This document shows, in pieces, positions 1 through 64,000 of a DNA stretch of 64,000 nt. Made by a program: the position numbers and the translations under genes. Source of the stretch: Acidovorax sp. DW039 (GTDB lineage Bacteria; Pseudomonadota; Gammaproteobacteria; Burkholderiales; Burkholderiaceae_C); NCBI RefSeq assembly GCF_037101375.1, contig NZ_AP029020.1, positions 1 to 64,000 of the forward strand, read 5' to 3'. The stretch's first letter is position 1; every line of letters begins with the position of its first letter. The notes below the pieces were generated by a model, which saw only the letters and a program-made list of their open reading frames with translations, was not told where the DNA came from and made no database searches.

Positions 1-693
1 ATGACTGCTCAAATCATCACGATCTTTAACCAGAAGGGTGGGGTTGGCAAGACTACGACCACCTGCCAGCTTGCAGGCACCTTCGGATACCGCGGCTTCG
101 ATGTGCTTGTAGCGGATATGGATCCTCAGGAAACCTCATCATCTTGGATAAGTAATGGGCCAGAGGGTTTTCGCTTTCCTGCGACCCTATGGGCAGGGCA
201 CAGGTACGCTAGAGAGAATATCACTGCAGAATTAGGGAAACTTTCTGCAAAATATGACTTAATATTTGTTGATTGCGCTCCGTCGGTCGATAATGCATCG
301 ACTTGGGCGTCACTTTTAGTCAGTGATCTGGCGATCATTCCAACCAAATTAAGCCCGGCAGACACATCCGCTCTGCCTGCTGCCTTACAACTAGTGAAGA
401 GTGCCCGCCAAAAATGCGGTCGAGAGTATCCAGTGAGAATTCTTGCGACAGCATTTCGCAAGCAGCGAGCAGACGAACGAGCCATGCTTGAGCAGATATC
501 AGCGAACGAGGCCTATCCTGATTTCACAGTTATGCCAATTCAGTTAGGCGATCGCGTTGCGTTCACACGCTCCATGCTCAGTGGCGCGACTGCCCACTCT
601 ATGCCCAAGCCAGGAGAAGCCGTCGCAGAGTTAGACCTACTTGCAGACCATGTATGTGAGTTACTCGGCCTGCCTACAGAGAAAGGGGAGTAA
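1..693 (+). CDS. parA: ParA-family partition ATPase
   Basis: A 230-residue P-loop ATPase that would drive plasmid segregation on the nucleoid together with the ParB protein encoded just downstream. The deviant Walker A motif KGGVGKTT lies at residues 12-19, followed by VADMDPQ (residues 37-43, Walker A') and FVDCAPS (Walker B) near residue 90. There is no N-terminal HTH extension, so it resembles the short ParA/Soj class rather than the long P1 type. The ATG is the first base of the window, so an upstream start cannot be excluded, but the MTAQIITIFNQKGG beginning is normal for the family. Only 2 nt separate its stop from the parB start. Known from the family: ATP-dependent dimerisation and nonspecific DNA binding. 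Inferred: it partitions this replicon. Confidence 0.95.
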   Translation: MTAQIITIFNQKGGVGKTTTTCQLAGTFGYRGFDVLVADMDPQETSSSWISNGPEGFRFPATLWAGHRYARENITAELGKLSAKYDLIFVDCAPSVDNASTWASLLVSDLAIIPTKLSPADTSALPAALQLVKSARQKCGREYPVRILATAFRKQRADERAMLEQISANEAYPDFTVMPIQLGDRVAFTRSMLSGATAHSMPKPGEAVAELDLLADHVCELLGLPTEKGE

Positions 694-695
694 GC

Positions 696-1796
696 ATGGC
701 CATGACACCACCAAAATTCAAAGTGGACCCAACAGCTGCAATGAAGCGACTTCAACAAAGTGCGAATGCAGCCGCAACAGATCGGTTCGCGCTTGCCAGT
801 CAAGTGATGCAGACCCAACCAACTGGCTTGACCGTAAGTCCCCCTGCGATCGATGAACCCAAACATGCCACGAGCAGCACATTTGATATCTCGCGATGTG
901 TCCCGGGATCGATCGTAAGCGTGCCGTTGCATTTGATTGATCTCAATGAGCTTGGTCCTCGACAGATCTATCAGTCCACTGAAATAGACAAGATCGCAGC
1001 AACTATTACCGAAGCCCAAGACGATGCTGCGCACGGTTATGTCAAGGACGGTAGAGTTAAGCTTATTGACGGCGGAACGCGAGTCAGGGCAGCAAAAGTT
1101 TCGGGTGTTGATCACCTAGATGTCAAATTCGAAGTGGAGCCTGAATCCACGTTGGCCCTGTACCTTCGAGCAAGAAGCTACAACGACCAAAGGTCCCAAC
1201 CCACAGCTATAGACCATGCGATAAGCCTGCGCAAACTTATCGAATCAGGTGCTGTACCAAATAACCGGGTGATTGCCGAAAAAATACCGGATCCAAACGG
1301 TAGGCCAATGTCCGAATCGCAGGTCAGCATGTATATGCGCATCAGCCGGATGCCTGATCGGGTGTTACAGCGCATGTCTGAAACGCCTTCGACGGCTGCG
1401 TTCACAATTTTGTATGCGGTCAGTGAACTCTTCGAAAAGATCCCTGATAGAGGTCAAGCCGAAGACACAGCGCTCTCGATCATCGATGACATTCGTCAGA
1501 AGGATCTTTCTAAGCAGCAAGTGATTGGACTTGTTCGCTCCAAACTTGAGGGTACCAAGCACCGCGAACGAAGCAGCCAACAATCACTAACGATTGGCTC
1601 ATATGAAGGTGTAGTGAAGATCTTTGCAAAAAGAGGTCATCTTGAGCTGTCCATGAAGAACCTCCCGCCAGATCAGTTGCCTGAGCTGCAACGTGCACTG
1701 ATAACAAGAGTTGAGGACTTCTTCAAAGAGCAACAAGCCAAAAGCACTTCTTCAGCGCTAGAGACTGAAAAGGAAGATTCCAGTCAAACACTTTGA
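696..1796 (+). CDS. parB: ParB/Spo0J-family partition protein
   Basis: A 366-residue centromere-binding protein, partner of the upstream ParA. The ParB N-terminal domain spans roughly residues 65-160 and contains the IDGGTRVRAAK segment, equivalent to the arginine-rich CTP-binding patch of ParB proteins (GxRR type, here less canonical). A central HTH region follows (about residues 175-290, including SESQVSMYMRIS), and a charged, Gln/Ser-rich C-terminus probably carries the dimerisation domain. The ATG at 696 has a good ribosome site (AGGGGAG) inside the end of parA, so the two are cotranscribed and coupled. No separate classical parS palindrome was found; the repeat array immediately downstream could be its centromere, the Rep-binding iterons, or both. 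Confidence 0.9.
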   Translation: MAMTPPKFKVDPTAAMKRLQQSANAAATDRFALASQVMQTQPTGLTVSPPAIDEPKHATSSTFDISRCVPGSIVSVPLHLIDLNELGPRQIYQSTEIDKIAATITEAQDDAAHGYVKDGRVKLIDGGTRVRAAKVSGVDHLDVKFEVEPESTLALYLRARSYNDQRSQPTAIDHAISLRKLIESGAVPNNRVIAEKIPDPNGRPMSESQVSMYMRISRMPDRVLQRMSETPSTAAFTILYAVSELFEKIPDRGQAEDTALSIIDDIRQKDLSKQQVIGLVRSKLEGTKHRERSSQQSLTIGSYEGVVKIFAKRGHLELSMKNLPPDQLPELQRALITRVEDFFKEQQAKSTSSALETEKEDSSQTL

Positions 1797-1807
1797 AGCC
1801 TTGCCCA

Positions 1808-2681
1808 CATCCCATAGATGTAGCCCAAAGCTGCCTAACGAAATCCGCACTCGATTTTCTTTGCCGAAATTGAGTGTAGGCACTTACAAACAACCCAAAG
1901 GTCTAAGTTTATGGGAGTGATTGCAGCACAATCACGCAGCAAATACTGGTTCAGGACGCACCTCAAAGGACCCTAAAAATGGGATCGCTCATGGTACACA
2001 GGCTAACCAAGCCAGTTATCCACAGCCAGATAGCAGATCCAGACGCCAGAACATCCCATAAACAGGGGCCTATGTGAAATGAATCATCCCATGACTAGGG
2101 CCCAATCCAGTGGACAAACATATGGGCTGCACGAGTCATAAGTTCATGACTCCCATAAGTAGGGACCTTACGAACGGTAACTGACGGCTAAGCCATCCCA
2201 CAGATGGGGTCCAGCAAAGGATCAAAACCCAGATCCCATATCTGTAGCCCTGCAGATGCAAAGGTGCCTTGTATCCCATATCTGGTGACCTAGCTCAGAG
2301 GAGGATCGATGGAAGTGCATGGGGGGTTACAAGTCACGCCCCATAAACATCGACCTAAAGATCACCAGAACCCGGCTTAAATCCCATAAACGTGGACCTA
2401 TTGCCGCAATAGATCAGCCTACGTAAGCATCCCATAATCGTAGACGTTATGGCACTCAAGTACTGGTTTGGATGATCCCATAAACAGTGCCCGAAGAAGC
2501 CACTAGCGTGGGCGAAACCTAAAGCACGATCCCATAAACAGTGACGTTAAGACAGATCCCACAGCATTAGCCCTAGCTCCCCAATTCCAGTGACCTAGTA
2601 TCCCAGTAGTAGTGACCAACGTCCCACAACCACAGCCCAGTCATCCCAAATCTGGGGACCTTTGAGCCCATAGACATAGCC
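1808..2681 (+). repeat. Array of about 19 degenerate 19-20 bp iteron-like repeats (candidate origin/centromere)
   Basis: About 870 bp without a gene, filled with variants of ATCCCATAAACNGTGRCCT. Direct copies start near 1808, 2052, 2085, 2149, 2194, 2232, 2271, 2337, 2381, 2429, 2474, 2529, 2555, 2599, 2620, 2642 and 2664. Inverted copies lie at about 1899-1918 and 1968-1985, and a weak one near 2112. The TCCCA core is nearly constant and the RCCT/GCCC end is next best conserved; the centre varies. Spacing is irregular (33-66 bp) except for the last copies, which are 21-22 bp apart, i.e. two helical turns. Position between parAB and a Rep_3 gene argues for Rep-binding iterons, a ParB centromere, or a shared site. 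Confidence 0.85.
2016..2024 (+). promoter_or_regulatory. Perfect DnaA box
   Basis: TTATCCACA matches the DnaA consensus exactly. It lies inside the repeat field and upstream of the rep gene, as expected for a DnaA-assisted theta origin. Confidence 0.75.
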
Positions 2682-2699
2682 GATACTGCTCGCTAGCCC

Positions 2700-2838
2700 T
2701 TGTTCCATCGGCCTTTGGTGCTCCTAAATGTAATAAAGAAGGAAAGTGTTCTACTAAACAAAAAACTCATAAAAATACACTGGGCGCTGAAAGATAGGTC
2801 TATGAAAACAAAAGCTGTTTAGACCATAGAATGGTGGG
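2700..2838 (+). promoter_or_regulatory. AT-rich rep upstream region with inverted repeat (candidate unwinding element/rep operator)
   Basis: The 140 bp between the last repeat and rep is clearly AT-rich, especially 2725-2780. It carries the inverted repeat GGTCTA (2797-2802) and TAGACC (2820-2825), ending 13 bp before the rep ATG. The arm TAGACC resembles the GGACCT end of the repeats. In several Rep_3 plasmids the autoregulatory operator shares half-sites with the iterons, so rep autoregulation is a reasonable inference. No convincing -35/-10 pair was assigned. Confidence 0.5.
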
Positions 2839-4149
2839 ATGCCACGCAAGAAGACTAGCGACGAACAAACACAGATAGCCCTGTTTCAGGCAGCTGAGGC
2901 ACCGAATGCTTTCCGCAAGCCAGTCCAGGTCATCCATAGCAAACCTAAGACATCGTTGTCGCTTCTCCATCGCAAGCTCGCAAACGCATGGCTAAAAAAT
3001 GCGTCAGATACGCCGTCCGACGACGGTTGGTGGACCATACACACTGCGACGATGGCTGGTGACATTGGCTTCGACTCGAATAACCGTGCCTACCTCATAG
3101 ACTCAGCTAGGGCGTTGATGGGCATCATCTTTGAGTGGGATGTGATTGCACCAGAAGGCAAACGAAAGCTTTGGAAGGCATCAGTACTGTTTCCCGAGGT
3201 AGAGATAAGGCCGGATACCATTCGGTACCAAATCAGTCGTCCTCTCAGGGAACAAGTACTCACACCAGAGATGTACGCAATGATCGACCTGAACGTACTG
3301 AAACGATTCAGACGAGCATCGAGCCTTGCTCTGTACGAACACTGCCTACGATTTGAAAAGATCCACAGAACTGCCGAAGTGGAGTGGCAGCTCTTGAGAG
3401 ACATGCTGATGGGCGAGTCAGCAGATGCGAAATCGTATCAAGAATATAAAGTATTCAAGGATAAAGTTCTCAAAGTCGCAATCGCAGAAGTTAATGCTCT
3501 ATCTGACATTGAGATTGCACTTGTTGAAAAGAAACTTGGACGTAGAGTGCAAACACTTGCCTTTACAGTAAAAAAAGAAAGAGAGCAGCTTCCAGAACAA
3601 CCCGATCACGAAGATAGCGTGCTGGATATTGGAGAAATGGTAAAGATAGGAATACTCCAATCAGAAGCAAGGCAACTGGTCAGGAAGTACACGCATCAAC
3701 AAATCGTATCGGCAGTCGCCTATACCAAAAAGCGCTTAGCAGACAAGAAGTCTGCAAAAATCGAAAATCCGGCGGCCTATCTCAGAAAGGCATTAGCAAA
3801 TGGATGGGCGATAGTCGAAAACATCGAGACCAATTCCAGCAGCCCCAAGCCAAGCCATCAAGAGAAGAAGCCAGATTTATTAGAGATGTACAAGGTAGAG
3901 CTCATACGGGAGGCGGAAGAGTACTTCAAAGAGTTAAATTCAGCAGATCAAGGAGAACTCGTCTCTGAGTACAACGCGACAGACGTTTCTCCCGCCCTAA
4001 AAGTCAAACGAAGTAAGCCTGGCAGGGCAGTCCGAACTGAGTTTTTTAAGTGGCTCGCCCAAAAAACATGGGGGGAACCAAAGCCGGAAGATTTACTTCA
4101 GTATGCTCAAAAGCTTCTCCAAGCCTCTAACGGAGGCAGTAAAGCATAA
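2839..4149 (+). CDS. Rep_3-family replication initiation protein
   Basis: A 436-residue plasmid initiator. The first winged-helix domain covers roughly residues 40-150 (LSLLHRKLANAWL onward). The second carries the typical Rep_3 stretch SSLALYEHCLRF, then FKDKVLKVAIAEVN and KKLGRRVQTLAFTV at about residues 160-245. A lysine-rich C-terminal extension of about 190 residues makes it longer than minimal Rep_3 proteins (230-330 residues). Known of the family: dimers repress rep, and monomers bind iterons and open the origin with DnaA. The upstream repeats, DnaA box and AT-rich stretch fit this. Base composition is lower in GC than the accessory genes, like parAB. The start is the ATG after GGTGGG. 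Confidence 0.9.
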   Translation: MPRKKTSDEQTQIALFQAAEAPNAFRKPVQVIHSKPKTSLSLLHRKLANAWLKNASDTPSDDGWWTIHTATMAGDIGFDSNNRAYLIDSARALMGIIFEWDVIAPEGKRKLWKASVLFPEVEIRPDTIRYQISRPLREQVLTPEMYAMIDLNVLKRFRRASSLALYEHCLRFEKIHRTAEVEWQLLRDMLMGESADAKSYQEYKVFKDKVLKVAIAEVNALSDIEIALVEKKLGRRVQTLAFTVKKEREQLPEQPDHEDSVLDIGEMVKIGILQSEARQLVRKYTHQQIVSAVAYTKKRLADKKSAKIENPAAYLRKALANGWAIVENIETNSSSPKPSHQEKKPDLLEMYKVELIREAEEYFKELNSADQGELVSEYNATDVSPALKVKRSKPGRAVRTEFFKWLAQKTWGEPKPEDLLQYAQKLLQASNGGSKA

Positions 4150-4600
4150 ACAACCAGGGAAATAACTTCCGGCACGGCAAACTTACGGAGATAAAAAGTG
4201 AATTTCCTCGAAATACGTCGTATATTTATGAATAGTGTTCGTGTTTATTTTGCACCGTTAACGGGTGCATATAAGGGAATCCGGGATGAAATTCGGCGCA
4301 CGGATCCTTGGAGAGGCAGATAACTATTGGCTGTTGAGAATCGATCTGAAATGCGTGAAGAGATGCAATGCATAAGCAGAATCAGCATTCGATGAGTACT
4401 CATAAACGCACAACAGGCCAGGATGTAGTCGCACTGCCTTGACAAGCCTGGTGATCCGGTGCGCAGTGGCAGCTGCCGAACAGTTGGGGCATTACTGCAG
4501 ATAGGTAGCACAGGCAGCCCTTGTTCAGTCTGCATGAGTGAGATAGAGGTTTCTAATTTGAAGGTGGCCAAATCAGCGCCCCTTTGAAACCCGAGGCCCT
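4150..4600. other. Intergenic stretch without recognised gene
   Basis: No convincing gene in 450 bp. An inverted repeat, TGCACC and GGTGCA, flanks GTTAACG at 4251-4269 and could form a small hairpin about 100 bp after rep. A minus-strand open frame covers most of the stretch but has no recognisable family and no good start, and is not called. Confidence 0.5.
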
Positions 4601-5190
4601 GTGTTTTTCTTGTGTCGAACCGCACTTGTCCTTGCGCTGGCTTTGTCTATTTCTTTTTACGCCCTGGCCAGTGACCACGTCAGTAATCAAGCGCCGCTGA
4701 AGGTTCCTCACCCCACGAGCTTTTCTGAATGCCGTCCGTTTTTTGCAGTCTGGCGCACACCGGTGGTACCTGAAAGATCAGTATTGCGTGAGCTTTGCTA
4801 GGCAGCGTTTGCGCTCATACACAGTGAGGAGACAAAGACGCCTGTCTATGTCGCCAAGATGCTCAGCCGTAAGAGTCTTGAAGATGCACACGAGCGAGGA
4901 GCCGACAAGTCCTTTGTGGATGCGCGGCTGACTGCGATGCAGCGTGCCGAGCTCCGCGACTACAGCATTCGGGATATTCGAGAGGGCATATGCGCCAGCT
5001 GGCGATATGTCTACCCCAACGTCCATGGCGCAGAGTTATTTTGGCAAATATGCGTTCCCTGGAACGCAGAACAAAACGGTGGTTTCTGGGCAAGGATTGA
5101 AAAAGACGCGCACAGGTACGTTTTGCTTGCCAGCGGTCATGTGTAAGTGATCACGGGGCCGGTGTCTGAGCCCGATGCTCCTAAGATTGA
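4601..5190 (+). pseudogene. Decayed DNA/RNA non-specific endonuclease (NUC1/EndoG-like)
   Basis: Remnant of a secreted nuclease. From a GTG at 4601 a signal peptide (LVLALALSISFYALA) leads into ECRPFF, TPVVPERSVLRELC, then an in-frame TAG at 4799-4801. The same frame continues with AAFALIHSEETKTPVYVAKM and ends RAELRDYS. The frame then breaks around the active site: RGHM can be read in one frame near 4980, and APAGDMSTPTSMAQ in another. It returns to GGFWARIEKDAHRY and, after a further stop near 5146, VITGPV. In intact relatives the motif is DRGHMAPAGDM; here the Asp is lost and the His region is out of frame. Several independent lesions show an old pseudogene. Confidence 0.8.
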
Positions 5191-5497
5191 ATCACGACAC
5201 ATGCAAGAACTCAAAGAGCGCGCTTTCTCTGGCCTCACATGCTATGTGATCACACGGCATGGCGTACACGGCTGGAAAGTAATCTCCCACCAACGACTCT
5301 GACTGGCTTTGGGTGGTCCGGATTTCGCCGTCTCGCATTGCAAAGAAGACCCTTGCCCCACTTTGAAGCTGGAGAATTGTGGGACGAGATGCACATCGCG
5401 GAGGATGTTTGGCTCGTACTCACTCAGGTTCAGCGACGAATGCATCTACCTGTTGAAGTCACGCACTGGCAGCAAAATGTTGGCTGAAATGGAGTGA
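5191..5497 (+). pseudogene. Unrecognised broken coding remnant
   Basis: After the nuclease remnant the sequence still reads as protein in pieces: HMQELKERAFSGLTCYVITR in one frame up to a stop near 5300, then GGPDFAVSHCKEDPCPTLKL in another frame running from about 5309 to a stop at 5497. The Cys-containing second piece looks like real coding sequence, but no family is recognised. It may be the tail of the nuclease gene or a separate small gene joined by a frameshift. It ends 27 bp before the next gene. Confidence is low. Confidence 0.35.
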
Positions 5498-5524
5498 GCG
5501 TCAAAAGCCCACAGGGGGAAATAC

Positions 5525-6325
5525 ATGAAACGAAAAATCGCCAGCAAGTTCCTAAGTTGTTGCCTATTGGCGCAGGTGTTTCAGCTAGCGCAAGCTGAGG
5601 ATGTACCAAAGTACTTGCAGCTGGCCCGTGACTTCGTGGCCAACACTAAACCAGAGAACAACACCTACTCACTTGGTAAAAGCATGACCCGAATGCCGGG
5701 TGATCTTTTCGCGAGCAGCTACGTGGTTTCAGCAGACTGCTCCGGATTCGTGGGAGAGATGTTCAGGCGTGCTGACTCCACGACATTGAATAACCTGACC
5801 ACTCAGAAATTTAAGAATCGCCACAGCATTCACGACTGGTACCGCAGCATCAAGCAGGAAGAGGCTTTCATCCGAATCACCAAGGTAACCGACCTCCAGC
5901 CTGGGGATGTTGCTGCATGGCTTTACAAGGGCTCCGGCCAACACCACACGCCAGGGCACATGCTGTTTCTAGATTCCGTCCCGGTCAAGATCAAGCCCCG
6001 CAAGCCCATGGCTGAGGGGCTGGACCAGTACGAGTTCGCATTGATCGACACGTCACAGGAAGCCAAGAGTCGCGACGACACCCGTTTTGTCAGCGACGAG
6101 GCGCTGCGGGATGAGAACGAAGCCAAAGGCAAAGAACGAGGCACGGTAGCCAGCCCCAACTACAAAGGCGTGGGTCGGGGCCATATGCGCTTCTATGCCG
6201 ACGGCGAAGGCAACCTTAAGGGCGCGGCATTCAGTTTTCCCAAAGCCAAGTTTCACAGCGTGGACAACGACTGGGACATCGTTGTGGGTCGCCCCCGCAG
6301 AGTCGCCATCGGCACGAAGGGCTGA
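5525..6325 (+). CDS. Secreted NlpC/P60-like cysteine peptidase/amidase
   Basis: A 266-residue exported protein with a Sec signal peptide (cleavage after AQA, about residue 24). The core has the papain-like NlpC/P60/CHAP layout: catalytic Cys72 in ADCSGF, the LQPGDVAAW strand (residues 124-132) and His145 in PGHMLFLD. Such enzymes cleave peptidoglycan stem peptides or related amide bonds in the periplasm. The charged C-terminal part (residues 175-266) is not a known cell-wall-binding repeat. The ATG follows a strong ribosome site (AGGGGGAA). A second exported-protein frame starts 3 nt after its stop, so it was once first in a two-gene unit. The exact substrate cannot be told. Confidence 0.7.
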   Translation: MKRKIASKFLSCCLLAQVFQLAQAEDVPKYLQLARDFVANTKPENNTYSLGKSMTRMPGDLFASSYVVSADCSGFVGEMFRRADSTTLNNLTTQKFKNRHSIHDWYRSIKQEEAFIRITKVTDLQPGDVAAWLYKGSGQHHTPGHMLFLDSVPVKIKPRKPMAEGLDQYEFALIDTSQEAKSRDDTRFVSDEALRDENEAKGKERGTVASPNYKGVGRGHMRFYADGEGNLKGAAFSFPKAKFHSVDNDWDIVVGRPRRVAIGTKG

Positions 6326-6327
6326 AT

Positions 6328-6549
6328 ATGCGTCGATCACTAGGGGCGCTGAGCTTGGGACTGGTTTGCGTATCGTTGTCCTTCACGCTGAATGCGCAGA
6401 CCTGCCCCGGCAAATAATGGGACACGTCACCACCCACCGTATCTGACGGGAATTCCGGTAAGCTGTCCGAGTTGTAGGCCCTGCTCAATACCTTGAACAC
6501 CACCGCCCTGGTCGGTGGCGCATCGGGATCGGTATACATCCCGCCACCT
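6328..6549 (+). pseudogene. Broken small exported protein
   Basis: Starting 3 nt after the NlpC-like gene, an ATG opens a clear signal peptide (SLGALSLGLVCVSLSFTLNA, then QTCPGK) that stops at a TAA (6415-6417). The same frame goes on as WDTSPPTVSDGNSGKLSEL to a TAG (6475-6477), then ALLNTLNTTALVGGASG. Two nonsense codons in an otherwise protein-like frame suggest a dead gene for a small secreted or surface protein. The family is unrecognised, and the 3' limit is uncertain because an IS relic begins soon after. Confidence 0.5.
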
Positions 6550-6662
6550 CGCTCTCCGGCGTGCCGCAGGCACGTCACTTCTTCCTCTCTTCCATCTGAT
6601 CGAATGGAAGCATGCACGGATGCATTCTTGAGCGGTTACCCAGTAGTAAGTAAGCCACTCAG

Positions 6663-6788
6663 ATGGCGAAGCACAGTTCCTCTTGGTTTAACCACCACCG
6701 CCTAATGGAGCCCATCGGCCACATGTCGCCCACAGAGGATGAGGCAAACTACTATCGGCAACTCGTCAGTCAGGCCGTATCTGTCTGA
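6663..6788 (+). pseudogene. 3' end of an IS3-family transposase (relic)
   Basis: The frame from 6663 gives SSSWFNHHRLMEPIGHMSP and EDEANYYRQL before a TGA. This is the characteristic C-terminus of IS3-family OrfB (WFNH-RLLEPIG, then YYRQ). The upstream part is gone. The matching element end is found beyond the nested IS150-group element, at 8262-8278 (AAACCCGGGGCGATTCA). Confidence 0.75.
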
Positions 6789-6856
6789 GTTAGACCAACA
6801 GGCCTCCGCAGAAACTGAACTGCCCCCCAGAAGTTGGACAAACTTCAAGGGGTTAC

Positions 6857-7375
6857 ATGAAGAAGTACAAAACGGAGTTCAAGCTGGAAGTGGTCCAAAG
6901 CTTCTTGGCTGGCGAAGGCGGCGGGAAGCTTTTGGCTCGGCGGTGGTCGGTGCCTGAGGAGAAGATCCGCACTTGGGTGAGCCACTACCGCCTGCACGGC
7001 ATAGACGGATTGCGCCCCAAGCGCAGCACGTACAGTGCGCAGTTCAAACTGCAGGTACTGTCCCATCAGGATCGCGAACAGCTCTCCAGTCGCCAGGTCG
7101 CGGCGATCTATGACATCCGCAATCCCAACCAAGTCGTGGTCTGGCGACGCAATCTCGATCAAGGCCGCCTGCAGGCTATCGCGAACGAGAAAGAAGAGCG
7201 TCCCAATATGAAGCTGGAAGGACGCTGCGCAGCGCCGTCGAACAAGGTTGCCGCCGACGCAGTGCAAAGCCTAAAAGAAGAGAACGAACGACTGCGCGCC
7301 GAGGTCGCGTACCTAAAAAAATTGCAGGCCTTGATTCGGTCGAAGAGATCAGCTGCGCCGACAAAGCGCAGCTGA
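6857..7375 (+). CDS. IS150-group transposase OrfA
   Basis: A 172-residue protein with two successive HTH domains (KYKTEFKLEVVQSFLAGEGG near the start and YSAQFKLQVLSHQDREQLSS at about residues 57-76), then a leucine-zipper-like helix ending LKEENERLRAEVAYLKKL. This is the DNA-binding subunit that recognises the inverted repeats. An A7 run at 7315-7321 lies just before the stop. A -1 slip there would join OrfA to OrfB through KKIAGLDSVEE, making the OrfAB transposase, as known for IS150 and IS3. Confidence 0.85.
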   Translation: MKKYKTEFKLEVVQSFLAGEGGGKLLARRWSVPEEKIRTWVSHYRLHGIDGLRPKRSTYSAQFKLQVLSHQDREQLSSRQVAAIYDIRNPNQVVVWRRNLDQGRLQAIANEKEERPNMKLEGRCAAPSNKVAADAVQSLKEENERLRAEVAYLKKLQALIRSKRSAAPTKRS

Positions 7376-7383
7376 TTGCCGGG

Positions 7384-8220
7384 TTGAGGCATCACCATAA
7401 ATTGGCATACCTGTTGCAGGTCGCAGGCCTGCCACGCAGCACGTTCTACTACCAATGCCAGGCGAGCCAGCGCGCCGACCAGCAAAGCGCCTTGGAGGCC
7501 AGGATCCGCACTGTCTATGACGAGCACAAAGGACGCTACGGCTACAGACGGATCACGGCCGCGTTGTGCAATGGGGTGGCGGAACCGGTCAACCACAAGT
7601 GCGTGCAGCGTCTGATGCAAAAGATGGGGCTACGTCTACGTGCGTTGATCCGGGCGAAGAAGCGCTCCTGGCATGTCCCGGGCACGAGCGATGCGCACGT
7701 ACCCAACGTTCTGCAGCGCGACTTCTGCGCGACCGCGCCAAACCAGAAATGGGCGACCGATGTCACCGAGTTCAATGTAAGCGGCCAAAAGCTCTACCTG
7801 TCGGCCTGCATGGACCTGTACAACGGCGAGATCGTCGCGTACCGCATGGCAAGGCGGCCGGTCTTCGAGATGGTTTCCAGCATGCTTGAGGCCGCGCTCT
7901 CGCGGACGAATTGCGTCGCAGGCCTAATCGTGCATTCCGACCAAGGTTGGCACTATAAGATGCAGCCCTACCGGGCGATGCTCGTGCGACGCGGAGTCAA
8001 GCAAAACATGAGCCGCAAGGGAAACTGCTTCGACAACGCGGCGATTGAAAGCTTCTTCGGCACCCTGAAAGCCGAGTATTTCCATCTCGAAAGGCCCGAT
8101 AGCATTGATGCGCTCGAAGCGGGAGTGCATGATTACGTCCACTATTACAACCACGAGCGCATCAAGCTCAGGCTTCAGGGGCTCAGTCCGGTGGGATACC
8201 GGCTGAGAAACACCGCCTGA
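7384..8220 (+). CDS. IS150-group transposase OrfB (DDE integrase domain)
   Basis: The rve-type catalytic part, 278 residues counted from a TTG at 7384; the frame is open back to the A7 slippery tract at 7315-7321, so the functional product is probably the OrfAB fusion. HTH_21 region RIRTVYDEHKGRYGYRRI, then the DDE residues: Asp in WATDVTEF, Asp in VHSDQGWHY and Glu in IESFFGTLKAE. It ends with the usual YNHERIKLRLQGLSPVGYR. All catalytic residues are present and no stop interrupts it, so the element may still be active. Confidence 0.85.
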   Translation: MRHHHKLAYLLQVAGLPRSTFYYQCQASQRADQQSALEARIRTVYDEHKGRYGYRRITAALCNGVAEPVNHKCVQRLMQKMGLRLRALIRAKKRSWHVPGTSDAHVPNVLQRDFCATAPNQKWATDVTEFNVSGQKLYLSACMDLYNGEIVAYRMARRPVFEMVSSMLEAALSRTNCVAGLIVHSDQGWHYKMQPYRAMLVRRGVKQNMSRKGNCFDNAAIESFFGTLKAEYFHLERPDSIDALEAGVHDYVHYYNHERIKLRLQGLSPVGYRLRNTA

Positions 8221-8261
8221 TCGGCGGCAAGGCAACCGTCCAACTTCTGGGGGTCAGTTCA

Positions 8262-8278
8262 AAACCCGGGGCGATTCA
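8262..8278. mobile_element. Terminal remnant of the older IS3-family element
   Basis: AAACCCGGGGCGATTCA is nearly the same as the outer end of the other IS3 relic at 16553-16572 (read on the opposite strand). It is the continuation of the transposase tail at 6663-6788, displaced by the nested IS150-group insertion. Confidence 0.65.
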
Positions 8279-8366
8279 AGGTGAACGACCGGGGTGTTCA
8301 ATGTTCTGCGGGCTCAGGGAGGCAAGCCCTCCGACCTGTGTCGTTAAGCAAACAAAGGGAGGACGA

Positions 8367-10355
8367 ATGGGGTTCAGTAGTGCTAGCTTGTTTTCGGTCC
8401 GACAGGTAGTCACTAGCCTGGCGTTTGTGATTCCAGAGTTCCAGCGCGGGTATGCCTGGAACAAGGAACAGTGGCTGGCGCTATGGAACGACTTGCGTGC
8501 TATTTCGAGGCGGCCAAATTCACATCACTATGCTGGGACCATCATGGTCGCAGAGCAGCAGGGCGAGGAAGTAGTGGAGCTTATCGACGGCCAACAACGC
8601 ATCACGACTATCGCGCTCTTGTTGGCGGTTCTCGGGGCTGAGGCATGCGAGGTTCAGTTTCGAGCCAACGAAGCGCTCCAGACCTACTTCGACTACTACG
8701 CCATGGGTAAGCAGCACCTAGCACCGCGCCTATCGCAGTTCCGCTCCTACTACTCTGCGAACCTGGGCAATGCCCATGAGTTCTTCGCTTCGCAGGCGGA
8801 AGGACTCTCACAAGAAGAGAAGCTAAAGCTGGGTTCGGCGCTCCTGGACCAGTTCAAGCTATTCGTACTAGTGATTCAGCCTGAATTCGACGTCCACGTC
8901 GCATTCGAGACCATCAACAACCGAGGCAAGCCACTGTCGACGTTGGAAAGGCTGAAGAACCGCCTCATCTTCATCGCAATGAATGCTGAGGACCAGGCTG
9001 CCGGCAGGGAGGCGGCAACGGAGGTTCATCGGTGCTGGAAGGGTGTGTACACCTGGCTCGGGGCCGGCAAGTTCCTACTCGATGATGACCAGTTTCTCCG
9101 TGCGCACTCCATAGGCTGGTTCCGTCATGCCAGGACAACTGACTGGCTGACGTCACAGTTGTTCGATGAGATGTTCTGCACGTATGGAAGTACCCGACCA
9201 AGAGACATCGTCGAGTACGTTCGCAGCTTGGAGCTCGCGGCGGCGTGTTGGCACTACCTAAATGAGCCCGAGCGATTGCCTGCTCAAGTCGCTCGCCGGC
9301 TTGAAGCGCTTTCTCAAACTGCCTCGGCGAGTTCGAAGCCGTTGCTGCTTTGGGCGCTCGTGAGACTGGCGCGTGACAACCAGCAGCTGACAATCGCACC
9401 GGCAGCTGACGCGGGTTGGTGTAAGAGCTTTGAGAACTTAGTCGCCGAGGCTGAACGGTTCGCGGTGTTGGTTGTCCTGGCTAACGGTCGGCTTTCTAAC
9501 GTTGGACAGAGCGACCTCAACAGCTCGGCTTACGCACTCGCTCATCCCGGCGAGCCAATCTACATCCGTCATCCTCACCTGATCTCGCCAGCACGCGCTA
9601 CCGATGCGGTACTGCTGGCGAGGGACCACCTTGCCTCCATCGTTGAGAACTTTGACTCCGAGACGGAGAGGTATATTGACACTCGGTTTTCTTGGGCCGG
9701 CTACTTCGACATTGAGTCGGTACAGACAACGATCGCAGACAGACTGCGGACCCAGAACGGCTTCTACAACTGGCAGTTCGGAAAGTTGCTGATTTACCTC
9801 TGGGAGGAACACCTCCGGGGCGACCGTGGCCGTCCAGTAAAGCGTGCTTGGGAGAAGTTTTCCTGGGACGAGTCGGTCGAGCACATCTATCCACAGACGC
9901 CTCACGCGCAGTGGTCTAACGAAATTACAGTCGATGCACGGTCGAAGCGAGCGAAAGCAGCAATCACCAACTCTCTCGGGAACTTGCTCCTCCTTTCCAG
10001 CAGCTTAAACGCGCAGCTGTCCAACCAGCCCTATGTTCCCGTTGATGGGTTACCCGGTAAACGCCAACGTTTTCTGGGTGGCAGCTACTCGGAGATGCAA
10101 GTAGCTCGACTCTGCGATCGGTGGGGCGTCGTGCAGCTTGCGGCGAGAGGCATAGCCATGCTGCGCCTTGCGCAACGGACTTGGAAATTCGTGGCAGTTG
10201 ATGGGGAGGACAACTTCATTGATTGGTTGCCGTTCCTCTTTGGTGACATTGCTGAGAGTGTGCAGGCTGGTGTGTACACGAGTGGTAAGAAGGTGGATGG
10301 TCGAGCCCTTAAACCTTGGGTCAAGAAATTTGAAGACCGCTCCCTGGTGACATAA
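8367..10355 (+). CDS. GmrSD-like DUF262/DUF1524 protein (candidate type IV restriction enzyme)
   Basis: A 662-residue protein. The N-terminal DUF262 (GmrS-like, ParB/Srx fold) shows IPEFQRGYAW (22-31) and ELIDGQQRITT (71-81), the nucleotide-binding signature of this family, then FETINNRGKPLSTLERLKNR. The C-terminal DUF1524 (GmrD-like HNH) shows SVEHIYPQ with His506 and LGNLLLLSSSLN with the family Asn. Such proteins restrict modified (glucosylated or methylated) phage DNA in an NTP-dependent manner; here both domains are in one chain. I start it at ATG 8367, behind GGGAGGA, rather than at the upstream in-frame ATG at 8301, which overlaps IS sequence. It stands alone, directly after a nested IS. 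Target specificity is unknown. Confidence 0.8.
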   Translation: MGFSSASLFSVRQVVTSLAFVIPEFQRGYAWNKEQWLALWNDLRAISRRPNSHHYAGTIMVAEQQGEEVVELIDGQQRITTIALLLAVLGAEACEVQFRANEALQTYFDYYAMGKQHLAPRLSQFRSYYSANLGNAHEFFASQAEGLSQEEKLKLGSALLDQFKLFVLVIQPEFDVHVAFETINNRGKPLSTLERLKNRLIFIAMNAEDQAAGREAATEVHRCWKGVYTWLGAGKFLLDDDQFLRAHSIGWFRHARTTDWLTSQLFDEMFCTYGSTRPRDIVEYVRSLELAAACWHYLNEPERLPAQVARRLEALSQTASASSKPLLLWALVRLARDNQQLTIAPAADAGWCKSFENLVAEAERFAVLVVLANGRLSNVGQSDLNSSAYALAHPGEPIYIRHPHLISPARATDAVLLARDHLASIVENFDSETERYIDTRFSWAGYFDIESVQTTIADRLRTQNGFYNWQFGKLLIYLWEEHLRGDRGRPVKRAWEKFSWDESVEHIYPQTPHAQWSNEITVDARSKRAKAAITNSLGNLLLLSSSLNAQLSNQPYVPVDGLPGKRQRFLGGSYSEMQVARLCDRWGVVQLAARGIAMLRLAQRTWKFVAVDGEDNFIDWLPFLFGDIAESVQAGVYTSGKKVDGRALKPWVKKFEDRSLVT

Positions 10356-10978
10356 GCAGCTAGGTCGGCCAAGAAGCGAACAGACTCGACGTGGCTGCAC
10401 GACATATGCGCTTGCGCAGCCAAACTTTGAAAGTCGACGATGTCAGTGGAAGTCCCTCTGAGCGAATGGCTACGCCATGAACAGGAAGGCGCGACCCAGA
10501 GGCCCTAGCAATCACAGGCCTGGGTCCCTGCACCGGCGCCTTCGTGGCGGAGACTCCGCGTTAGGGGTTGTTCTACTTGGCCGTAACCACTCTGTCGCTT
10601 TCCCGACTGTGCATGGCTTGTATTGGATTTCGTCTCTGGCGTCTGGAACGCACCTAGGGAGGAAAAGGCTGCCCGCTTCAAAACCTGAACCAGCGGCATG
10701 TATGCAGCGATTGCAGACTTTGACTACGTGTGGCGGTACTCACGCTCAATTGCATAAAGCGGTCGTTCAGGTGTGGCACTCGATTGCATTCATTGGCGCA
10801 GATGCACGGCAGACTACAAAGCGAGCGAAATCGGATGCCCGACGGCGACTAGCGGGGTGAAAACTACTGTTGCGAGACCTGATCCGTTTTGAGGGGTGAG
10901 CAGAGAAGCATTGCTATTGGATAGCAGCAAACCTGCGTGCCGCCGTGATGGTAAGCCCGGTGCCGTCGGCGAAACTCA
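10356..10978. other. No recognisable gene
   Basis: About 620 bp between the GmrSD-like gene and an RND pump fragment. One frame is open for 127 codons (10477-10860), but its composition and lack of a ribosome site do not support a gene. No IS ends or hairpins were recognised. Confidence 0.5.
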
Positions 10979-11597
10979 GTGACATCCTATCTCCGCAGGA
11001 ACTGCAACCACCGGCGGCGGACCGTCTTCCAGTGCCACTACCGATGTGAGCAGTGCCACGTTGACGGTAGAGCTCTCTGCGCGCGCCATCCCTGCCGCCC
11101 GGATTGCGGTGGGCCGCGGCGCCAATAGCGAAACGCTGGCCATCACGCTGGCTTGCGACGATGTCACTGCCTTGGCGATCGCGGCGTCGCAGGCCGAAGC
11201 ACAGTTGCGCACATTCAAAGGCATCGGCAACGTCACGTCGAGTGCAGCTTTGCAGCGGCCAGAAATTCAGATTCATCCGGATGCGGCGCGGGCCGCAGCG
11301 CTGGGCGTGACCACCGATAGTCTGGCCGATATAGTGCGCCTGGCCACCTATGGTGACTACTCCAATGCGCTTCCCAAACTCAATCTTTCGGAGCGTCAGA
11401 CTCCGGTGCGCGTTCGCATGGACCCGTCTGTTCGGGAAAATCTGAACGCGGTGTCGCAGTTGCGCGTACAGGGCAGCAATGGAACGGTCAATCTGGGTTC
11501 GGTCGCAGATATTTCGATCGGCAGTGCTACTGGGGCGGTCAATAAGCTCCTTTTAAGTGTTAGTGCCAGAGGCAAACTGATCATTAGGGGCGAATAG
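10979..11597 (+). pseudogene. Internal fragment of an RND efflux pump (AcrB/CzcA-like)
   Basis: About 200 residues of an RND inner-membrane pump, from the periplasmic porter/docking region only. The frame is open from about 10979, with GTATTGGG and DVSSATLTVEL. It includes FKGIGNVTSSAALQRPEIQI, AAALGVTTDSLADIVRLATY, ERQTPVRVRMD and GTVNLGSVADISIG. This matches the segment of RND pumps that precedes the second set of membrane helices. No transmembrane segments, N-terminus or C-terminal half are present, so it cannot transport. The sequence diverges after ISIGSATGAVN and stops at 11597, 79 bp from the end of the convergent ATPase gene. It is a deletion remnant; the original substrate is unknown. 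Confidence 0.75.
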
Positions 11598-11676
11598 CGA
11601 CTTGAGCTGGATTTATTCGAGGGGGCTGCTGCCCTGTCTCTTGGTACGCTTGTGTCGCAGTTTTGAGATGTCATGC

Positions 11677-14517
11677 TCACCGCCGGGCTCCCTCTCCTTC
11701 GTGCTGTTTGGGGAACCATCGGCGGTGCAAGCGGCCCAGTAGCTTGCGCAATTCGCTGTACCACAGCACACCACTGGCCATTGCTATGCAAGTCAGCCAT
11801 TGGTCGGCCGAAAGCGGCGTCGTTCCAAACGCCACGTTAAGTATTCCCACGTGTACCACAGCAACCTGCAATGCGGCCGATAGCGAGACCGCGCCCCATA
11901 GCCATACGTTCGTGAACAGCCCCTCGAAGGCGCTAGCGGTAGCTGAACGGGCGTTGAAGCAGTTGAACAAGTGCGCTATCACAAGCACCGTGAAACCCGC
12001 CGTCCGAGAGGTGGTGATGTCCAGTGACCCCGCGATCAGACCACCGGGCAGGTACAGGTCCATCGTCAGTAGCACCAGCATGGCGACCACTAAGCCGGTC
12101 CCGCAGATGTCGATCCACATGCGGCCAGCAATCACGCGTTCGCTGCGTGGGCGCGGCTTGCTTGCCATCACATTGCTGTTGGCCGGGTCCAGTCCCATGG
12201 CCATTGCAGGCCATGAATCGGTGACCAGGTTGAGCCACAGGATTTGTGTGGCAAGCAGCGGCAAGACCATGGCGCTGCCTGGATCTACGAGACCGATCAC
12301 GCCCGCGCCCACCACGCCCAGGAATACCGTGAGAACCTCTCCCATGTTGGAAGACAACAGGTAACGCAGGAACTTGCGGATGTTCTCGAAAATCGTGCGG
12401 CCCTCGCGCACGGCCTGCACTATGGTGGCGAAGTTGTCATCGGCCAGCACCATGCGAGCCGCCTGTTTGGTCACGTCGGTGCCAGTCAGTCCCATGGCGA
12501 TGCCGATGTCGGCAGCCTTGAGCGCGGGGGCGTCGTTCACCCCGTCGCCCGTCATGGCCACGATCTCGCCGCTGGCTTGCAAGGCCGCTACCACGCTCAG
12601 TTTGTGCCGCGGTGAAACGCGTGCGTACACGTTGGTCAGGCGTACTGCGGCAGCCAACGCCTTGGCATCCAGAGCGTCCAGGTCCAGCCCTGTAAGCACC
12701 CGTTCGCCGGTCTTGGCGATGCCCAGGTCGGTGGCAATGCGCGCCGCCGTGCGTGGGTGGTCACCGGTGATCATGACGACCCGGATGCCAGCGCGGTGGG
12801 CCTCTAGGATAGCGAGCATGGCCTCCTCGCGTGGTGGGTCGATCATGCCCACGGTGCCGACGTAAACCAGTCCCACCTCGAGCGCATCGCCGGACTGGGC
12901 ATCCTCTTGCGGCGCGAGCGGGCGGTATGCCACCCCCATCGGGCGCAACGCAGCGTCTGACAATCCATCCACATCAGCCAGAATTTTCATACGGGCGGCA
13001 GCGTTCAGGGCTTGCAGCCCCGTGCCCACGCGCTGGTGGGTGCAGTGCGCCAGCAGCACGTCCGGCGCGCCCTTGCAGAGTAGCCGCATGCCTGTGCCTG
13101 GTGGGGCATCTCGCACAATGACCGACATCATCTTGCGCTCCGATGTGAACGGGATCTCGGTGACGCGTTGCGCGGGTTGCTCGCTGACGGTCGTTCCGGG
13201 AACCAGCTTTCGCTCCGCCACTAGGAAGGCCGCATCGGTTGGGTCACCCTGGATTTGCCAGGCACCGTCTTGTGTCTGTAGCAGCGAGGCGTTGCCCGCC
13301 TGGCTTCCGCCCTGAAGCACCATGGCCTGCTCATCGTAAAGGGTGCCTGCTGTCAACACAGCGCCCTGCCATTGCACCTGGCCCGTTGGGGCATAGCCCG
13401 CGCCTGTGACCTGTGTGGAGCCCGAAGCCGTCACGATGCGCTCGATGCTCATTTCTGCGCGGGTCAGGGTGCCGGTCTTGTCCGAGCATATGACCGATGC
13501 GCAGCCCAGTGTCTCTACGGAAGAGAGGTTCCGCACGATGGCCTTGCGCCGCGCCATGCGCTGCACGCCCAGCGCCAACACCACCGAGAGAATGGCTGGC
13601 AGCCCCTCAGGCACCGTAGCGACCGCCAGCGAAACGCCGAGCAGTAGCACCTCTATCCAGCTGGCCAGGTCGGTAGGCGGTGTCATCAGGACGATGGTGA
13701 GCACCACTACCGCCGCGATGGCCAGCACCCCGATGCCCAGCGCGCGTCCGATGTGGGCGATCTCCGTTTGCAGTGGCGTGGGCTTCTCCTGCGTGGTATC
13801 CAGCAGGTGGGCGATGTGGCCGATCTCGGTGTCCATGGCGGTGGCGGTGACCACCGCACGGCCTGTGCCTTGCGCGACCGTGGTGCCTTTGAAGACCATA
13901 CACAGCCGGTCGCCCAGGGGCGCGTCGGCCTGCAGGGCAGCTGGGTCTTTGAGAATCGCCTGGCTCTCGCCGGTGAGCGAGGACTCCTGCGTGCGCAGGG
14001 CTGCTGCCCAGGTCAAGCGTGCATCGGCACCCACAGCATCGCCTTCGCCCAACACCAGCAGGTCGCCGCACACCAGATCCTCGCTGCGCACGCGCTGCAG
14101 TCGGCCGTCGCGCAGGACGTTGGCGCTCACCGCCGTCATGCTCGCCAGTGCTGCGACGGCTTGGCGCGCCCTGGCCTGCTGCACGAAGCCCAGCACGCCG
14201 TTGAGCAAAACCACCAGCGCCACCACCAGCGCATCCACGGGCCATCCCGTTGCGCCATCAATCCTCCATGCCGCCAGCGCTACAACGATGGCGCCCAGCA
14301 ACAGGTAAATGAGCGGGTCGTTGAACTGAGACAGCAATAGGCGCCAGGCGGGCTGCGGTGAGGTAGCGCGCAACTGGTTCGGCCCGTCCTGGCGCAGGCG
14401 GTCCGATGCGTCCTGTGCGCTCAAGCCTTTGTCTGCATCGCTGGCCAGGGCCTGTAGCACCTCGGCAGCCGACAGTCGGGACGGATCGCGCAAGGGGCGC
14501 TGCGTGGGGGCTTTCAT
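11677..14517 (-). CDS. P-type (P2-like) cation-transporting ATPase
   Basis: A 946-residue inner-membrane ATPase with the full P2-type plan: cation-ATPase N domain (residues 10-75, ending FNDPLIYLLLGA), actuator domain with TGES (182-185), PEGLP in M4 (303-307), phosphorylation site DKTGTLT (346-352), nucleotide-binding domain, hinge TGDGVNDAPALKAADIGIAMG near residue 650, and six C-terminal helices. PEGLP in M4 fits Ca2+/Mn2+ or Na+/K+-like pumps and argues against heavy-metal P1B pumps, which have CPC/SPC there. No N-terminal metal-binding domain is present. It follows the SYLF lipoprotein gene by 31 bp, in a probable two-gene operon divergent from cbpA. The true ion is unknown; the setting suggests ion homeostasis under stress. 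Confidence 0.85.
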   Translation of the reverse strand: MKAPTQRPLRDPSRLSAAEVLQALASDADKGLSAQDASDRLRQDGPNQLRATSPQPAWRLLLSQFNDPLIYLLLGAIVVALAAWRIDGATGWPVDALVVALVVLLNGVLGFVQQARARQAVAALASMTAVSANVLRDGRLQRVRSEDLVCGDLLVLGEGDAVGADARLTWAAALRTQESSLTGESQAILKDPAALQADAPLGDRLCMVFKGTTVAQGTGRAVVTATAMDTEIGHIAHLLDTTQEKPTPLQTEIAHIGRALGIGVLAIAAVVVLTIVLMTPPTDLASWIEVLLLGVSLAVATVPEGLPAILSVVLALGVQRMARRKAIVRNLSSVETLGCASVICSDKTGTLTRAEMSIERIVTASGSTQVTGAGYAPTGQVQWQGAVLTAGTLYDEQAMVLQGGSQAGNASLLQTQDGAWQIQGDPTDAAFLVAERKLVPGTTVSEQPAQRVTEIPFTSERKMMSVIVRDAPPGTGMRLLCKGAPDVLLAHCTHQRVGTGLQALNAAARMKILADVDGLSDAALRPMGVAYRPLAPQEDAQSGDALEVGLVYVGTVGMIDPPREEAMLAILEAHRAGIRVVMITGDHPRTAARIATDLGIAKTGERVLTGLDLDALDAKALAAAVRLTNVYARVSPRHKLSVVAALQASGEIVAMTGDGVNDAPALKAADIGIAMGLTGTDVTKQAARMVLADDNFATIVQAVREGRTIFENIRKFLRYLLSSNMGEVLTVFLGVVGAGVIGLVDPGSAMVLPLLATQILWLNLVTDSWPAMAMGLDPANSNVMASKPRPRSERVIAGRMWIDICGTGLVVAMLVLLTMDLYLPGGLIAGSLDITTSRTAGFTVLVIAHLFNCFNARSATASAFEGLFTNVWLWGAVSLSAALQVAVVHVGILNVAFGTTPLSADQWLTCIAMASGVLWYSELRKLLGRLHRRWFPKQHEGEGARR

Positions 14518-14548
14518 GAGGGCGGGTGTGTACGTCCTCGCGGCTGCA

Positions 14549-15133
14549 TCACATACGGCTTTCGGTGACTTTCATGCCCTCGATCGATGCACCAAATTCC
14601 AGCCCAGCGTTTGCCAGCACGAAGCCCACCACCGGCGCGCGCATGGTGGCGGTATCGACGTGACCGTTGGCGCCGATGCTGGCCAGAGCCACGGTGGCAT
14701 CCAGGCCCACGGTCCATCCCTGGCTAGCCAGGAACTTTTCTAGCGCCTGCTGGGTAGTAAACAGGTAGATGATCGCCTTGGACTGCGCGCCGAACTGTGG
14801 GCCTAGCGAACCACCAGCGATGCTGTAGTAGCGCTGGGTTTGGCCATTGATTTGCAGTGCACCGCGTCCGTATTCGGCCCCGATCACGAAGCTGCCGCCG
14901 ACTACGGATGGGAAGATGAGTATGCCCTTGGAGGTATCGACCATCTCACGCGCGCCCGGCACGGTACTGTATAGCTTGGACAACGTGGCGTCGATCTGCG
15001 CATCCACCGAGGCATGTGAGGATGCGGTGCTAGCGTGGTCCTGCGGGCCGGTAGTGGTGCAACCGATGAGGGCGATGCCGCAGATGGCCAGGGCAGCCGC
15101 CGCAGCGAAGGGGCGAAATTGGAGGGTTGTCAT
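14549..15133 (-). CDS. SYLF/Ysc84-domain lipoprotein
   Basis: A 194-residue exported lipoprotein. The start MTTLQFRPF (15133) is preferred over an ATG 24 bases upstream because it follows AAGGAA at good spacing. A signal peptide ends in the lipobox LIGC. The mature part is a SYLF domain (GILIFPSVVGGSFVIGAEYG, SIAGGSLGPQFGAQSKAIIY, GWTVGLDATVALASIGANG), a fold that binds lipids in the eukaryotic Ysc84 group and is common in bacterial envelope-stress loci. It is the first gene of a pair with the P-type ATPase and divergent from cbpA, with 165 bp between the two starts. Inferred: periplasm- or outer-membrane-facing stress protein. Confidence 0.85.
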   Translation of the reverse strand: MTTLQFRPFAAAAALAICGIALIGCTTTGPQDHASTASSHASVDAQIDATLSKLYSTVPGAREMVDTSKGILIFPSVVGGSFVIGAEYGRGALQINGQTQRYYSIAGGSLGPQFGAQSKAIIYLFTTQQALEKFLASQGWTVGLDATVALASIGANGHVDTATMRAPVVGFVLANAGLEFGASIEGMKVTESRM

Positions 15134-15205
15134 AACGAAGTTCCTTAGATGGCACATGGCGAGAGGCTGGCGCGCTGGCCTTGTGAGCAGTGCGCTCTGT
15201 GCTCC

Positions 15206-15275
15206 AGCTTGGCGGCTCTGGCGCCCTGCGTCTGTCCGTCAGCGCACAGACGCCCGCTGGTCCAGCCGCCAAGCT
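15206..15275 (+). promoter_or_regulatory. Large two-step hairpin in the cbpA leader
   Basis: AGCTTGGCGGCT (15206-15217) pairs perfectly with AGCCGCCAAGCT (15264-15275). Inside, GCGTCTGT (15228-15235) pairs perfectly with ACAGACGC (15246-15253) across a 10-nt loop; the two stems are separated by 10 unpaired nt on each side. The structure ends 23 nt before the cbpA ATG and covers most of the region shared with the divergent SYLF gene. There is no T-tract, so it is not a simple terminator. It may be an mRNA control element or a DNA operator; neither is proven. Confidence 0.6.
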
Positions 15276-15298
15276 AGGGCGATGGACTACGCCGCGCT

Positions 15299-16222
15299 AT
15301 GAAATACAAGGACTACTACGTTACGCTCGGCGTTGCGCGCGATGCGGAACTCGATCAGATCAAACAGGCCTACCGCAAGCTCGCAAGACGCTACCACCCG
15401 GACATGTCAAAGGCGCCCAATGCTGAGGCCTTGTTCAAAGAGGCCGCCGAAGCCTATGCCACCTTGAAGAACCCTGCCAAGCGCGCTGCCTATGACGCGC
15501 TGGGACAGCACTCTTCGGGAGAGGAGTTCGCGCCGTCGCCGCCGTGGAAACAGGCGCACGCTTCTGAGGAGCCTGACGCTGATGAAATGAATTTGGCTGA
15601 CTTGTTCGCTGCGATGGCGAGCAGACAGGGGCACGGGTATGCGCAGGAGACCGTGCGGGGGCAAGACCACGAAACCCATGCCCAGATCAGCCTACAGGAT
15701 GCTCACCGTGGCACCACCTTGCACCTGGACCTTGCCGATGCTCAGGGGCGGCGCACGCTGGAGGTGACGATCCCGCCTGGCGTGCACGACGGCCAGACAC
15801 TGCGGCTGCGCGGAAAAGGGGGACGTGGCCGCCATGGTGGGCTCGACGGGGACATCTACTTGCACCTCACGCTGGCGCCTGACAGGCAGTTCCGTGCAGA
15901 GCGTCATGACCTGTACTTCGAGCTTGCGCTGACACCCTGGGAGGCCACGCTGGGGGCTGAGATCCAGGTGCCGACGCTGGATGCCCCAGTGCTGCTGACC
16001 GTGCCGGCAGGAACGCGCGGCGGAGCGCGACTGCGCTTGCGTGGCCGTGGCTTGGCCGATGGCCGTGGTGGGCGCGGTGACTTGTATGCCACGGTGCGGA
16101 TCGAGGTACCCACCACACTGACTGAGCGTGAGCGCCAATTGTTCACCGAGCTTGCCCAAGCCTCGCGCTTTGATCCGCGAGTGGCTGCATCACAGGAGTC
16201 GCCGCATGCACGAAACGTCTGA
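15299..16222 (+). CDS. cbpA: CbpA-type DnaJ co-chaperone
   Basis: A 307-residue class B J-domain protein, the length of E. coli CbpA. The J domain is at residues 3-70 with HPD at 33-35. There is no Cys-rich zinc finger; a short linker leads to two beta-sandwich client-binding domains (HAQISLQDAHRGTTLHLDL and VTIPPGVHDGQTLRLRGKGG, then PVLLTVPAGTRGGARLRLRG). It would stimulate DnaK and, as in E. coli, may bind DNA. The ATG at 15299 lacks a clear ribosome site. A six-codon frame (15282-15302) ends in a TGA overlapping this ATG and may couple translation. The gene overlaps cbpM by 17 nt, the classical inhibitor pairing. Confidence 0.9.
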   Translation: MKYKDYYVTLGVARDAELDQIKQAYRKLARRYHPDMSKAPNAEALFKEAAEAYATLKNPAKRAAYDALGQHSSGEEFAPSPPWKQAHASEEPDADEMNLADLFAAMASRQGHGYAQETVRGQDHETHAQISLQDAHRGTTLHLDLADAQGRRTLEVTIPPGVHDGQTLRLRGKGGRGRHGGLDGDIYLHLTLAPDRQFRAERHDLYFELALTPWEATLGAEIQVPTLDAPVLLTVPAGTRGGARLRLRGRGLADGRGGRGDLYATVRIEVPTTLTERERQLFTELAQASRFDPRVAASQESPHARNV

Positions 16223-16526
16223 AATAGTCTGGCTTGATGCGCACGGAGTGCTGACCCTGCCCGAGTTGGCTGAGGTCTGCGCTCTGCAAGTAGGAGAGCT
16301 TCAGGAACTGGTGGAGGTCGGTGCGCTGAAACCGTTGCAGCGGGACGAGACGGCCTGCGTCTTCAGTGCCGAGGTCGTGATGCCGCTGCGCAAGGCCAGT
16401 CAGCTTCGCTGTGACTTCGACCTAGATCTGTTCACCGCGGGCTTGTTGCTGGAGCATCTGCTGCGCATTGACGCGCTGGAAATTCAGGTACGTGCACTCC
16501 AGATGCGCATGGAGCATGCACCCTGA
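16206..16526 (+). CDS. cbpM: CbpM-type chaperone modulator
   Basis: A 106-residue MerR-HTH-like protein of the CbpM/YccV modulator type. The start MHETSE (16206) overlaps the end of cbpA by 17 nt and follows ACAGGAG. The order is HTH-like helices (LTLPELAEVCALQVGELQELV), then CVFSAEVVMPLRKASQLRCD and FDLDLFTAGLLLEHLLRID, the usual CbpM core. In E. coli CbpM binds the CbpA J domain and blocks its action on DnaK. The tight overlap and order are the same as in cbpA-cbpM operons elsewhere. An IS3 relic begins 27 bp after its stop. Confidence 0.85.
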   Translation: MHETSEIVWLDAHGVLTLPELAEVCALQVGELQELVEVGALKPLQRDETACVFSAEVVMPLRKASQLRCDFDLDLFTAGLLLEHLLRIDALEIQVRALQMRMEHAP

Positions 16527-16552
16527 TGCATGTGTTGTCGCCAGCGATAAAC

Positions 16553-16745
16553 TGAATTGCCCCGGGTTTTGAGGAGGCTGTTTGGCTTAAGTGAGATCAC
16601 CACGGCAGTGGCCTGCTTTGCGAATTGCCGGTAGTAGTTTGCCTCAGCCTCAGCAGCGAGATTTACCCGATGGATTCGAGCAGGCGATGGTGGTTGAACC
16701 ATGACACCCATTCGAACGTTGCGAACCCCACCGCCTCCTTGGTTT
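16553..16745 (-). pseudogene. IS3-family transposase tail (relic)
   Basis: On the minus strand, FEWVSWFNHHRLLESIG and, in a shifted frame, LAAEAEANYYRQFAKQATAV are the C-terminus of an IS3-family OrfB with an internal frameshift or stop. The outer end TGAATTGCCCCGGGTTTTGA (from 16553) matches the relic end at 8262-8278. It is the same element family as the relic at 6663-6788, in the opposite orientation. The rest of the element is missing. Confidence 0.75.
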
Positions 16746-16923
16746 TCCACGGTGCCTAGCGCAGCGTCTGCTTTCATTTGAGGTGACCGGCTGCTTCTGA
16801 TCAAAGGACTAAACCGCTCGCGCGGTAGCCCGCAGCGAAGGCCCTGACGGTGAGTAAACATCGCGCCCCTGTCTATGTTGGCGAGCGAGGCAATCGGCCT
16901 CGTTCTTGGACAGGAGCGCGATC

Positions 16924-17805
16924 ATGATCCCTTCCCCTTCGACCCAACCCCTCTCGCCGCTGCGCCAACGCATGCTTGAGGACATGCGAATGCGCAAGCT
17001 GGAGCCTCGCACGCAAGAAGCCTACATCCGTGCCGTACGCAAGCTGGCGGCCTATCTCAAGCGCTCGCCCGATGCTGCCACGGTGGAAGACCTGCGCAAT
17101 TTCCAGCTCCATCTGGTGGACACGGGCTCATCGCCCATGACGCTCAACGCCACGCTCACCGGGCTGAAGTTCTTCTTTGACATCACTCTCGGGCGCATCG
17201 AGCTGATGGCCAAGATGCAGCCCGTGAAGCTGCCTCGCACCTTGCCTGTGGTTCTCAGCTGCGAGGAAGTCGCGCGTCTTCTGGCTGCGGCCCGCAACAT
17301 CAAGCACCAGGTGGCCTTGTCGGTCGCCTATGGTGCAGGTCTTCGCGCCAGCGAGGTCGTCAGCCTGAGGGTCACCGATGTGGACAGCCAGCGCATGACG
17401 CTGCGCGTGGAGCAAGGCAAGGGCGCCAAGGACCGCTACGCCATGCTCAGCCCTGTTTTGCTGCAGCGCCTTCGCTCTTGGTGGCACCTGGCCCATGCCC
17501 AGGGCAAGATGCTGCCCGGCGGGTGGCTATTCCCAGGCATGACGCCCTTGGAACCCCTCTCGATTCGTCAGCTCAACCGCGCCGTTCATGCGGCGGCCGA
17601 GGCCGCTGGGATCAACAAGCGCGTCACAACGCACACCCTGCGCCATAGCTTTGCCACGCATCTGCTCGAACGCAAGGTCGATATCCGCGTGATCCAGGTG
17701 CTGCTGGGGCACAAGAAGCTGGAGACCACATCCATCTACGCTCACGTAGCGACTGACCTGCTGCGCGAGGTGATCGGCCCGCTGGAGCCCATGCCTGCCG
17801 CCTGA
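16924..17805 (+). CDS. Tyrosine recombinase of the IS91-type element
   Basis: A 293-residue phage-integrase-family protein. SAM-like core-binding domain at about residues 10-95 (MRKLEPRTQEAYIRAVRKLA), catalytic domain with Arg in AGLRASEVVSLRVTDVD, Lys in KGAKDRYAML, THTLRHSFATHLLE (His-x-x-Arg), LLGHKKLETTSIYAHV (His, then the Tyr nucleophile). All catalytic residues are present. The ATG at 16924 is chosen because GGACAGGAGCG lies just upstream; an in-frame TTG at 16906 is less likely. The next gene follows after 10 nt, so the two are cotranscribed. These recombinases accompany IS91-type transposases in many proteobacteria; their role in transposition is not well established. Confidence 0.85.
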   Translation: MIPSPSTQPLSPLRQRMLEDMRMRKLEPRTQEAYIRAVRKLAAYLKRSPDAATVEDLRNFQLHLVDTGSSPMTLNATLTGLKFFFDITLGRIELMAKMQPVKLPRTLPVVLSCEEVARLLAAARNIKHQVALSVAYGAGLRASEVVSLRVTDVDSQRMTLRVEQGKGAKDRYAMLSPVLLQRLRSWWHLAHAQGKMLPGGWLFPGMTPLEPLSIRQLNRAVHAAAEAAGINKRVTTHTLRHSFATHLLERKVDIRVIQVLLGHKKLETTSIYAHVATDLLREVIGPLEPMPAA

Positions 17806-17815
17806 AGGTGCGCGC

Positions 17816-19012
17816 GTGCAGCGGCCCACCCTGGAGGTCGCCGACATCTTCCAACAGCACGGTGCCGCTTGGCGTGACAGCCAGCGCGGCCACTTGAGCC
17901 TGTCTCAGCGCAAGGTCATGTCGGCCATCGAGCAGTGCCGTACAGCGGCACTGGGGGGACATGTCTTGCGCTGCGATGGCTGTGCCTCCGAGCTGGTCTC
18001 CTACAACTCCTGCCGCAACCGCCACTGCCCCCGGTGCCAAAGCGCTGCAGCCAAGCGCTGGCTGGATGCCCGCCAGGCTGATCTGCTGCCCGTGGAGTAT
18101 TACCACGTGGTCTTCACGCTGCCCGCGCCCATTGCCGATCTGGCGTACCAGAACAAGGCCGAACTGTATGGGCTGCTGTTTGACGTGGCCGCCGAGGTAT
18201 TGCAGACCATCGCTGCTGACCGCAAGCACTTGGGTGCCCGCATCGGTGCCACGCTGGTGCTGCACACCTGGGGTTCGGCGCTGACGCATCACCCGCATGT
18301 GCATGGGATCGTGCCAGGCGGCGGGCTGGCTCCTGACAGCAAGTCCTGGGTGGCCTGCCCAGTAGGGTTCTTCCTGCCGGTGCGCGTGCTGTCCAGGCTG
18401 ATGCGGCGGCGCTTTATCGAAGAGCTGCTGCGCTTGCACCAGTCGGGGCGGTTGAGGTTCTTCGGAGAACTGGCGGCGCTGGCGGATGGTGCCTGCTTCA
18501 ACCGGTGGCTGGCACCGATGCGCCAATGCGAGTGGGTGGTCTACGCCAAGCGACCGTTCGCCGGCCCCCAGGCGGTGCTGGCCTACCTGTCACGCTATAC
18601 ACATAGGGTGGCCATCTCCAACAGCCGACTGGTTGCGATGGATGAGCGCGGGGTGAGTTTCAAATGGAAGGACTACCGGGCCAAGGGGAGCACACGTCAC
18701 AAGACCATGACGCTGGCGCCCCAGGAGTTCATGCGCAGATTCCTGCTGCATGTGCTGCCCAGCGGCTTCCACCGCATCCGCCACTATGGCTTGCTGGCCA
18801 ATGGCAACCGCAGGGAATGCCTTGCACTGGCGCGCCAGTTGTTGGGCGCCACCCCAACGCAAGCCGCCGTCCCACCGGGCAACGACGGGCAAGACGATGG
18901 GCCGTCCAACGCAGCGCCACCGGCCTTTGTCTGCAGGCACTGCGGCCACGCGATGGTCATCGTGCAAAGTTGGATGAACGGGCAGGCCATTCGGGCGCCA
19001 CCTCCATCATGA
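17816..19012 (+). CDS. IS91-family rolling-circle transposase
   Basis: A 398-residue protein from a GTG start. The N-terminal zinc-binding domain shows CDGCASELVSYNSCRNRHCP and CQS; the Y2 transposase core follows (EYYHVVFTLP, then LHTWGSALTHHPHVHGIVPG, the HUH-type metal-binding motif; then VLAYLSRYTHRVAISNSRL with the tyrosine region, and FKWKDYR). The C-terminal FVCRHCGHAM gives a second Cys/His cluster. HUH enzymes nick one strand and replicate the element into a target. The gene is intact. It lies directly downstream of the tyrosine recombinase. Confidence 0.85.
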   Translation: MQRPTLEVADIFQQHGAAWRDSQRGHLSLSQRKVMSAIEQCRTAALGGHVLRCDGCASELVSYNSCRNRHCPRCQSAAAKRWLDARQADLLPVEYYHVVFTLPAPIADLAYQNKAELYGLLFDVAAEVLQTIAADRKHLGARIGATLVLHTWGSALTHHPHVHGIVPGGGLAPDSKSWVACPVGFFLPVRVLSRLMRRRFIEELLRLHQSGRLRFFGELAALADGACFNRWLAPMRQCEWVVYAKRPFAGPQAVLAYLSRYTHRVAISNSRLVAMDERGVSFKWKDYRAKGSTRHKTMTLAPQEFMRRFLLHVLPSGFHRIRHYGLLANGNRRECLALARQLLGATPTQAAVPPGNDGQDDGPSNAAPPAFVCRHCGHAMVIVQSWMNGQAIRAPPPS

Positions 19013-19410
19013 ACAGTCCCCTGAACCACCACTTGTCTTGGATGTCGATGCGCTTGGGTCCGTCGGCGGGGTTGGTGCATGCCCGGCGCTGGAAATGGCG
19101 GTCCAGAACGCATGCCGCCCCCTGTGAAGGGTGCAACACCACAGTTGCACCAGGCCCCATCCACACACAATGGCACACTGGCGCCGCTTGCCCGCGAGCT
19201 GTGAGCGTCAAGCCGCTGCCCGAATCCCCATAGCGTTTGCGCCCTGAACACCTGCGTTGGCGTTCTCCGCGGTTTCCTCCCCCGAGGCTTGTGCGACACC
19301 TGCCCTCAGGTCGGGGGCGCTTGTCGCTCGGGGGGTGTTCCGGGCAGGTATCCCACAACCCTAAACAAAAGTATCCGTTCAAAAGCGGAAACCGCATGTC
19401 CGCAACCAGC

Positions 19411-19906
19411 TGAGGCTGTGTGGAAACCCACAGAGAGTTCGCCTGACATGGGCTCGAATCGCAGCCTTGACGTGTTCGAATCGCGACTTGGCGATTTTGT
19501 GAATTGGCCGCGTTGACGACCCGTCAGATAGATCTCAGTTCCCTCCCAAGGCTTTAAATCGCGCCTATTTCGGCTGCAAAGGGCCGCTCATGTGCCCAAC
19601 AATTGCATGGCCTTCTTGGTTCGTTCAAAGCCAAGGATGCTGAGGACGCGTTTGAAGTTGTACGCCAGAACGTGAAGGCTCATCTCACTTGCCACGTTCT
19701 GAAGGCCTCGGATCAGGAAGTGCGTTGAGCCCATCCAGTGTTTGAGCGTCCCCAAGACGTGTTCGATGGTTCGCCGGCGCACCTTCATGGCATCGGGCTC
19801 TCGATCAAGTCGCTGCTGTACGGCGTCCATCACATCCTCGTGCTCCCAGCGCCTGATGCGACGGTACTTGCTCGTCGTGCACTGATTCCTCTGCGAGCAA
19901 CCAGGG
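19411..19906 (-). pseudogene. 3' part of an IS1182-family element, cut by IS3 copy A
   Basis: The minus strand repeats, nearly base for base, the 3' end of the intact IS1182 element at 42664-43160: the last ~105 codons of the transposase (stop at 19588-19590), then the same tail to the inverted repeat GAGGCTGTGTGGAAACCC. At 19907 it is interrupted by the left end of IS3 copy A. Only a few substitutions were noticed, so the truncation is recent. The 5' half of this copy is not at the other end of the IS3 element. Confidence 0.9.
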
Positions 19907-21592
19907 TGTTGATTTCCACGCAGAAGTGACCCACTAGTCCCCAGGGGGGGTGCGGACGAAAACTTGGACTACTAAAAGGTAGTTCATGTATTCCTACGAA
20001 GACCGAATCCGAGCAGTTGAGCTCTACATCAAGCTGGGCAAACGCACCAGCCCGACGATCAGGCAGTTGGGGTACCCGACCAAGAATTCATTGAAAGGTT
20101 GGTATCGGGAATATCAGCAGCGCCAGGACTTGCCTAAAGGCTATGCGGGGCGTGAGCCCAAGTTCTCGCAGGCCCAGAAGGCGGCGGCCACACAGCACTA
20201 CCTAACACATGATCGATGCATCGCAGCCACCATGAGGGCCCTGGGCTATCCAGGGCGTGGAACGCTGACTAAGTGGGTGCGCGAAGCATTCCCTGAGGCC
20301 AGGATGGCCGTTGTCGGCAGTGTGGGTCAGCGAAGATATCCCGAGAGCTTGAAGCAAGCGGGAGTGATGGAGCTTTGCACCCGGCAGGAAAGTGCACAGG
20401 CGGTTGCCGACAGGCTCGGCGTGTGCCGACCAACGTTGTACAACTGGAAGAACCAGCTTCTGGGGCGTGAGGCACCCGCATCAATGAAACACACCGATCG
20501 ATCACCGCAGGCGCAAGAGCGCGAAGAGCTCAAGCGCCAGGTTGAAATACTGCGCCACGAAGTCAGGCAACTGCGCCTTGAGCAGGACCTCTTGAACAAG
20601 GCCAATGAACTGCTAAAAAAAGGCCTGGGCGTCGATCTGCAACTCCTGTCCAACCGGGAGAAGACACTGCTGATTGACGCCCTCAGGGAGCACTATGGTC
20701 TGCCAGAGCTCCCTGCACAGTTGGGTCTTGCGCGCAGCTCATACTTCTACCATCGGGCCCGCGCGGCAATCGGAGACAAGTACGTGAAGGTGCGCCAATC
20801 CATCACCGAGATCTTCGAGTCCAATCACCGCTGCTACGGCTACCGCAGGCTGCAAGCCTCACTGGCCAGAGAACAAGGCCCGATCTCCGAGAAGGTAGTG
20901 CAGCGGCTGATGAAGCAAGAGAGCTTGGTCGTTGCAAAGCCCAAGCGGCGGCGGTATGCCTCTTACCTTGGCGAGATCAGCCCGGCACCAGAGAACATCA
21001 TCAACCGTGACTTCCAGGCTGCTGCGCCAAACGAGAAGTGGCTCACAGACATCACGGAATTCCAGATCCCCGCAGGCAAGGTCTACCTGTCACCGATCAT
21101 CGATTGCTTCGACGGGATGGTGGTCAGCTGGACCATTGGCACGAGCCCGGATGCTGAGCTAGTCAACACGATGCTCGATGCTGCTATCGAGACGGTGGCA
21201 GAGACCAACGATCGACCTGTGGTCCACTCCGACCGCGGAGGACACTACCGCTGGCCCGGCTGGCTATCGAGAATGAGCGACGCGGACCTTACCCGTTCGA
21301 TGTCCCGCAAAGCCTGCTCGCCTGACAACGCGGCGTGCGAGGGCTTCTTCGGTAGGCTGAAGAATGAGCTGTTCTATCCTCGGGACTGGAAGAGCGTCAC
21401 GATCAAACAGTTCATTGGGGTGGTCGACGACTACATCCGTTGGTACAACGAGAAGCGGATCAAGATCTCCCTGGGGGCCCTCAGCCCGATCGAATACCGG
21501 GTGAGTCTTGGACTTGCGACATAAAACCAGTCCAAGTTTTTATCCGCACCCCCACTAGCCCCCGGTGGGTTAGGTTTGCATGGAAATCAACA
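19907..21592 (+). mobile_element. IS3-family element, copy A (1686 bp)
   Basis: Ends begin TGTTGATTTCCACGC (left) and, inward from the right, TGTTGATTTCCATGC. Flanking bases (CAGGG left, GTTAA right) do not form a target duplication, which suggests rearrangement after insertion. A second copy with the same transposase lies inverted at 48692-50367. Copy A has about 10 extra bases just inside the left end (AGTCCCCAGG). Confidence 0.9.
19986..21524 (+). CDS. IS3-family transposase (OrfA and OrfB in one frame)
   Basis: A 512-residue transposase. N-terminal HTH region (YEDRIRAVELYIKLGKRTSP and a second HTH at ESAQAVADRLGVCRPTLYNW), coiled-coil linker, then the rve domain with Asp in WLTDITEF, Asp in VHSDRGGHY and Glu in CEGFFGRLKNE, ending WYNEKRIKISLGALSPIEYR. 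In most IS3 elements OrfA and OrfB need a -1 frameshift; here the frame is continuous across an A7 tract at 20615-20621, so full-length enzyme is made directly and slippage there would instead shorten it. The protein matches the copy at 48760-50298. Confidence 0.9.
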   Translation: MYSYEDRIRAVELYIKLGKRTSPTIRQLGYPTKNSLKGWYREYQQRQDLPKGYAGREPKFSQAQKAAATQHYLTHDRCIAATMRALGYPGRGTLTKWVREAFPEARMAVVGSVGQRRYPESLKQAGVMELCTRQESAQAVADRLGVCRPTLYNWKNQLLGREAPASMKHTDRSPQAQEREELKRQVEILRHEVRQLRLEQDLLNKANELLKKGLGVDLQLLSNREKTLLIDALREHYGLPELPAQLGLARSSYFYHRARAAIGDKYVKVRQSITEIFESNHRCYGYRRLQASLAREQGPISEKVVQRLMKQESLVVAKPKRRRYASYLGEISPAPENIINRDFQAAAPNEKWLTDITEFQIPAGKVYLSPIIDCFDGMVVSWTIGTSPDAELVNTMLDAAIETVAETNDRPVVHSDRGGHYRWPGWLSRMSDADLTRSMSRKACSPDNAACEGFFGRLKNELFYPRDWKSVTIKQFIGVVDDYIRWYNEKRIKISLGALSPIEYRVSLGLAT

Positions 21593-21834
21593 GTTAATGT
21601 TCGTCGAACGACTGCTAAACCACCCAAAGCGACAGCGCCACAGGGGTCAGCAGTCTATCAGTGCATCTGAGTCACATGATGCAGCGAATCGTCTTCTGCT
21701 CATGGCCATCAGATCCGCACGCCACCTGAATTGCCCAGAGTCTCCTAGACCTCCGGGTCGTTTCATAAACAGCGTCGACCTTGGTAGGAGCAACTTGCTG
21801 AACAGCGAGGCTGAGTCACTCCAAAAGTACCAGT

Positions 21835-22830
21835 TCAAAGATCACCGGCAGTCAAGGTCATCAGCACATCGGCATACCAGGCGCAGTTCAGCCCCAGTGA
21901 TTCGTCTTGCACCAAGTCGCGGGTGGCCATGTCCATGCGGCTGGAGTGCACGCCAAGCAGACTCCACAGCCGATGCCCTGCAGCATCGGGCCTCAGCCGT
22001 GCCAGAACCGGTGAACCACTGCTGCCACGGTGCATCCGGGCATCGGTTATGAATAGCCCCTGTCCCTGGAAGCGGATGCCGTAAAACGATGCGATGCTGG
22101 CTTGGCGGACCACCGGCAGATGGTGCACGGTGTCGAAGAACCCGAGCGGAAAACCTGGGATGGCCAGCCGGTCGCCCACATCGAACTGGTCAAATTCCAC
22201 CATCAGGTGCTGCGGCTTGAATGGCTGCAATACGCAGCATGTCGGCATCGTGTCACGATCAATTTGGATAGTGGCGACATCAATCTCACCGCCGCTGTCA
22301 CTGGCTTGGTGCCAAGTGGCCACACCTTCGCGATACAGCAGGATCGACAAATGGGTCATCCGTGTGAGGTCACGCTCATCAGTGTGCATCTCGATTTCGA
22401 TGCGGTCAGGCGCATGGCCGCTTGCTGCGTCGAACAGCACATGTCGGCTGGTGACGAGGTACAGTCGGGCCTCTCTTTCGAAGAAGAACCCACTGGCTTC
22501 CGTCAACCCGCTGGCACCCGCAAAAGTGAGCACACGGGTGACGCCAAACAGGGCCTCATCGCGTGGGCCGAGGGGCGATGTGGCGGTCTTCACGCTGCGC
22601 AGATGCTCGCCGGCTAGTGCGAGTTGCGAAGTGTGATCTCGATCCCATGAATCTCGACGCTCCGTCCAGACGTTGTTGCTCTCGCCGGTGGCATCGGGCT
22701 GATTGACTGCATCGAACATCGGGTTCGTAGTCTGAGCGTCTCCGCGGGCTGCGGCCTTAGCTCCCTGTCGGCGCAACTCGGCGTGTTCGCCAGGGTTGAC
22801 GGCTGAAGGTCTGGTGCGTTTGGTTGACAA
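21835..22830 (-). CDS. Trypsin-like serine protease
   Basis: A 331-residue protein with a trypsin-like (chymotrypsin-fold) domain over about residues 95-320. The catalytic triad is visible: His in YLVTSRHVLFD, Asp in GGEIDVATIQID and Ser in MHRGSSGSPVL. The start is called at TTG 22830 because AGGAG lies 8 nt upstream; the frame is open further to a GTG at 22917, without a ribosome site. No signal peptide is evident, so it may act in the cytoplasm or need another export route. Similar trypsin-2 proteins occur in bacterial stress clusters. It is the first gene after IS3 copy A and points back toward it. Confidence 0.75.
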   Translation of the reverse strand: MSTKRTRPSAVNPGEHAELRRQGAKAAARGDAQTTNPMFDAVNQPDATGESNNVWTERRDSWDRDHTSQLALAGEHLRSVKTATSPLGPRDEALFGVTRVLTFAGASGLTEASGFFFEREARLYLVTSRHVLFDAASGHAPDRIEIEMHTDERDLTRMTHLSILLYREGVATWHQASDSGGEIDVATIQIDRDTMPTCCVLQPFKPQHLMVEFDQFDVGDRLAIPGFPLGFFDTVHHLPVVRQASIASFYGIRFQGQGLFITDARMHRGSSGSPVLARLRPDAAGHRLWSLLGVHSSRMDMATRDLVQDESLGLNCAWYADVLMTLTAGDL

Positions 22831-23141
22831 GGGACAGCTCCTGAAAAGGACTTGTCCCGTCAGGGGCGGCGCTGCCACCAGTGACGATTCAAGAGTATTG
22901 GTGTAGGGCGGTGTCACGTTCAGCGCACCCTAAGTGGTCCCATGGTACTCCTTCGCACCCCGCGACGTTGTTGCCCCTCAGTTTCGGAGCGACCCTTGAT
23001 ACAGCGGTGTGTCTACTGGCGCAGAGACCCGCTGAACGCTGTGTCCCAAGGTTCACCCATCTCATCGCCACTGGCGTCTGCCTTGGACGGGCGTGCAGTA
23101 ATCGATGTCCATGGTCGCCATCCTGGATGTAAATAGAGTCA
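22831..23141. other. Intergenic, no gene recognised
   Basis: The 310 bp between the protease start and an SDR relic must contain the protease promoter, but no clear -35/-10 pair could be assigned. Short open frames here have no family features. Confidence 0.4.
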
Positions 23142-23330
23142 TGCTGAAAGAAAAATTGGTGGTCGTCACCAGCGCTGCATCGGTTGTCGGCCATGCCATT
23201 GCGCTTGTCGCCTCCCACGGTGGCTCGCGCACCTGGTGCTGGCCGACCTGGACCCGCAAGACCCTAATGAGACCCTGCAGCAGGTGCGTAACATAGGCAC
23301 CGAGGCCTCGTTCGCCTCGCCGTACGTGAG
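23142..23330 (+). pseudogene. Short-chain dehydrogenase/reductase remnant
   Basis: MLKEKLVVVTSAASVVGHAI is the N-terminal Rossmann strand and glycine loop of an SDR protein (normally TGAASGIG; here the Gly residues are mutated to Ser and Val). After a frameshift near 23215 the sequence continues LVLADLDPQDPNETLQQVRN, the second strand with the NAD-binding acidic residue, then degenerates. Only about 60 codons remain. It is a dead fragment. Confidence 0.7.
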
Positions 23331-23504
23331 ACATCCCACCACGCCCAAGCCCTGCTGGATCAGGCCCTGGTCCTGAAGCGGTAGGTGGCCGGTGTGACCG
23401 ATGTGGTGAGCGGCATTTCCCTCAAATAGGGCTCCCGGCATCAAGAGCCTTGACATTAGTGTGCTCACCCACAAGCGCGAGGCTCGGTTGACTTGGTTTG
23501 TTAA

Positions 23505-23870
23505 CACCCCGGCTCAGGCTGCAGCCAGTCCTGCGCCAGCGACACCAGCACCACCGCGACACCCGGGTGGGCTCGCTGTTCACCCAGCATCGGTAGCGTG
23601 CTGCGTAGCGCAGAGTACAAAGCCGAACACGTAGGCGAGACCTGCCGGTCCTGGCCCAGATAGCGGGCAAGGGGTTCGCCGTTGCGGTTGGCCTGCGTCC
23701 GCTAGCACGCTGCCAATACCAGTGTCGCGGGCAGCAGCGGCGTAGCCACGAACAGCAACGCTGCTAGCGCATCACCGGCGCCAGAAACGGCAAGAGCAGC
23801 AAGGCTACCTGGGCCAGCACCGCCGAGACCGCCAAACGTAAGACCCCACGGAGCTGCCACAGAGAATGCC
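23505..23870 (-). pseudogene. Decayed membrane-protein gene, family unknown
   Basis: On the minus strand, pieces in shifting frames read LRLAVSAVLAQVALLLLPFL, AALLFVATPLLPATLVLAAC and then RYLGQDRQVSPTCSALYSAL followed by LPMLGEQRAHPGVAVVLVSL, ending at a stop. Two hydrophobic helices and a plausible soluble tail are broken by at least two frameshifts or stops. No family is recognised. Together with the adjacent SDR relic it marks about 1 kb of decayed sequence. Confidence 0.4.
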
Positions 23871-24024
23871 GCTTCGCTGCAGCCTTGCTGGTATTACAGC
23901 TTTTCGGAAACCAGCCCGGCATGAGCGCTCACATGTGCGGCCAGTAGCGAGGGCGGAGCCGCGGCAGGCTGGAACGCGGGATGGATCATTTGCCTGCACC
24001 CGTAAGTTAATGGCGGTTGCTGCG

Positions 24025-24330
24025 TTAACGACGGAACAGAGCCAGCAAACCCATGAGGCTCGCACCGGCGGCGGCCGCGATCAGCATGAATTTGATCGGC
24101 TCGCGCAGGATCTGCTCGGTGGTGGCTTGGCGCGCGTACTTGGACTTTTTGCGCAGCTGGTTTTCACCTTCATGTAGGGCGTCCATACCCCTGTGGATGA
24201 GTGTGCTGATGTTGTACGCCAACTGCTGCAGCCCGGCGCCAGTCTGTGCCCTCGTGCTGCCTAGTCCGTCGAGTCCTTGCTGTGGCTGGTTCGAGGCTTC
24301 GTCGCCGATAGTTTTGACGGAGGTGTTCAT
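24025..24330 (-). CDS. ElaB/YqjD-like (DUF883-type) membrane-anchored protein
   Basis: A 101-residue protein: hydrophilic helical N-terminal part (LQQLAYNISTLIHRGMDALH) and a C-terminal single membrane anchor (FMLIAAAAGASLMGLLALF) ending in Arg-Arg. The layout, including the ATTEQILREP segment before the anchor, resembles ElaB/YqjD proteins, which bind ribosomes at the inner membrane in stationary phase in E. coli; the match is by pattern and not certain. It lies 31 bp after the BON lipoprotein gene on the same strand, so the two probably form an operon. Confidence 0.65.
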   Translation of the reverse strand: MNTSVKTIGDEASNQPQQGLDGLGSTRAQTGAGLQQLAYNISTLIHRGMDALHEGENQLRKKSKYARQATTEQILREPIKFMLIAAAAGASLMGLLALFRR

Positions 24331-24361
24331 TGGGTTCTTTTCGCCCTGCCGGGATGCGTGT

Positions 24362-24679
24362 TCACTTCAGGCGCATGTCGTTGCGCACAGAGCGCACGCC
24401 ACTGAGTCCCTGCACCAGCTGTACCGCATGCTGGATATCGCCCGCCGAGTTGACGAAGCCGCTGAGCTGGACTACGCCTTTGAAGGTCTCGACGTTGATT
24501 TCGGCCGATTGAAGCGACGCGTCGTTGAAGATGGCCGCCTTCACCTTGGCGGTGATGGCCGTGTCGTCCAAGTACTGGCCTGTGCTCTCCCGGGTGGCGG
24601 TGGAAGCGCAGCCCACCACGCTGGTGAGCGCAGCGGCTGCAAGCAGGAGGATCGAGAAGCGGTGGATGCTGGTTTTCAT
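24362..24679 (-). CDS. BON-domain lipoprotein (OsmY-like)
   Basis: A 105-residue exported protein. Start MKTSIHRF at 24679, behind a purine-rich site; upstream in-frame sequence is not protein-like. The signal peptide ends in the lipobox VVGC. One BON domain (about residues 38-103) follows: DDTAITAKVKAAIFND, then VETFKGVVQLSGFVNSAGDI and GVRSVRNDMRLK. BON domains bind membranes or phospholipid; OsmY-like proteins protect the envelope during osmotic shock. It is upstream of the YqjD-like gene in the same operon and divergent from the DUF1840 gene. Confidence 0.85.
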   Translation of the reverse strand: MKTSIHRFSILLLAAAALTSVVGCASTATRESTGQYLDDTAITAKVKAAIFNDASLQSAEINVETFKGVVQLSGFVNSAGDIQHAVQLVQGLSGVRSVRNDMRLK

Positions 24680-24958
24680 GGAGAGCTTTCGGTAGGAGTG
24701 AGTGGCGGTGCCCGCGAACAGCGGCAGTGCAGGGCCAGGCTTTTGAGGAGCCCGTCCACGTATGCTGGCGCCTGAGTCGACTTGCGTCTGTGCGCTGGCG
24801 AACCAACGGGTATCCACATCACGTGCACTGGGCTCTCGTTTGATCATGCGGTTTGCGCAACGCGGTCAGTTGGCGTACGGTTGCGACTGCCCTTGTGGTC
24901 ATAGGTGTCCGATGCACCGGTCGTCCATGTCCTTCGTTACCCCAACCGAAAGCTGTCC

Positions 24959-25288
24959 ATGTTGTACCGATTCAAATCACAGGCCACGGCCGATCTCATC
25001 ATGCTGCGTGCCGATGCCCAGAGTGCACTGCGGCTGATCGGCAAAGACATCACGCCCGAGGGCGTGATCAGCCCGGATCAGTTGCCCCGGGCCATCGACA
25101 TCCTGCAGCAGGCCTGGCGAGAAGACCATGCCTTGCGCTTAGAGGAAGAAACATCTGCGCTTGAGCCGTTGGCCGAGACGGACGATGCCCTCCCTGGTGT
25201 TCGGCTGTCACAGCGACTGGTACCGCTGGTGAACATGCTGGACCTGGCGAAAAAAGCCGAGGTGGCGGTGGTTTGGTCAGAATCCTGA
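24959..25288 (+). CDS. DUF1840 family protein
   Basis: A 109-residue soluble protein starting MLYRFKSQATADLIMLRADA, the signature opening of DUF1840, a small family common in betaproteobacteria and without known function. The usual middle (LIGKDITPEGVI, then a linker of acidic residues) and end (VNMLDLAKKAEVAVVW) are present, so it looks intact. It is divergent from the BON lipoprotein gene. Its presence supports a Burkholderiales origin of the island. Confidence 0.8.
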   Translation: MLYRFKSQATADLIMLRADAQSALRLIGKDITPEGVISPDQLPRAIDILQQAWREDHALRLEEETSALEPLAETDDALPGVRLSQRLVPLVNMLDLAKKAEVAVVWSES

Positions 25289-25511
25289 CCGCTTGACCTC
25301 CGAGCCTGACTGAAGCTCCATTGAGTCGCCAAGTCTGTCAAGTTTGGCTGCGCGGGGGGCGCACGGGAAGGTTGACGGGCTATCACTTGGTGATGCTATT
25401 TCAAACTAGGTTCCCTGCTGTAGCTGCCCTGAGGAAACTCCATGCCGTTCGCGTCCGGCCTGGTCAGTCCAACCTATTCATCCGCAAATGCGGATATTTT
25501 GCTTTGGCCAA

Positions 25512-25800
25512 TGAACCTCTACCTCCTTGGCCCTCGCGGCTGCTATCGTCGCCAGCCTGCTGTTGGCTCCCGCCGCTCAGGCCGACAACGAAGCCATTGT
25601 CACCGACGAAATAGCGGGCTACCTGGAGGTCATGGACTACAGCGGTGGCGTCATCTTTGCCTATCAAATCCACAGGTACAAGTGGCCGCAGATGCTGATG
25701 TACGCCGCGAACGAGGCCATTCTCAAGAGCAAACTTGTGCTGATCTAGTGCAACACCAGCTGGCTCCAGCTGGCTCCAGCTGGCTTTGCGCTGCGCTTGG
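25512..25800 (+). pseudogene. Broken secreted rhodanese-like gene
   Basis: A signal peptide (MNLYL, then after a 1-nt shift LALAAAIVASLLLAPAAQA) leads to a rhodanese start (TDEIAGYLEVMDYSGGVIFA). The middle of the domain is missing or scrambled. After LKSKLVLI comes an in-frame TAG (25746-25748), directly followed by CNTSW, the catalytic-cysteine loop, then AGFALRLVG and another stop. A perfect 10-bp unit, CCAGCTGGCT, is repeated three times at 25756-25785 right after the Cys codon; since 10 is not a multiple of 3, this shifts the frame. The gene is dead. Confidence 0.75.
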
Positions 25801-26106
25801 TCGGCTAGGAAATCGTGTGCATCCGCAGGGCGGCACGCAAGAGTGAAAGGCCCTGGGCGAGTTCGACGCAACTGCCTAGGCGGCTACATCTGCGAAGTAC
25901 TATGTGGCCTACAACGTGACCCCACTGACCATGAAGAGGCGCTCCCTGGTTAATTTCACTCGCTCCCACGTGACACCGCTTGTGATTGCTGGGACAGGAT
26001 TTCGGCCTGACAAAACAAAAAGCTAGCTCGCGGCTTGCTCCAGGTCACAAGGCAAGAGGTTCACAAGCGCAAGCTGCCGAACCTATCAAGTTGATGAGAG
26101 ACCATC
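25801..26106. other. No gene recognised
   Basis: About 300 bp between the rhodanese and integrase relics. Short protein-like pieces such as KYYVAYNVTPLTMKRRSLVN occur but cannot be assigned to a family. Confidence 0.35.
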
Positions 26107-26269
26107 ATGGAAACTTCGAGCAGTGCTGTTCATCGCGAGCCATGGAACAAGGGGAAGATCTAGGGGCAGAAAGCGCCATTCAAATTGAAGGATGTCTAGG
26201 CGATACGACGAGTGCGCCTTCAGATGCAAGGGCGTACCCGAGAACTCGCGCTCTTGAATCTTGGAATCG

Positions 26270-27343
26270 GGCTGTTCTAGCGAATGCTAGTGACACTTTG
26301 ATTTCCCATAGCGGCATCCAGCACCAGCGCAGGTTGCATCCTCATGGGGCCTGATCGCTCCAGCATCCTGAACCAGCCCAGATACGAATCAAGGTACTTC
26401 GTGGCAACACCCTTGAAGCGCTGCATCCAGGCGCGCAGCCTGCTGACATAGGCATTGACGTTCTGCACATGCCAGGGCCCTTTTACCCGTTGGCCTTTGC
26501 TCACGTTCACCGCCTGATGCTGCACTCCCAGAGCCCGCGCAGCGCTGGCCAGCGTGACGCTGCCATCGGTGCACAGGATGGTGTCTGGTGGTAGCAAGGG
26601 GTGCAGTGCAGTTTGTACGCTCACCGCCTGGTGGGTCTGCAGGATGAAGTTTGCCGTGGCTCCAGCTCTGTCTCGCGCCATCAACACCGGGGTGTACTCC
26701 GAGCCCTTGCAGCCAGCCAGCGCTTTGCCGCCCCGCCTGCGAGGGTGGCGCAGCAGTCCCCTTTCTCCCTTGCAGGAGACCAGGAAGTAGGACTCATCAG
26801 CCTCGGCGATGCCCAGAAGTTGGCGTGCCTGCAGAGTCTTGGGGCAGGCCAGGAAGCGGTGGCGCCAGCGAAAGGCGGTGCTTTGCGCCACACCCAATCG
26901 CTGAGCCACCTGGTTGAGCGAGAGTCCTTCGCCCAGGGCCTGTGCCTGGCCCACCCACTTGTCCCGCAGATGCAGCCGTGCCAGTGGTGTGCCTGTCAGG
27001 GCGTTGAAGGTGCGCTTGCACTGTCGGCACTTGAAGCGTTGCAACCCATTGGCCGAGCCGTTCTTGACGAGCCGGGAGCTGGCGCAGTGTGGGCAAGCCC
27101 GGCCCTCGCTGGCGTGCGCCTCAATGACGGCACTGGTTTGGCTTCGATTCATCAGCGCCTGCAGGCAGCTTGCCAGTTGCTGGCGCTGGTGGTACGTCAG
27201 CTGGGGCAGGCTGTGGATCAAGCGCGTCATCTGTTGCTGTCGCATGGCCTTCTCCTGGGGCGAACGCAAAGGCGTCATGCTCAAAAAGATGGGGACCATG
27301 CGGCACGATTAAAGTCTCATCACTAGCTTTCGCTAGAAGAGCC
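26270..27343 (-). mobile_element. IS1595-family element (1074 bp)
   Basis: Ends GGCTGTTCTAGCGAATGCTA (left) and, inward from the right, GGCTCTTCTAGCGAAAGCTA are terminal inverted repeats. A perfect 8-bp target duplication TGGAATCG lies at 26262-26269 and 27344-27351; 8 bp is the usual length for IS1595. One intact transposase gene is carried on the minus strand. Insertion is recent relative to the integrase relic it splits. Confidence 0.9.
26277..27245 (-). CDS. IS1595-family transposase
   Basis: A 322-residue DDE transposase. Start MRQQQMTRLI (27245) is chosen because CAGGAGAAGG precedes it; earlier in-frame ATGs lack a site. N-terminal zinc ribbon (CPHCASSRLVKNGSANGLQR and CRQCKRTFNALTGTPLARLH), HTH (LSLNQVAQRLGVAQSTAFRW), then the ISXO2-like catalytic domain with Asp in GIAEADESYF, ILCTDGSVTLAS and the His/Asn region GPWHVQNVNAYVSRL. 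The frame is intact and all recognised motifs are present, so it may be active. Confidence 0.85.
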   Translation of the reverse strand: MRQQQMTRLIHSLPQLTYHQRQQLASCLQALMNRSQTSAVIEAHASEGRACPHCASSRLVKNGSANGLQRFKCRQCKRTFNALTGTPLARLHLRDKWVGQAQALGEGLSLNQVAQRLGVAQSTAFRWRHRFLACPKTLQARQLLGIAEADESYFLVSCKGERGLLRHPRRRGGKALAGCKGSEYTPVLMARDRAGATANFILQTHQAVSVQTALHPLLPPDTILCTDGSVTLASAARALGVQHQAVNVSKGQRVKGPWHVQNVNAYVSRLRAWMQRFKGVATKYLDSYLGWFRMLERSGPMRMQPALVLDAAMGNQSVTSIR

Positions 27344-27384
27344 TGGAATCGATAGCAAACTGCATGGATGCGAGCTCGTATCCC

Positions 27385-27861
27385 TCAAGGTACGCGATGT
27401 ATGCCACGGAGATCAGATTGGAAGCCGCGCCATTCGACGGGCTGCTGACCTGCGTGCTCGCTCCCAGGAAGAGTCATATCAAATCTGGTGGCTAGTTGAG
27501 CTCTGGGTACTGTTGACGGCGATCGCGCTGAAAACGTGAAGTCATCGACTTTTTCCACACCCTGTACGTTCTGAGCAACCAACACTGCCAAGTCTCGCTG
27601 AGTCTTATCAGTCACCATGCCGCTGAGCAGCACCACCCCGTTGTGAACTTGAATGCTAATTTCACTGCGCTGCAAAGGTGATAGGCTTAGCGCGACACGC
27701 ACACGAGACTTGAGCACACTATCTTCTAAGTAGTCACTAGGAGAGGAGTCTGTAGGCGTCATGCTGACTGTGCCGGACTGTTTACAGCCTTGTATCGACA
27801 CCACAGTTAGCAAGCCCAGAAGAGCATAGGAGAGTCGGCGGCTTTCGACCATATTGACCAT
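27385..27861 (-). CDS. BON-domain lipoprotein
   Basis: A 158-residue protein from ATG 27861 (behind GAGGGAA). The signal peptide ends VVSIQGC, a lipobox-like site. One BON domain follows (YLEDSVLKSRVRVALSLSPL, ISIQVHNGVVLLSGMVTDKT, GVEKVDDFTF). It then has a tail of about 50 residues that overlaps, on the other strand, the end of the split integrase relic, so its original C-terminus may have been replaced when that region rearranged. It is not close to the other BON gene in sequence. Likely an envelope-stress protein. Confidence 0.75.
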   Translation of the reverse strand: MVNMVESRRLSYALLGLLTVVSIQGCKQSGTVSMTPTDSSPSDYLEDSVLKSRVRVALSLSPLQRSEISIQVHNGVVLLSGMVTDKTQRDLAVLVAQNVQGVEKVDDFTFSARSPSTVPRAQLATRFDMTLPGSEHAGQQPVEWRGFQSDLRGIHRVP

Positions 27862-28366
27862 AGGACATTCCCTCAAGACGCTGGCTATCGGATGGACGGC
27901 CATTGAGAGCAGATGTTCCATCTACCGAGAGCACATGTCTGTGCGTAAACGTACTCTTCGTAGAAATTCTCCTCAAAATTCCAGGCATATGGACTTGATC
28001 GTCCCGTATTGGCAATGCCTTTTATCTTTCACAGATGCTTGGGATTCCTGTGGCTTCAACTGTGGAAAGAAAAAGAGCCAAGCGCTTTGTTGCGAAGTAC
28101 GCAAGTCAGCCGAATGCTCATTGTGTTTACCCAACCAGCCAACGCATCTTTCACTTGCTTTGGAACATGCCTGTAGCATCGAAGCGGACATCGAATCCAT
28201 GTTCGCATCGCCAGCTTCAGGACTCAAGTAAACGCACAAAGTGCGCAAAAAGTGTCACTGCGATCTGCTCGCTACCGCACAGACAGGTGGCATCAACACC
28301 CTTTACAAAACGCTCAGAGCGCCGCCACAAGCCGGCTGCCTAGTTCATCTGTAAAAGGAGTCGTGC
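27862..28366. other. Divergent intergenic region, no gene recognised
   Basis: About 500 bp between the BON gene (minus) and the small membrane protein plus ndvB (plus). It must hold both promoters. Open frames here lack family features; no clear operator was identified. Confidence 0.4.
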
Positions 28367-28609
28367 ATGCCCTATATCTCTCCCCATTCCCCTGTTTGGG
28401 ACACTTCTTGCTCAGGATGGCCTGCAAAATTATCGGCGCTGGAGGACTCCGAACTGGGTGAGCATTTGGCGTATTGCGGCGCGCTGCGCGGGCCACTGCA
28501 TCAGTTTTTTACGGGCGCTGCGTTGCTGTGGGGCGTAGTGGCAGAACATGTGATCACAACCGCGCTCCTGGTTACATTGCTTGTGGGAGCTTTATCGCTG
28601 GTCCATTAG
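28367..28609 (+). CDS. Small membrane protein preceding ndvB
   Basis: An 80-residue protein with a good ribosome site (AAAAGGAG, 6 nt before ATG) and one C-terminal membrane helix (residues 54-78, WGVVAEHVITTALLVTLLVG). The N-terminal part (WPAKLSALEDSELGEHLAYC) is soluble and acidic. It ends 12 bp before the ndvB ATG, so it is cotranscribed with the glucan synthase gene. No family is recognised. Its position suggests a small partner or regulator of the synthase. Confidence 0.55.
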   Translation: MPYISPHSPVWDTSCSGWPAKLSALEDSELGEHLAYCGALRGPLHQFFTGAALLWGVVAEHVITTALLVTLLVGALSLVH

Positions 28610-28621
28610 GGATAAGCAGAC

Positions 28622-31600
28622 ATGGAGTTGCGTACGCCATGGCCCTGGGTTCCTTCCGCGCTGGACCGCATGCTCGACGCCCGGGCAGGCGCTGTACTGG
28701 ACCCCTTGCGCGCCGAAGTGTTTGGCGTTGCCCGCTTCGAAGAGCATGGTCGGCACCTGGCCTCCACGCACGAGGCGGGCAGGGCTCCCTTCGGCCGGGC
28801 CACCTTTTACCCACGCCTGCAGAGCAACATCCGCGCGCTGCGGGCCGCATACCGCTACCTGTTCGATGCACCACATGACGAGCATGTCGTCAGCCCCGCC
28901 GCTGAATGGCTATTTGACAACTTCCACCTGATCGAAAGCCAGCTCAAGGAAATCCGGGCCGGGTTGCCGCCGCGTTACTACCGATCGCTGCCGGTGCTCA
29001 AAGACGCCCCGCTGGTGGGCCTGCCGCGTGTGTACGGTGTGGCGTGGTCGTTTGTGGCCCACACCGACAGCGCGTTCGATGAATCGCTGCTGGTGCACTA
29101 TCTCAATGCCTACCAGCAGACCCGCGAGCTGAGCCAGGGGGAGCTGTGGGCGTTGCCCACCACGCTGCGTGTGGTGCTAGTGGAGAACCTGCGCCGCTTG
29201 GCCGAGCGCCTGGCCAGCCACAAGGCCGCGCAGGAGCTTGCCAGCCTGTGCGCCGCCCGCAGCAATGACCTGAACGTGTTGACGCTGGATGCCGCCTGCG
29301 CAGCCATGGAGCAACGTGGCGTGGCCCCGGTGTTCCTGGCCCACATGGCGCAGTCAATGATGGGGCGCGGTGTGGTGGGCGGGCATGCCGCTGCAAGCAC
29401 GCCAACGCCCGTACAGCAGTGGTTGCTGACCGCTGTGCCCGACTTGGTGGCGCTACAGGCCCAGCAGCAGATCAACCAGGCGGCCGACCAGCTGAGCATG
29501 GGCAATGCCGTCACAGCACTGCGGAGGGTGGGCGCGGCCGACTGGTCCGACATCATCAGCCAGACCAGCCTGGTGCTGCGCGCCATGCTGCTGTCGCCCG
29601 TGTTCGCGGCTGAAGACGAGTCCACCCGCAACACCACCTTGCACGGCATCGAAAACCTGTCGGCCCGCAGCGGGCAGGGCGAGGCCGCCGTGGCGCAGGC
29701 GCTGCTGGTGCTGATGTCGGGTGCCGACGGCGAGCCTCCAGATCATCCAGGAGCTGCGCAGGCCTTGGCAGGCTATTGGCTGCAAGGCGCCGGGCGCAAC
29801 CAGCTGGAGCATGCCCTGGATGTGCGCCGACATGCCACCGACGCGGTGGCCCTGTGGCGTTCTGCGATGGGTCTTTCACGTGTGCCGCTGTACCTGGGCG
29901 CCTTGCTGCTGGGCTCGCTCGGTCTGCTGACCTGGCTGATGGCGCCGCTGTGGGGTGTGCAGGCGGGGCCCGATACCAGCGCAGCCCATCTTGTGGGCCT
30001 GGCGCTGGTTGCCGTCTTGTTGCTGCTGCCCGTGTCCGAGATCGTGGTGGCCGTGGTCAACCGGCTCATTGGCGAATCCGTCCAGCCGACCTACATGCCC
30101 CGCTACCTGCTGCCAGCGGGCATTCCGGGATCGGCACGTGTGCTGGTGGCTATCCCGGCCCTGCTCAGCAGCACCGGCACCATCGAGCGGCTGGTGCACC
30201 GCCTGCACCTGCATTACCTGGCCAACCCCGAGCCCTTTGCGCAATTTGCGCTGCTGACCGACGGTGTGGATGCCGATGCGCAAGACCTGCCCGAAGACGG
30301 CGTGCGGCTGGCCCATGCCGAGGGCTTGATGTTGGCCCTGAATGCCCAGCACCCATCTATCACGGGCGATGCACCGCGGTTTTTGCTGCTGCACCGCACC
30401 CGCACCTACAGCTCCACGCAGCAGCAGTGGATCGGCTGGGAGCGCAAGCGCGGCAAGCTCGAACAGCTGGTGGCGGCCCTCGCCACTGGCGGGCAAGGCG
30501 CCTTCCTGGACCTGGGCGAACTTTCGCACCTGGCGCCCCAGACCCGCTATGTGCTCACGCTCGACAGCGATACGCAGCTGCCCCTGGGCCGCCTGCGGAG
30601 CCTGGTGGGTGTGGCTGAGCACCCCGAGAACCAGCCTCGGCTGGATGCCACAGGCCAGCGCGTGGTGCAGGGCTACGGCATCCTGCAGCCCCGGGTGCTG
30701 GCGCCACTGCCCACCTCTGCCACCACCTCGTTGTGGCAGTGGCTGTTTGCGGGCCAGCAGGGGCTGGATCCGTACAGCGCCATGACGTCCGACGTGTACC
30801 AGGATTTTTTTGCCGAAGGCAGCTTCACCGGCAAGGGCCTGCTGCATGTGGCTACTGTGCACGCCGTGCTGGGCGGGCGCCTGCCGGCCGACCAGGTGCT
30901 GAGCCACGACCTGCTCGAAGGTGCGCTGGCACGCTGCGCCGTGGTGAGCGATGTGACGCTGGTGGAGGCGGAGCCCGAACACAGTGACACCGCCGCCGTC
31001 CGCCTGCACCGCTGGACGCGGGGCGACTGGCAGCTGTGGCCCTTTCTGGTCCAGGCCCGCCGTTGGGGCTTATCACCCGTCAACCGCTGGAAGCTTCTGG
31101 ATAACCTGCGCCGCTCGCTCGTGGCGCCCGCGTCGCTGGTGCTGGTGGTGCTGGCCCTGGCGGGGCTGGGCCTGCCCTTGGCCAGCACGCTGGCGCTGGT
31201 GGTGGCGGCCTATGCGTCTGCGCTCTTGATGGGGGCACTGGCGGGCTGGGTGCCCAGCCGCTTTGGGCTGGTCGGCATGCGTTTTGTGCACGAAGCCTCA
31301 GGCGACCTGTTGCGCGCCCTGGCCAGTGGTGTGTGGCACCTGGCCCTGCTGCCGCAGCAGGCGCTGCTGCTGGGCGATGCCGTGGTGCGCACTGTGCACC
31401 GACAGGCCGTGAGCCGTTGGCATCTGCTGGAGTGGACCACGGCCGAGGCTGCGCAGAACACCCTGATCACAGGCCTGGGCGCCACGCTGCGCAGACACAA
31501 GGCGGCACCCTTGCTGGCGCTGGGCTGTGGCGTAGCGCTGTGGGCTGGTGGAACCCAGACAGCCTGGGCCTTGGTGGGGCCGTTGCTGGCGCTGTGGGCG

Positions 31601-34600
31601 CTGTCGCCGCTGCTGGTGTGGCTGGCCAACCGCGTTCCGTCTGGCCTGGGCAACCCAACACTGTCGGCACAGGACCAGGACCTGTTGCACGGCGTGGCGC
31701 GCGACACCTGGCGTTTGTTCGAGCGCTGTGTGGATGCCCACAACCACCACCTGCCGCCCGACAACCTCCAGACCGCCCCGTATGAAATGGTGGCGCACCG
31801 TACCTCGCCCACCAACATCGGGCTGTACCTGCTGAGCGCAAGTTGTGCGCGCCAGTTCGGCTGGATTGGCACGCTGGAGCTGCTCGACCGGCTCGAAGCC
31901 ACCCTCATGAGCCTGCAAGCCATGGAGCGGCACCGGGGCCACTTCCTGAACTGGTACGACACCGAAACCCTGCGGCCCCTGCACCCGCGTTATGTGTCCA
32001 CGGTGGACAGCGGCAATTTATGCGCGCACCTGGTGGCCGTGGCGCAGGCCTGCAGCGCGCTGGCGGCGCAGCCACTATCACCGCTGGCGGGTGCGCAGGC
32101 CATCTGCACCTCGCTGGCGCGGCTGCAGCGCCGGCTGGGCATCCACCACCCGGGCTTGCGCGGGATGCTTCCCTCGTCCGCCTTGAGCCGTCTGCTGGTA
32201 CTGCGTCTGCCGGACCCGTCGCACCAGCCGGAGGTCACGGCGTTTCGCGCGCTGCTGGCGCAGGCGCAGGACGAGCTGCGCAGCATTGCCCAGCCACGCC
32301 ACCCGGCCATCGTGCACAGCCCGCCCACGGCGCAGGACGAACTGCTGTGGCTGCTGGCCGACCACCTGGCCACACTGCACTCGGTGGACCGTGACCAGCA
32401 GGCCGCACACAACGGCGGCGCACCCGAGGCCACGCGGCGCCTCATGGGGCTGGCAGAGGCGCTGGATACCCTGGCCTGGCAGGCCGACTTCCGGTTTCTG
32501 TACCACCCCCGCCGGCACCTGTTGCACATTGGCTACCGGGTGGACGAGCAGCAGCTGGACACCTCGTTCTACGACTTGCTCGCGTCCGAATCGCGCACCA
32601 CCAGCCTGCTGGCCGTCGCCAAGGGCGACTTGCCCGTCAAGCACTGGGCGGCCCTGGGGCGGCCGTTCTTTGCCAGCGGCCACCATGCGGTGCTGCGCTC
32701 GTGGTCAGGATCGATGTTCGAGTACCTGATGCCCACGCTGGTCATGGACGAGCCGTATAACAGTGCCCTGGGCGAGGCAGGGCGGTCCGCCCTGCGTGAG
32801 CATGTGGCGCTGGTGCAGGCCTTGGGCAAAGACATGCCCTGGGGCATTTCAGAATGCGCCTACGCCGGGCGCGACCACACGCTGGCCTACCAGTACGCTC
32901 CGCAAGGCGTGCCCCGCTTGGCCTTGCGCCGCACGCCCGTGGGCGAGCTGGTGATTGCCCCCTATGCCACGGCGCTGGCCACCCAGGTGGATGCCCGTGC
33001 AGCCAGCGCCAACTTCCGCACGCTGGCCGCACTGTCGGCGCGGGGGCGCTACGGCTTTTACGATGCGCTGGACTTCACGCCCGAACGCCAGACCCATGGC
33101 GAGCGGCTCACGCTGGTCAACACCTACATGGCCCACCACCAGGGCATGACCATCGTGGCGCTGGCCAACGTGCTGCTGGGTGGCGTTGCGCAGCGCTGGG
33201 GCACGGCGCATGCCCGCATCGAAGCCGTGCTGCCGCTGCTGCAGGAGCGCGCCCCGCGCGAGCTGCCCACCTTGCAGGCCACACCGCCGCGCCTGCCGCT
33301 GCATGCGCGCCAACAAAAAACGCCCGACCATGTGCGCCCCGTCACCCCGGGCGCCCAGGTCTTGGAGCCCACACACCTGCTGGGCAACGGGCGCTACAGC
33401 GTTACCCTGCGCGCCAACGGGGCAGGGTGGAGCCGCTGGCGCCAGACGGGCATCACCCGCTGGCGCGACGATGCGCTGCGGGATGCACATGGCAGCTTTC
33501 TGTATGTGCGGCAGATGGGCTCCAGCGTGCCCGCGTCCGTCACCAGCCACCCCGCGCCCGATGCACGTGCGGTGTATGGCAGCATCTTCCACACCGACCG
33601 CGTGTGTTTTGACGCACTGTGGCCGGGGCTGCGCGTACACACCACCGTGTGGGTGAGCCCGGAAGACGACATTGAACTGCGCAAGGTGGTGGTGAGCAAC
33701 CTGGGTGATGAGGTGATCGAGCTGGAGCTGATCTCGGCCCTGGACATCACCCTGGCCACCCACGCGGCCGACGAGGCGCACCCCGCGTTCTCCAACCTTT
33801 TCGTCGCCGCCGACTGGCTGCCCGCACAGCAGGCGCTGCGGTTCATCCGAACGCCCCGCCTGCAGACCGAGACCACCCTGCAAGCCGCCCACTTTGTCGC
33901 AGATACCCAAGGGCACGTGCTGGGCCTGCGTTGCCAGACCGACCGGCAGCTCTGGCTGGGGCGCAACCATACGCCCGGCCAGCCGTTGGCTTTGCTCAGC
34001 CGCGTGCCTGAAGTGCCTGCATCGCTGGACACGGGCCTGGACCCTGTGGCGGCGCTGGGCGTGATGCTGCGCATTGCGCCCGTTGCGCAGGCCTGCGTCA
34101 CTTTTGCTACGGCGGCATCGCAAGACCCGGCCACGCTGCTGGCCATCATCGACAAGTACCGCCAACCCACCTATCTGGAGCGCGCTTCGGCCATGTCTGC
34201 CACGCTGGCCAGCATCCAGTGGGCGTCGCACCGCCCGCACCGCGACTACCTGCCCGCGCTGCAGGCATTGACCACGGCGCTGGTGTTCACGCTGTCCAAG
34301 GTCCACACCCCCTACCTCGGCGTGCTGACCGAGGCCCAGGCCGCCCACCCCGTGTGTGACGGGCGCGCGCTGTGGCAACTGGGCCTCTCAGGCGACCGAC
34401 CCATCGTGCTGGTGATGGCCGGATCGCCCCAGGGCATGGGCTTGCTGCGCACGCTGGCCCAGGCGCTGCGCGAATGGGCGCATGGCGGTGTGGCCTGCGA
34501 CCTGGTGGTGCTCAGCAGCGAATCGCACTCGTACCACATGCCCCTGCAGCGCGAGCTGACGCTGCTGCGCGAGCACCACGATGCCGACCTGGTCACGCAC

Positions 34601-37315
34601 ACCGGCCCGGCGGTGACCAGCCTGCGGGTGCTAAGGCTGGATGAGCTGTCGGCTGCGCAGCTGGGCACCTTGGTGAGCCTGGCCCGCATCACCCTGCAGG
34701 CCGATGGCCATGCGCTCATGCACCAGGTAAAGGCCTGGGTGGCGGCCCATGGCGTCTCGATGGTCGGCCCCTGGCGCGGCGGCGCCACGGACGAAGTGCC
34801 CACGCACCAGGGCAGCACCCAGGTGCCCGCGCCAGTGGGCGGTTTTGCACCGGTGACAGGCACCTTTGGGTTTGATGTGTCGGCCGCGTTGCGGCCCGCC
34901 AAACCCTGGGTCAATGTGCTGGCCAATGCCCAGTTGGGGGCCATGGTGTCGGAAACTGGCGCGGGCAACACCTGGGCGCTCAACAGCCGCCTGAACCAGC
35001 TCACCGCGTGGTCGAACGACCCGGTGGCCGAACCGCCCGCCGAATGGCTGCTTCTGCAAGACCGCCGCACGCGTGAGGTGTGGGGCCTGACGCCCTCGGC
35101 CTGGGGTGCGGCCGATGTGGCGTACCGCGTGGAGCACGCCCAGGGCACTACCACCATCCACCACCGCAGAGGCGCGCTGGAGGTGGAGGTGCGCTGGTGC
35201 GTGGACCCCGTCACCGCCATCAAGCAGGTGTTTGTGCAGGTGCGCAACCTGGGCAACCGGCGCGAGCACTTGCGCCTGGTGGGCATGGTGGAGTGGATGA
35301 TGGGCGAAAAGCGCGGCGACCGTGCCACGCTGGCCACCGCCCCGTGTTTTGCACCACTGCCCGATGGCCGCTTGCTGGGCCTGCTGTGCACGCAGACCGA
35401 GGCGGCTGCGGGCTTGGGCGGGGGCACGGCCTTTTTCTGCGAAGCCTCGGCTGGGCCGGGCACGGACGACCGTGCCAACGACAGCCTGGACTGGACCTGT
35501 GATCGCCGCGAGTTCTTCGATGCGCAGGGCGATCTGGTGGTGCCCCTGCAGCTGGAGCAGCGCAGCGGGTTTGGGCTGGACCCCTGCGCAGCCCTGTCGC
35601 GGTTGGTGACCTTGCGGGCCGGGGCGGTGTTCGAGCGCGTTTACCTGATGGGCTATGCCCCCACCGAGGCCGCTGCGCGCACGCTGGCGCAAGAGGCCAT
35701 GACCATGGCGGCCCGTACACGCGAGCAAGCCACGCTGGACCGGTGGAACGAACTGTTGGGCGCGACGCAGGTGGTCACGCCCGACCCGCTGTTCGACGTG
35801 CTGGTCAACCGCTGGCTGCTGTACCAGACGGTGTCGTCGCGCCTGTTTGCCAAGGCGGGCTTTTACCAGGCGGGCGGTGCCACGGGCTACCGCGACCAGT
35901 TGCAGGATGCCATGGCGCTGGCCTGGGCGCAGCCGGGCACCTTGCGCGCCCAGATTGTGCTGTGCGCGTCGCGCCAGTTTGAAGCGGGCGATGTGCAGCA
36001 TTGGTGGCACACGCCGGGCGGAGCCGGGGTGCGCACGCATTTCTCGGACGACCTGCTGTGGCTGCCCTTTGCTTGCGCGCATTACCTGAAACGCACTGCA
36101 GACCACAGCTTGCTGGACGAGCAGGTGGCGTTCCTAGAAGGTTCTGCGATCCCCGAGGGCGCGGAAGACATCTACGAAGCGCCCAGCGCCAGCACCAACA
36201 CGGCCAGTGTTTACGAGCATGCCGCCCGCACCATAGACCGCAGCCTGCGCACCGGCGCACACGGCCTGCCGCTGATGGGCGGCGGTGACTGGAACGACGG
36301 CATGAACCGCGTGGGCGACGGTGGGCGCGGCGAATCGGTGTGGCTGGCGTGGTTCCTGTGCGCCATCGTCACTGACTGGATTCCGATCGCCCGTGATCGG
36401 GGCGATCTGGATCGCGTGCGGCGCTGGGACGCTGCCCTGACCGGCTGGCGCGCCGCATTGGAAAACCAGGCGTGGAACGGTGATTGGTACCAGCGCGCCT
36501 TTTTTGACGATGGCACGGCACTGGGCTGCCACACGCGGGACGAGGGCCGCATTGACCTCATCGCCCAGGCCTGGGCAGTGCTCTCTGGCGCAGCAAGGCC
36601 TGCGCGGCAGCGCCATGCGATGGACGCGGTCGAGGCGCATCTGGTCAACCCCGCAGCAGGCTTGATCCAGCTGCTGGCGCCCCCGCTGCGCCATGCCGAG
36701 CCCAGCGCGGGCTACATCCAGGCCTACCCGCCCGGCGTGCGCGAGAACGGGGGGCAATATGCCCATGGCGGCGTGTGGGCACTGATGGCCGCCGCAGAAC
36801 TGGCCCTGCAGAAGCCTGAGCACCCTGGCGCGTTCGATGTGCCTTACCGTTACTTCACCTACCTGAGCCCGGCGCACCGGGCCCAGCACCCGGTGTGGGG
36901 CCCGGTGTACGCCGTGGAGCCCTATGTGATGGCGGCTGACATCTACAGCCAGCCACCCTATGTGGGGCGCGGCGGCTGGAGCTGGTACACCGGCGCGGCA
37001 GGCTGGCTGCACCGGGCGGCGGTGGAGTCCATCGTGGGGTTGCAGATGGGCGCGCAGGAGCTGTTCTTCACGCCTTGCTTGCCATCGCACTGGCCGGGCG
37101 CAGAGCTGACGCTGGTGCGAGGTTGGCGCACGCTGCGGTTCATCCTGGTGCGGATGCCCCCAGGGGCGGAGCCTGCCACGTTGCCGGAAAGCGCCCCATC
37201 TGGCGCACGCTGGCTCCAGGTGGGAGAGCGGCTGCGCTGGGTCGATCTCCTTTCGGACCTGTGTTGTGTGATCCCTGTCCGGGGGCAGGCAGACACTGTT
37301 GCAGGCGCCGTGTAG
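28622..37315 (+). CDS. ndvB: Cyclic beta-glucan synthase (NdvB/ChvB type)
   Basis: A 2897-residue inner-membrane enzyme, the usual size of NdvB/ChvB/Cgs. Soluble N-terminal part to about 420; membrane helices near 421-480, 830-880 and 960-1000; the GT84 cyclisation/synthesis domain lies between, with TLDSDTQLPLGRL near 645 and WTRGDWQLWPF near 800. A glycoamylase-like domain follows (RYGFYDALDFTPE, NTYMAHHQGMTIVALAN, about 1475-1510). Two GH94-type halves start near 1580 (THLLGNGRYSVTLRANGAGW) and 2095 (ETGAGNTWALNSRLNQLTAW), with GGDWNDGMNRVG near 2554 carrying the GH94 Asp. It would make periplasmic cyclic glucan from UDP-glucose. No stops interrupt it. Preceded by the small membrane protein; followed by a Crp/Fnr gene. 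Confidence 0.92.
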   Translation: MELRTPWPWVPSALDRMLDARAGAVLDPLRAEVFGVARFEEHGRHLASTHEAGRAPFGRATFYPRLQSNIRALRAAYRYLFDAPHDEHVVSPAAEWLFDNFHLIESQLKEIRAGLPPRYYRSLPVLKDAPLVGLPRVYGVAWSFVAHTDSAFDESLLVHYLNAYQQTRELSQGELWALPTTLRVVLVENLRRLAERLASHKAAQELASLCAARSNDLNVLTLDAACAAMEQRGVAPVFLAHMAQSMMGRGVVGGHAAASTPTPVQQWLLTAVPDLVALQAQQQINQAADQLSMGNAVTALRRVGAADWSDIISQTSLVLRAMLLSPVFAAEDESTRNTTLHGIENLSARSGQGEAAVAQALLVLMSGADGEPPDHPGAAQALAGYWLQGAGRNQLEHALDVRRHATDAVALWRSAMGLSRVPLYLGALLLGSLGLLTWLMAPLWGVQAGPDTSAAHLVGLALVAVLLLLPVSEIVVAVVNRLIGESVQPTYMPRYLLPAGIPGSARVLVAIPALLSSTGTIERLVHRLHLHYLANPEPFAQFALLTDGVDADAQDLPEDGVRLAHAEGLMLALNAQHPSITGDAPRFLLLHRTRTYSSTQQQWIGWERKRGKLEQLVAALATGGQGAFLDLGELSHLAPQTRYVLTLDSDTQLPLGRLRSLVGVAEHPENQPRLDATGQRVVQGYGILQPRVLAPLPTSATTSLWQWLFAGQQGLDPYSAMTSDVYQDFFAEGSFTGKGLLHVATVHAVLGGRLPADQVLSHDLLEGALARCAVVSDVTLVEAEPEHSDTAAVRLHRWTRGDWQLWPFLVQARRWGLSPVNRWKLLDNLRRSLVAPASLVLVVLALAGLGLPLASTLALVVAAYASALLMGALAGWVPSRFGLVGMRFVHEASGDLLRALASGVWHLALLPQQALLLGDAVVRTVHRQAVSRWHLLEWTTAEAAQNTLITGLGATLRRHKAAPLLALGCGVALWAGGTQTAWALVGPLLALWALSPLLVWLANRVPSGLGNPTLSAQDQDLLHGVARDTWRLFERCVDAHNHHLPPDNLQTAPYEMVAHRTSPTNIGLYLLSASCARQFGWIGTLELLDRLEATLMSLQAMERHRGHFLNWYDTETLRPLHPRYVSTVDSGNLCAHLVAVAQACSALAAQPLSPLAGAQAICTSLARLQRRLGIHHPGLRGMLPSSALSRLLVLRLPDPSHQPEVTAFRALLAQAQDELRSIAQPRHPAIVHSPPTAQDELLWLLADHLATLHSVDRDQQAAHNGGAPEATRRLMGLAEALDTLAWQADFRFLYHPRRHLLHIGYRVDEQQLDTSFYDLLASESRTTSLLAVAKGDLPVKHWAALGRPFFASGHHAVLRSWSGSMFEYLMPTLVMDEPYNSALGEAGRSALREHVALVQALGKDMPWGISECAYAGRDHTLAYQYAPQGVPRLALRRTPVGELVIAPYATALATQVDARAASANFRTLAALSARGRYGFYDALDFTPERQTHGERLTLVNTYMAHHQGMTIVALANVLLGGVAQRWGTAHARIEAVLPLLQERAPRELPTLQATPPRLPLHARQQKTPDHVRPVTPGAQVLEPTHLLGNGRYSVTLRANGAGWSRWRQTGITRWRDDALRDAHGSFLYVRQMGSSVPASVTSHPAPDARAVYGSIFHTDRVCFDALWPGLRVHTTVWVSPEDDIELRKVVVSNLGDEVIELELISALDITLATHAADEAHPAFSNLFVAADWLPAQQALRFIRTPRLQTETTLQAAHFVADTQGHVLGLRCQTDRQLWLGRNHTPGQPLALLSRVPEVPASLDTGLDPVAALGVMLRIAPVAQACVTFATAASQDPATLLAIIDKYRQPTYLERASAMSATLASIQWASHRPHRDYLPALQALTTALVFTLSKVHTPYLGVLTEAQAAHPVCDGRALWQLGLSGDRPIVLVMAGSPQGMGLLRTLAQALREWAHGGVACDLVVLSSESHSYHMPLQRELTLLREHHDADLVTHTGPAVTSLRVLRLDELSAAQLGTLVSLARITLQADGHALMHQVKAWVAAHGVSMVGPWRGGATDEVPTHQGSTQVPAPVGGFAPVTGTFGFDVSAALRPAKPWVNVLANAQLGAMVSETGAGNTWALNSRLNQLTAWSNDPVAEPPAEWLLLQDRRTREVWGLTPSAWGAADVAYRVEHAQGTTTIHHRRGALEVEVRWCVDPVTAIKQVFVQVRNLGNRREHLRLVGMVEWMMGEKRGDRATLATAPCFAPLPDGRLLGLLCTQTEAAAGLGGGTAFFCEASAGPGTDDRANDSLDWTCDRREFFDAQGDLVVPLQLEQRSGFGLDPCAALSRLVTLRAGAVFERVYLMGYAPTEAAARTLAQEAMTMAARTREQATLDRWNELLGATQVVTPDPLFDVLVNRWLLYQTVSSRLFAKAGFYQAGGATGYRDQLQDAMALAWAQPGTLRAQIVLCASRQFEAGDVQHWWHTPGGAGVRTHFSDDLLWLPFACAHYLKRTADHSLLDEQVAFLEGSAIPEGAEDIYEAPSASTNTASVYEHAARTIDRSLRTGAHGLPLMGGGDWNDGMNRVGDGGRGESVWLAWFLCAIVTDWIPIARDRGDLDRVRRWDAALTGWRAALENQAWNGDWYQRAFFDDGTALGCHTRDEGRIDLIAQAWAVLSGAARPARQRHAMDAVEAHLVNPAAGLIQLLAPPLRHAEPSAGYIQAYPPGVRENGGQYAHGGVWALMAAAELALQKPEHPGAFDVPYRYFTYLSPAHRAQHPVWGPVYAVEPYVMAADIYSQPPYVGRGGWSWYTGAAGWLHRAAVESIVGLQMGAQELFFTPCLPSHWPGAELTLVRGWRTLRFILVRMPPGAEPATLPESAPSGARWLQVGERLRWVDLLSDLCCVIPVRGQADTVAGAV

Positions 37316-37346
37316 CGCGAATGGGCAGAAGTCATTTGGTAAATGT

Positions 37347-38183
37347 GTGTATGTGCGATACCGTACAGACCACGAAGGGCGTGGCCCCACAAACTGGCTA
37401 CTTGCCCAGCGTGGCAGGCACAACCGCGATGGTGGTGCGCCCCGCGTTCCACAAGGTGCCGCCATCAAACGATCCGACTCTCCCCTTCAGAATCAATTGC
37501 TGGCCGCTTTGCCGGAGGTAGAGTTTCAGCGCTGGCTGCCGCAGCTGGAGTCGGTGGAACTGGCGTTGGGGCAGGTGCTCTACGAGTCAGGTGCAGCAAT
37601 GCCGTATGTGTATTTCCCTTCCAATGCCATAGTGTCCCTGCTCTATGTGCTGGAGGATGGTGCTTCGGCGGAGATCGCTGTGGTGGGTTTCGAGGGCATT
37701 GTGGGTATTTCGATCTTCATGGGGGGGGGCACCACTCCTAGCCGAGCGGTGGTGCAAAGCGCCGGGGCTAGCTATCGTTTGCGCGCAGAAGTGCTCAAGC
37801 AGGAGTTTGAGCGCTCCGGACCAGTCATGCATCTCATGCTGCGCTACACGCAGGCTCTCATCACTCAGATGGCGCAGACCGCCGTATGCAACCGTCATCA
37901 TTCCTTGGATCAACAGCTGTGCCGTTGGCTGCTGCTTAGCCTGGATCGCCTGAAATCCAACCAGCTGGTGATGACTCAAGAATTGATAGCCAACATGCTG
38001 GGAGTACGCCGCGAGGGGGTAACAGAAGCTGCCTTGAAGCTGCAGAAGACGGGGTTAATCAGCTATGCCCGTGGCCGCATAAATGTGCTTGATCGCCCGG
38101 GTTTGGAGGCTCGTACTTGCGAGTGCTATTGCGTTGTGAAGAAAGAGTACGACCGGCTTTTACCCAACGAAACTGCCAGCTGA
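37347..38183 (+). CDS. Crp/Fnr-family transcriptional regulator (first)
   Basis: About 278 residues from a tentative GTG. Cyclic-nucleotide-binding-like domain (LPEVEFQRWLPQLESVELAL, FPSNAIVSLLYVLEDG, EIAVVGFEGIVGISIFMGGG) and a C-terminal winged HTH (VMTQELIANMLGVRREGVTE, LQKTGLISYARGRINVLDR), ending CECYCVV. The start is unclear: only GTG or TTG codons lie in frame before the domain, while an ATG frame (37434 onward) reads toward the same domain but shifts by one base near 37485, so a frameshift at the N-terminus is possible. It follows ndvB by about 30 bp. The Cys-containing tail is typical of this Crp subgroup; no Fe-S cysteine set is seen. Confidence 0.8.
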   Translation: MYVRYRTDHEGRGPTNWLLAQRGRHNRDGGAPRVPQGAAIKRSDSPLQNQLLAALPEVEFQRWLPQLESVELALGQVLYESGAAMPYVYFPSNAIVSLLYVLEDGASAEIAVVGFEGIVGISIFMGGGTTPSRAVVQSAGASYRLRAEVLKQEFERSGPVMHLMLRYTQALITQMAQTAVCNRHHSLDQQLCRWLLLSLDRLKSNQLVMTQELIANMLGVRREGVTEAALKLQKTGLISYARGRINVLDRPGLEARTCECYCVVKKEYDRLLPNETAS

Positions 38184-38418
38184 GCGAATTGCAAGTCCAT
38201 TCTGATGGGTCGCTCTTGTATGCATCTTGGCTACCCACGGCCTGCAAATTCTCACTTAACGGAAGCAGCGTGGCATTTTCCAAGCGCTGCGTGCGTTGGC
38301 AGACAGTCATAGCAGGGTGGCGGACTCAAAATGACCGGACTTGTCCATTGAGCCGACCAGCATATCCCTGACTGTGCCGTAGTTTGGATCAGCGTTGAGC
38401 CAACATGGTGATCAAGCA

Positions 38419-39120
38419 ATGATTCGTAATGAAAATCGAATTCTCCAGTTACTGCCGCTCGATGCACGACAGCAGCTACTCAGCCATTGTGAGTTGTTTG
38501 AATTCGTTCTCTCCGCTGATTTGAGCGTCCGAGGCAAACCGCTCAGTCATGCGTATTTTCCTAGGGAGGGATTTCTCTCTCTGGCGATCGATGTGGATAG
38601 CCACCCGCCCCTGGAGGTTGGCATGGTGGGCCCAGAGACCATGCTGGGCTCAGAGTTGATACTGGGACTGGCGGCAACGCCGTGGCGCGTGCTGGTTCAG
38701 GGGGCTGGGGCGGGATGGCGTATTACCTCTGCGACGCTACGCACTCAAAGCGAAAATCTCCCCGCGCTACGAAAACTATTACAGGCGACGTTGCTGGCAC
38801 GTTTGCACCAGCAGACGCTTGCAGCAGCCTGCCAGCGTTATCACCTTATTGCGCCGCGTCTGGCGCGATGGCTCTTGATGAGCCAAGACCGCTCGCACAC
38901 ACCGAGCTTCCATGTGACACAGGAATTTCTTGCTCTTATGCTGGGAGTACGCCGCGTCGGAGTTACGGAGGCAGCTGGGCATTTTCAGGATAAAGGTCTG
39001 ATCGCATACCATCGCGGCGTCTTAACGGTACAGAACCGTGAAGCATTGGAGACGCAGGCATGCACTTGCTACGCTGCAGACAAAGATATCTATGATCGAT
39101 TAGTGAATGCGAGTATTTAG
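38419..39120 (+). CDS. Crp/Fnr-family transcriptional regulator (second)
   Basis: A 233-residue protein beginning MIRNENRILQLLPLDARQQL. The sensor domain (YFPREGFLSLAIDVDS, LEVGMVGPETMLGSELILGL) has no recognised cNMP or Fe-S ligands; the winged HTH follows (FHVTQEFLALMLGVRRVGVT, FQDKGLIAYHRGVLTVQNRE) and ends with Cys residues (ACTCYAADKDIYDRL). It is a clear relative of the gene 235 bp upstream (ALMLGVRRVGVTEAA against ANMLGVRREGVTEAA) and probably arose by duplication. The pair at the end of the ndvB island are the obvious candidates to regulate it. Confidence 0.85.
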   Translation: MIRNENRILQLLPLDARQQLLSHCELFEFVLSADLSVRGKPLSHAYFPREGFLSLAIDVDSHPPLEVGMVGPETMLGSELILGLAATPWRVLVQGAGAGWRITSATLRTQSENLPALRKLLQATLLARLHQQTLAAACQRYHLIAPRLARWLLMSQDRSHTPSFHVTQEFLALMLGVRRVGVTEAAGHFQDKGLIAYHRGVLTVQNREALETQACTCYAADKDIYDRLVNASI

Positions 39121-39259
39121 AGTTTTAGCGTTTTCTACTGGTTAAAAGGTGCAGCGTCACTCAAATTTCCAATGTCGCTTGATATTGATTTCGTAGCTAC
39201 TAATATCCATATGCTGCGGCATACCCGATGGGCTTGAAATCTAGATCTAGTGTTGTCAG

Positions 39260-40459
39260 GGAAGGTCTGCAAAACCTCCTGACCTGATCCTCCCCAGCGC
39301 CAAGCATCCAAGACAATGGCGCCATGGATCAATACACCCTGGGCCTGGACCCACTGCCCAAGAAGACCCGCAAAGAGGTCTTTCTCGATGAGATGAACCA
39401 GGTGGTGCCCTGGGCAACGCTGGTGGCTCTCATTGCCCCCTTCGCCCGGGGCTCGCACCAGGCCCTGGGTGGGCGCCCACCGTTTCCTATCGAGACCATG
39501 CTGCGCATCCACTGCCTGCAGCTGTGGTGGAACCTGAGCGATCCGTCCATGGAAGAAGAACTGCACGAGCGGCCCCTGTACCGCCGCTTTGCAGGCCTTG
39601 ATGGTGCAGCTCGCATGCCCGATGAGACCACCATCCTGCGTTTCCGCCATTTGCTGGAGAAGCACCAACTGGCCCCGCAGGTGCTGGCGGCCATCAACAC
39701 CGGACTGGCCCAGCAAGGCCTGATGCTCAAGACCGGCACCATCGTGGACGCCACCATCATTGCTGCCCCCAGCTCAACCAAGAACAAAGAAGGTGAGCGA
39801 GATCCAGAGATGCACCAGACCAAAAAGGGCAACCAGTGACACTTTGGCATGAAGGCGCACATTGGCGTGGATGCCGACTCAGGACTGGTGCACACCGTCA
39901 TCGGCACAGCTGCCAACGTCAACGATGTGACGCAGGCAGCAGGACTGTTGCATGGCAAAGAGAAGCATGCCTGGGGTGACGCGGGCTACCAGGGCGTGGA
40001 TAAGCGCCAGGAGATGCAAGGGAGCAAGGCCAAGATCAAGTGGCACGTAGCCATGCGCCCGGGCAAGCGCAAGACGCTCGATGCCAATCGGGAGCTGCAC
40101 AAACTGCTGGAGAAGGTCGAGCGACTGAAGGCCAGCGTGCGGGCCAAGGTGGAGCACCCGTTCCGGGTGATCAAGCAGCAGTTTGGGTATGCCAAGATAC
40201 GCTACCGTGGGTTAGAGAAGAACACGGCGCGGCTGACGAAGCTGTTTGCGCTGGGCAATCTGTGGATGGCCAGGAAGCGGATCATGGCGCTGCAGGGATA
40301 GGTGCGTCTGTGGGGCGCCAAAGTGGCGCCACAAGGGCTGAACCAGGCCTGCAAACGGTGTCAAACCGGCCCCAAAAAGCGGATTGCGCAGGCATCAGGT
40401 GACGCGGCGCTCGACATCAGGCTGTGCCGGGCTGGCGCATGGGGTTTTGCAGACCTTCC
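39260..40459 (+). mobile_element. IS5-family element (1200 bp), transposase interrupted by a nonsense codon
   Basis: The ends GGAAGGTCTGCAAAACC (39260-39276) and its exact complement at 40443-40459 are 17-bp perfect inverted repeats. Flanks TCAG and TTAA are similar to but not a true 4-bp duplication. It carries one transposase frame with a single TGA. Confidence 0.85.
39324..40301 (+). pseudogene. IS5-family transposase with one nonsense codon
   Basis: A 325-codon transposase. Normal start (MDQYTLGLDPLPKKTRKEVF), DUF772-type N domain (QALGGRPPFPIETMLRIHCL), first Asp in GTIVDATIIAAPSS, second in HAWGDAGYQGVDKR, Glu in KVEHPFRVIKQQFGY. The only lesion is TGA at 39837-39839 in KKGNQ-stop-HFGMKAHIGVD, where relatives have Trp (TGG). 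The frame is the same before and after. Readthrough would restore a full enzyme; otherwise the copy is inactive but could be mobilised by a related transposase. Confidence 0.85.
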
Positions 40460-40743
40460 TTAATACTAGGCTACAACGACGTATTTGCAGGCCAACTGGC
40501 CTCTGTGCGCTCGGCGTAATAGTTGAAGCAAGACGATACGGACTGTTTTTACCCATACGAGATCCTTTGTGCTTTGGACGCTCTCGAAAACACTTTTACT
40601 CTGTCGCCGGGTCGTTCAGAGATTCACCCCGGATAGTGAGCTGTTGGTGAATCTGCAGTCTGTAGCATCTCTTTACCAACCACCGTCTGCTACCGCACAC
40701 AGACGTGATCATGTCATTCACAGGCGGTGGACTTTTGCGCTAC

Positions 40744-41270
40744 GTTGATTTCCACGCAAATCTCTATTTTGGGAGGCCTAGATAAAAAATTAAGCTGTTT
40801 ATATGCCCCAAAGACCAACGGGCAACCGGTATTAAATAGTGCAGACAGAGCCAAGGGAGGTCTTGTTCCACTTCTCGTTGTACCCCCGGATGTATTTGTC
40901 GACTATCTCAATTAACCGCTCGATAGGGACGCTCCTGCAGGCCCGAGGATAGAACAGCTCATTCTTTAGCCGACCGATGCAGTCCTCATAAGCCGCGTTG
41001 GCAGGAGAGCAGGACTTGCGGTACATCGAGTGAATGAGGTTCGCGTCGTGCATTCTCCAGAGCCGGCATGGCCAGCGGTAGCGGCCCCCTAGGCAGAGTG
41101 GGCCACAGCTCGGTCGCGTGTTTTCGTCAATGTTTCCAAGAAAGCACTCAGTATTGTGTTGAACAGTTCTGCGAACCAGGATCGTGTCAATAGTCCAGCT
41201 GACCACCACCTCATTGAAGCATTCGATGATCAGTGAATCGCCCCGGTTTGAACTGACTGAACTCACCCGG
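40744..41270 (-). pseudogene. Relic of an IS3-family element related to copies A/B
   Basis: The minus strand gives EVVVSWTIDTILVRRTVQHN, RYRWPCRLWRMHDANLIHSM, SCSPANAAYEDCIGRLKNEL and YIRGYNEKWNKTSLGSV, aligning along the last third of the IS3 copy A/B transposase but with many substitutions. Catalytic Asp (HSDRGGHY) and Glu (CEGFF) motifs are lost. A terminal-repeat-like GTTGATTTCCACGCAAATC lies at about 40744. At the other edge, TGAATCGCCCCGG near 41234 matches the ends of the different IS3 relics at 8.3 and 16.6 kb. An old insertion, well decayed. Confidence 0.7.
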
Positions 41271-41448
41271 GACGATTCAACAATTCCCATAGTCACACAT
41301 GATAGATACGCGGCTTGGTGAAGTGCGTCTTGCTCCTACTGAAGCGTTGAGGAGTGTTTGAGCGAAAGACTGCTGCGCGCCGGAAAGCAGAAAATCATCC
41401 GCGGGCTGCCACCTGCAGGAGCCGCTACAGAACAGACCTAAGGCGTGA

Positions 41449-43172
41449 CGGCTTCAGGCTGAGGCTGTGTGAAAACCCTCTGATTGGCCGATGCTGAACT
41501 CGGTAGAGTGCACAGACATACTGGACATAGAGGTCAATATGTCGAGATACATCGAAGGTCAGGACAGGCAGCAGGTCACGCTGCTGCCGGAGTGCCTGGA
41601 TGACTTCATTGCAGACAACAACACCGTTCGGATCGTAGACGTCTTCATCAGCGAGGTGGACTTGGTCGGCCTGGGTTTTGATGGAGCAAAGCCGGCTGCA
41701 ACGGGTCGGCCTTCGTATCACCCCTCTGTGCTGTTGAAGCTCTACCTGTACGGTTATCTCAATCGCATCCAATCCAGCCGCCGGCTGGAGTGCGAATGCC
41801 AGCGCAATATAGAGCTGATGTGGCTGACCGGCCGCCTCGCCCCTGACTTCAAGACCCTCGCGGACTTCCGCCGCGACAACGGTAAAGGCATTCGCAACGT
41901 CTGCCGTCGCTTCGTGATGCTGTGTCGCGAGTTGAAGCTGTTCACTGACGCCGTCGTGGCCATCGACGGCAGCAAGTTCAAGGCAGTCAACAACCGCGAC
42001 CGGAACTTCACGGGGGTGAAGATAGATCGATTCCAGGAACACATTGAACAAAGCATTCAGCGCTATCTGGATGGACTGGAGACGGCGGATCGCACACAGT
42101 CGGGCGTGCTACCAGCCAAGACTGAGCGGGTACATGAGAAGGTCAAGAGGTTGCGCCAGCGCATGCAGCAGCTTGAGCAGGTCAGGGATAAGCTGAAAAC
42201 TGAGCCCGACGGACAGCTGTCAGTGACAGACCCCGATGCACGCGCCATGGCCACCAGCCGTCCTGGCTCTGCGGTCATTGGCTACAACGTCCAGACGGTG
42301 GTCGATGCCAAGCACCACCTGATTGTCGCGCACGAGGTAACAAACGACAGCAGCGATAGATCGCAGTTGAGCAAGATGGCATTGGCTTCACGCGAAGCCA
42401 TGGGCCCCCCTGATCTACAAGTTCTCGCCGACCGGGGTTACTACAACGGTGTCGAACTGAAGGTCTGCCAGGACGAGAGGGTCGCAGCCTATGTACCCAA
42501 GCCGATGACCTCAAATGCAAAGGCTGCAGGTCGTTACGATAAGACCGACTTTATCTACATCGCCCGAGATGACGAATACCAATGCCCATCGGGGCAGCGA
42601 GCGATTCATCGCTTCACCACCGACGAGCGAGGTCTACAGATCTACATCTACTGGTCGAGTGCTTGCCCTGGTTGTTCGCAGAGGAATCAGTGCACGACGA
42701 GCAAGTACTGTCGCATCAGGCGCTGGGAGCACGAGGATGTGATGGACGCCGTACAGCAGCGACTTGATCGAGAGCCCGATGCCATGAAGGTGCGCCGGCG
42801 AACCATCGAACACGTCTTGGGGACGCTCAAACACTGGATGGGCTCAACGCACTTCCTGATCCGAGGCCTTCAGAACGTGGCAAGTGAGATGAGCCTTCAC
42901 GTTCTGGCGTACAACTTCAAACGCGTCCTCAGCATCCTTGGCTTTGAACGAACCAAGAAGGCCATGCAATTGTTGGGCACATGAGCGGCCCTTTGCAGCC
43001 GAAATAGGCGCGATTTAAAGCCTTGGGAGGGAACTGAGATCTATCTGACGGGTCGTCAACGCGGCCAATTCACAAAATCGCCAAGTCGCGATTCGAACAC
43101 GTCAAGGCTGCGATTCGAGCCCATGTCAGGCGAACTCTCTGTGGGTTTCCACACAGCCTCAGCCTAAAGCCG
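41449..43172 (+). mobile_element. IS1182-family element 1 (intact)
   Basis: Inverted repeats CGGCTTCAGGCTGAGGCTGT at the left and the near-identical complement CGGCTTTAGGCTGAGGCTGT inward from the right bound the element. One intact transposase gene. A truncated inverted copy of its 3' 500 bp is at 19411-19906. Confidence 0.85.
41539..42984 (+). CDS. IS1182-family transposase 1
   Basis: A 481-residue DDE transposase, start MSRYIEGQDRQQVTLLPECL at 41539 behind GAGGTCAAT. DUF772 N-terminal domain (TGRPSYHPSVLLKLYLYGYL, NRIQSSRRLE, LMWLTGRLAPDFKTLADFRR), first Asp in VAIDGSKFKAVN, then IGYNVQTVVDAKHHLIVAHE, second Asp in LADRGYYNG, Cys-rich region SACPGCSQRNQC, and the Glu region HVLGTLKHWMGSTHFL. 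The frame is intact. It differs clearly from the IS1182 transposase at 46937 (about the same length, scattered differences throughout). Confidence 0.9.
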   Translation: MSRYIEGQDRQQVTLLPECLDDFIADNNTVRIVDVFISEVDLVGLGFDGAKPAATGRPSYHPSVLLKLYLYGYLNRIQSSRRLECECQRNIELMWLTGRLAPDFKTLADFRRDNGKGIRNVCRRFVMLCRELKLFTDAVVAIDGSKFKAVNNRDRNFTGVKIDRFQEHIEQSIQRYLDGLETADRTQSGVLPAKTERVHEKVKRLRQRMQQLEQVRDKLKTEPDGQLSVTDPDARAMATSRPGSAVIGYNVQTVVDAKHHLIVAHEVTNDSSDRSQLSKMALASREAMGPPDLQVLADRGYYNGVELKVCQDERVAAYVPKPMTSNAKAAGRYDKTDFIYIARDDEYQCPSGQRAIHRFTTDERGLQIYIYWSSACPGCSQRNQCTTSKYCRIRRWEHEDVMDAVQQRLDREPDAMKVRRRTIEHVLGTLKHWMGSTHFLIRGLQNVASEMSLHVLAYNFKRVLSILGFERTKKAMQLLGT

Positions 43173-43303
43173 AAACCCCGACATGAGCGCCATGCCCCGC
43201 GCATTTGTCTCAACAGCGCTGCACGTGGGGTGCTTTCCCTCTGTTCCTATATCTCTTGCCCAGATCCTAAATCTGCCTAAAGTTACGGCTCAGGAAGAGA
43301 GAC

Positions 43304-44497
43304 ATGCAAGGCACAGACCACACCAAAATTCGCCATCGTCAGCCTTTACTGCACCGGGTATTCAATGGCATCCGAGCCCTGACTTTGGGCGCGGGGGTAC
43401 TAACTCTTTGCAGCCTAGCCGCCGCCTTTCAAATCGCCCCCATGGGCTCGGCCTTTGAATCCAGACTTACCAATGAAACTGAAGACTCTCTCGCCGCGGT
43501 CGCTGGTCGTCTGGGCGTTCTGATCAAAGGGCGAGTGCACGAAGAGATCACCCAGATTGCCATGGGTTGCCCGGTAGAGCCCACCAGTCTTGCCCAAGAC
43601 CCCGTCTGCGGTGCGCGAGATCTTCCATTCGCAACGCCCTATGTCATCTACGGGGTCCGATGGAACGACTTGCCGCCCTTTAAGCTCGCCCCTGAGGAAG
43701 GCAATTGCACCTACCTGGGTAAATCCTGCAAAGTGTCAGAGACCATCCGCGTCTCGACACAACCTCTGTGCTGGTACTGCCTCTTCAAGGATGCAGAAAA
43801 GAAAGCCCAGACCAAACCCATCTTGGGCTGCAGCAAAGCGGCTGGCACCCAGCGCGGCAACGTGATGACCCGTTCCCACTTTGGCGATCTGCAGTTCTTG
43901 CATGCCATGGCCAGCGAAGAGGGCGTGCACCCTGGGGCCACCCGTGCGAAGGTATTGGATTGGCTTGAGTTCGCGTGGAAAGTGGCATCCAGAGAAATCA
44001 AACCCGATACGTTCCTGCGTGACATAGACAACCCAACGCTGCAAGAGCACTTTGGCTGCAAGCAGTGGCGTGTCTCCGATCTCTACATTCTGGGCCGGCA
44101 AGACAAATTGCTGCCTTACCTGCACCACGTGGCCTTTGGCTCGGTACTGCACACCGTGCAAGACTCCTTTGCTGCAGCCCATACCACCCGTGAGCCATCA
44201 CCTCCCGGCGCGACTTGCAAAAACACCGCATGGCCTCAGCCCCGGCGCATCGTTGAATTCCACACCTACGGCTCCCAGGACGGCCATTTGCATGACGACC
44301 AAGACAGCCGCGATGCGATGACCCGCGTGAGCATCGCTGAAAAATGGCCAGATGCCGTAGAGGCGACGCGAACGCTGGCACAGTTCTACGATGATCGAGC
44401 CCGCTGGGCTGAAGTACAGCCCTACATGCAGTGCTTGTTCGAAATGGCCGATGAGCGCCACAACTCCTCACCGGGAGATGCATTCCGTCGCCACTGA
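43304..44497 (+). CDS. Exported protein with zinc phospholipase C/P1-nuclease-like features
   Basis: A 397-residue protein (ATG behind GGAAGAGAG) with an N-terminal hydrophobic segment (ALTLGAGVLTLCSLAAAF) that is probably a signal or anchor. Histidines recur in helical contexts typical of the zinc-dependent PLC/P1-nuclease fold: GRVHEEITQIA, TRSHFGDLQFLHAMASEEGV, PYLHHVAFGSVLHTVQDSFA followed by AAHTT, and FHTYGSQDGHLHDDQDSRDA. The LHTVQDSFAAAH segment is the best match. Several Cys pairs (CSKAAG, CWYCLF) could form disulfides, which fits export. Function is inferred from pattern only; it could cleave phospholipids or nucleic acids. No close genomic partner; it lies between an IS1182 element and a convergent HTH gene. 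Confidence 0.5.
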   Translation: MQGTDHTKIRHRQPLLHRVFNGIRALTLGAGVLTLCSLAAAFQIAPMGSAFESRLTNETEDSLAAVAGRLGVLIKGRVHEEITQIAMGCPVEPTSLAQDPVCGARDLPFATPYVIYGVRWNDLPPFKLAPEEGNCTYLGKSCKVSETIRVSTQPLCWYCLFKDAEKKAQTKPILGCSKAAGTQRGNVMTRSHFGDLQFLHAMASEEGVHPGATRAKVLDWLEFAWKVASREIKPDTFLRDIDNPTLQEHFGCKQWRVSDLYILGRQDKLLPYLHHVAFGSVLHTVQDSFAAAHTTREPSPPGATCKNTAWPQPRRIVEFHTYGSQDGHLHDDQDSRDAMTRVSIAEKWPDAVEATRTLAQFYDDRARWAEVQPYMQCLFEMADERHNSSPGDAFRRH

Positions 44498-44543
44498 TGC
44501 CGGCTGGGGCAGGGCATCGAACCAACCCGGCGCCAAAGACAAC

Positions 44544-44990
44544 TCAGTCTTGACTGAGCAGGGCCAGTGCCTTGCGCTTGCTCATTTTGAGCACCTCGGA
44601 GATACGCCCCAGCTGCGCTGCTCGCGGATGCACCTTACCGGACTCCCACTTGTAGACAGACAACCAGGAAGCCCCCACAAGCTGCGCCATCTGCTTTTGA
44701 GTGATGCCCAGTTCGGCGCGCTTATCTGCAAACGCTTGAGCGTTGAAATTGCCGCCAGCAGCTCGCCTGGGAGTATTCGCCGCAGCCTGGGCGTTCGGCG
44801 TATTGGGCACTTTGGTCAAACGCTGTGCGGCTTTCAACTGCGACGCCAATGCTTTGACTTCACGCTTCAAGGCTGCAATCTCAGAACGATGGCTGGTGAT
44901 GATTTTGCGCATACCCTGGAGCTCAGGCTTGAGCTCCTTACGGGCCATCCGGATGACTTCAGCACGAAATGCATTGGAGAACGTATTCAT
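44544..44990 (-). CDS. Coiled-coil HTH (XRE-like) DNA-binding protein (first)
   Basis: A 148-residue protein. The start MNTFSNAFRAEVIRMARKEL at 44990 is more protein-like than the upstream in-frame ATG. Charged coiled coil (residues 15-55, with RSEIAALKREVKALASQLKA), a Pro/Ala-rich linker, then a C-terminal HTH_3-type domain (KRAELGITQKQMAQLVGASW, VYKWESGKVHPRAAQLG). The layout, with the HTH at the C-terminus after a coiled coil, is shared with the gene at 53109-53588. It lies downstream of the HU gene on the same strand, separated by a terminator. Likely a nucleoid-associated or plasmid regulator; target unknown. Confidence 0.65.
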   Translation of the reverse strand: MNTFSNAFRAEVIRMARKELKPELQGMRKIITSHRSEIAALKREVKALASQLKAAQRLTKVPNTPNAQAAANTPRRAAGGNFNAQAFADKRAELGITQKQMAQLVGASWLSVYKWESGKVHPRAAQLGRISEVLKMSKRKALALLSQD

Positions 44991-45057
44991 GCCTGTGGTG
45001 GTACGGGATCGGACCATCTCGCGAGCGTGAGTATTTACTGCGTTTCTGCTGGGCGAG

Positions 45058-45095
45058 CAAAACAAAACCGCCTGAGACCAACGGCCAGAGGCGGT
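45058..45095 (-). terminator. Rho-independent terminator of the HU gene
   Basis: On the minus strand, ACCGCCT (45095-45089) and AGGCGGT (45073-45067) pair around a 15-nt loop, followed by TTTGTTTTG. It lies 38 bp after the HU stop and points the same way. Confidence 0.7.
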
Positions 45096-45133
45096 ATTGA
45101 ATGAGGCCTGTGAACCTCACAGCCTGTGGTCTG

Positions 45134-45445
45134 TTACTTGGCTGCTTTGTCTGCCTTGCGCTTGGCAGCCTTTGGGTCCACCACAGCCTTGAATTTGGTA
45201 CCCGCTACAAACTTGGGTACTGTGGTTGCGGGGATCTTCAGGGCCGCCCCCGTGGAGGGGTTCTTGCCCGTTCGAGCAGCGCGCTTGGCGGACTTGAAAG
45301 TGCCAAAGCCCACGAGTTGGACAGCGTCGCCCTTCTTGACAGCAATTTGGACGGCATCAATGAAAGACTCCAGCACTGCTGCGGCAGCAGCTTTGGAAAG
45401 GTCGTTCTTTGAGGCCAGGATTTCAACGAGTTCTGCGCGGTTCAT
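45134..45445 (-). CDS. HU-family nucleoid protein
   Basis: A 103-residue HU/IHF-type protein: MNRAELVEILASKNDLSKAA, then AVQIAVKKGDAVQLVGFGTF, the beta-arm tip region RTGKNPSTGAALKIPATTVP with the intercalating Pro, and a C-terminal KFVAGTKFKAVVD. A Lys/Ala-rich tail of about 14 residues (PKAAKRKADKAAK) extends beyond the usual 90 residues. It would bind and bend DNA, compacting the plasmid or supporting replication or transposition. It has its own terminator. A plasmid-borne HU is less common than the chromosomal one. Confidence 0.92.
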   Translation of the reverse strand: MNRAELVEILASKNDLSKAAAAAVLESFIDAVQIAVKKGDAVQLVGFGTFKSAKRAARTGKNPSTGAALKIPATTVPKFVAGTKFKAVVDPKAAKRKADKAAK

Positions 45446-45639
45446 AGGTGGTCAATGGATAGAGGTAAAAAGGGCCTGTTTATAACGCCATTGCATGCAA
45501 ATGTGTGTGTTAAGTGACGGGTGCTCGTATCAGAGTGAATTGCAGTAATCAGGAATTAAACCAAGTGCCCTGCCAGAGCCATTGGCCATGGAGAGCATTC
45601 AGGCCCAATGGGTAGAACCCCAACGACATGGCTAGATGT

Positions 45640-46251
45640 TCACCTGAGATTCGGTTGCTTCAGCACCCACTCACTGAACTCCCACAGACTTTCATGCTGG
45701 GAGTGCACGGCATCCAGGTCGGGTCCAACATTGGGAGTGCCGTTGCGGCCAGGATGAATCAATGCCAAGTGAACATCAGGCCGAATGCCTTTGAAATACG
45801 GAAGGTAGTCGTCTACGAAGGCCACAGGTGCCAACTGGTCCACGGCATTCGCCTTGGGGCTGCGGCCAGACACATCACCGCCAGTGGCAATCACCGTTTC
45901 GATCGGAAACCCCAAGTCGCGCAGGTTACGAAGACGGGCTTGCTCAAATTGAGGCTGCAGCGCTGTGACGCACACCAGATGAAACCCCGCATCGTGCAAT
46001 CGATGACAGGCCTCCACTGCTTTGTCCAATGCCGGAATAGTGGACCAGAATGTCTCGTCCATGCAGTCCCTGAACTGTTGACGGCGCTCTCCCGTGAGTT
46101 GTTCAACACCCCAGCGCTGCATGGGCCAATATGCCTGCGGATCGATCTCCTGCGGAAGAATCCCAAATGCGCGTTGCCACGCGTGGGCGTAGGCCAGGCT
46201 GTAGTCCAGAAGCACGCCATCGGCGTCCAGAGCAATGGTGGGTCTTTTCAT
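45640..46251 (-). CDS. HAD-superfamily hydrolase
   Basis: A 203-residue phosphatase-like protein. Start MKRPTIALDADGVLLDYS at 46251; ATGA overlaps the end of kptA by 4 nt, so translation is coupled. HAD motif I is DADGV (Asp nucleophile and Asp+2), motif II is VCVTAL (Thr) and motif IV is VAFVDDYLPYF. The helical cap between motifs I and II is small (C1 type). The substrate is not evident. The coupling with a tRNA 2'-phosphotransferase-type enzyme suggests a role with nucleotides or a phosphorylated RNA-repair product, but this is inference. Confidence 0.8.
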   Translation of the reverse strand: MKRPTIALDADGVLLDYSLAYAHAWQRAFGILPQEIDPQAYWPMQRWGVEQLTGERRQQFRDCMDETFWSTIPALDKAVEACHRLHDAGFHLVCVTALQPQFEQARLRNLRDLGFPIETVIATGGDVSGRSPKANAVDQLAPVAFVDDYLPYFKGIRPDVHLALIHPGRNGTPNVGPDLDAVHSQHESLWEFSEWVLKQPNLR

Positions 46252-46835
46252 GGAAAGCGACTCCTGAGTTTGGGCCACTCGGTGGACACGATGGTCAGAT
46301 ACCGCGAAGGCACTTCCTCCGTCAACCAAACCTGATTGTCTGCTTGGTAGAAGGAAACTCCATCTTCGGCCATTTGCCGCGCATCAACCGCCAATAGAAC
46401 GGGAACCCCGTACCTGCGCCCAACCTGAATGGCAGTGTCCTTGTTTTCGCTTAAGTGAACGTGGTGACGTTGACGCTTTTGCAGCCCCGTCGCCAGTATG
46501 GAGCTGATAAAACGCTCAGCCGTTCCATGAAACAAGATCGCTGGCGGATCGATGGCTGTAAGCCCCAAGTCCACATCGACAGAGTGACCTTGATTGGCTC
46601 GAATCCGGGAGCCGTCATCACTGAATGAAAAGCGCTTCTTGTCGTTGGTTTTAACGACGAATTGAAGCAACTCAAGTGACAGGGGGTGCTTTGCCAGAGA
46701 CGCTTTGCGCAGCAACTCATCAACGTTTGCCCAGCCGTTGGAGTCCAGGTCCAAGCTAATCACTTGAGGCTTGTGACGCAAAACCAGACTCAGGAATTTG
46801 CTGGTTGCCACGACTTGTTTTTCTGAAAATTTCAT
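46248..46835 (-). CDS. kptA: KptA/Tpt1-type RNA 2'-phosphotransferase
   Basis: A 195-residue enzyme. Known reaction of the family: NAD-dependent removal of an internal 2'-phosphate from RNA, yielding ADP-ribose 1'',2''-cyclic phosphate and nicotinamide. KFLSLVLRHKPQVISLDLDS carries the Arg-His pair, followed by GWANVDELL, the catalytic-domain start LFHGTAERFISSILATGLQK, HVHLSENKDTAIQVGRRYG with the conserved His and Arg, and FYQADNQVWLTEEVPSRYL. All recognised residues are present. The start MKFSEKQVV at 46835 is preferred over an in-frame codon within the IS end. An IS1182 inverted repeat begins 24 bp upstream, so the gene has lost its native promoter or relies on the element. Bacterial KptA function is still unclear. 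Confidence 0.9.
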   Translation of the reverse strand: MKFSEKQVVATSKFLSLVLRHKPQVISLDLDSNGWANVDELLRKASLAKHPLSLELLQFVVKTNDKKRFSFSDDGSRIRANQGHSVDVDLGLTAIDPPAILFHGTAERFISSILATGLQKRQRHHVHLSENKDTAIQVGRRYGVPVLLAVDARQMAEDGVSFYQADNQVWLTEEVPSRYLTIVSTEWPKLRSRFP

Positions 46836-46858
46836 AGGTGCGGGGGTCAGTGATAGGT

Positions 46859-48544
46859 CGAGGCTGTGTGATAACCCCACCCACGATTGCAGCTCAAAAC
46901 TAAAATCATGGGCACCCGATTCAAGCGAGGTACTCCATGAAGCGATTCATCGAAGGCGAAGACCGGCAACAGGTCACCCTGCTGCCTGAGTGCCTGGACG
47001 ACTACATCGCGGAGGACAACCCAGTGCGGGTTGTCGATGTCTTTGTCGAAGAGCTGGATCTTCGGGCACTCGGCTTTGAAGGCGTTGATCCTGCGCTCAC
47101 GGGTCGGCCCGCATATCACCCTGGCGTACTGCTCAAACTGTACATCTACGGGTACTTGAACCGCATCCAGTCGAGCCGCCGCTTGGAGCGTGAAGCCCAG
47201 CGCAATGTCGAGCTGATGTGGCTGACCGGGCGCCTTGCGCCAGACTTCAAAACCATCGCCGACTTCCGTCGAAGCAGCGGCGCTGGCATCCGCAACGTCT
47301 GCAAGCGCTTCATCGCCATGTGCCGCCAGCTGAACTTGTTCTCGCAGGCCATCGTGGCGATCGATGGCAGCAAATTCAAGGCCGTCAACAGCCGCGACCG
47401 CAACTTCACACCCGGCAAGATCGAGGCTCGCCAGCAGCAGATCGAGCAGAGCATCCAGCGTTATCTGGACGCGCTGGAGACGGCCGACCGCACGCAGCCT
47501 ACAGAGGTTGAAGCCAAGGCAGAACGACTGCAAGAGAAGCTAAAAAAGTTGCGTGAGCAGATGCGGCAACTCGACGGTCTCAAGGAGCAATTGAAGACCC
47601 TGCCCGATGGCCAGATATCACTCACCGACCCCGATGCACGTTCGATGGCCACCCAGGCCAAGGGATCGGGCCTGGTGGGCTACAACGTGCAGACCGCAGT
47701 TGATGCCAAGCACCACCTGATCGTTGCGCACGAGGTCACGAACGTTGACAATGACCGTGCACAGTTGCACCACATGGCCTGCGCTGCAGACCAGGCCATG
47801 GGAGGCGAGAACCTGCAGGCCTTTGCCGATCGAGGCTACTTCAGTGGTCCACAGCTCAAGGCCTGCGAAGACGCTGGCATCACGACCTTCGTGCCCAAGC
47901 CGATGACGTCCAACGCGAAGGCCGAAGGGCGCTTCGACAAGGCCGACTTCATCTACATCGCCAAGGATGACGAGTACCAGTGCCCTGCAGGCGAGCGTGC
48001 GATCCATCGCTTCAAAACAATCGAGAAGGGCCTGAACCTGAGCGTCTATTGGTCAAGTGCCTGCCCAAAGTGTCTGCTCAAATCCCAGTGCACGACCAGT
48101 AGCAACCGGCGCATTCGCCGATGGGAGCACGAAGAGGTTCTGGAGCGCGTTCAGCAACGATTGGACAGTAACCCCGATGCCATGACGTTGCGAAGGTCAA
48201 CCGTGGAGCACGTCTTCGGCACGCTCAAACATTGGATGGGCTCGACGCACTTCCTGATGAAGACCCTCAAGTACGTGGGCACAGAGATGAGCCTTCATGT
48301 GCTGGCCTACAACCTCAAGCGGGTGATGGGCGTGATGGGTATCGCGCAGATGATGCAGGCGATGCGGATGGTCAAGGCGTGATGCCTTAGTTGGCATTTA
48401 GCAGCTGACAAAGGCTTCGGGAGTGCGTCAAAAGGCTTCAGGTGCGCCAGAAACGGCACTACAGCCATGCTGGTGAGGAATGCGGTGCAAGGCTGTGGTA
48501 CAGGGCTGGACCACATGCTCGTTGAGCGTTTCCACACAGCCTCG
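46859..48544 (+). mobile_element. IS1182-family element 2 (intact, 1686 bp)
   Basis: Inverted repeats CGAGGCTGTGTGATAAC (left) and CGAGGCTGTGTGGAAAC (inward from the right). It carries one intact transposase. It differs in sequence from element 1 but shares the core repeat AGGCTGTGTG. Confidence 0.85.
46937..48382 (+). CDS. IS1182-family transposase 2
   Basis: A 481-residue transposase: MKRFIEGEDRQQVTLLPECL, TGRPAYHPGVLLKLYIYGYL, LMWLTGRLAPDFKTIADFRR, first Asp in VAIDGSKFKAVNSRDRNF, LVGYNVQTAVDAKHHLIVAH, second Asp in FADRGYFSGPQL, zinc-like SACPKCLLKSQC and Glu region HVFGTLKHWMGSTHFLMKTL. The same layout as transposase 1 but distinct throughout, so these are two separate IS1182 species. 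The frame is intact. Ribosome site GAGG lies ahead of the ATG. Confidence 0.9.
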   Translation: MKRFIEGEDRQQVTLLPECLDDYIAEDNPVRVVDVFVEELDLRALGFEGVDPALTGRPAYHPGVLLKLYIYGYLNRIQSSRRLEREAQRNVELMWLTGRLAPDFKTIADFRRSSGAGIRNVCKRFIAMCRQLNLFSQAIVAIDGSKFKAVNSRDRNFTPGKIEARQQQIEQSIQRYLDALETADRTQPTEVEAKAERLQEKLKKLREQMRQLDGLKEQLKTLPDGQISLTDPDARSMATQAKGSGLVGYNVQTAVDAKHHLIVAHEVTNVDNDRAQLHHMACAADQAMGGENLQAFADRGYFSGPQLKACEDAGITTFVPKPMTSNAKAEGRFDKADFIYIAKDDEYQCPAGERAIHRFKTIEKGLNLSVYWSSACPKCLLKSQCTTSSNRRIRRWEHEEVLERVQQRLDSNPDAMTLRRSTVEHVFGTLKHWMGSTHFLMKTLKYVGTEMSLHVLAYNLKRVMGVMGIAQMMQAMRMVKA

Positions 48545-48691
48545 GCCGAAAGCGGACCTCGTGCAGGGTTAGCACCTCTTCAGGAGGAGCTCACTCCCAT
48601 CCGCACTCACGCAATTGACGCTTAGGAATTGTGCTGAGCAAGCACGGCTAACTGCCACTGTATGGCCGTCCCGGAGGATGCTGCTAGTGCG

Positions 48692-50367
48692 TGTTGATTT
48701 CCATGCAAACCTAACCCACCGGGGGCTAGTGGGGGTGCGGATAAAAACTTGGACTGGTTTTATGTCGCAAGTCCAAGACTCACCCGGTATTCGATCGGGC
48801 TGAGGGCCCCCAGGGAGATCTTGATCCGCTTCTCGTTGTACCAACGGATGTAGTCGTCGACCACCCCAATGAACTGTTTGATCGTGACGCTCTTCCAGTC
48901 CCGAGGATAGAACAGCTCATTCTTCAGCCTACCGAAGAAGCCCTCGCACGCCGCGTTGTCAGGCGAGCAGGCTTTGCGGGACATCGAACGGGTAAGGTCC
49001 GCGTCGCTCATTCTCGATAGCCAGCCGGGCCAGCGGTAGTGTCCTCCGCGGTCGGAGTGGACCACAGGTCGATCGTTGGTCTCTGCCACCGTCTCGATAG
49101 CAGCATCGAGCATCGTGTTGACTAGCTCAGCATCCGGGCTCGTGCCAATGGTCCAGCTGACCACCATCCCGTCGAAGCAATCGATGATCGGTGACAGGTA
49201 GACCTTGCCTGCGGGGATCTGGAATTCCGTGATGTCTGTGAGCCACTTCTCGTTTGGCGCAGCAGCCTGGAAGTCACGGTTGATGATGTTCTCTGGTGCC
49301 GGGCTGATCTCGCCAAGGTAAGAGGCATACCGCCGCCGCTTGGGCTTTGCAACGACCAAGCTCTCTTGCTTCATCAGCCGCTGCACTACCTTCTCGGAGA
49401 TCGGGCCTTGTTCTCTGGCCAGTGAGGCTTGCAGCCTGCGGTAGCCGTAGCAGCGGTGATTGGACTCGAAGATCTCGGTGATGGATTGGCGCACCTTCAC
49501 GTACTTGTCTCCGATTGCCGCGCGGGCCCGATGGTAGAAGTATGAGCTGCGCGCAAGACCCAACTGTGCAGGGAGCTCTGGCAGACCATAGTGCTCCCTG
49601 AGGGCGTCAATCAGCAGTGTCTTCTCCCGGTTGGACAGGAGTTGCAGATCGACGCCCAGGCCTTTTTTTAGCAGTTCATTGGCCTTGTTCAAGAGGTCCT
49701 GCTCAAGGCGCAGTTGCCTGACTTCGTGGCGCAGTATTTCAACCTGGCGCTTGAGCTCTTCGCGCTCTTGCGCCTGCGGTGATCGATCGGTGTGTTTCAT
49801 TGATGCGGGTGCCTCACGCCCCAGAAGCTGGTTCTTCCAGTTGTACAACGTTGGTCGGCACACGCCGAGCCTGTCGGCAACCGCCTGTGCACTTTCCTGC
49901 CGGGTGCAAAGCTCCATCACTCCCGCTTGCTTCAAGCTCTCGGGATATCTTCGCTGACCCACACTGCCGACAACGGCCATCCTGGCCTCAGGGAATGCTT
50001 CGCGCACCCACTTAGTCAGCGTTCCACGCCCTGGATAGCCCAGGGCCCTCATGGTGGCTGCGATGCATCGATCATGTGTTAGGTAGTGCTGTGTGGCCGC
50101 CGCCTTCTGGGCCTGCGAGAACTTGGGCTCACGCCCCGCATAGCCTTTAGGCAAGTCCTGGCGCTGCTGATATTCCCGATACCAACCTTTCAATGAATTC
50201 TTGGTCGGGTACCCCAACTGCCTGATCGTCGGGCTGGTGCGTTTGCCCAGCTTGATGTAGAGCTCAACTGCTCGGATTCGGTCTTCGTAGGAATACATGA
50301 ACTACCTTTTAGTAGTCCAAGTTTTCGTCCGCACCCCCAGTGGGTCACTTCTGCGTGGAAATCAACA
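48692..50367 (-). mobile_element. IS3-family element, copy B (1676 bp), inverted relative to copy A
   Basis: TGTTGATTTCCATGC at 48692 and TGTTGATTTCCACGC inward from 50367 are the same ends as copy A. Flanks AGTGCG and TGGAGT give no target duplication. It lacks the 10 extra bases seen inside the left end of copy A. Confidence 0.9.
48760..50298 (-). CDS. IS3-family transposase (copy B)
   Basis: The encoded 512-residue protein reads the same as that of copy A at 19986-21524, with all DDE residues (WLTDITEF, VHSDRGGHY, CEGFFGRLKNE). The frame is intact. The A7 tract and continuous frame are the same. Near-identity of the two copies means a recent duplication or gene conversion, and makes homologous inversion of the intervening 27 kb possible. 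Confidence 0.9.
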   Translation of the reverse strand: MYSYEDRIRAVELYIKLGKRTSPTIRQLGYPTKNSLKGWYREYQQRQDLPKGYAGREPKFSQAQKAAATQHYLTHDRCIAATMRALGYPGRGTLTKWVREAFPEARMAVVGSVGQRRYPESLKQAGVMELCTRQESAQAVADRLGVCRPTLYNWKNQLLGREAPASMKHTDRSPQAQEREELKRQVEILRHEVRQLRLEQDLLNKANELLKKGLGVDLQLLSNREKTLLIDALREHYGLPELPAQLGLARSSYFYHRARAAIGDKYVKVRQSITEIFESNHRCYGYRRLQASLAREQGPISEKVVQRLMKQESLVVAKPKRRRYASYLGEISPAPENIINRDFQAAAPNEKWLTDITEFQIPAGKVYLSPIIDCFDGMVVSWTIGTSPDAELVNTMLDAAIETVAETNDRPVVHSDRGGHYRWPGWLSRMSDADLTRSMSRKACSPDNAACEGFFGRLKNELFYPRDWKSVTIKQFIGVVDDYIRWYNEKRIKISLGALSPIEYRVSLGLAT

Positions 50368-50660
50368 TGGAGTGCCGCGCCTGGGCCTGCTCATACTGAG
50401 TGTCTACTCCCGCTTCCATGGTGTGCGAGACACCCGTGTGTCGCATCCAGTGGGGCGACGCCATCAAAAGCCGTTGCGCGGCACGTTCATGTTCATCTTT
50501 CACTAGCGCAGCCGCCATCTTGAAGATCTCTTTGCAGATCACTGGGGCGTGACGCCCTTGTCTTTGCCGGTGACCGCGAGGATGGCTGGCAGGGTCTCCT
50601 GGTACGCGGGCATAGGTTACAGGCCCAAGGAGGTTCGGTAGATCCGAAGCTCGTCATGAG
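50368..50660 (-). pseudogene. Tyrosine-recombinase fragment cut by IS3 copy B
   Basis: The minus strand reads AYQETLPAILAVTGKDKGVT, then in another frame VICKEIFKMAAALVKDEHER and AAQRLLMASPHWMRHTGVSH followed by EAGVDTQYEQAQARHS, where it meets the IS3 end. SPHWMRHTGVSH is the His-x-x-Arg box of the integrase family. The Tyr nucleophile and C-terminus are missing, and there is a stop or frameshift upstream. It is a second integrase relic, different from the one split by IS1595. Confidence 0.7.
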
Positions 50661-51217
50661 CTTGGAGGTAACCACGATGGTCGCTTTTTTTGCTGCCCTT
50701 GACTCTACGAGCTGACCGCTATACCGCTGTCCTGCAAGCACGGTGAAACCACTGCCGACAACGGTCACTTCAGTAGCGCATGGCGCAGGGTGATGCAGGT
50801 GATTTCAATGTCGAAGACGTAGTACATAAAGATCCACGGTTTGCTCGAAGCAATCGAGATTGGCAATTTTTCTGTTTACCTTTGATCCTGCGTCTCTTAC
50901 ATTGGCCGCTTTTTTTGCACCTGAATTGGTCAAAAAGCTGAGATGACATTTCAACGCACAGCGCCATGCAACCACTATCTGCCCATACATCTTTCCCCGC
51001 GAACAATTCCTTCTCTGAAACTGGTGCGGGCTGCGTGCGGATGAGATTACTGGTTAAAAAAGCGGCTGCAGATGTTTTCTGCCCATGGAGTTGCTCGGAT
51101 TGGGGAAAGCAGTGCCAATCGACCTCATTGGGGGGCACGACGCTCAGCCGCGCTGCTCTGGAACTGTTATCTCAAGTTGCGTACATCTTGGCACACGCTC
51201 GTTGCGAGAAAAATCGT
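50661..51217. other. No gene recognised
   Basis: About 560 bp between the integrase relic and the IPTL-CTERM gene. Sequence is locally AT-rich around 50850-50960. Open frames on both strands lack family features. The promoter of the surface-protein pair must lie here, but it was not identified. Confidence 0.4.
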
Positions 51218-51937
51218 ATGCCTTTAATCCTTCGCCAGTGTGCCTTTGTGCTGCTGATCTACTGCTTTAGTGCCTTGCCTAGTTTGGCTCAGATTTCGGT
51301 GCCTGCCGGAGCCCGGATAGACGTTCCTGCCGGGTCAACTCTCGATGCTGCCTGTGGCGGGGTGGATATACAGGGGCAACTTAACGTGACGTCGGGACAG
51401 CTAAGGACTGATGGTGACCTAGTGATTGGATCGTCCGGTATGTTGAATGGCAACGATGGCGTGTTGAGGGTGGGCGGCAATTTTCGCAGCACTGGGTCCT
51501 TCAATGCTGGCAACAGTACGGTCGAGCTGATAGACGGTTGCGTAGGCAACACCACGCAAATCTCGGGCAACTTAGTGTTTCAGAACCTCGTGCTCAGTAG
51601 CGGCAGTGGACGTATTTTCGCCATCCAGGCTGGCAGCCAAATCACTGTACTGGGTACTCTCACCTTGCAGGGAGTCTCAGGGCAAAACCTTCAGCTCGTC
51701 TCTGCGACTGGTGGCGCTGTCGTCGTCAATCTTGGGCCTTCGGCTAACGTTGTCAGAAATTTCGTCAGCGTGGCCAGCAACGTTCAGATCGGTACTGCGG
51801 CAGCAACGGCCAAGAGCATTCCCACATTGAGCGAATATGGCGTGCTGATTCTAGGCTCGCTGCTGGCTCTCGTTGCTTGGGCGCTGCAGTCCTCGCCGCT
51901 TGCCAACCGTGTTTCCAAAAAGAAAGTGTGTTTATGA
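51218..51937 (+). CDS. IPTL-CTERM exported surface protein
   Basis: A 239-residue protein from ATG 51218 (upstream in-frame sequence is not protein-like). Signal peptide ([17 protein letters not shown]) and a repetitive beta-rich middle ([57 protein letters not shown]), suggesting a beta-helix. The C-terminus has the IPTL-CTERM sorting signal, [20 protein letters not shown], followed by Arg/Lys (RVSKKKV). Known: IPTL-CTERM proteins are processed by an exosortase (XrtH type); none is in this window. Its TGA overlaps the ATG of the collagen-like gene, so the two are translationally coupled and probably function together on the surface. Confidence 0.75.
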
Positions 51938-52887
51938 GAAGCGAAAAGATGGTTCGGGTGCATCCAACTCTAAATTATCTGGTGCGTCCTGTAGTATTGC
52001 TGTCGGTGGCGGGAGGGCTGCTGTCGGCGGTGCATGCGGCCGATATATCGGCCACCGTGCCTCCCAACGGCGGATTTGTGGTCAAGAGTTCTGGTGGTAC
52101 GCAGGAGCGCTTCCGTGTTGAGGACAATGGTGAGGTGCGCATCCCTGGTCTGAGCAGCAGTGGCGCAGGCTCCACGGTGGTGTGCGCGGATACCCTCACC
52201 GGACGCCTGGGCCCCTGCGCTACGGGTGTGGGAATGGGTAGCGCGGGCCCAGCTGGGCCCGCAGGGCCGCAAGGTCCTGCTGGTCCTCAGGGGTTACCGG
52301 GAGCAGCAGGTGCGCAGGGTCCAGCTGGACCGCAAGGTATCCAGGGCGTGCAAGGTCCTGTTGGGCCCAAGGGCGATACGGGGTCCGTAGGACCACAAGG
52401 CCCAATAGGTCCTCAGGGACTGGCCGGTGCTGGTGGTGGGAATGCTCTGGTAGCGACTCACCTCAGCGGTAGCGGTATCGATCAAATGGACGATAGCAGG
52501 AAGAAGTTTATTACCTGGGACAGATATCGGTATGCAGGTCCAGGCGTGGGCCCCTCATTGGCGCCGGACAATATCAACTTTCAGTTCCCAGATGCTGGGG
52601 ATTACTTTATCCAGTATTACATCAACTTCCATCCGAGCTCTGATGGAAGCCTCACGCACGATACAAGCAGCTGTAACGGAAATATCGCATTAGATGGATC
52701 GACTGTTCCAAACAATGAAATGGTGGGATTCAATCCAGGTAATAACGGCACAATACAAGCGATGGGTATGGTGACGATGGCTGCAGGTGCTAAAGTCAGC
52801 CTGATGCTCGAATGTATCGTTGGCACGAATCAAATAAAGTATCTCAGCATATCTCGTGCGATGTTGACGGTCATGCGCATCCAGTAG
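51934..52887 (+). CDS. Collagen-like secreted protein with C-terminal globular domain
   Basis: A 317-residue protein starting [10 protein letters not shown]; its ATGA overlaps the stop of the IPTL-CTERM gene. A signal-like helix ([16 protein letters not shown]) and a short head with two Cys (VVCADTL and GPCATG) come first. Residues 105-167 are 21 uninterrupted Gly-X-Y triplets ([20 protein letters not shown] at the start, GPKGDT and [12 protein letters not shown] later), i.e. a triple-helix stalk. The C-terminal 140 residues ([45 protein letters not shown]) look like a C1q/BclA-type trimeric head. It is probably a trimeric surface fibre. The in-phase repeats could vary in length by recombination. 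No cell-wall anchor is seen. Confidence 0.8.
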
Positions 52888-52985
52888 GCAAAGCTGCTCT
52901 CTACTACACGGTGCCGGGCCGTCCCCCGGAACTAACGTAGTTTGCTGCGCTTGGCACCCTGAACTGTGCCGCGTTCTCTTCGTTG

Positions 52986-53012
52986 GGCCCGCACAAGCGG
53001 GCCTTTTCTTTT
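52986..53012 (+). terminator. Rho-independent terminator after the collagen-like gene
   Basis: GGCCCGC-ACAA-GCGGGCC (52986-53003), a perfect 7-bp GC stem with a 4-nt loop, followed by TTTTCTTTT. It lies 99 bp after the stop and closes the two-gene operon. Confidence 0.85.
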
Positions 53013-53108
53013 GTCGCGTCGATTCCCATAGTGGTGGGCACCGACGCAAAGCTTCGGCACCCAACCGAGCGGGAGTTATTCTTGAGGCTATTTGAGCGTC
53101 TTCTGGAC

Positions 53109-53588
53109 TTACCGTGGGCCCGTCTTCCGAACCTCCTGCAATAGCCCAAACTTTTTATCGCGGGGGTGTACGGCGACTGTTTCCCACTTGTAGGCAGTCA
53201 GGCTCGATACCCCCAATAGTTGAGTCATCTGGGCCTGGGTGAGACCCAACTCGTGGCGCTTGGCAATCAGTGCTTCGTGGTTGAAAACGAACCCTGCTGT
53301 CGACCGAGGAACGCGGGGGTCCTTCACCGGCTGCTGGCTCTGAACCATCTCCTCCAGCTTGGCCAACTGCTTTGTCAGCGTGCGCATCTGGGTGTTCAGA
53401 GTCTTCACTTCTTGCTTGAGCCTCACCTCTGCCAGGGCTGCCATACCGCGACCGCTGTCGCTGACGATAGGTGGCGTCACCACCAGAGAGGCCGATGGCA
53501 CGTTACCAATGGGCACCACGCTGCGGCTAGCTGTAGTGTGGCTCAAAGACAGGTTAAATGTCTCGACACCGCGACAGATGTTGTCCAT
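53109..53588 (-). CDS. Coiled-coil HTH (XRE-like) DNA-binding protein (second)
   Basis: A 159-residue protein with the same plan as the gene at 44544-44990: N-terminal Ser/Val-rich region, coiled coil (LAEVRLKQEVKTLNTQMRTL and KQLAKLEEMVQSQ), Pro-rich linker, then a C-terminal HTH (KRHELGLTQAQMTQLLGVSS, AYKWETVAVHPRDKKFGLLQ). The HTH aligns closely with the first gene (KRAELGITQKQMAQLV). A start at Met49 is also possible. The two may be paralogous global regulators. It is transcribed away from the defence operon. Confidence 0.6.
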   Translation of the reverse strand: MDNICRGVETFNLSLSHTTASRSVVPIGNVPSASLVVTPPIVSDSGRGMAALAEVRLKQEVKTLNTQMRTLTKQLAKLEEMVQSQQPVKDPRVPRSTAGFVFNHEALIAKRHELGLTQAQMTQLLGVSSLTAYKWETVAVHPRDKKFGLLQEVRKTGPR

Positions 53589-54216
53589 GACTCAGATCTG
53601 ACGGCCTTGAAACTGAACCGATAGGCGGGTAGCCCGCTCAAGCAGCGTGAGCGCATCGCCAGTCTGCAAGGGACGCGGATCGACAGTTGTCAGCACCTGG
53701 GCGATTCTGTCGGTGGGTACTAGTACTGATGCTGCTTATGGGATTACCACTCGGTACGACAAGACCGCCTGCAACTTCCTGAGGGCTATTCACCTGGCTG
53801 CGTCCATGATGTGGCTGGTCTGAAAGGCTGCAACCCTAGGGATTTTTCTGACTTTGATTGACACGCCCTAGTTAACACCGACGCTTTACGACTTCCCGCC
53901 CCTGCGCGGCCTCTTTTCTAAAGTCGCGGGTTACACGAACGTTGAGCGTCTGCTTCTATTCGCCTCCACAGGCTGCTCCTGGCCGGATTCTGCCCCACGG
54001 TGAGGGACACTGGCGGGCCCGTTCCAGCCTGGAGCTGCCACGCAGGAGCTCGGTTCTGTATTTAGCGCGACAACACGTGTCAGAATTTCCTAAGATTGGG
54101 CGACTGCGGTCGGCAATCTCGACTAGGACAATGCAACGAAGACGGACGCTTGAAAGAGCTCGTTTAGGAAAGGTCGGCGGACCTCGATACTTCCGCAGGA
54201 GAGCGGCAGATACAAG
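53589..54216. other. Intergenic with an IS5-like transposase tail
   Basis: Most of this 630 bp holds no gene. At 53736-53824 the plus strand reads YGITTRYDKTACNFLRAIHL then AASMMWLV and a stop, the C-terminus of an IS5-type transposase. The rest (promoter region of the next gene) shows no clear motif; AGGAG occurs at 54197, 16 nt before the next ATG. Confidence 0.5.
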
Positions 54217-57200
54217 ATGAAGATTGACATCATCAGCAGCGACGGCATCCACGCTTCGGAGAAAGATGCACTGGAGCGCATGCGGCAGGCGTTCAACGCG
54301 TCTGAGTTCAGCCTGAAATGGCAAGGGTACGCCGGCTTTATGATGATGGACACGACCTACCGGGATCGCGAGATCGATCTGGTGTTGCTGACCCATGATC
54401 GGCTTCTGCTCATCGAGCTCAAGAAGTGGCGCGGAAAGATCGAGTCGATGCAGGACCATTGGCTGCGCGACGGCGACGACATGGGGCGCTCTCCAGTCAA
54501 AGTGCTCGCCGACAAGTGGAAGATTCTCTCGTCCAAGATCCGCAACCGCCTCACCGAGCCGGCCAGGTCCGTTTACATCGACTACCGCGTTGTGATGTGC
54601 GGAACAGCAGATTTCTCAGCGGTCCCGGATGATGAAAAGGCCTTCGTCCTGACGCTTGACCAGTTCCTGAAGATCGCCAAGCAGGGCGGCTATCGACAGG
54701 AGTTTGGCAACCCCTGCGCTGGTAAGCCCAATCAGCATCTGCAGACCTTCACGCAGTTCTTCCGTGGCCGGGACTTCAAGCCCGCGGGCTTTTCGTTCGG
54801 CAACTTCCACATCGTGGGCGAGGCGACCTTTCCGCATCCGCAGGGCCTGTACAAGGAATACAAGTCGGTCAAGAAGGATGACCAGCGGCACGAAGCCTTG
54901 CTGCGGCGCTGGGACTTCTCCGCGCTTACCGGCATCGCCGACACCCTTGATGAGCGGGCGCGCATCGCGCTGCGCGAGCACAAGGTGCTCGGGTTCATCC
55001 ATGAGCAGTGCGAGCAACTGGATGGTGTGGTGCTGCAACCGCTGTCCCATCCCACCCGTGACGACATTGACGCGGACTTCTGCGAACTCTACCGACTGCC
55101 CTCGCGCCAACTGCGGCTCAACGAGTTCGTGCACCGCCACGGGCAGGACTTGTCGTTCGCGGACCGCCTGTCCTTGATCAAGGTGCTGCTGTCGCACTTT
55201 GCGGAACTGCACGATGCCGGTGTGGCGCATCGCGATGTCAGTGACCACAGTCTGTGGCTGGAGCGGCCGTCGAAGGTGTCCATCTCCGGCTTCCTGACCG
55301 CCTACTTTCCCGAGGCGGGAACGGTCGGGCCGCTGCGAGACAACCTGCGTGCGGGCAAGGCCGTGCTACCCGAGGATTCCGAACTGGGCGAGGGCGAACC
55401 GAGCGACGCGTTTCAGGGCGACGTCTACCTGCTCGGCGCGGCCGTACACCACGTGCTGTTCCTGCGCCTACCGCGTCAGATGGAAGGCTTGTTCCTATGG
55501 GAGCCTCCGGAGGGGACCGACTGCGATCCCGGCCTGGCCGCCTGGTTCGCCCGAACCATGGATTGGGTTCCATCGGCGCGCTTTGCGAACGCCCGCGTCA
55601 TGCTGGACGCCTTGAACGCTCTGCCAGTCGGCCGATCGTCAAGGGCCGAGGTGGATCTGCACGCCTTCGAGGCATACCGCAGCGAAGTCATGCCGATGGT
55701 GGCCTATCCACTTGAGGAGAACATCAAGCAGGGCCACAGCCATCTCTACCGCTCGACCGTGGGCGGACGCCCAGTGTCCGTGAAAGTCTGGTACGGACGC
55801 CGGCCCGATCCGAAGCGCCCCGAGGAGACGCATGCGCTGAAGATGTTTCTGGACAAGGCCCGCCTTGTCCAGAGTCAGCCCTGCGCCTCGCTGGCGCCAG
55901 TGGTGGACTTCGGAATATCGGACGCGGGTACCTTCCTGGTCCAACACTGGGTGGAGGGGCAGGGTCTGCTGGAAGCCGGTGCAACCCGTCCAGCGGCGCG
56001 CGAGATCCTCGCGCTGTGTCACCAACTGGTCAAGGCCACGCTGCATCTGCATGGGCTGGATCTGCAACACGGCGACCTTCACCCTGGAAATGTCCTGATC
56101 GACGGTGCAGACGTGCGCTTCATCGACGCCATCGACATGGTGCAGGGTGGCGCGGCCGGTCCTCACAACCCAGCCTATGCGCCCGTGGACCACGAGTCAG
56201 TGTCGCCCGAGCAGCGCGATTGCTATGCCGTGGCAAAGATGTGTTGGGAACTGCTGGACGGTGTTGCGTCCTGGGAGGGGATTGATGCAATCCCCTTGCG
56301 TGAGGAGATCCAGCGCTGCCTGGACAGAGAACTGCGTGTGCATGCGCTCGACCGCATCGACGACGCTGTCGCACGGTTGCTTCATCCGCCATTGCTCGAC
56401 ACCGGGCCGCGGCTGGTCGTTCAGATGCGCCAACTCACCTCGCGCACGCCGTTGGCAGGCGACAACGGTGCGTTCCATGTGGGGGTGGCGATTGAGCGGG
56501 TACGCAATAGCCGGCAACAGCCCCACGTGGAAGTGTCGCTGTCGGGAGTGCGTCGGCGCCTGCTGATCTTGCTCAAGCCTACAACGCTCGACTTTGCGTC
56601 GCTGCGCGTGCACGACATGCCACACAGCCAGTTCGTGCGCATGGCCACTCAGGCGACCGCGACGCTGAAAGCAGAAATCCATTTCGAGCCCGCGCTGGCC
56701 GACGATGCCAGCGACTTGCTCGCGGCGCTGGAGGCGATAGCGGAGGTCCGCGAGGCCATCGACGCCGTCCGCTCCCAGATCCTCGACCTGGACGCGCCCG
56801 ACGAGGAGGTTGACGCCGGCGAAGAGGATCTGGGCGTGCCACGCGCCGCCCCTCGGACCGAGGCGTTGTGGCGAGCTATCCTTGATGCCGAAGAGGCTAC
56901 GCTGCCCGAAGTCGAGATCGCCGCGCCGGTGGCGCGAGAGATGGGGCGCCGCGACAAGCTGCGCATTCCGTACCGCAAGGAAGGCGAGGCGCTCGACTAC
57001 GAATCCGACGCGAAGGTCGAGGCCCTGCAGGAGACCAATGGCGAACTGGTGAAGGTCGGCGACATCGACATGCGCGAGACCACCCAGGCCATCCTGGTGA
57101 TCGACAACCCGCGCATCCGCATGCAGACCGGCGTGGGCGATCGCATCAAGCTGCGCAGCCAGCAGGATCTGTCCTCGTTCCGCCGCCGGCATCTTGCCGT

Positions 57201-59097
57201 CACCCGCATCCTGGGACGCGAATCGGTACTGCCCGACCTTGTCGACTATTTCGATCCGGTGCAATGCCCGCTGCCACAAACCCTGCAGGCCTCGCCCACC
57301 GACGCAGAGCTGGATGCCTACAACCGTCACAACGAGTCGGGGCAGTTGGTGTTCTCCCTCAATCGGCAACAGCGGGATGCCTTTGCCAAGTTGTGGTCTC
57401 AGGGGCCGCTGAGCCTGCTGCAGGGGCCCCCGGGCACGGGCAAGACGTCCTTCATCGCATCTTTCATCCACTACGCGATGTCCCACGGCGCACAGAGCAT
57501 CCTGCTGGCAAGCCAGTCGCACGAGGCGGTGAACAACGCGGCCGAGAAGGTCATCGAACTGTGCCAGCGCACTGACTTGCCGCTGGACGTAGTGCGCTTC
57601 GGTGCCGAGGGCATGGTGTCCGAGCAACTGCGGCCGCACCATTCGGCGTCCATCCTGCAGGCCTACCGCGATCTGTTCCGATCCGAGATGCGCCAGCGCG
57701 TTGTGGCGCTGAGTCGCAACCTGGGCTTGCCCAGCGCATTCGTGGAGGATTGGTTCGACATCGATTTCCACCTCGGACGCCTCTTGAGAGACATCGAGCG
57801 GCTGGCGCGCAAGCGCTCGGAGGCCAATGCGACGGGAGAGGACATCGCGTCTGCGGCCGCGCGCATCGGGCAACGCACCGAACGTCTGCGCACCTTGGCC
57901 CGCGAGAAATTCGACGTGCACGAGGTGGCCGATCCAGCCGAGACGATTGCCCAGCTACGGCGCGCCGCGATGGAGGCCCACGGCGTGACCTCGGCCGATG
58001 CCGTGTCGAAGCTCGATCAGGTCATGGCGATGGCCCAGGAATGGGTAGACCGGTTGGGCACGCTGCGCGGCAATTTCGAGGAATTTCTCGCTAAGACGCG
58101 CTCTCTAGTTTGCGGCACTTGCGTGGGCCTGGGGCGCTCCCAGTTCGGGGTGGCCCGCAATCGCTACGACTGGGTGATCGTCGACGAGGCGGCCCGGGCC
58201 ACGCCGGGAGAACTGGCCGTCGCGATCCAGTCAGGGCGCCGCGTGTTGCTGGTCGGGGACCACCGGCAGCTGCCGCCGCTCTACACCGAGCCGCTGGTGC
58301 GCCGGATCTCCGCGGACCTGCAGTGGCTGGACCGATCCGTGCTCACCCGCAGCGACTTCGAGCGTGCCTTCGAGTCCGACTACGGCCGCCAAGTCGGTGC
58401 GACCCTGCAGACCCAGTACCGCATGGCGCCGCCGATCGGCGAACTGGTGTCTGCCTGTTTCTACCCGGTGCCGCTGCAGCCCGGACGCGGTGATCCGCCG
58501 CCATGGTTCGATCAGTTGCCCGAACGTATCGGCGCGGTTGTGACCTGGGTCGATACGTCGGACGCCGGGCGCGAATCCCACGAACGGCCCAGGACGCCGG
58601 GCTTTGACAACCTCTATGAGGCGCGAGAGATACTGGATGTGCTGCGCTCGATCTGCACCGGCGGACCCTTCGTGCAGTCCCTGATGGACCACTGCGGCGA
58701 GGACGAGAAGCCCATCGGGGTCATCTGCATGTACGCCGCGCAGGAGCGCCTGCTGCAACGCATGCTCAGCGAACAGGACTGGGCCACGGGCTACCGGCGC
58801 TTGATCAAGATCGACACCGTCGACAGCTACCAGGGCAAGGAGAACCGGATCATCATCGTATCCACCACGCGCAACAACGGCCGCTACGAGCAGGGTTTCC
58901 TGAGCAGCAACGAGCGGGTGAATGTGGCGATCTCGCGCGCCATGGATCGCCTGGTGATCGTCGGCGCAGCCCGCATGTGGCGCGATCGCCACCAGCGCTC
59001 CCCCATGGGGCGGGTCCTCGCACACATCGAGGCGCATCGCGACGACAAGGCGTTCACGATGGTCCAGGCATCCGCCTTGGAAGGGAGTCCGGCATGA
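54217..59097 (+). CDS. NERD nuclease-pseudokinase-kinase-SF1 helicase fusion (candidate defence protein)
   Basis: A 1626-residue multidomain protein. NERD (nuclease-related) domain at residues 15-130 with the PD-(D/E)xK residues Asp54 and Glu67-x-Lys69 (LLLIELKKW). First kinase-like domain about 220-470: HRD (338-340) is present, but the Asn five residues later is Ser and the DFG Asp is replaced (ISGF), so it is probably a pseudokinase. Second kinase about 495-720: VSVKVW (Lys523), HGDLHPGN (Asp620, Asn625) and FIDAID (Asp637), apparently active. UPF1-like SF1 helicase 1040-1600: GPPGTGKTS (1070-1078), VIVDEAARA (1321-1329), GDHRQLPP, VDSYQGKEN (1535-1543), VAISRA. It overlaps the next gene by ATGA. 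Related kinase-helicase fusions occur in the Mokosh defence system, but this arrangement differs. Confidence 0.8.
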   Translation: MKIDIISSDGIHASEKDALERMRQAFNASEFSLKWQGYAGFMMMDTTYRDREIDLVLLTHDRLLLIELKKWRGKIESMQDHWLRDGDDMGRSPVKVLADKWKILSSKIRNRLTEPARSVYIDYRVVMCGTADFSAVPDDEKAFVLTLDQFLKIAKQGGYRQEFGNPCAGKPNQHLQTFTQFFRGRDFKPAGFSFGNFHIVGEATFPHPQGLYKEYKSVKKDDQRHEALLRRWDFSALTGIADTLDERARIALREHKVLGFIHEQCEQLDGVVLQPLSHPTRDDIDADFCELYRLPSRQLRLNEFVHRHGQDLSFADRLSLIKVLLSHFAELHDAGVAHRDVSDHSLWLERPSKVSISGFLTAYFPEAGTVGPLRDNLRAGKAVLPEDSELGEGEPSDAFQGDVYLLGAAVHHVLFLRLPRQMEGLFLWEPPEGTDCDPGLAAWFARTMDWVPSARFANARVMLDALNALPVGRSSRAEVDLHAFEAYRSEVMPMVAYPLEENIKQGHSHLYRSTVGGRPVSVKVWYGRRPDPKRPEETHALKMFLDKARLVQSQPCASLAPVVDFGISDAGTFLVQHWVEGQGLLEAGATRPAAREILALCHQLVKATLHLHGLDLQHGDLHPGNVLIDGADVRFIDAIDMVQGGAAGPHNPAYAPVDHESVSPEQRDCYAVAKMCWELLDGVASWEGIDAIPLREEIQRCLDRELRVHALDRIDDAVARLLHPPLLDTGPRLVVQMRQLTSRTPLAGDNGAFHVGVAIERVRNSRQQPHVEVSLSGVRRRLLILLKPTTLDFASLRVHDMPHSQFVRMATQATATLKAEIHFEPALADDASDLLAALEAIAEVREAIDAVRSQILDLDAPDEEVDAGEEDLGVPRAAPRTEALWRAILDAEEATLPEVEIAAPVAREMGRRDKLRIPYRKEGEALDYESDAKVEALQETNGELVKVGDIDMRETTQAILVIDNPRIRMQTGVGDRIKLRSQQDLSSFRRRHLAVTRILGRESVLPDLVDYFDPVQCPLPQTLQASPTDAELDAYNRHNESGQLVFSLNRQQRDAFAKLWSQGPLSLLQGPPGTGKTSFIASFIHYAMSHGAQSILLASQSHEAVNNAAEKVIELCQRTDLPLDVVRFGAEGMVSEQLRPHHSASILQAYRDLFRSEMRQRVVALSRNLGLPSAFVEDWFDIDFHLGRLLRDIERLARKRSEANATGEDIASAAARIGQRTERLRTLAREKFDVHEVADPAETIAQLRRAAMEAHGVTSADAVSKLDQVMAMAQEWVDRLGTLRGNFEEFLAKTRSLVCGTCVGLGRSQFGVARNRYDWVIVDEAARATPGELAVAIQSGRRVLLVGDHRQLPPLYTEPLVRRISADLQWLDRSVLTRSDFERAFESDYGRQVGATLQTQYRMAPPIGELVSACFYPVPLQPGRGDPPPWFDQLPERIGAVVTWVDTSDAGRESHERPRTPGFDNLYEAREILDVLRSICTGGPFVQSLMDHCGEDEKPIGVICMYAAQERLLQRMLSEQDWATGYRRLIKIDTVDSYQGKENRIIIVSTTRNNGRYEQGFLSSNERVNVAISRAMDRLVIVGAARMWRDRHQRSPMGRVLAHIEAHRDDKAFTMVQASALEGSPA

Positions 59098-60665
59098 TCA
59101 CGCTCGAGGAACAACAGCTGCGCGAACACCTCGCGGTCGATGAGATCACGTTTGCCATTCCCGCGCAGAGCTTCGCGATCTCGTGTGCCATCAGTGCCGA
59201 AGAAGCGCTGCCGGTTGTAACGGAGTTCGCCCTGCGCATCGCTTACATCTGCGGTACGCTCAGTCCCGCGCAGATCCAGGATTTCTTTGGTTTCTCGAAG
59301 AAGGAGACCGATGCAGTGCTCAAGTCCTTGCTTGATGAGCGGCTACTGCAATGGAACGACGAGCACCTGGAGCTCACTACTTACGCGCTGGCGCGCTTCC
59401 AGGACAGCTCGGACAATCTGCCGCGCTTCTTCAAAATCCAGGACTGGAGCGCCGAAGTGGTGTTCGACCTGATCAGCTTCAGCCCGGCGGGCCGGCCGAG
59501 CCGTCTGAAGCGGGTGCGTTCGCAGATCGAGCTGGCGACACGCAACCTGGACAAGCAGTCACGCACGCGGCAATACGCGGAGCAGTCTTTCCAGCAGAAC
59601 TTTCGCCAGATCTGTACCAGGGAGAAGGCTGAGATCTACAAGATCAGCGCCATTGACGCCGGCGAGCGCTTCAGCATTCCCCTGCCGTGTACGTTCCACC
59701 TCGATCTGAGCGGGCAGACGAGCATCCGACGCAACATCGACGATGAGAGCTTCGGCAGCCGGCTGGAGATCGCCGAGGCGATCACCGACGCGCTGGCCAG
59801 CCAGGAGCGGGGCGACAACGAGCGCTTGCGAGACTTCATCCAGACCTTCGATGACACGCTGCTACAGCGCTACGTGACGGGGGATGCGTTCGATCTTCGC
59901 CGTTACGCCCAAGAGGTCCATCTGACGCGGTTCGTGCGCACTGACGACGACCGCGTCACCCCGGTGCTGGGCGCACTGTACCTTCCGCGCAATGCCGCGT
60001 TGCTGCTTGAGCGCATTCAGGCCGCGATGGCACAGCCGGAAGCACTGGTTGAGACTGAGCCACTTGCCACCGAAGGGGCCGAATCCGACTCCAAAGACTC
60101 TGCAGAAACGACGCATCCCGCGCAGGGGGAGGCTCTGTGGTGGGCCCCGCAGTCGCCGCTGTGGGCACGCACACGCAGTGCGCGCGACCTTGCACAGAAG
60201 ATCGAAAAGCTGCTGCTCTCTCAAGGTGGCGAACGACCCTCGGCCGGACTGCAGGTTGTGGTGCCGACTGCACGTCGTCCACCACGTGAGCGCTTGGCCA
60301 TTTACCAAGACCAATTCAACCGCCTGCTGGCGGCGGATGTGGTGTTGATGGGGGGGAGCGTGGAACTGTTGATCGTGCCTGATACGCTGGTGTGTGCGAT
60401 GTTCCATTTCAATCTGGCCCACAACGCGACGGCTGTTCCGATCGGCTTCATTTCCTCTGCGCCCAAACATATTGCATCCGCGGGGGCTCTGGTCTCGGCA
60501 CGAATGAGCGCCCGGCCAGACGGCGTCACCGCGGCTCGCGAGGAAGGTGGTGCGGCGCCAATAGAAAATCTGGTGCAATTGTTGGCACGCTTGACGCCGT
60601 CGAGCGAGGTGGACGTCGATGGTCCTGCAAAGCGGGGCCGTGCTCGACTGACGCTGGAGAGGTAG
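59094..60665 (+). CDS. Partner of the NERD-kinase-helicase, winged-helix N-terminus, otherwise unknown
   Basis: A 523-residue protein whose ATG overlaps the upstream stop (ATGA, preceded by GGAAGGGAG), so the two are made together. Residues 40-105 look like a winged helix (ICGTLSPAQIQDFFGFSKKE, TDAVLKSLLDERLL). The middle (RLKRVRSQIELATRNLDKQS, IPLPCTFHLDLSGQTSIRRN) and the C-terminal half (GLQVVVPTARRPPRERLAIY, LLAADVVLMGGSVELLIVPD) match no family I recognise, with an acidic low-complexity linker near 330. No HKD, HNH or other nuclease motif was seen, unlike the phospholipase-D-type partner in Mokosh. It is probably an adaptor, sensor or unrecognised effector. Confidence 0.7.
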   Translation: MITLEEQQLREHLAVDEITFAIPAQSFAISCAISAEEALPVVTEFALRIAYICGTLSPAQIQDFFGFSKKETDAVLKSLLDERLLQWNDEHLELTTYALARFQDSSDNLPRFFKIQDWSAEVVFDLISFSPAGRPSRLKRVRSQIELATRNLDKQSRTRQYAEQSFQQNFRQICTREKAEIYKISAIDAGERFSIPLPCTFHLDLSGQTSIRRNIDDESFGSRLEIAEAITDALASQERGDNERLRDFIQTFDDTLLQRYVTGDAFDLRRYAQEVHLTRFVRTDDDRVTPVLGALYLPRNAALLLERIQAAMAQPEALVETEPLATEGAESDSKDSAETTHPAQGEALWWAPQSPLWARTRSARDLAQKIEKLLLSQGGERPSAGLQVVVPTARRPPRERLAIYQDQFNRLLAADVVLMGGSVELLIVPDTLVCAMFHFNLAHNATAVPIGFISSAPKHIASAGALVSARMSARPDGVTAAREEGGAAPIENLVQLLARLTPSSEVDVDGPAKRGRARLTLER

Positions 60666-60686
60666 CTAGATAACACTGCGCCTGTA

Positions 60687-61076
60687 ATGCCCATGCACCT
60701 CGAACTCACCGAACTGAGCATCACCCTAGCCAGTCAGGGTTACGCGACATGGCGCGCCATCGACACCAAGCCGGTCGCGCAGGTTATGCATGAAGTCGCG
60801 TCCCATCTGGGCGGGGAGCCGCTGAGCGGGCGCGGCGGCAAGACGTTCGAAACACTCAAGGTGTTGGATGCGTCTAAAGCGCCGGTCCGATCTCTCTGCC
60901 GTCTATCCGGAGTGGATACGCAACCTTGGTATATCGACGAGGCACACCTTACACACCGCCACGCTACATCACCCTTGGTTGCGACGCCGATGCCGCAGAT
61001 GGGTGGCCGCCGACGCAGATGTAGCTTTGCGCATGGGGCTGTGCAATGCCATGGCGCCGTTCAGGGCGCGATGTAG
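60687..61076 (+). pseudogene. Broken third gene of the NERD operon or unrelated dioxygenase-like remnant
   Basis: An ATG 21 bp after the previous stop opens MPMHLELTELSITLASQGYA, LGGEPLSGRGGKTFETLKVL and RLSGVDTQPWYIDEAHLT. The protein character then moves to another frame (TPPRYITLGCDADAADGW), so a frameshift near 60950 is likely; the frame as it stands ends at 61076 in low-quality sequence. The W-x-x-D-x-AHL-TPPRY pattern is a little like 2-oxoglutarate/Fe(II) dioxygenases (W-H-x-D), with the His replaced by Tyr; this is weak. It could equally be an unknown small accessory gene. Confidence 0.4.
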
Positions 61077-61216
61077 TCGTCAGGCACGCAGGACGGACTG
61101 CCGAGAGAAGACGAGGAGCCTCGGCTATGACGTCATCGACAGGTTCTCCGATGCAGAACAGTTGCTGCGGTATCTGCTCTCGGTACTTGTCTCATGACAC
61201 AGCAAAGCAAAGCGCA

Positions 61217-62458
61217 TTACTGCAGCGCAGCCATTGCCTCGGCTTCTGACTTGAGGCCGCTGATGAATATTCGGCGCATCAGCTGCTGCGGCAGTGCCCG
61301 AAGTGCCAGATTGCGCAGGAAGAACGTCACGGGCGTGGCCGGCACGAAGGCGGGCGCGATCTTGCGACTGCGCTGCTGCAGGCGTTCCACCGTGGGGCGT
61401 AGGCGCCGGTCATGTGCGGCGAGGGCTGTAGCCAGGTGCTGCGCCGTGGGTGGGTGGCTGGCACCGGCGTGGCGTTCCAGTTCTTCGGCCAGGACGCTGG
61501 CAGATGCCAGTGCCATACCGGCGCCCTGGCCCGAGATCAGCGACAGGCTGTGTGCGGCGTCGCCCAGCAGTAGCACGCGGCCCTTGTGCCAAGCGGGCAG
61601 CTCGACCAGGGCCAGGTCGTCGATGACGACTTCCGCGCCAGGCTCCACTGCGGCCAGGCCGTTTTGCACCACGGGGTGACTGCGTGCCGTGACCTGAGCG
61701 AGCAGCGGACGCCGCTCTGGCGCAGGAACCATTCCGTGGGCGGAGCTGCGCCACACATGGAGCGCGGCGATACGGTCATTTTGCAGATGGTAATACTCGC
61801 TTTGCAGCCCCGGCTCGGCATACGATAGAAAGCTTTCGGCCAAGTCCCAGTGCGCGGGCAAGTCGTAGGCTGCATACCTATAGCCCAGGGGGCGCAGGCA
61901 CTCGGCATCGGTGGCGATGGTGCGCGTGCGTAGGCTGGAGTGCACGCCGTCGGCCGCGATAAGCAGGTCGGCCGTGCAGGTGCTGCCATCGGTGAGCGTG
62001 GCTGTGAGCGGATCGTCGCCTATCGCTTCGGCGATCGACTCGACGGTGATGCCAAAGTCGATGCGGGCGCGCTCACCCACGGCCTCGCGCAGGATGCGCA
62101 CCAGCTCGGTACGGCGCAGCGTGATCCAGTCCATCTCCTTGAGCAGCTTGCGGTAGTCCACGCTGAGGAGGTCGCGGCCGCGCCGGTCACGATAGGTGTG
62201 CGTGCCCATGTCGGGATAGGCGGCGGCGCGCAGCGCGTCCACCAAGCCCATGCGGCGGATGGTGCCCAGGCCAGGGCCCGAGATACCCATCATGTGTCCT
62301 CCATCGCGCAGGTGGTGCGCGCGCTCAAGCACGCGGATAGACCAGCCAATATGGGTGAGCCACCATGCGGCCGCCAGGCCGGCAATGCCGGCGCCGACGA
62401 TCAGGGCGTGGGGTGCATGAGGAGAGGAATCGATAGGAGAAGAAGTCGTCGAATGCAT
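61217..62458 (-). CDS. FAD-dependent monooxygenase (PHBH/TetX-like)
   Basis: A 413-residue flavoprotein. FAD-binding GAGIAGLAAAWWL (residues 22-34) near the N-terminus, then VLERA (ribose-binding Glu), RTELVRILREAVG, the DG motif in LLIAADGVHSSLRT, and VLLLGDAAHSLSLISGQGAG (second FAD motif). It ends with a C-terminal helical tail. Members hydroxylate aromatic or tetracycline-like molecules with NAD(P)H. It lies 19 bp downstream of the MFS gene in a minus-strand operon with a TonB-dependent receptor, so it could modify an imported chelator or release iron from it; that role is inferred. The frame is intact. Confidence 0.8.
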   Translation of the reverse strand: MHSTTSSPIDSSPHAPHALIVGAGIAGLAAAWWLTHIGWSIRVLERAHHLRDGGHMMGISGPGLGTIRRMGLVDALRAAAYPDMGTHTYRDRRGRDLLSVDYRKLLKEMDWITLRRTELVRILREAVGERARIDFGITVESIAEAIGDDPLTATLTDGSTCTADLLIAADGVHSSLRTRTIATDAECLRPLGYRYAAYDLPAHWDLAESFLSYAEPGLQSEYYHLQNDRIAALHVWRSSAHGMVPAPERRPLLAQVTARSHPVVQNGLAAVEPGAEVVIDDLALVELPAWHKGRVLLLGDAAHSLSLISGQGAGMALASASVLAEELERHAGASHPPTAQHLATALAAHDRRLRPTVERLQQRSRKIAPAFVPATPVTFFLRNLALRALPQQLMRRIFISGLKSEAEAMAALQ

Positions 62459-62477
62459 GGGGAGTTCTGGAAAACGT

Positions 62478-63755
62478 TCAAGGAAATGCGGTGCGCGGAG
62501 ACGACGCAGGGGGCTGCAGCATGTTGTTGCCCCACTGGCCTCGGCGGCGCAGGGCGCGCGGCAGGGTCAGCGCTAACACGCCGCAGCTCATCGCCAGACC
62601 AAAGCAGATGCCATAGCCGGCATGGCCCGCCAGCCAGCCGCCAGCCACCCCGGCCGCCATGGCGACGGCCGCTTCGGTGCACTGCAGCAGCGTGAAGTCG
62701 AGCCCGGGCTGGCGCGGACTGGTTAGCCCCATGAGCCAGGCATAGCGCGTGACGAAGCCGCACGCCATGGCGACGAGCAGCGCGGCGCTGGCGGTGATCA
62801 GCAGAGGTAATGCAGGCTGCAGTAGCGCGCAGGCCGCCAGCGAGGAGAGCGCCACGGCTTCCAGCGTCAGGGCGGCATGCAAGGCCCGCCAGGCACCCAG
62901 CCGTTGCACCAGAAGGCCACCTGCCAGCGTGCCGACCAGCCCGGCGCAGAGTCCGCCCACGCCCCAGAGCGTTGCCAGTTGGGGCATGTGCACGCCCTGG
63001 TCAATCAGCCAGGGGCCGAGCATGCCCAGGCTCAGGCGAACGCCCAGACCCATCCCCACCACCAGCAACAGGCCATAGCACATGGCCGGACGTTGCCAGG
63101 CATCGCGCCACGTGGCCCGGTGCGATGGCGGGTTGAGGGTGGACGCGGGCCGGGGCGGCTCCTGCAGGCGCCACAGAGGTGCGGTGCAGGTCAGCGTCAG
63201 AACCGCCATCGCCGCCGAGGCGACGGTCCAGCCGAAGCGCTGGTGCAGCAACAGAAAGGCGCTGCCGCCGAGCGCGATGCCGGCATAGCTACCGCCCACC
63301 TGCGCCACGTTGCCCCAGCCGCGCTGCCCTGACGCCAACTGGTCGATGGCGAATCCATCGGCGGCTATGTCCACAGTGGCGGTTGCCAACGCTGCTACAC
63401 CGAGCAGCGCGATAGTCGGGGTGAGCTTCGCGCCCAGCAGCGCCAACGCTGCGAGTATGGCGATCACGACCGTCTGGCCCCCCAGAATGATGGGGCGTGA
63501 GCGCCGCTGGCGCGATGCCGTGGGCAAACGCCAGCGCTCAATCCAGGGAGCCCACAGGCCTTTGAGCGCCCACGGTAAGAGTGCGAGAAAGGCGAGTCCG
63601 GTGATCTGCAGCGAGGCCCCGGCGTTCCGCAGCACGGCTGGCAGTGCCTGGGTGGCCAGCCCAGTGACCAGGCTCTGTACTGTGTAGATGCCTGCCAACG
63701 CCACGCAAAGCCCGAACACGCCGGGCGCGCCCGGCACCTGGCGCTCAGTAGTCAT
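62478..63755 (-). CDS. MFS transporter, RhtX/FptX-like (siderophore uptake)
   Basis: A 425-residue inner-membrane protein with about 12 helices. The opening GIYTVQSLVTGLATQALPAV, then LALLPWALKGLWAPWIERWR, matches the RhtX/FptX type of siderophore permease, which takes ferric siderophore from the periplasm. It then has a conserved loop (ATVDIAADGFAIDQL) and VGGSYAGIALGGSAFLLLHQ. The start at 63755 overlaps the end of the receptor gene by 11 bp, a tight operon. The downstream FAD monooxygenase follows after 19 bp. AmpG-type permeases are related and remain an alternative. Confidence 0.75.
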   Translation of the reverse strand: MTTERQVPGAPGVFGLCVALAGIYTVQSLVTGLATQALPAVLRNAGASLQITGLAFLALLPWALKGLWAPWIERWRLPTASRQRRSRPIILGGQTVVIAILAALALLGAKLTPTIALLGVAALATATVDIAADGFAIDQLASGQRGWGNVAQVGGSYAGIALGGSAFLLLHQRFGWTVASAAMAVLTLTCTAPLWRLQEPPRPASTLNPPSHRATWRDAWQRPAMCYGLLLVVGMGLGVRLSLGMLGPWLIDQGVHMPQLATLWGVGGLCAGLVGTLAGGLLVQRLGAWRALHAALTLEAVALSSLAACALLQPALPLLITASAALLVAMACGFVTRYAWLMGLTSPRQPGLDFTLLQCTEAAVAMAAGVAGGWLAGHAGYGICFGLAMSCGVLALTLPRALRRRGQWGNNMLQPPASSPRTAFP

Positions 63756-64000
63756 ACGTGAGCATCACGCCGATCGTGCGTGGCAGGGCCACCTGGGCCA
63801 TGGACCCTACGGCGGCATTCGAGAAGCCATAGACCCGGTAGTCTTTGTCTGTTAGGTTGTGTACGTAGGTCGTGAGCTGCCACTGGCTGTTGATGGCCCA
63901 GTTTAGCGAGACATCCACTAGCGTGTAGCCGCTTTGGCGCAGCGTGTTGGCGGTGTCGAAATAGTGTGCGCCGGTGCGGCGCAGTGCCACCCGTGGGCGC
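63745..64000 (-). CDS. TonB-dependent receptor, C-terminal end (partial)
   Basis: About 85 codons at the window edge; the frame is open to base 64000, so the rest lies outside. The sequence YFDTANTLRQSGYTLVDVSL, NWAINSQWQLTTYVHNLTDK and DYRVYGFSNAAVGSMAQVAL, ending GVMLTYDY, is the last strands of an outer-membrane beta barrel with the terminal aromatic residue. VHNLTDKDY is a typical TonB-receptor C-terminal signature. It is followed in the operon by an RhtX/FptX-like permease, pointing to a ferric-siderophore receptor. The upstream part, including the TonB box and plug, is not visible. Confidence 0.85.
   Translation of the reverse strand, partial: RPRVALRRTGAHYFDTANTLRQSGYTLVDVSLNWAINSQWQLTTYVHNLTDKDYRVYGFSNAAVGSMAQVALPRTIGVMLTYDY

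Follow-up and report, generated by a model that had tools for sequence, protein, structure and literature searches.

Analysis of the window, that is the whole stretch of DNA under study (bases 1-64000 of a contig of 364,914 bases), revealed two adjacent open reading frames, mkoA and mkoB, that overlap by the four bases ATGA, the start codon ATG of mkoB running into the stop codon TGA of mkoA (Table 1). The gene positions and the lengths of 1626 and 523 residues agree with the preliminary description of this DNA. A plasmid fits the contig, and transposases of insertion sequences lie close to the cassette, both as described earlier, but the restriction gene said to accompany it is, at its distance of some tens of kilobases, no local neighbour. 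The reading frame at 60687-61073 was considered as a third gene of the system and rejected; no equivalent was seen in the other loci compared, and neither Pfam nor PADLOC gave a match. A Pfam scan of 20 further ORFs of the window showed neither pglX nor pglZ.

Table 1. Positions in the window of the mkoA-mkoB cassette, its predicted domains and the surrounding features
Feature	Position	Strand	Evidence or remark
mkoA	54217..59097	+	1626 aa ORF, free of internal stops
NERD (PD-(D/E)xK-type) nuclease domain, MkoA residues 15-127	54259..54597	+	Pfam PF08378, 37.3 bits (cut-off 22.1)
First kinase-like domain (putative pseudokinase), MkoA residues ~205-470	54829..55626	+	Alignment of 7 MkoA and PglW/MAD6-like proteins; boundaries approximate
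Second kinase domain, MkoA residues ~497-700	55705..56316	+	Weak Pkinase match, PD-T4-6 kinase models (PADLOC), motif positions
Upf1-like SF1 helicase, MkoA residues 1048-1585	57358..58971	+	Pfam AAA_11/AAA_12, PDB matches, motifs
mkoB	59094..60665	+	523 aa ORF; PADLOC PDLC03923
Winged-helix-like N-terminal region, MkoB residues 17-132	59142..59489	+	Profile-profile match to PLD-type MkoB
IS transposases, upstream of cassette	48760-50298, 46937-48382, 41491-42984		
Restriction gene, GmrSD type	8301-10355		~44 kb from cassette

Comparison with the PADLOC models showed that residues 1-1622 of MkoA align with positions 1-1604 of the 1607 in profile PDLC03921 (1698.9 bits), the NERD region included, and that residues 11-475 of MkoB align with positions 6-441 of the 454 in PDLC03923 (407.7 bits). 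The cassette had been regarded as a possible undescribed defence system. Since the model search placed both genes, in the expected order, in Mokosh type I, an outcome that the preliminary description had itself named as speaking against novelty, the word undescribed is refuted, while the assignment to defence is backed by these models and by the defence genes near some relatives. Judged from sequence, the pair almost certainly belongs to Mokosh type I (mkoA-mkoB). MkoA has the Upf1-like helicase with a kinase domain (PDLC03921; Upf1/NAM7 matches in the PDB), an MkoB gene is adjacent (PDLC03923; four-base overlap) and the NERD domain scores over the PF08378 cut-off; no PLD-like domain was found in this pair. 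Since the table in the extract of the 2023 review PMC10952713 names NERD and also a PLD-like domain under type I, our reading is that PLD is not required of every type I member. The earlier comparison with Mokosh had considered PLD-containing Mokosh only.

Pfam and motif searches agreed with the earlier claim that one chain combines a NERD nuclease, two kinase-like domains and an SF1 helicase. The NERD motifs of the window MkoA are EID at residues 52-54 and ELK at 67-69, and D54, E67 and K69 are invariant in all seven MkoA sequences aligned, as are HGD, N and D of the second kinase domain and the helicase motifs. This alignment omits L002 (a contig fragment), L004 (two frames), L006 (a remnant), L035 (in-frame stop reported) and L008-L016 (at most the MkoA end in the locus). 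Identities to the six full-length homologues are 74, 65, 33, 31, 35 and 30%; over the relatives they run from 98.5% (fragment L002) through 74% (L003) down to about 30%.

The expected motifs of an active kinase include a later catalytic Asn and DFG. In the first kinase-like domain AHRD is retained at 337, but the later Asn is missing and SGF takes the DFG position. The second shows VKVW at 522, HGDLHPGN at 618 and FID at 635, Pfam Pkinase reaching 22.4 bits on residues 573-637, below the cut-off of 31.7. By its motifs the second domain is probably active, and because the first lacks Asn and DFG while the second carries HGDLHPGN and FID, MkoA can fairly be read as containing a pseudokinase and a kinase. 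The helicase is covered by AAA_11 (residues 1048-1356, 139.4 bits) and AAA_12 (1377-1585, 130.1 bits) and contains GPPGTGKT at 1070, DEAA at 1323, QYRM at 1400 and SYQGKE at 1537. Its top PDB matches are NAM7/UPF1, followed by Sen1 and IGHMBP2, and the extract of PMC10925250 groups MkoA with the SF1_Upf1 helicases.

The partner protein, earlier given as of unknown fold, is now assigned as MkoB; its AlphaFold2 model, built from five alignment rows, had a mean pLDDT of 39.7, too poor for use, and therefore no fold is claimed for it. Profile-profile comparison of MkoB with PLD-type MkoB gave E 5.3e-5 (probability 66.8), and that of the N-terminal halves E 2.4e-6 (probability 88.9), detectable sharing between the two MkoB types being limited to the first ~115 residues. 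Winged-helix models matched some MkoB relatives weakly. In the C-terminal ~390 residues no fold was detected, the best PDB match of the profile having E 0.12. Pfam and PDB searches revealed no PLD in MkoB: at E values up to 5, 15 MkoB members matched 14 Pfam families, none of them a PLD family. The HxKx4D motif occurred in none of 15 MkoB and 7 MkoA sequences. The predicted strand order had raised the suspicion that the C-terminal half is a degenerate PLD fold, but this is not claimed, as profiles of the PLD halves from the other branch lent it no support (best E 0.034, probability 1.5). A nuclease could be hidden in the C-terminal part.

The relatives suggest that the nuclease is located in either one or the other gene of the pair, and Mokosh type I seems to consist of two branches that place it differently. 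In a hand-picked table of 26 pairs, all 15 of the NERD branch (11 clusters at 80% identity) have an MkoA with NERD and an MkoB without HxKx4D, while all 11 of the PLD branch (10 clusters at 80% identity) have an MkoA without NERD and an MkoB with HxKx4D. The former are the window, L003, L005, L063, L064 and L066 (found via MkoB), and L033, L034, L037, L038, L067, L068 and L093-L095 (via MkoA); the latter are L081 and L082 (via MkoA), together with nine plasmid records taken from the 15 that were listed out of 48 matching. Because these nine were fetched with a PLD-type MkoB query, PLD is present in them by construction and only their absence of NERD is independent. As the annotated MkoA of L088 is short (804 aa), the absence of NERD from it carries little weight, and NERD scores of E 1.1-3.1 in three PLD-branch rows were counted as no match. 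The stricter pattern E.D...ELK occurred in 14 of the 15 NERD-branch MkoA; in that of L063, LDL replaces E.D, with D and ELK retained. Outside the table are L065 (an unannotated near-copy of L066), L072 (contig end), L083 and L074 (no partner found) and, though a partner is present, L035 and L069.

Homologues occurring mostly without the partner gene, an outcome raised in the preliminary description, were not what was found. Where a locus was reached through MkoA and its downstream sequence is present, an MkoB-like gene lies 3' of MkoA in all 11 loci of the NERD branch (L033, L034, L035, L037, L038, L067, L068, L069 and L093-L095) and in two of the four loci of the other branch, where L083 and L074, without a partner by the MkoB profile in the available bases, count as misses for pair conservation. 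The distribution of MkoA is patchy: six of the 398 phylum genomes have a match to its model above 1000 bits, and MkoA was found at E 1e-50 in 2 of 47 genus genomes, the own genome counted in both. At E 0.001, with at most two first-look candidates scored in each genome, the model matched 334 of the 398 phylum genomes. It matched 13 of 14 control genomes as well, and the matches listed are mostly short stretches of the kinase or helicase part. The MkoB model matched 9 of 299 family genomes, three of these matches being weak (E 1.4e-7 or worse). Of 369 class genomes it matched 17, all at E 5.5e-7 or worse except the window's own. The family match G033 is apparently the same contig as remnant L006. 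Two scans of viral_contigs gave no relatives, tblastn against named phage records gave three matches covering at least 80%, and when part of the Enterobacter MkoA gene was searched as DNA against 5426 E. coli genomes, two of them showed a match, 125 bases long in each.

MkoA-like matches covering at least 80% were present on 140 of 72,556 plasmid records, which, together with the IS elements upstream of the window copy, would suit a Mokosh-derived pair now serving plasmid or transposon maintenance, by interference with competing mobile elements, instead of phage defence. We consider this improbable, since single relatives adjoin defence genes, namely BREX pglX and pglZ, CBASS genes and the Avs1 gene Avs1c. 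TIR and caspase-family genes lie at a distance of about 5 kb from one relative. Several relatives, which speaks against a defence role, have no defence gene among their listed neighbours. Decay is known among the relatives, L006 consisting of parts of both genes only and the MkoA of L004 being split over two frames, but that the window holds a decayed or silent copy carried by insertion sequences is less probable still, as both genes are open and retain the motifs invariant among the aligned relatives, and a near-identical partial copy (L002) occurs in another assembly, with 98.5% identity over the last 482 MkoA residues and 90% over MkoB.

With the NERD branch of Mokosh type I (PDLC03921 and PDLC03923) the cassette shares both genes, their order, length, domains including NERD and the short overlap, and no structural difference was found. 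With the PLD branch (PDLC03920 and PDLC03922) it shares an MkoA with kinase and Upf1-like helicase, the two-gene operon and homology of the MkoB N-terminus, but differs in the position and type of nuclease tabulated above. The helicase of Mokosh type II MkoC is related (PDLC03924, 107.4 bits, best stretch 1313-1611 of MkoA), but type II is, in the extract of PMC10740426, a single protein with the nuclease at its C-terminus, whereas here there are two genes, no PLD motif and an MkoC match that is best in the helicase. PglW (BREX type 2/Pgl), MAD6 (MADS) and NERD-bearing DndF/SspF-like proteins share, wholly or in part, the N-terminal NERD-pseudokinase-kinase module, but their models reach only the first part of MkoA and stay far under the cut-offs where given (MAD6 NF047741, 113.7 bits against 460; PglW PDLC02512, best stretch 12-355 only). 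A BREX type 2/Pgl offshoot, with a PglW-like MkoA whose C-terminal sensory half was swapped for a helicase and which acts as a PglW-style backup effector, would agree with the collinearity of this module with PglW (76.2 bits, residues 12-355) and with eight PglW/MAD6-like ORFs, with one relative inside a BREX locus and with the tripartite arrangement reported in the extract of PMC12839542 for PglW and a subset of DndF, but it is highly improbable given an NCBIfam PglW (NF033442) score of 63.6 bits against a cut-off of 990, a PADLOC score for MkoA more than 20 times that for PglW, and the absence of BREX genes among the listed neighbours of other relatives.

We thus hold with good confidence that the pair forms a Mokosh type I anti-phage system, apparently intact, of the NERD-in-MkoA branch. 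The mechanism as stated here is tentative. With the help of the winged-helix-like start of MkoB, the Upf1-like helicase of MkoA would engage phage RNA, an RNA-DNA hybrid or single-stranded DNA. Cutting by NERD would then be licensed by movement that ATP drives or through phosphorylation by the second kinase domain, which the pseudokinase may hold in check, and the nucleic acid would be destroyed or, in an abortive outcome, the cell killed before phage release. We infer the substrate, the trigger, the kinase role and any abortive outcome. In the extract of PMC11291487 Mokosh degrades viral transcripts, at odds with that of PMC12926258, in which its mechanism is listed as unknown.

The cassette need not be followed up as a new system, and this false lead is closed; the system is already known, and the contrast within Mokosh type I is the new part. 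We lean towards one helicase-kinase chassis that forms two systems, with NERD on MkoA or PLD in MkoB, never both, and the winged-helix-like start of MkoB as constant adaptor; in the portions of the Mokosh literature consulted no statement of this exclusivity was found. If it is true, the NERD branch is left uncovered where Mokosh is described as an RNA degrader of the PLD type; its cut would be of the PD-(D/E)xK type, perhaps made in DNA or RNA-DNA hybrids, and controlled by the same NERD-pseudokinase-kinase unit as in PglW. A core helicase-kinase with two unrelated nucleases in two positions would allow sensing and cutting parts to be separated by simple mutants, and would make the recognition and the cutting target of Mokosh directly testable.

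Searches with the PADLOC profiles assigned both proteins of the cassette to Mokosh type I: MkoA matched PDLC03921 with 1698.9 bits, its residues 1-1622 aligning to positions 1-1604 of the 1607 in the profile, and MkoB matched PDLC03923 with 407.7 bits. The preliminary description had proposed a possible undescribed system because only PLD forms of Mokosh were known to its reader; that proposal is refuted, and the window pair is one more, apparently intact, copy of a known system, ordinary as a discovery. Since the match to PDLC03921 is nearly full-length, the NERD part belongs to the MkoA model itself. The founding paper on Mokosh is reportedly that of Millman et al. 2022, while the type definitions used here are those of PADLOC and of passages from other papers. 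In a table of PMC10952713, NERD (PF08378) is assigned to Mokosh type I and a PLD-like domain to both type I and type II, and a passage of PMC10925250 counts MkoA with the SF1_Upf1 helicases. The best matches of MkoA among solved structures were NAM7/UPF1, followed by Sen1 and IGHMBP2.

Coordinates of the ORFs and Pfam domain matches of the Mokosh type I pair
Feature	Position	Strand	Length	Pfam result
mkoA ORF	54217-59097	+	1626 aa	
mkoB ORF	59094-60665	+	523 aa	
NERD	MkoA residues 15-127			above cut-off
SF1 helicase, two domains	MkoA residues 1048-1356 and 1377-1585			above cut-offs
Kinase match	MkoA residues 573-637			sub-threshold

The two ORFs were recovered as first placed, with ATGA common to both; the Pfam search returned no family above cut-off for MkoB. 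Seven aligned MkoA sequences show no variation at D54, E67 and K69 of the NERD domain, at H618-G619-D620, N625 and D637 of the second kinase, or in the helicase motifs. In the first kinase-like domain AHRD (337-340) is retained, but the catalytic Asn is missing and SGF stands at 357, so that this domain is probably a pseudokinase.

Residues ~1-690 of MkoA aligned collinearly with eight other ORFs, five of which are PglW by PADLOC (1181.7-1357.4 bits) and two of which have MAD6 as best match. In the eighth (L055:1411-4875), residues 33-679 matched PglW and residues 802-1102 matched SspF; this ORF is a NERD-kinase unit fused to an Ssp/Dnd-type protein. NERD, pseudokinase and kinase are described in that order for PglW and a subset of DndF in passages of PMC12839542, in which the word Mokosh does not appear. 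Taken with the alignment, this domain order indicates that the control-and-nuclease unit of MkoA is common to several systems; PglW, MAD6-like and NERD-bearing SspF/DndF-type proteins share the NERD-pseudokinase-kinase unit or a part of it, and MkoA adds an Upf1-like helicase to it.

The IS-rich stretch upstream has 54-59% GC and the block that holds the cassette 62-66%, but GC stays high downstream (64-68%) and is therefore not a mark of the cassette alone. A short ORF just 3' of mkoB (60687-61076), possibly a gene fragment, matched no family, and the compared loci have no equivalent of it. The window also carries a GmrSD-type (type IV restriction-like) gene at 8301-10355, 44 kb from the cassette, a 2897-aa ORF at 28622-37315 and, at 50966-52887, two adjoining ORFs, one with an IPTL-CTERM motif and one with a collagen-like repeat.

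At the DNA level no near match was found among 72,556 plasmid records; at the protein level, MkoA-like matches spanning 80% or more of the query occur in 140 of these and in 3 of 50,697 phage records. Within the genus, MkoA was detected at E 1e-50 in 2 of 47 genomes, its own and one at 36% identity. Defence genes occur in the neighbourhood of single fetched relatives: on Polaromonas sp. JS666 plasmid 1 (L063:1-15386) the pair is flanked by the pglX and pglZ genes of a BREX type 1 locus, TIR and caspase-family genes lie ~5 kb from the Rhodopseudomonas relative, Avs1c is among the neighbours in Chimaeribacter, and the Mesorhizobium relative neighbours the CBASS set of nucleotidyltransferase, ThiF, Mov34 and SAVED genes. 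Other fetched relatives showed no defence gene among their listed neighbours; integrases lie near relatives in Pseudomonas records. In an Aquabacterium MAG (L006:7246-9799; L012/L016 appear to lie on this contig too) only MkoA residues 1-276 and 1315-1622 and MkoB 1-140 and 398-523 remain, a decayed copy or an assembly error. In the Enterobacter cloacae DSM 26481 chromosome (L004:4117-9004) MkoA occupies two overlapping frames and MkoB is open.

Conservation of the gene pair, suggested as a check in the preliminary description, was counted over loci reached through MkoA with downstream bases covered: an MkoB-like gene follows MkoA in all 11 loci of the branch with NERD in MkoA and, in the other branch, at two of the four loci; the exceptions are L083 and L074, with no MkoB match in the bases covered. 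L083:4585-11388 (minus strand) is a 2267-aa ORF in which ~1070 residues precede a second half that is a second-branch MkoA. Across 26 tabulated pairs the spacing ranges from an 8-base overlap to a 2-base gap, and internal stops are absent. PDLC03923 was matched at E 0.01 by 15/15 MkoB rows of alignment A2 and by four more partners outside it.

The pair probably works with the MkoA helicase as the engaging part; the winged-helix-like start of MkoB would be the adaptor, NERD the cutter, and the pseudokinase and kinase the switch. These components are observed, and we infer the order of events, trigger and substrate.

The PADLOC matches include a pair of models each for MkoA and MkoB. PDLC03920, the second one for MkoA, was matched at E 1e-100 or better in 11 of the 398 phylum genomes; a NERD-branch protein is present in six of these 11 and absent from the other five. 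Two loci reached through it (L081, L082) encode MkoA of 1165 and 1199 aa without NERD, and their MkoB partners contain PLDc_2 (49.1 and 54.0 bits against a cut-off of 27). From 48 matched plasmid records, nine loci with this type of MkoB (L084-L092) were added. In the resulting table, which was hand-picked, drew its PLD plasmid rows by a PLD-type query and includes one short MkoA in the PLD branch, a profile built from PglW/MAD6-like rows only detected NERD in all 15 NERD-branch MkoA (E 6.6e-9 or better when the 26 proteins alone were searched) and in 0/11 of the PLD branch; HxKx4D occurs in MkoB of 0/15 and, at least once, 11/11, respectively, and no pair of the 26 combines both nucleases. 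At 80% identity the branches form 11 (NERD) and 10 (PLD) clusters. Profile comparison indicated that the MkoB proteins of the two branches have in common only about their first 115 residues (E 5.3e-5; N-terminal halves alone, E 2.4e-6). Judged from the pair table and this comparison, Mokosh type I appears to have two branches that place the nuclease differently, either as NERD in MkoA or as PLD in MkoB, and this putative nuclease swap within the type is the part worth keeping.
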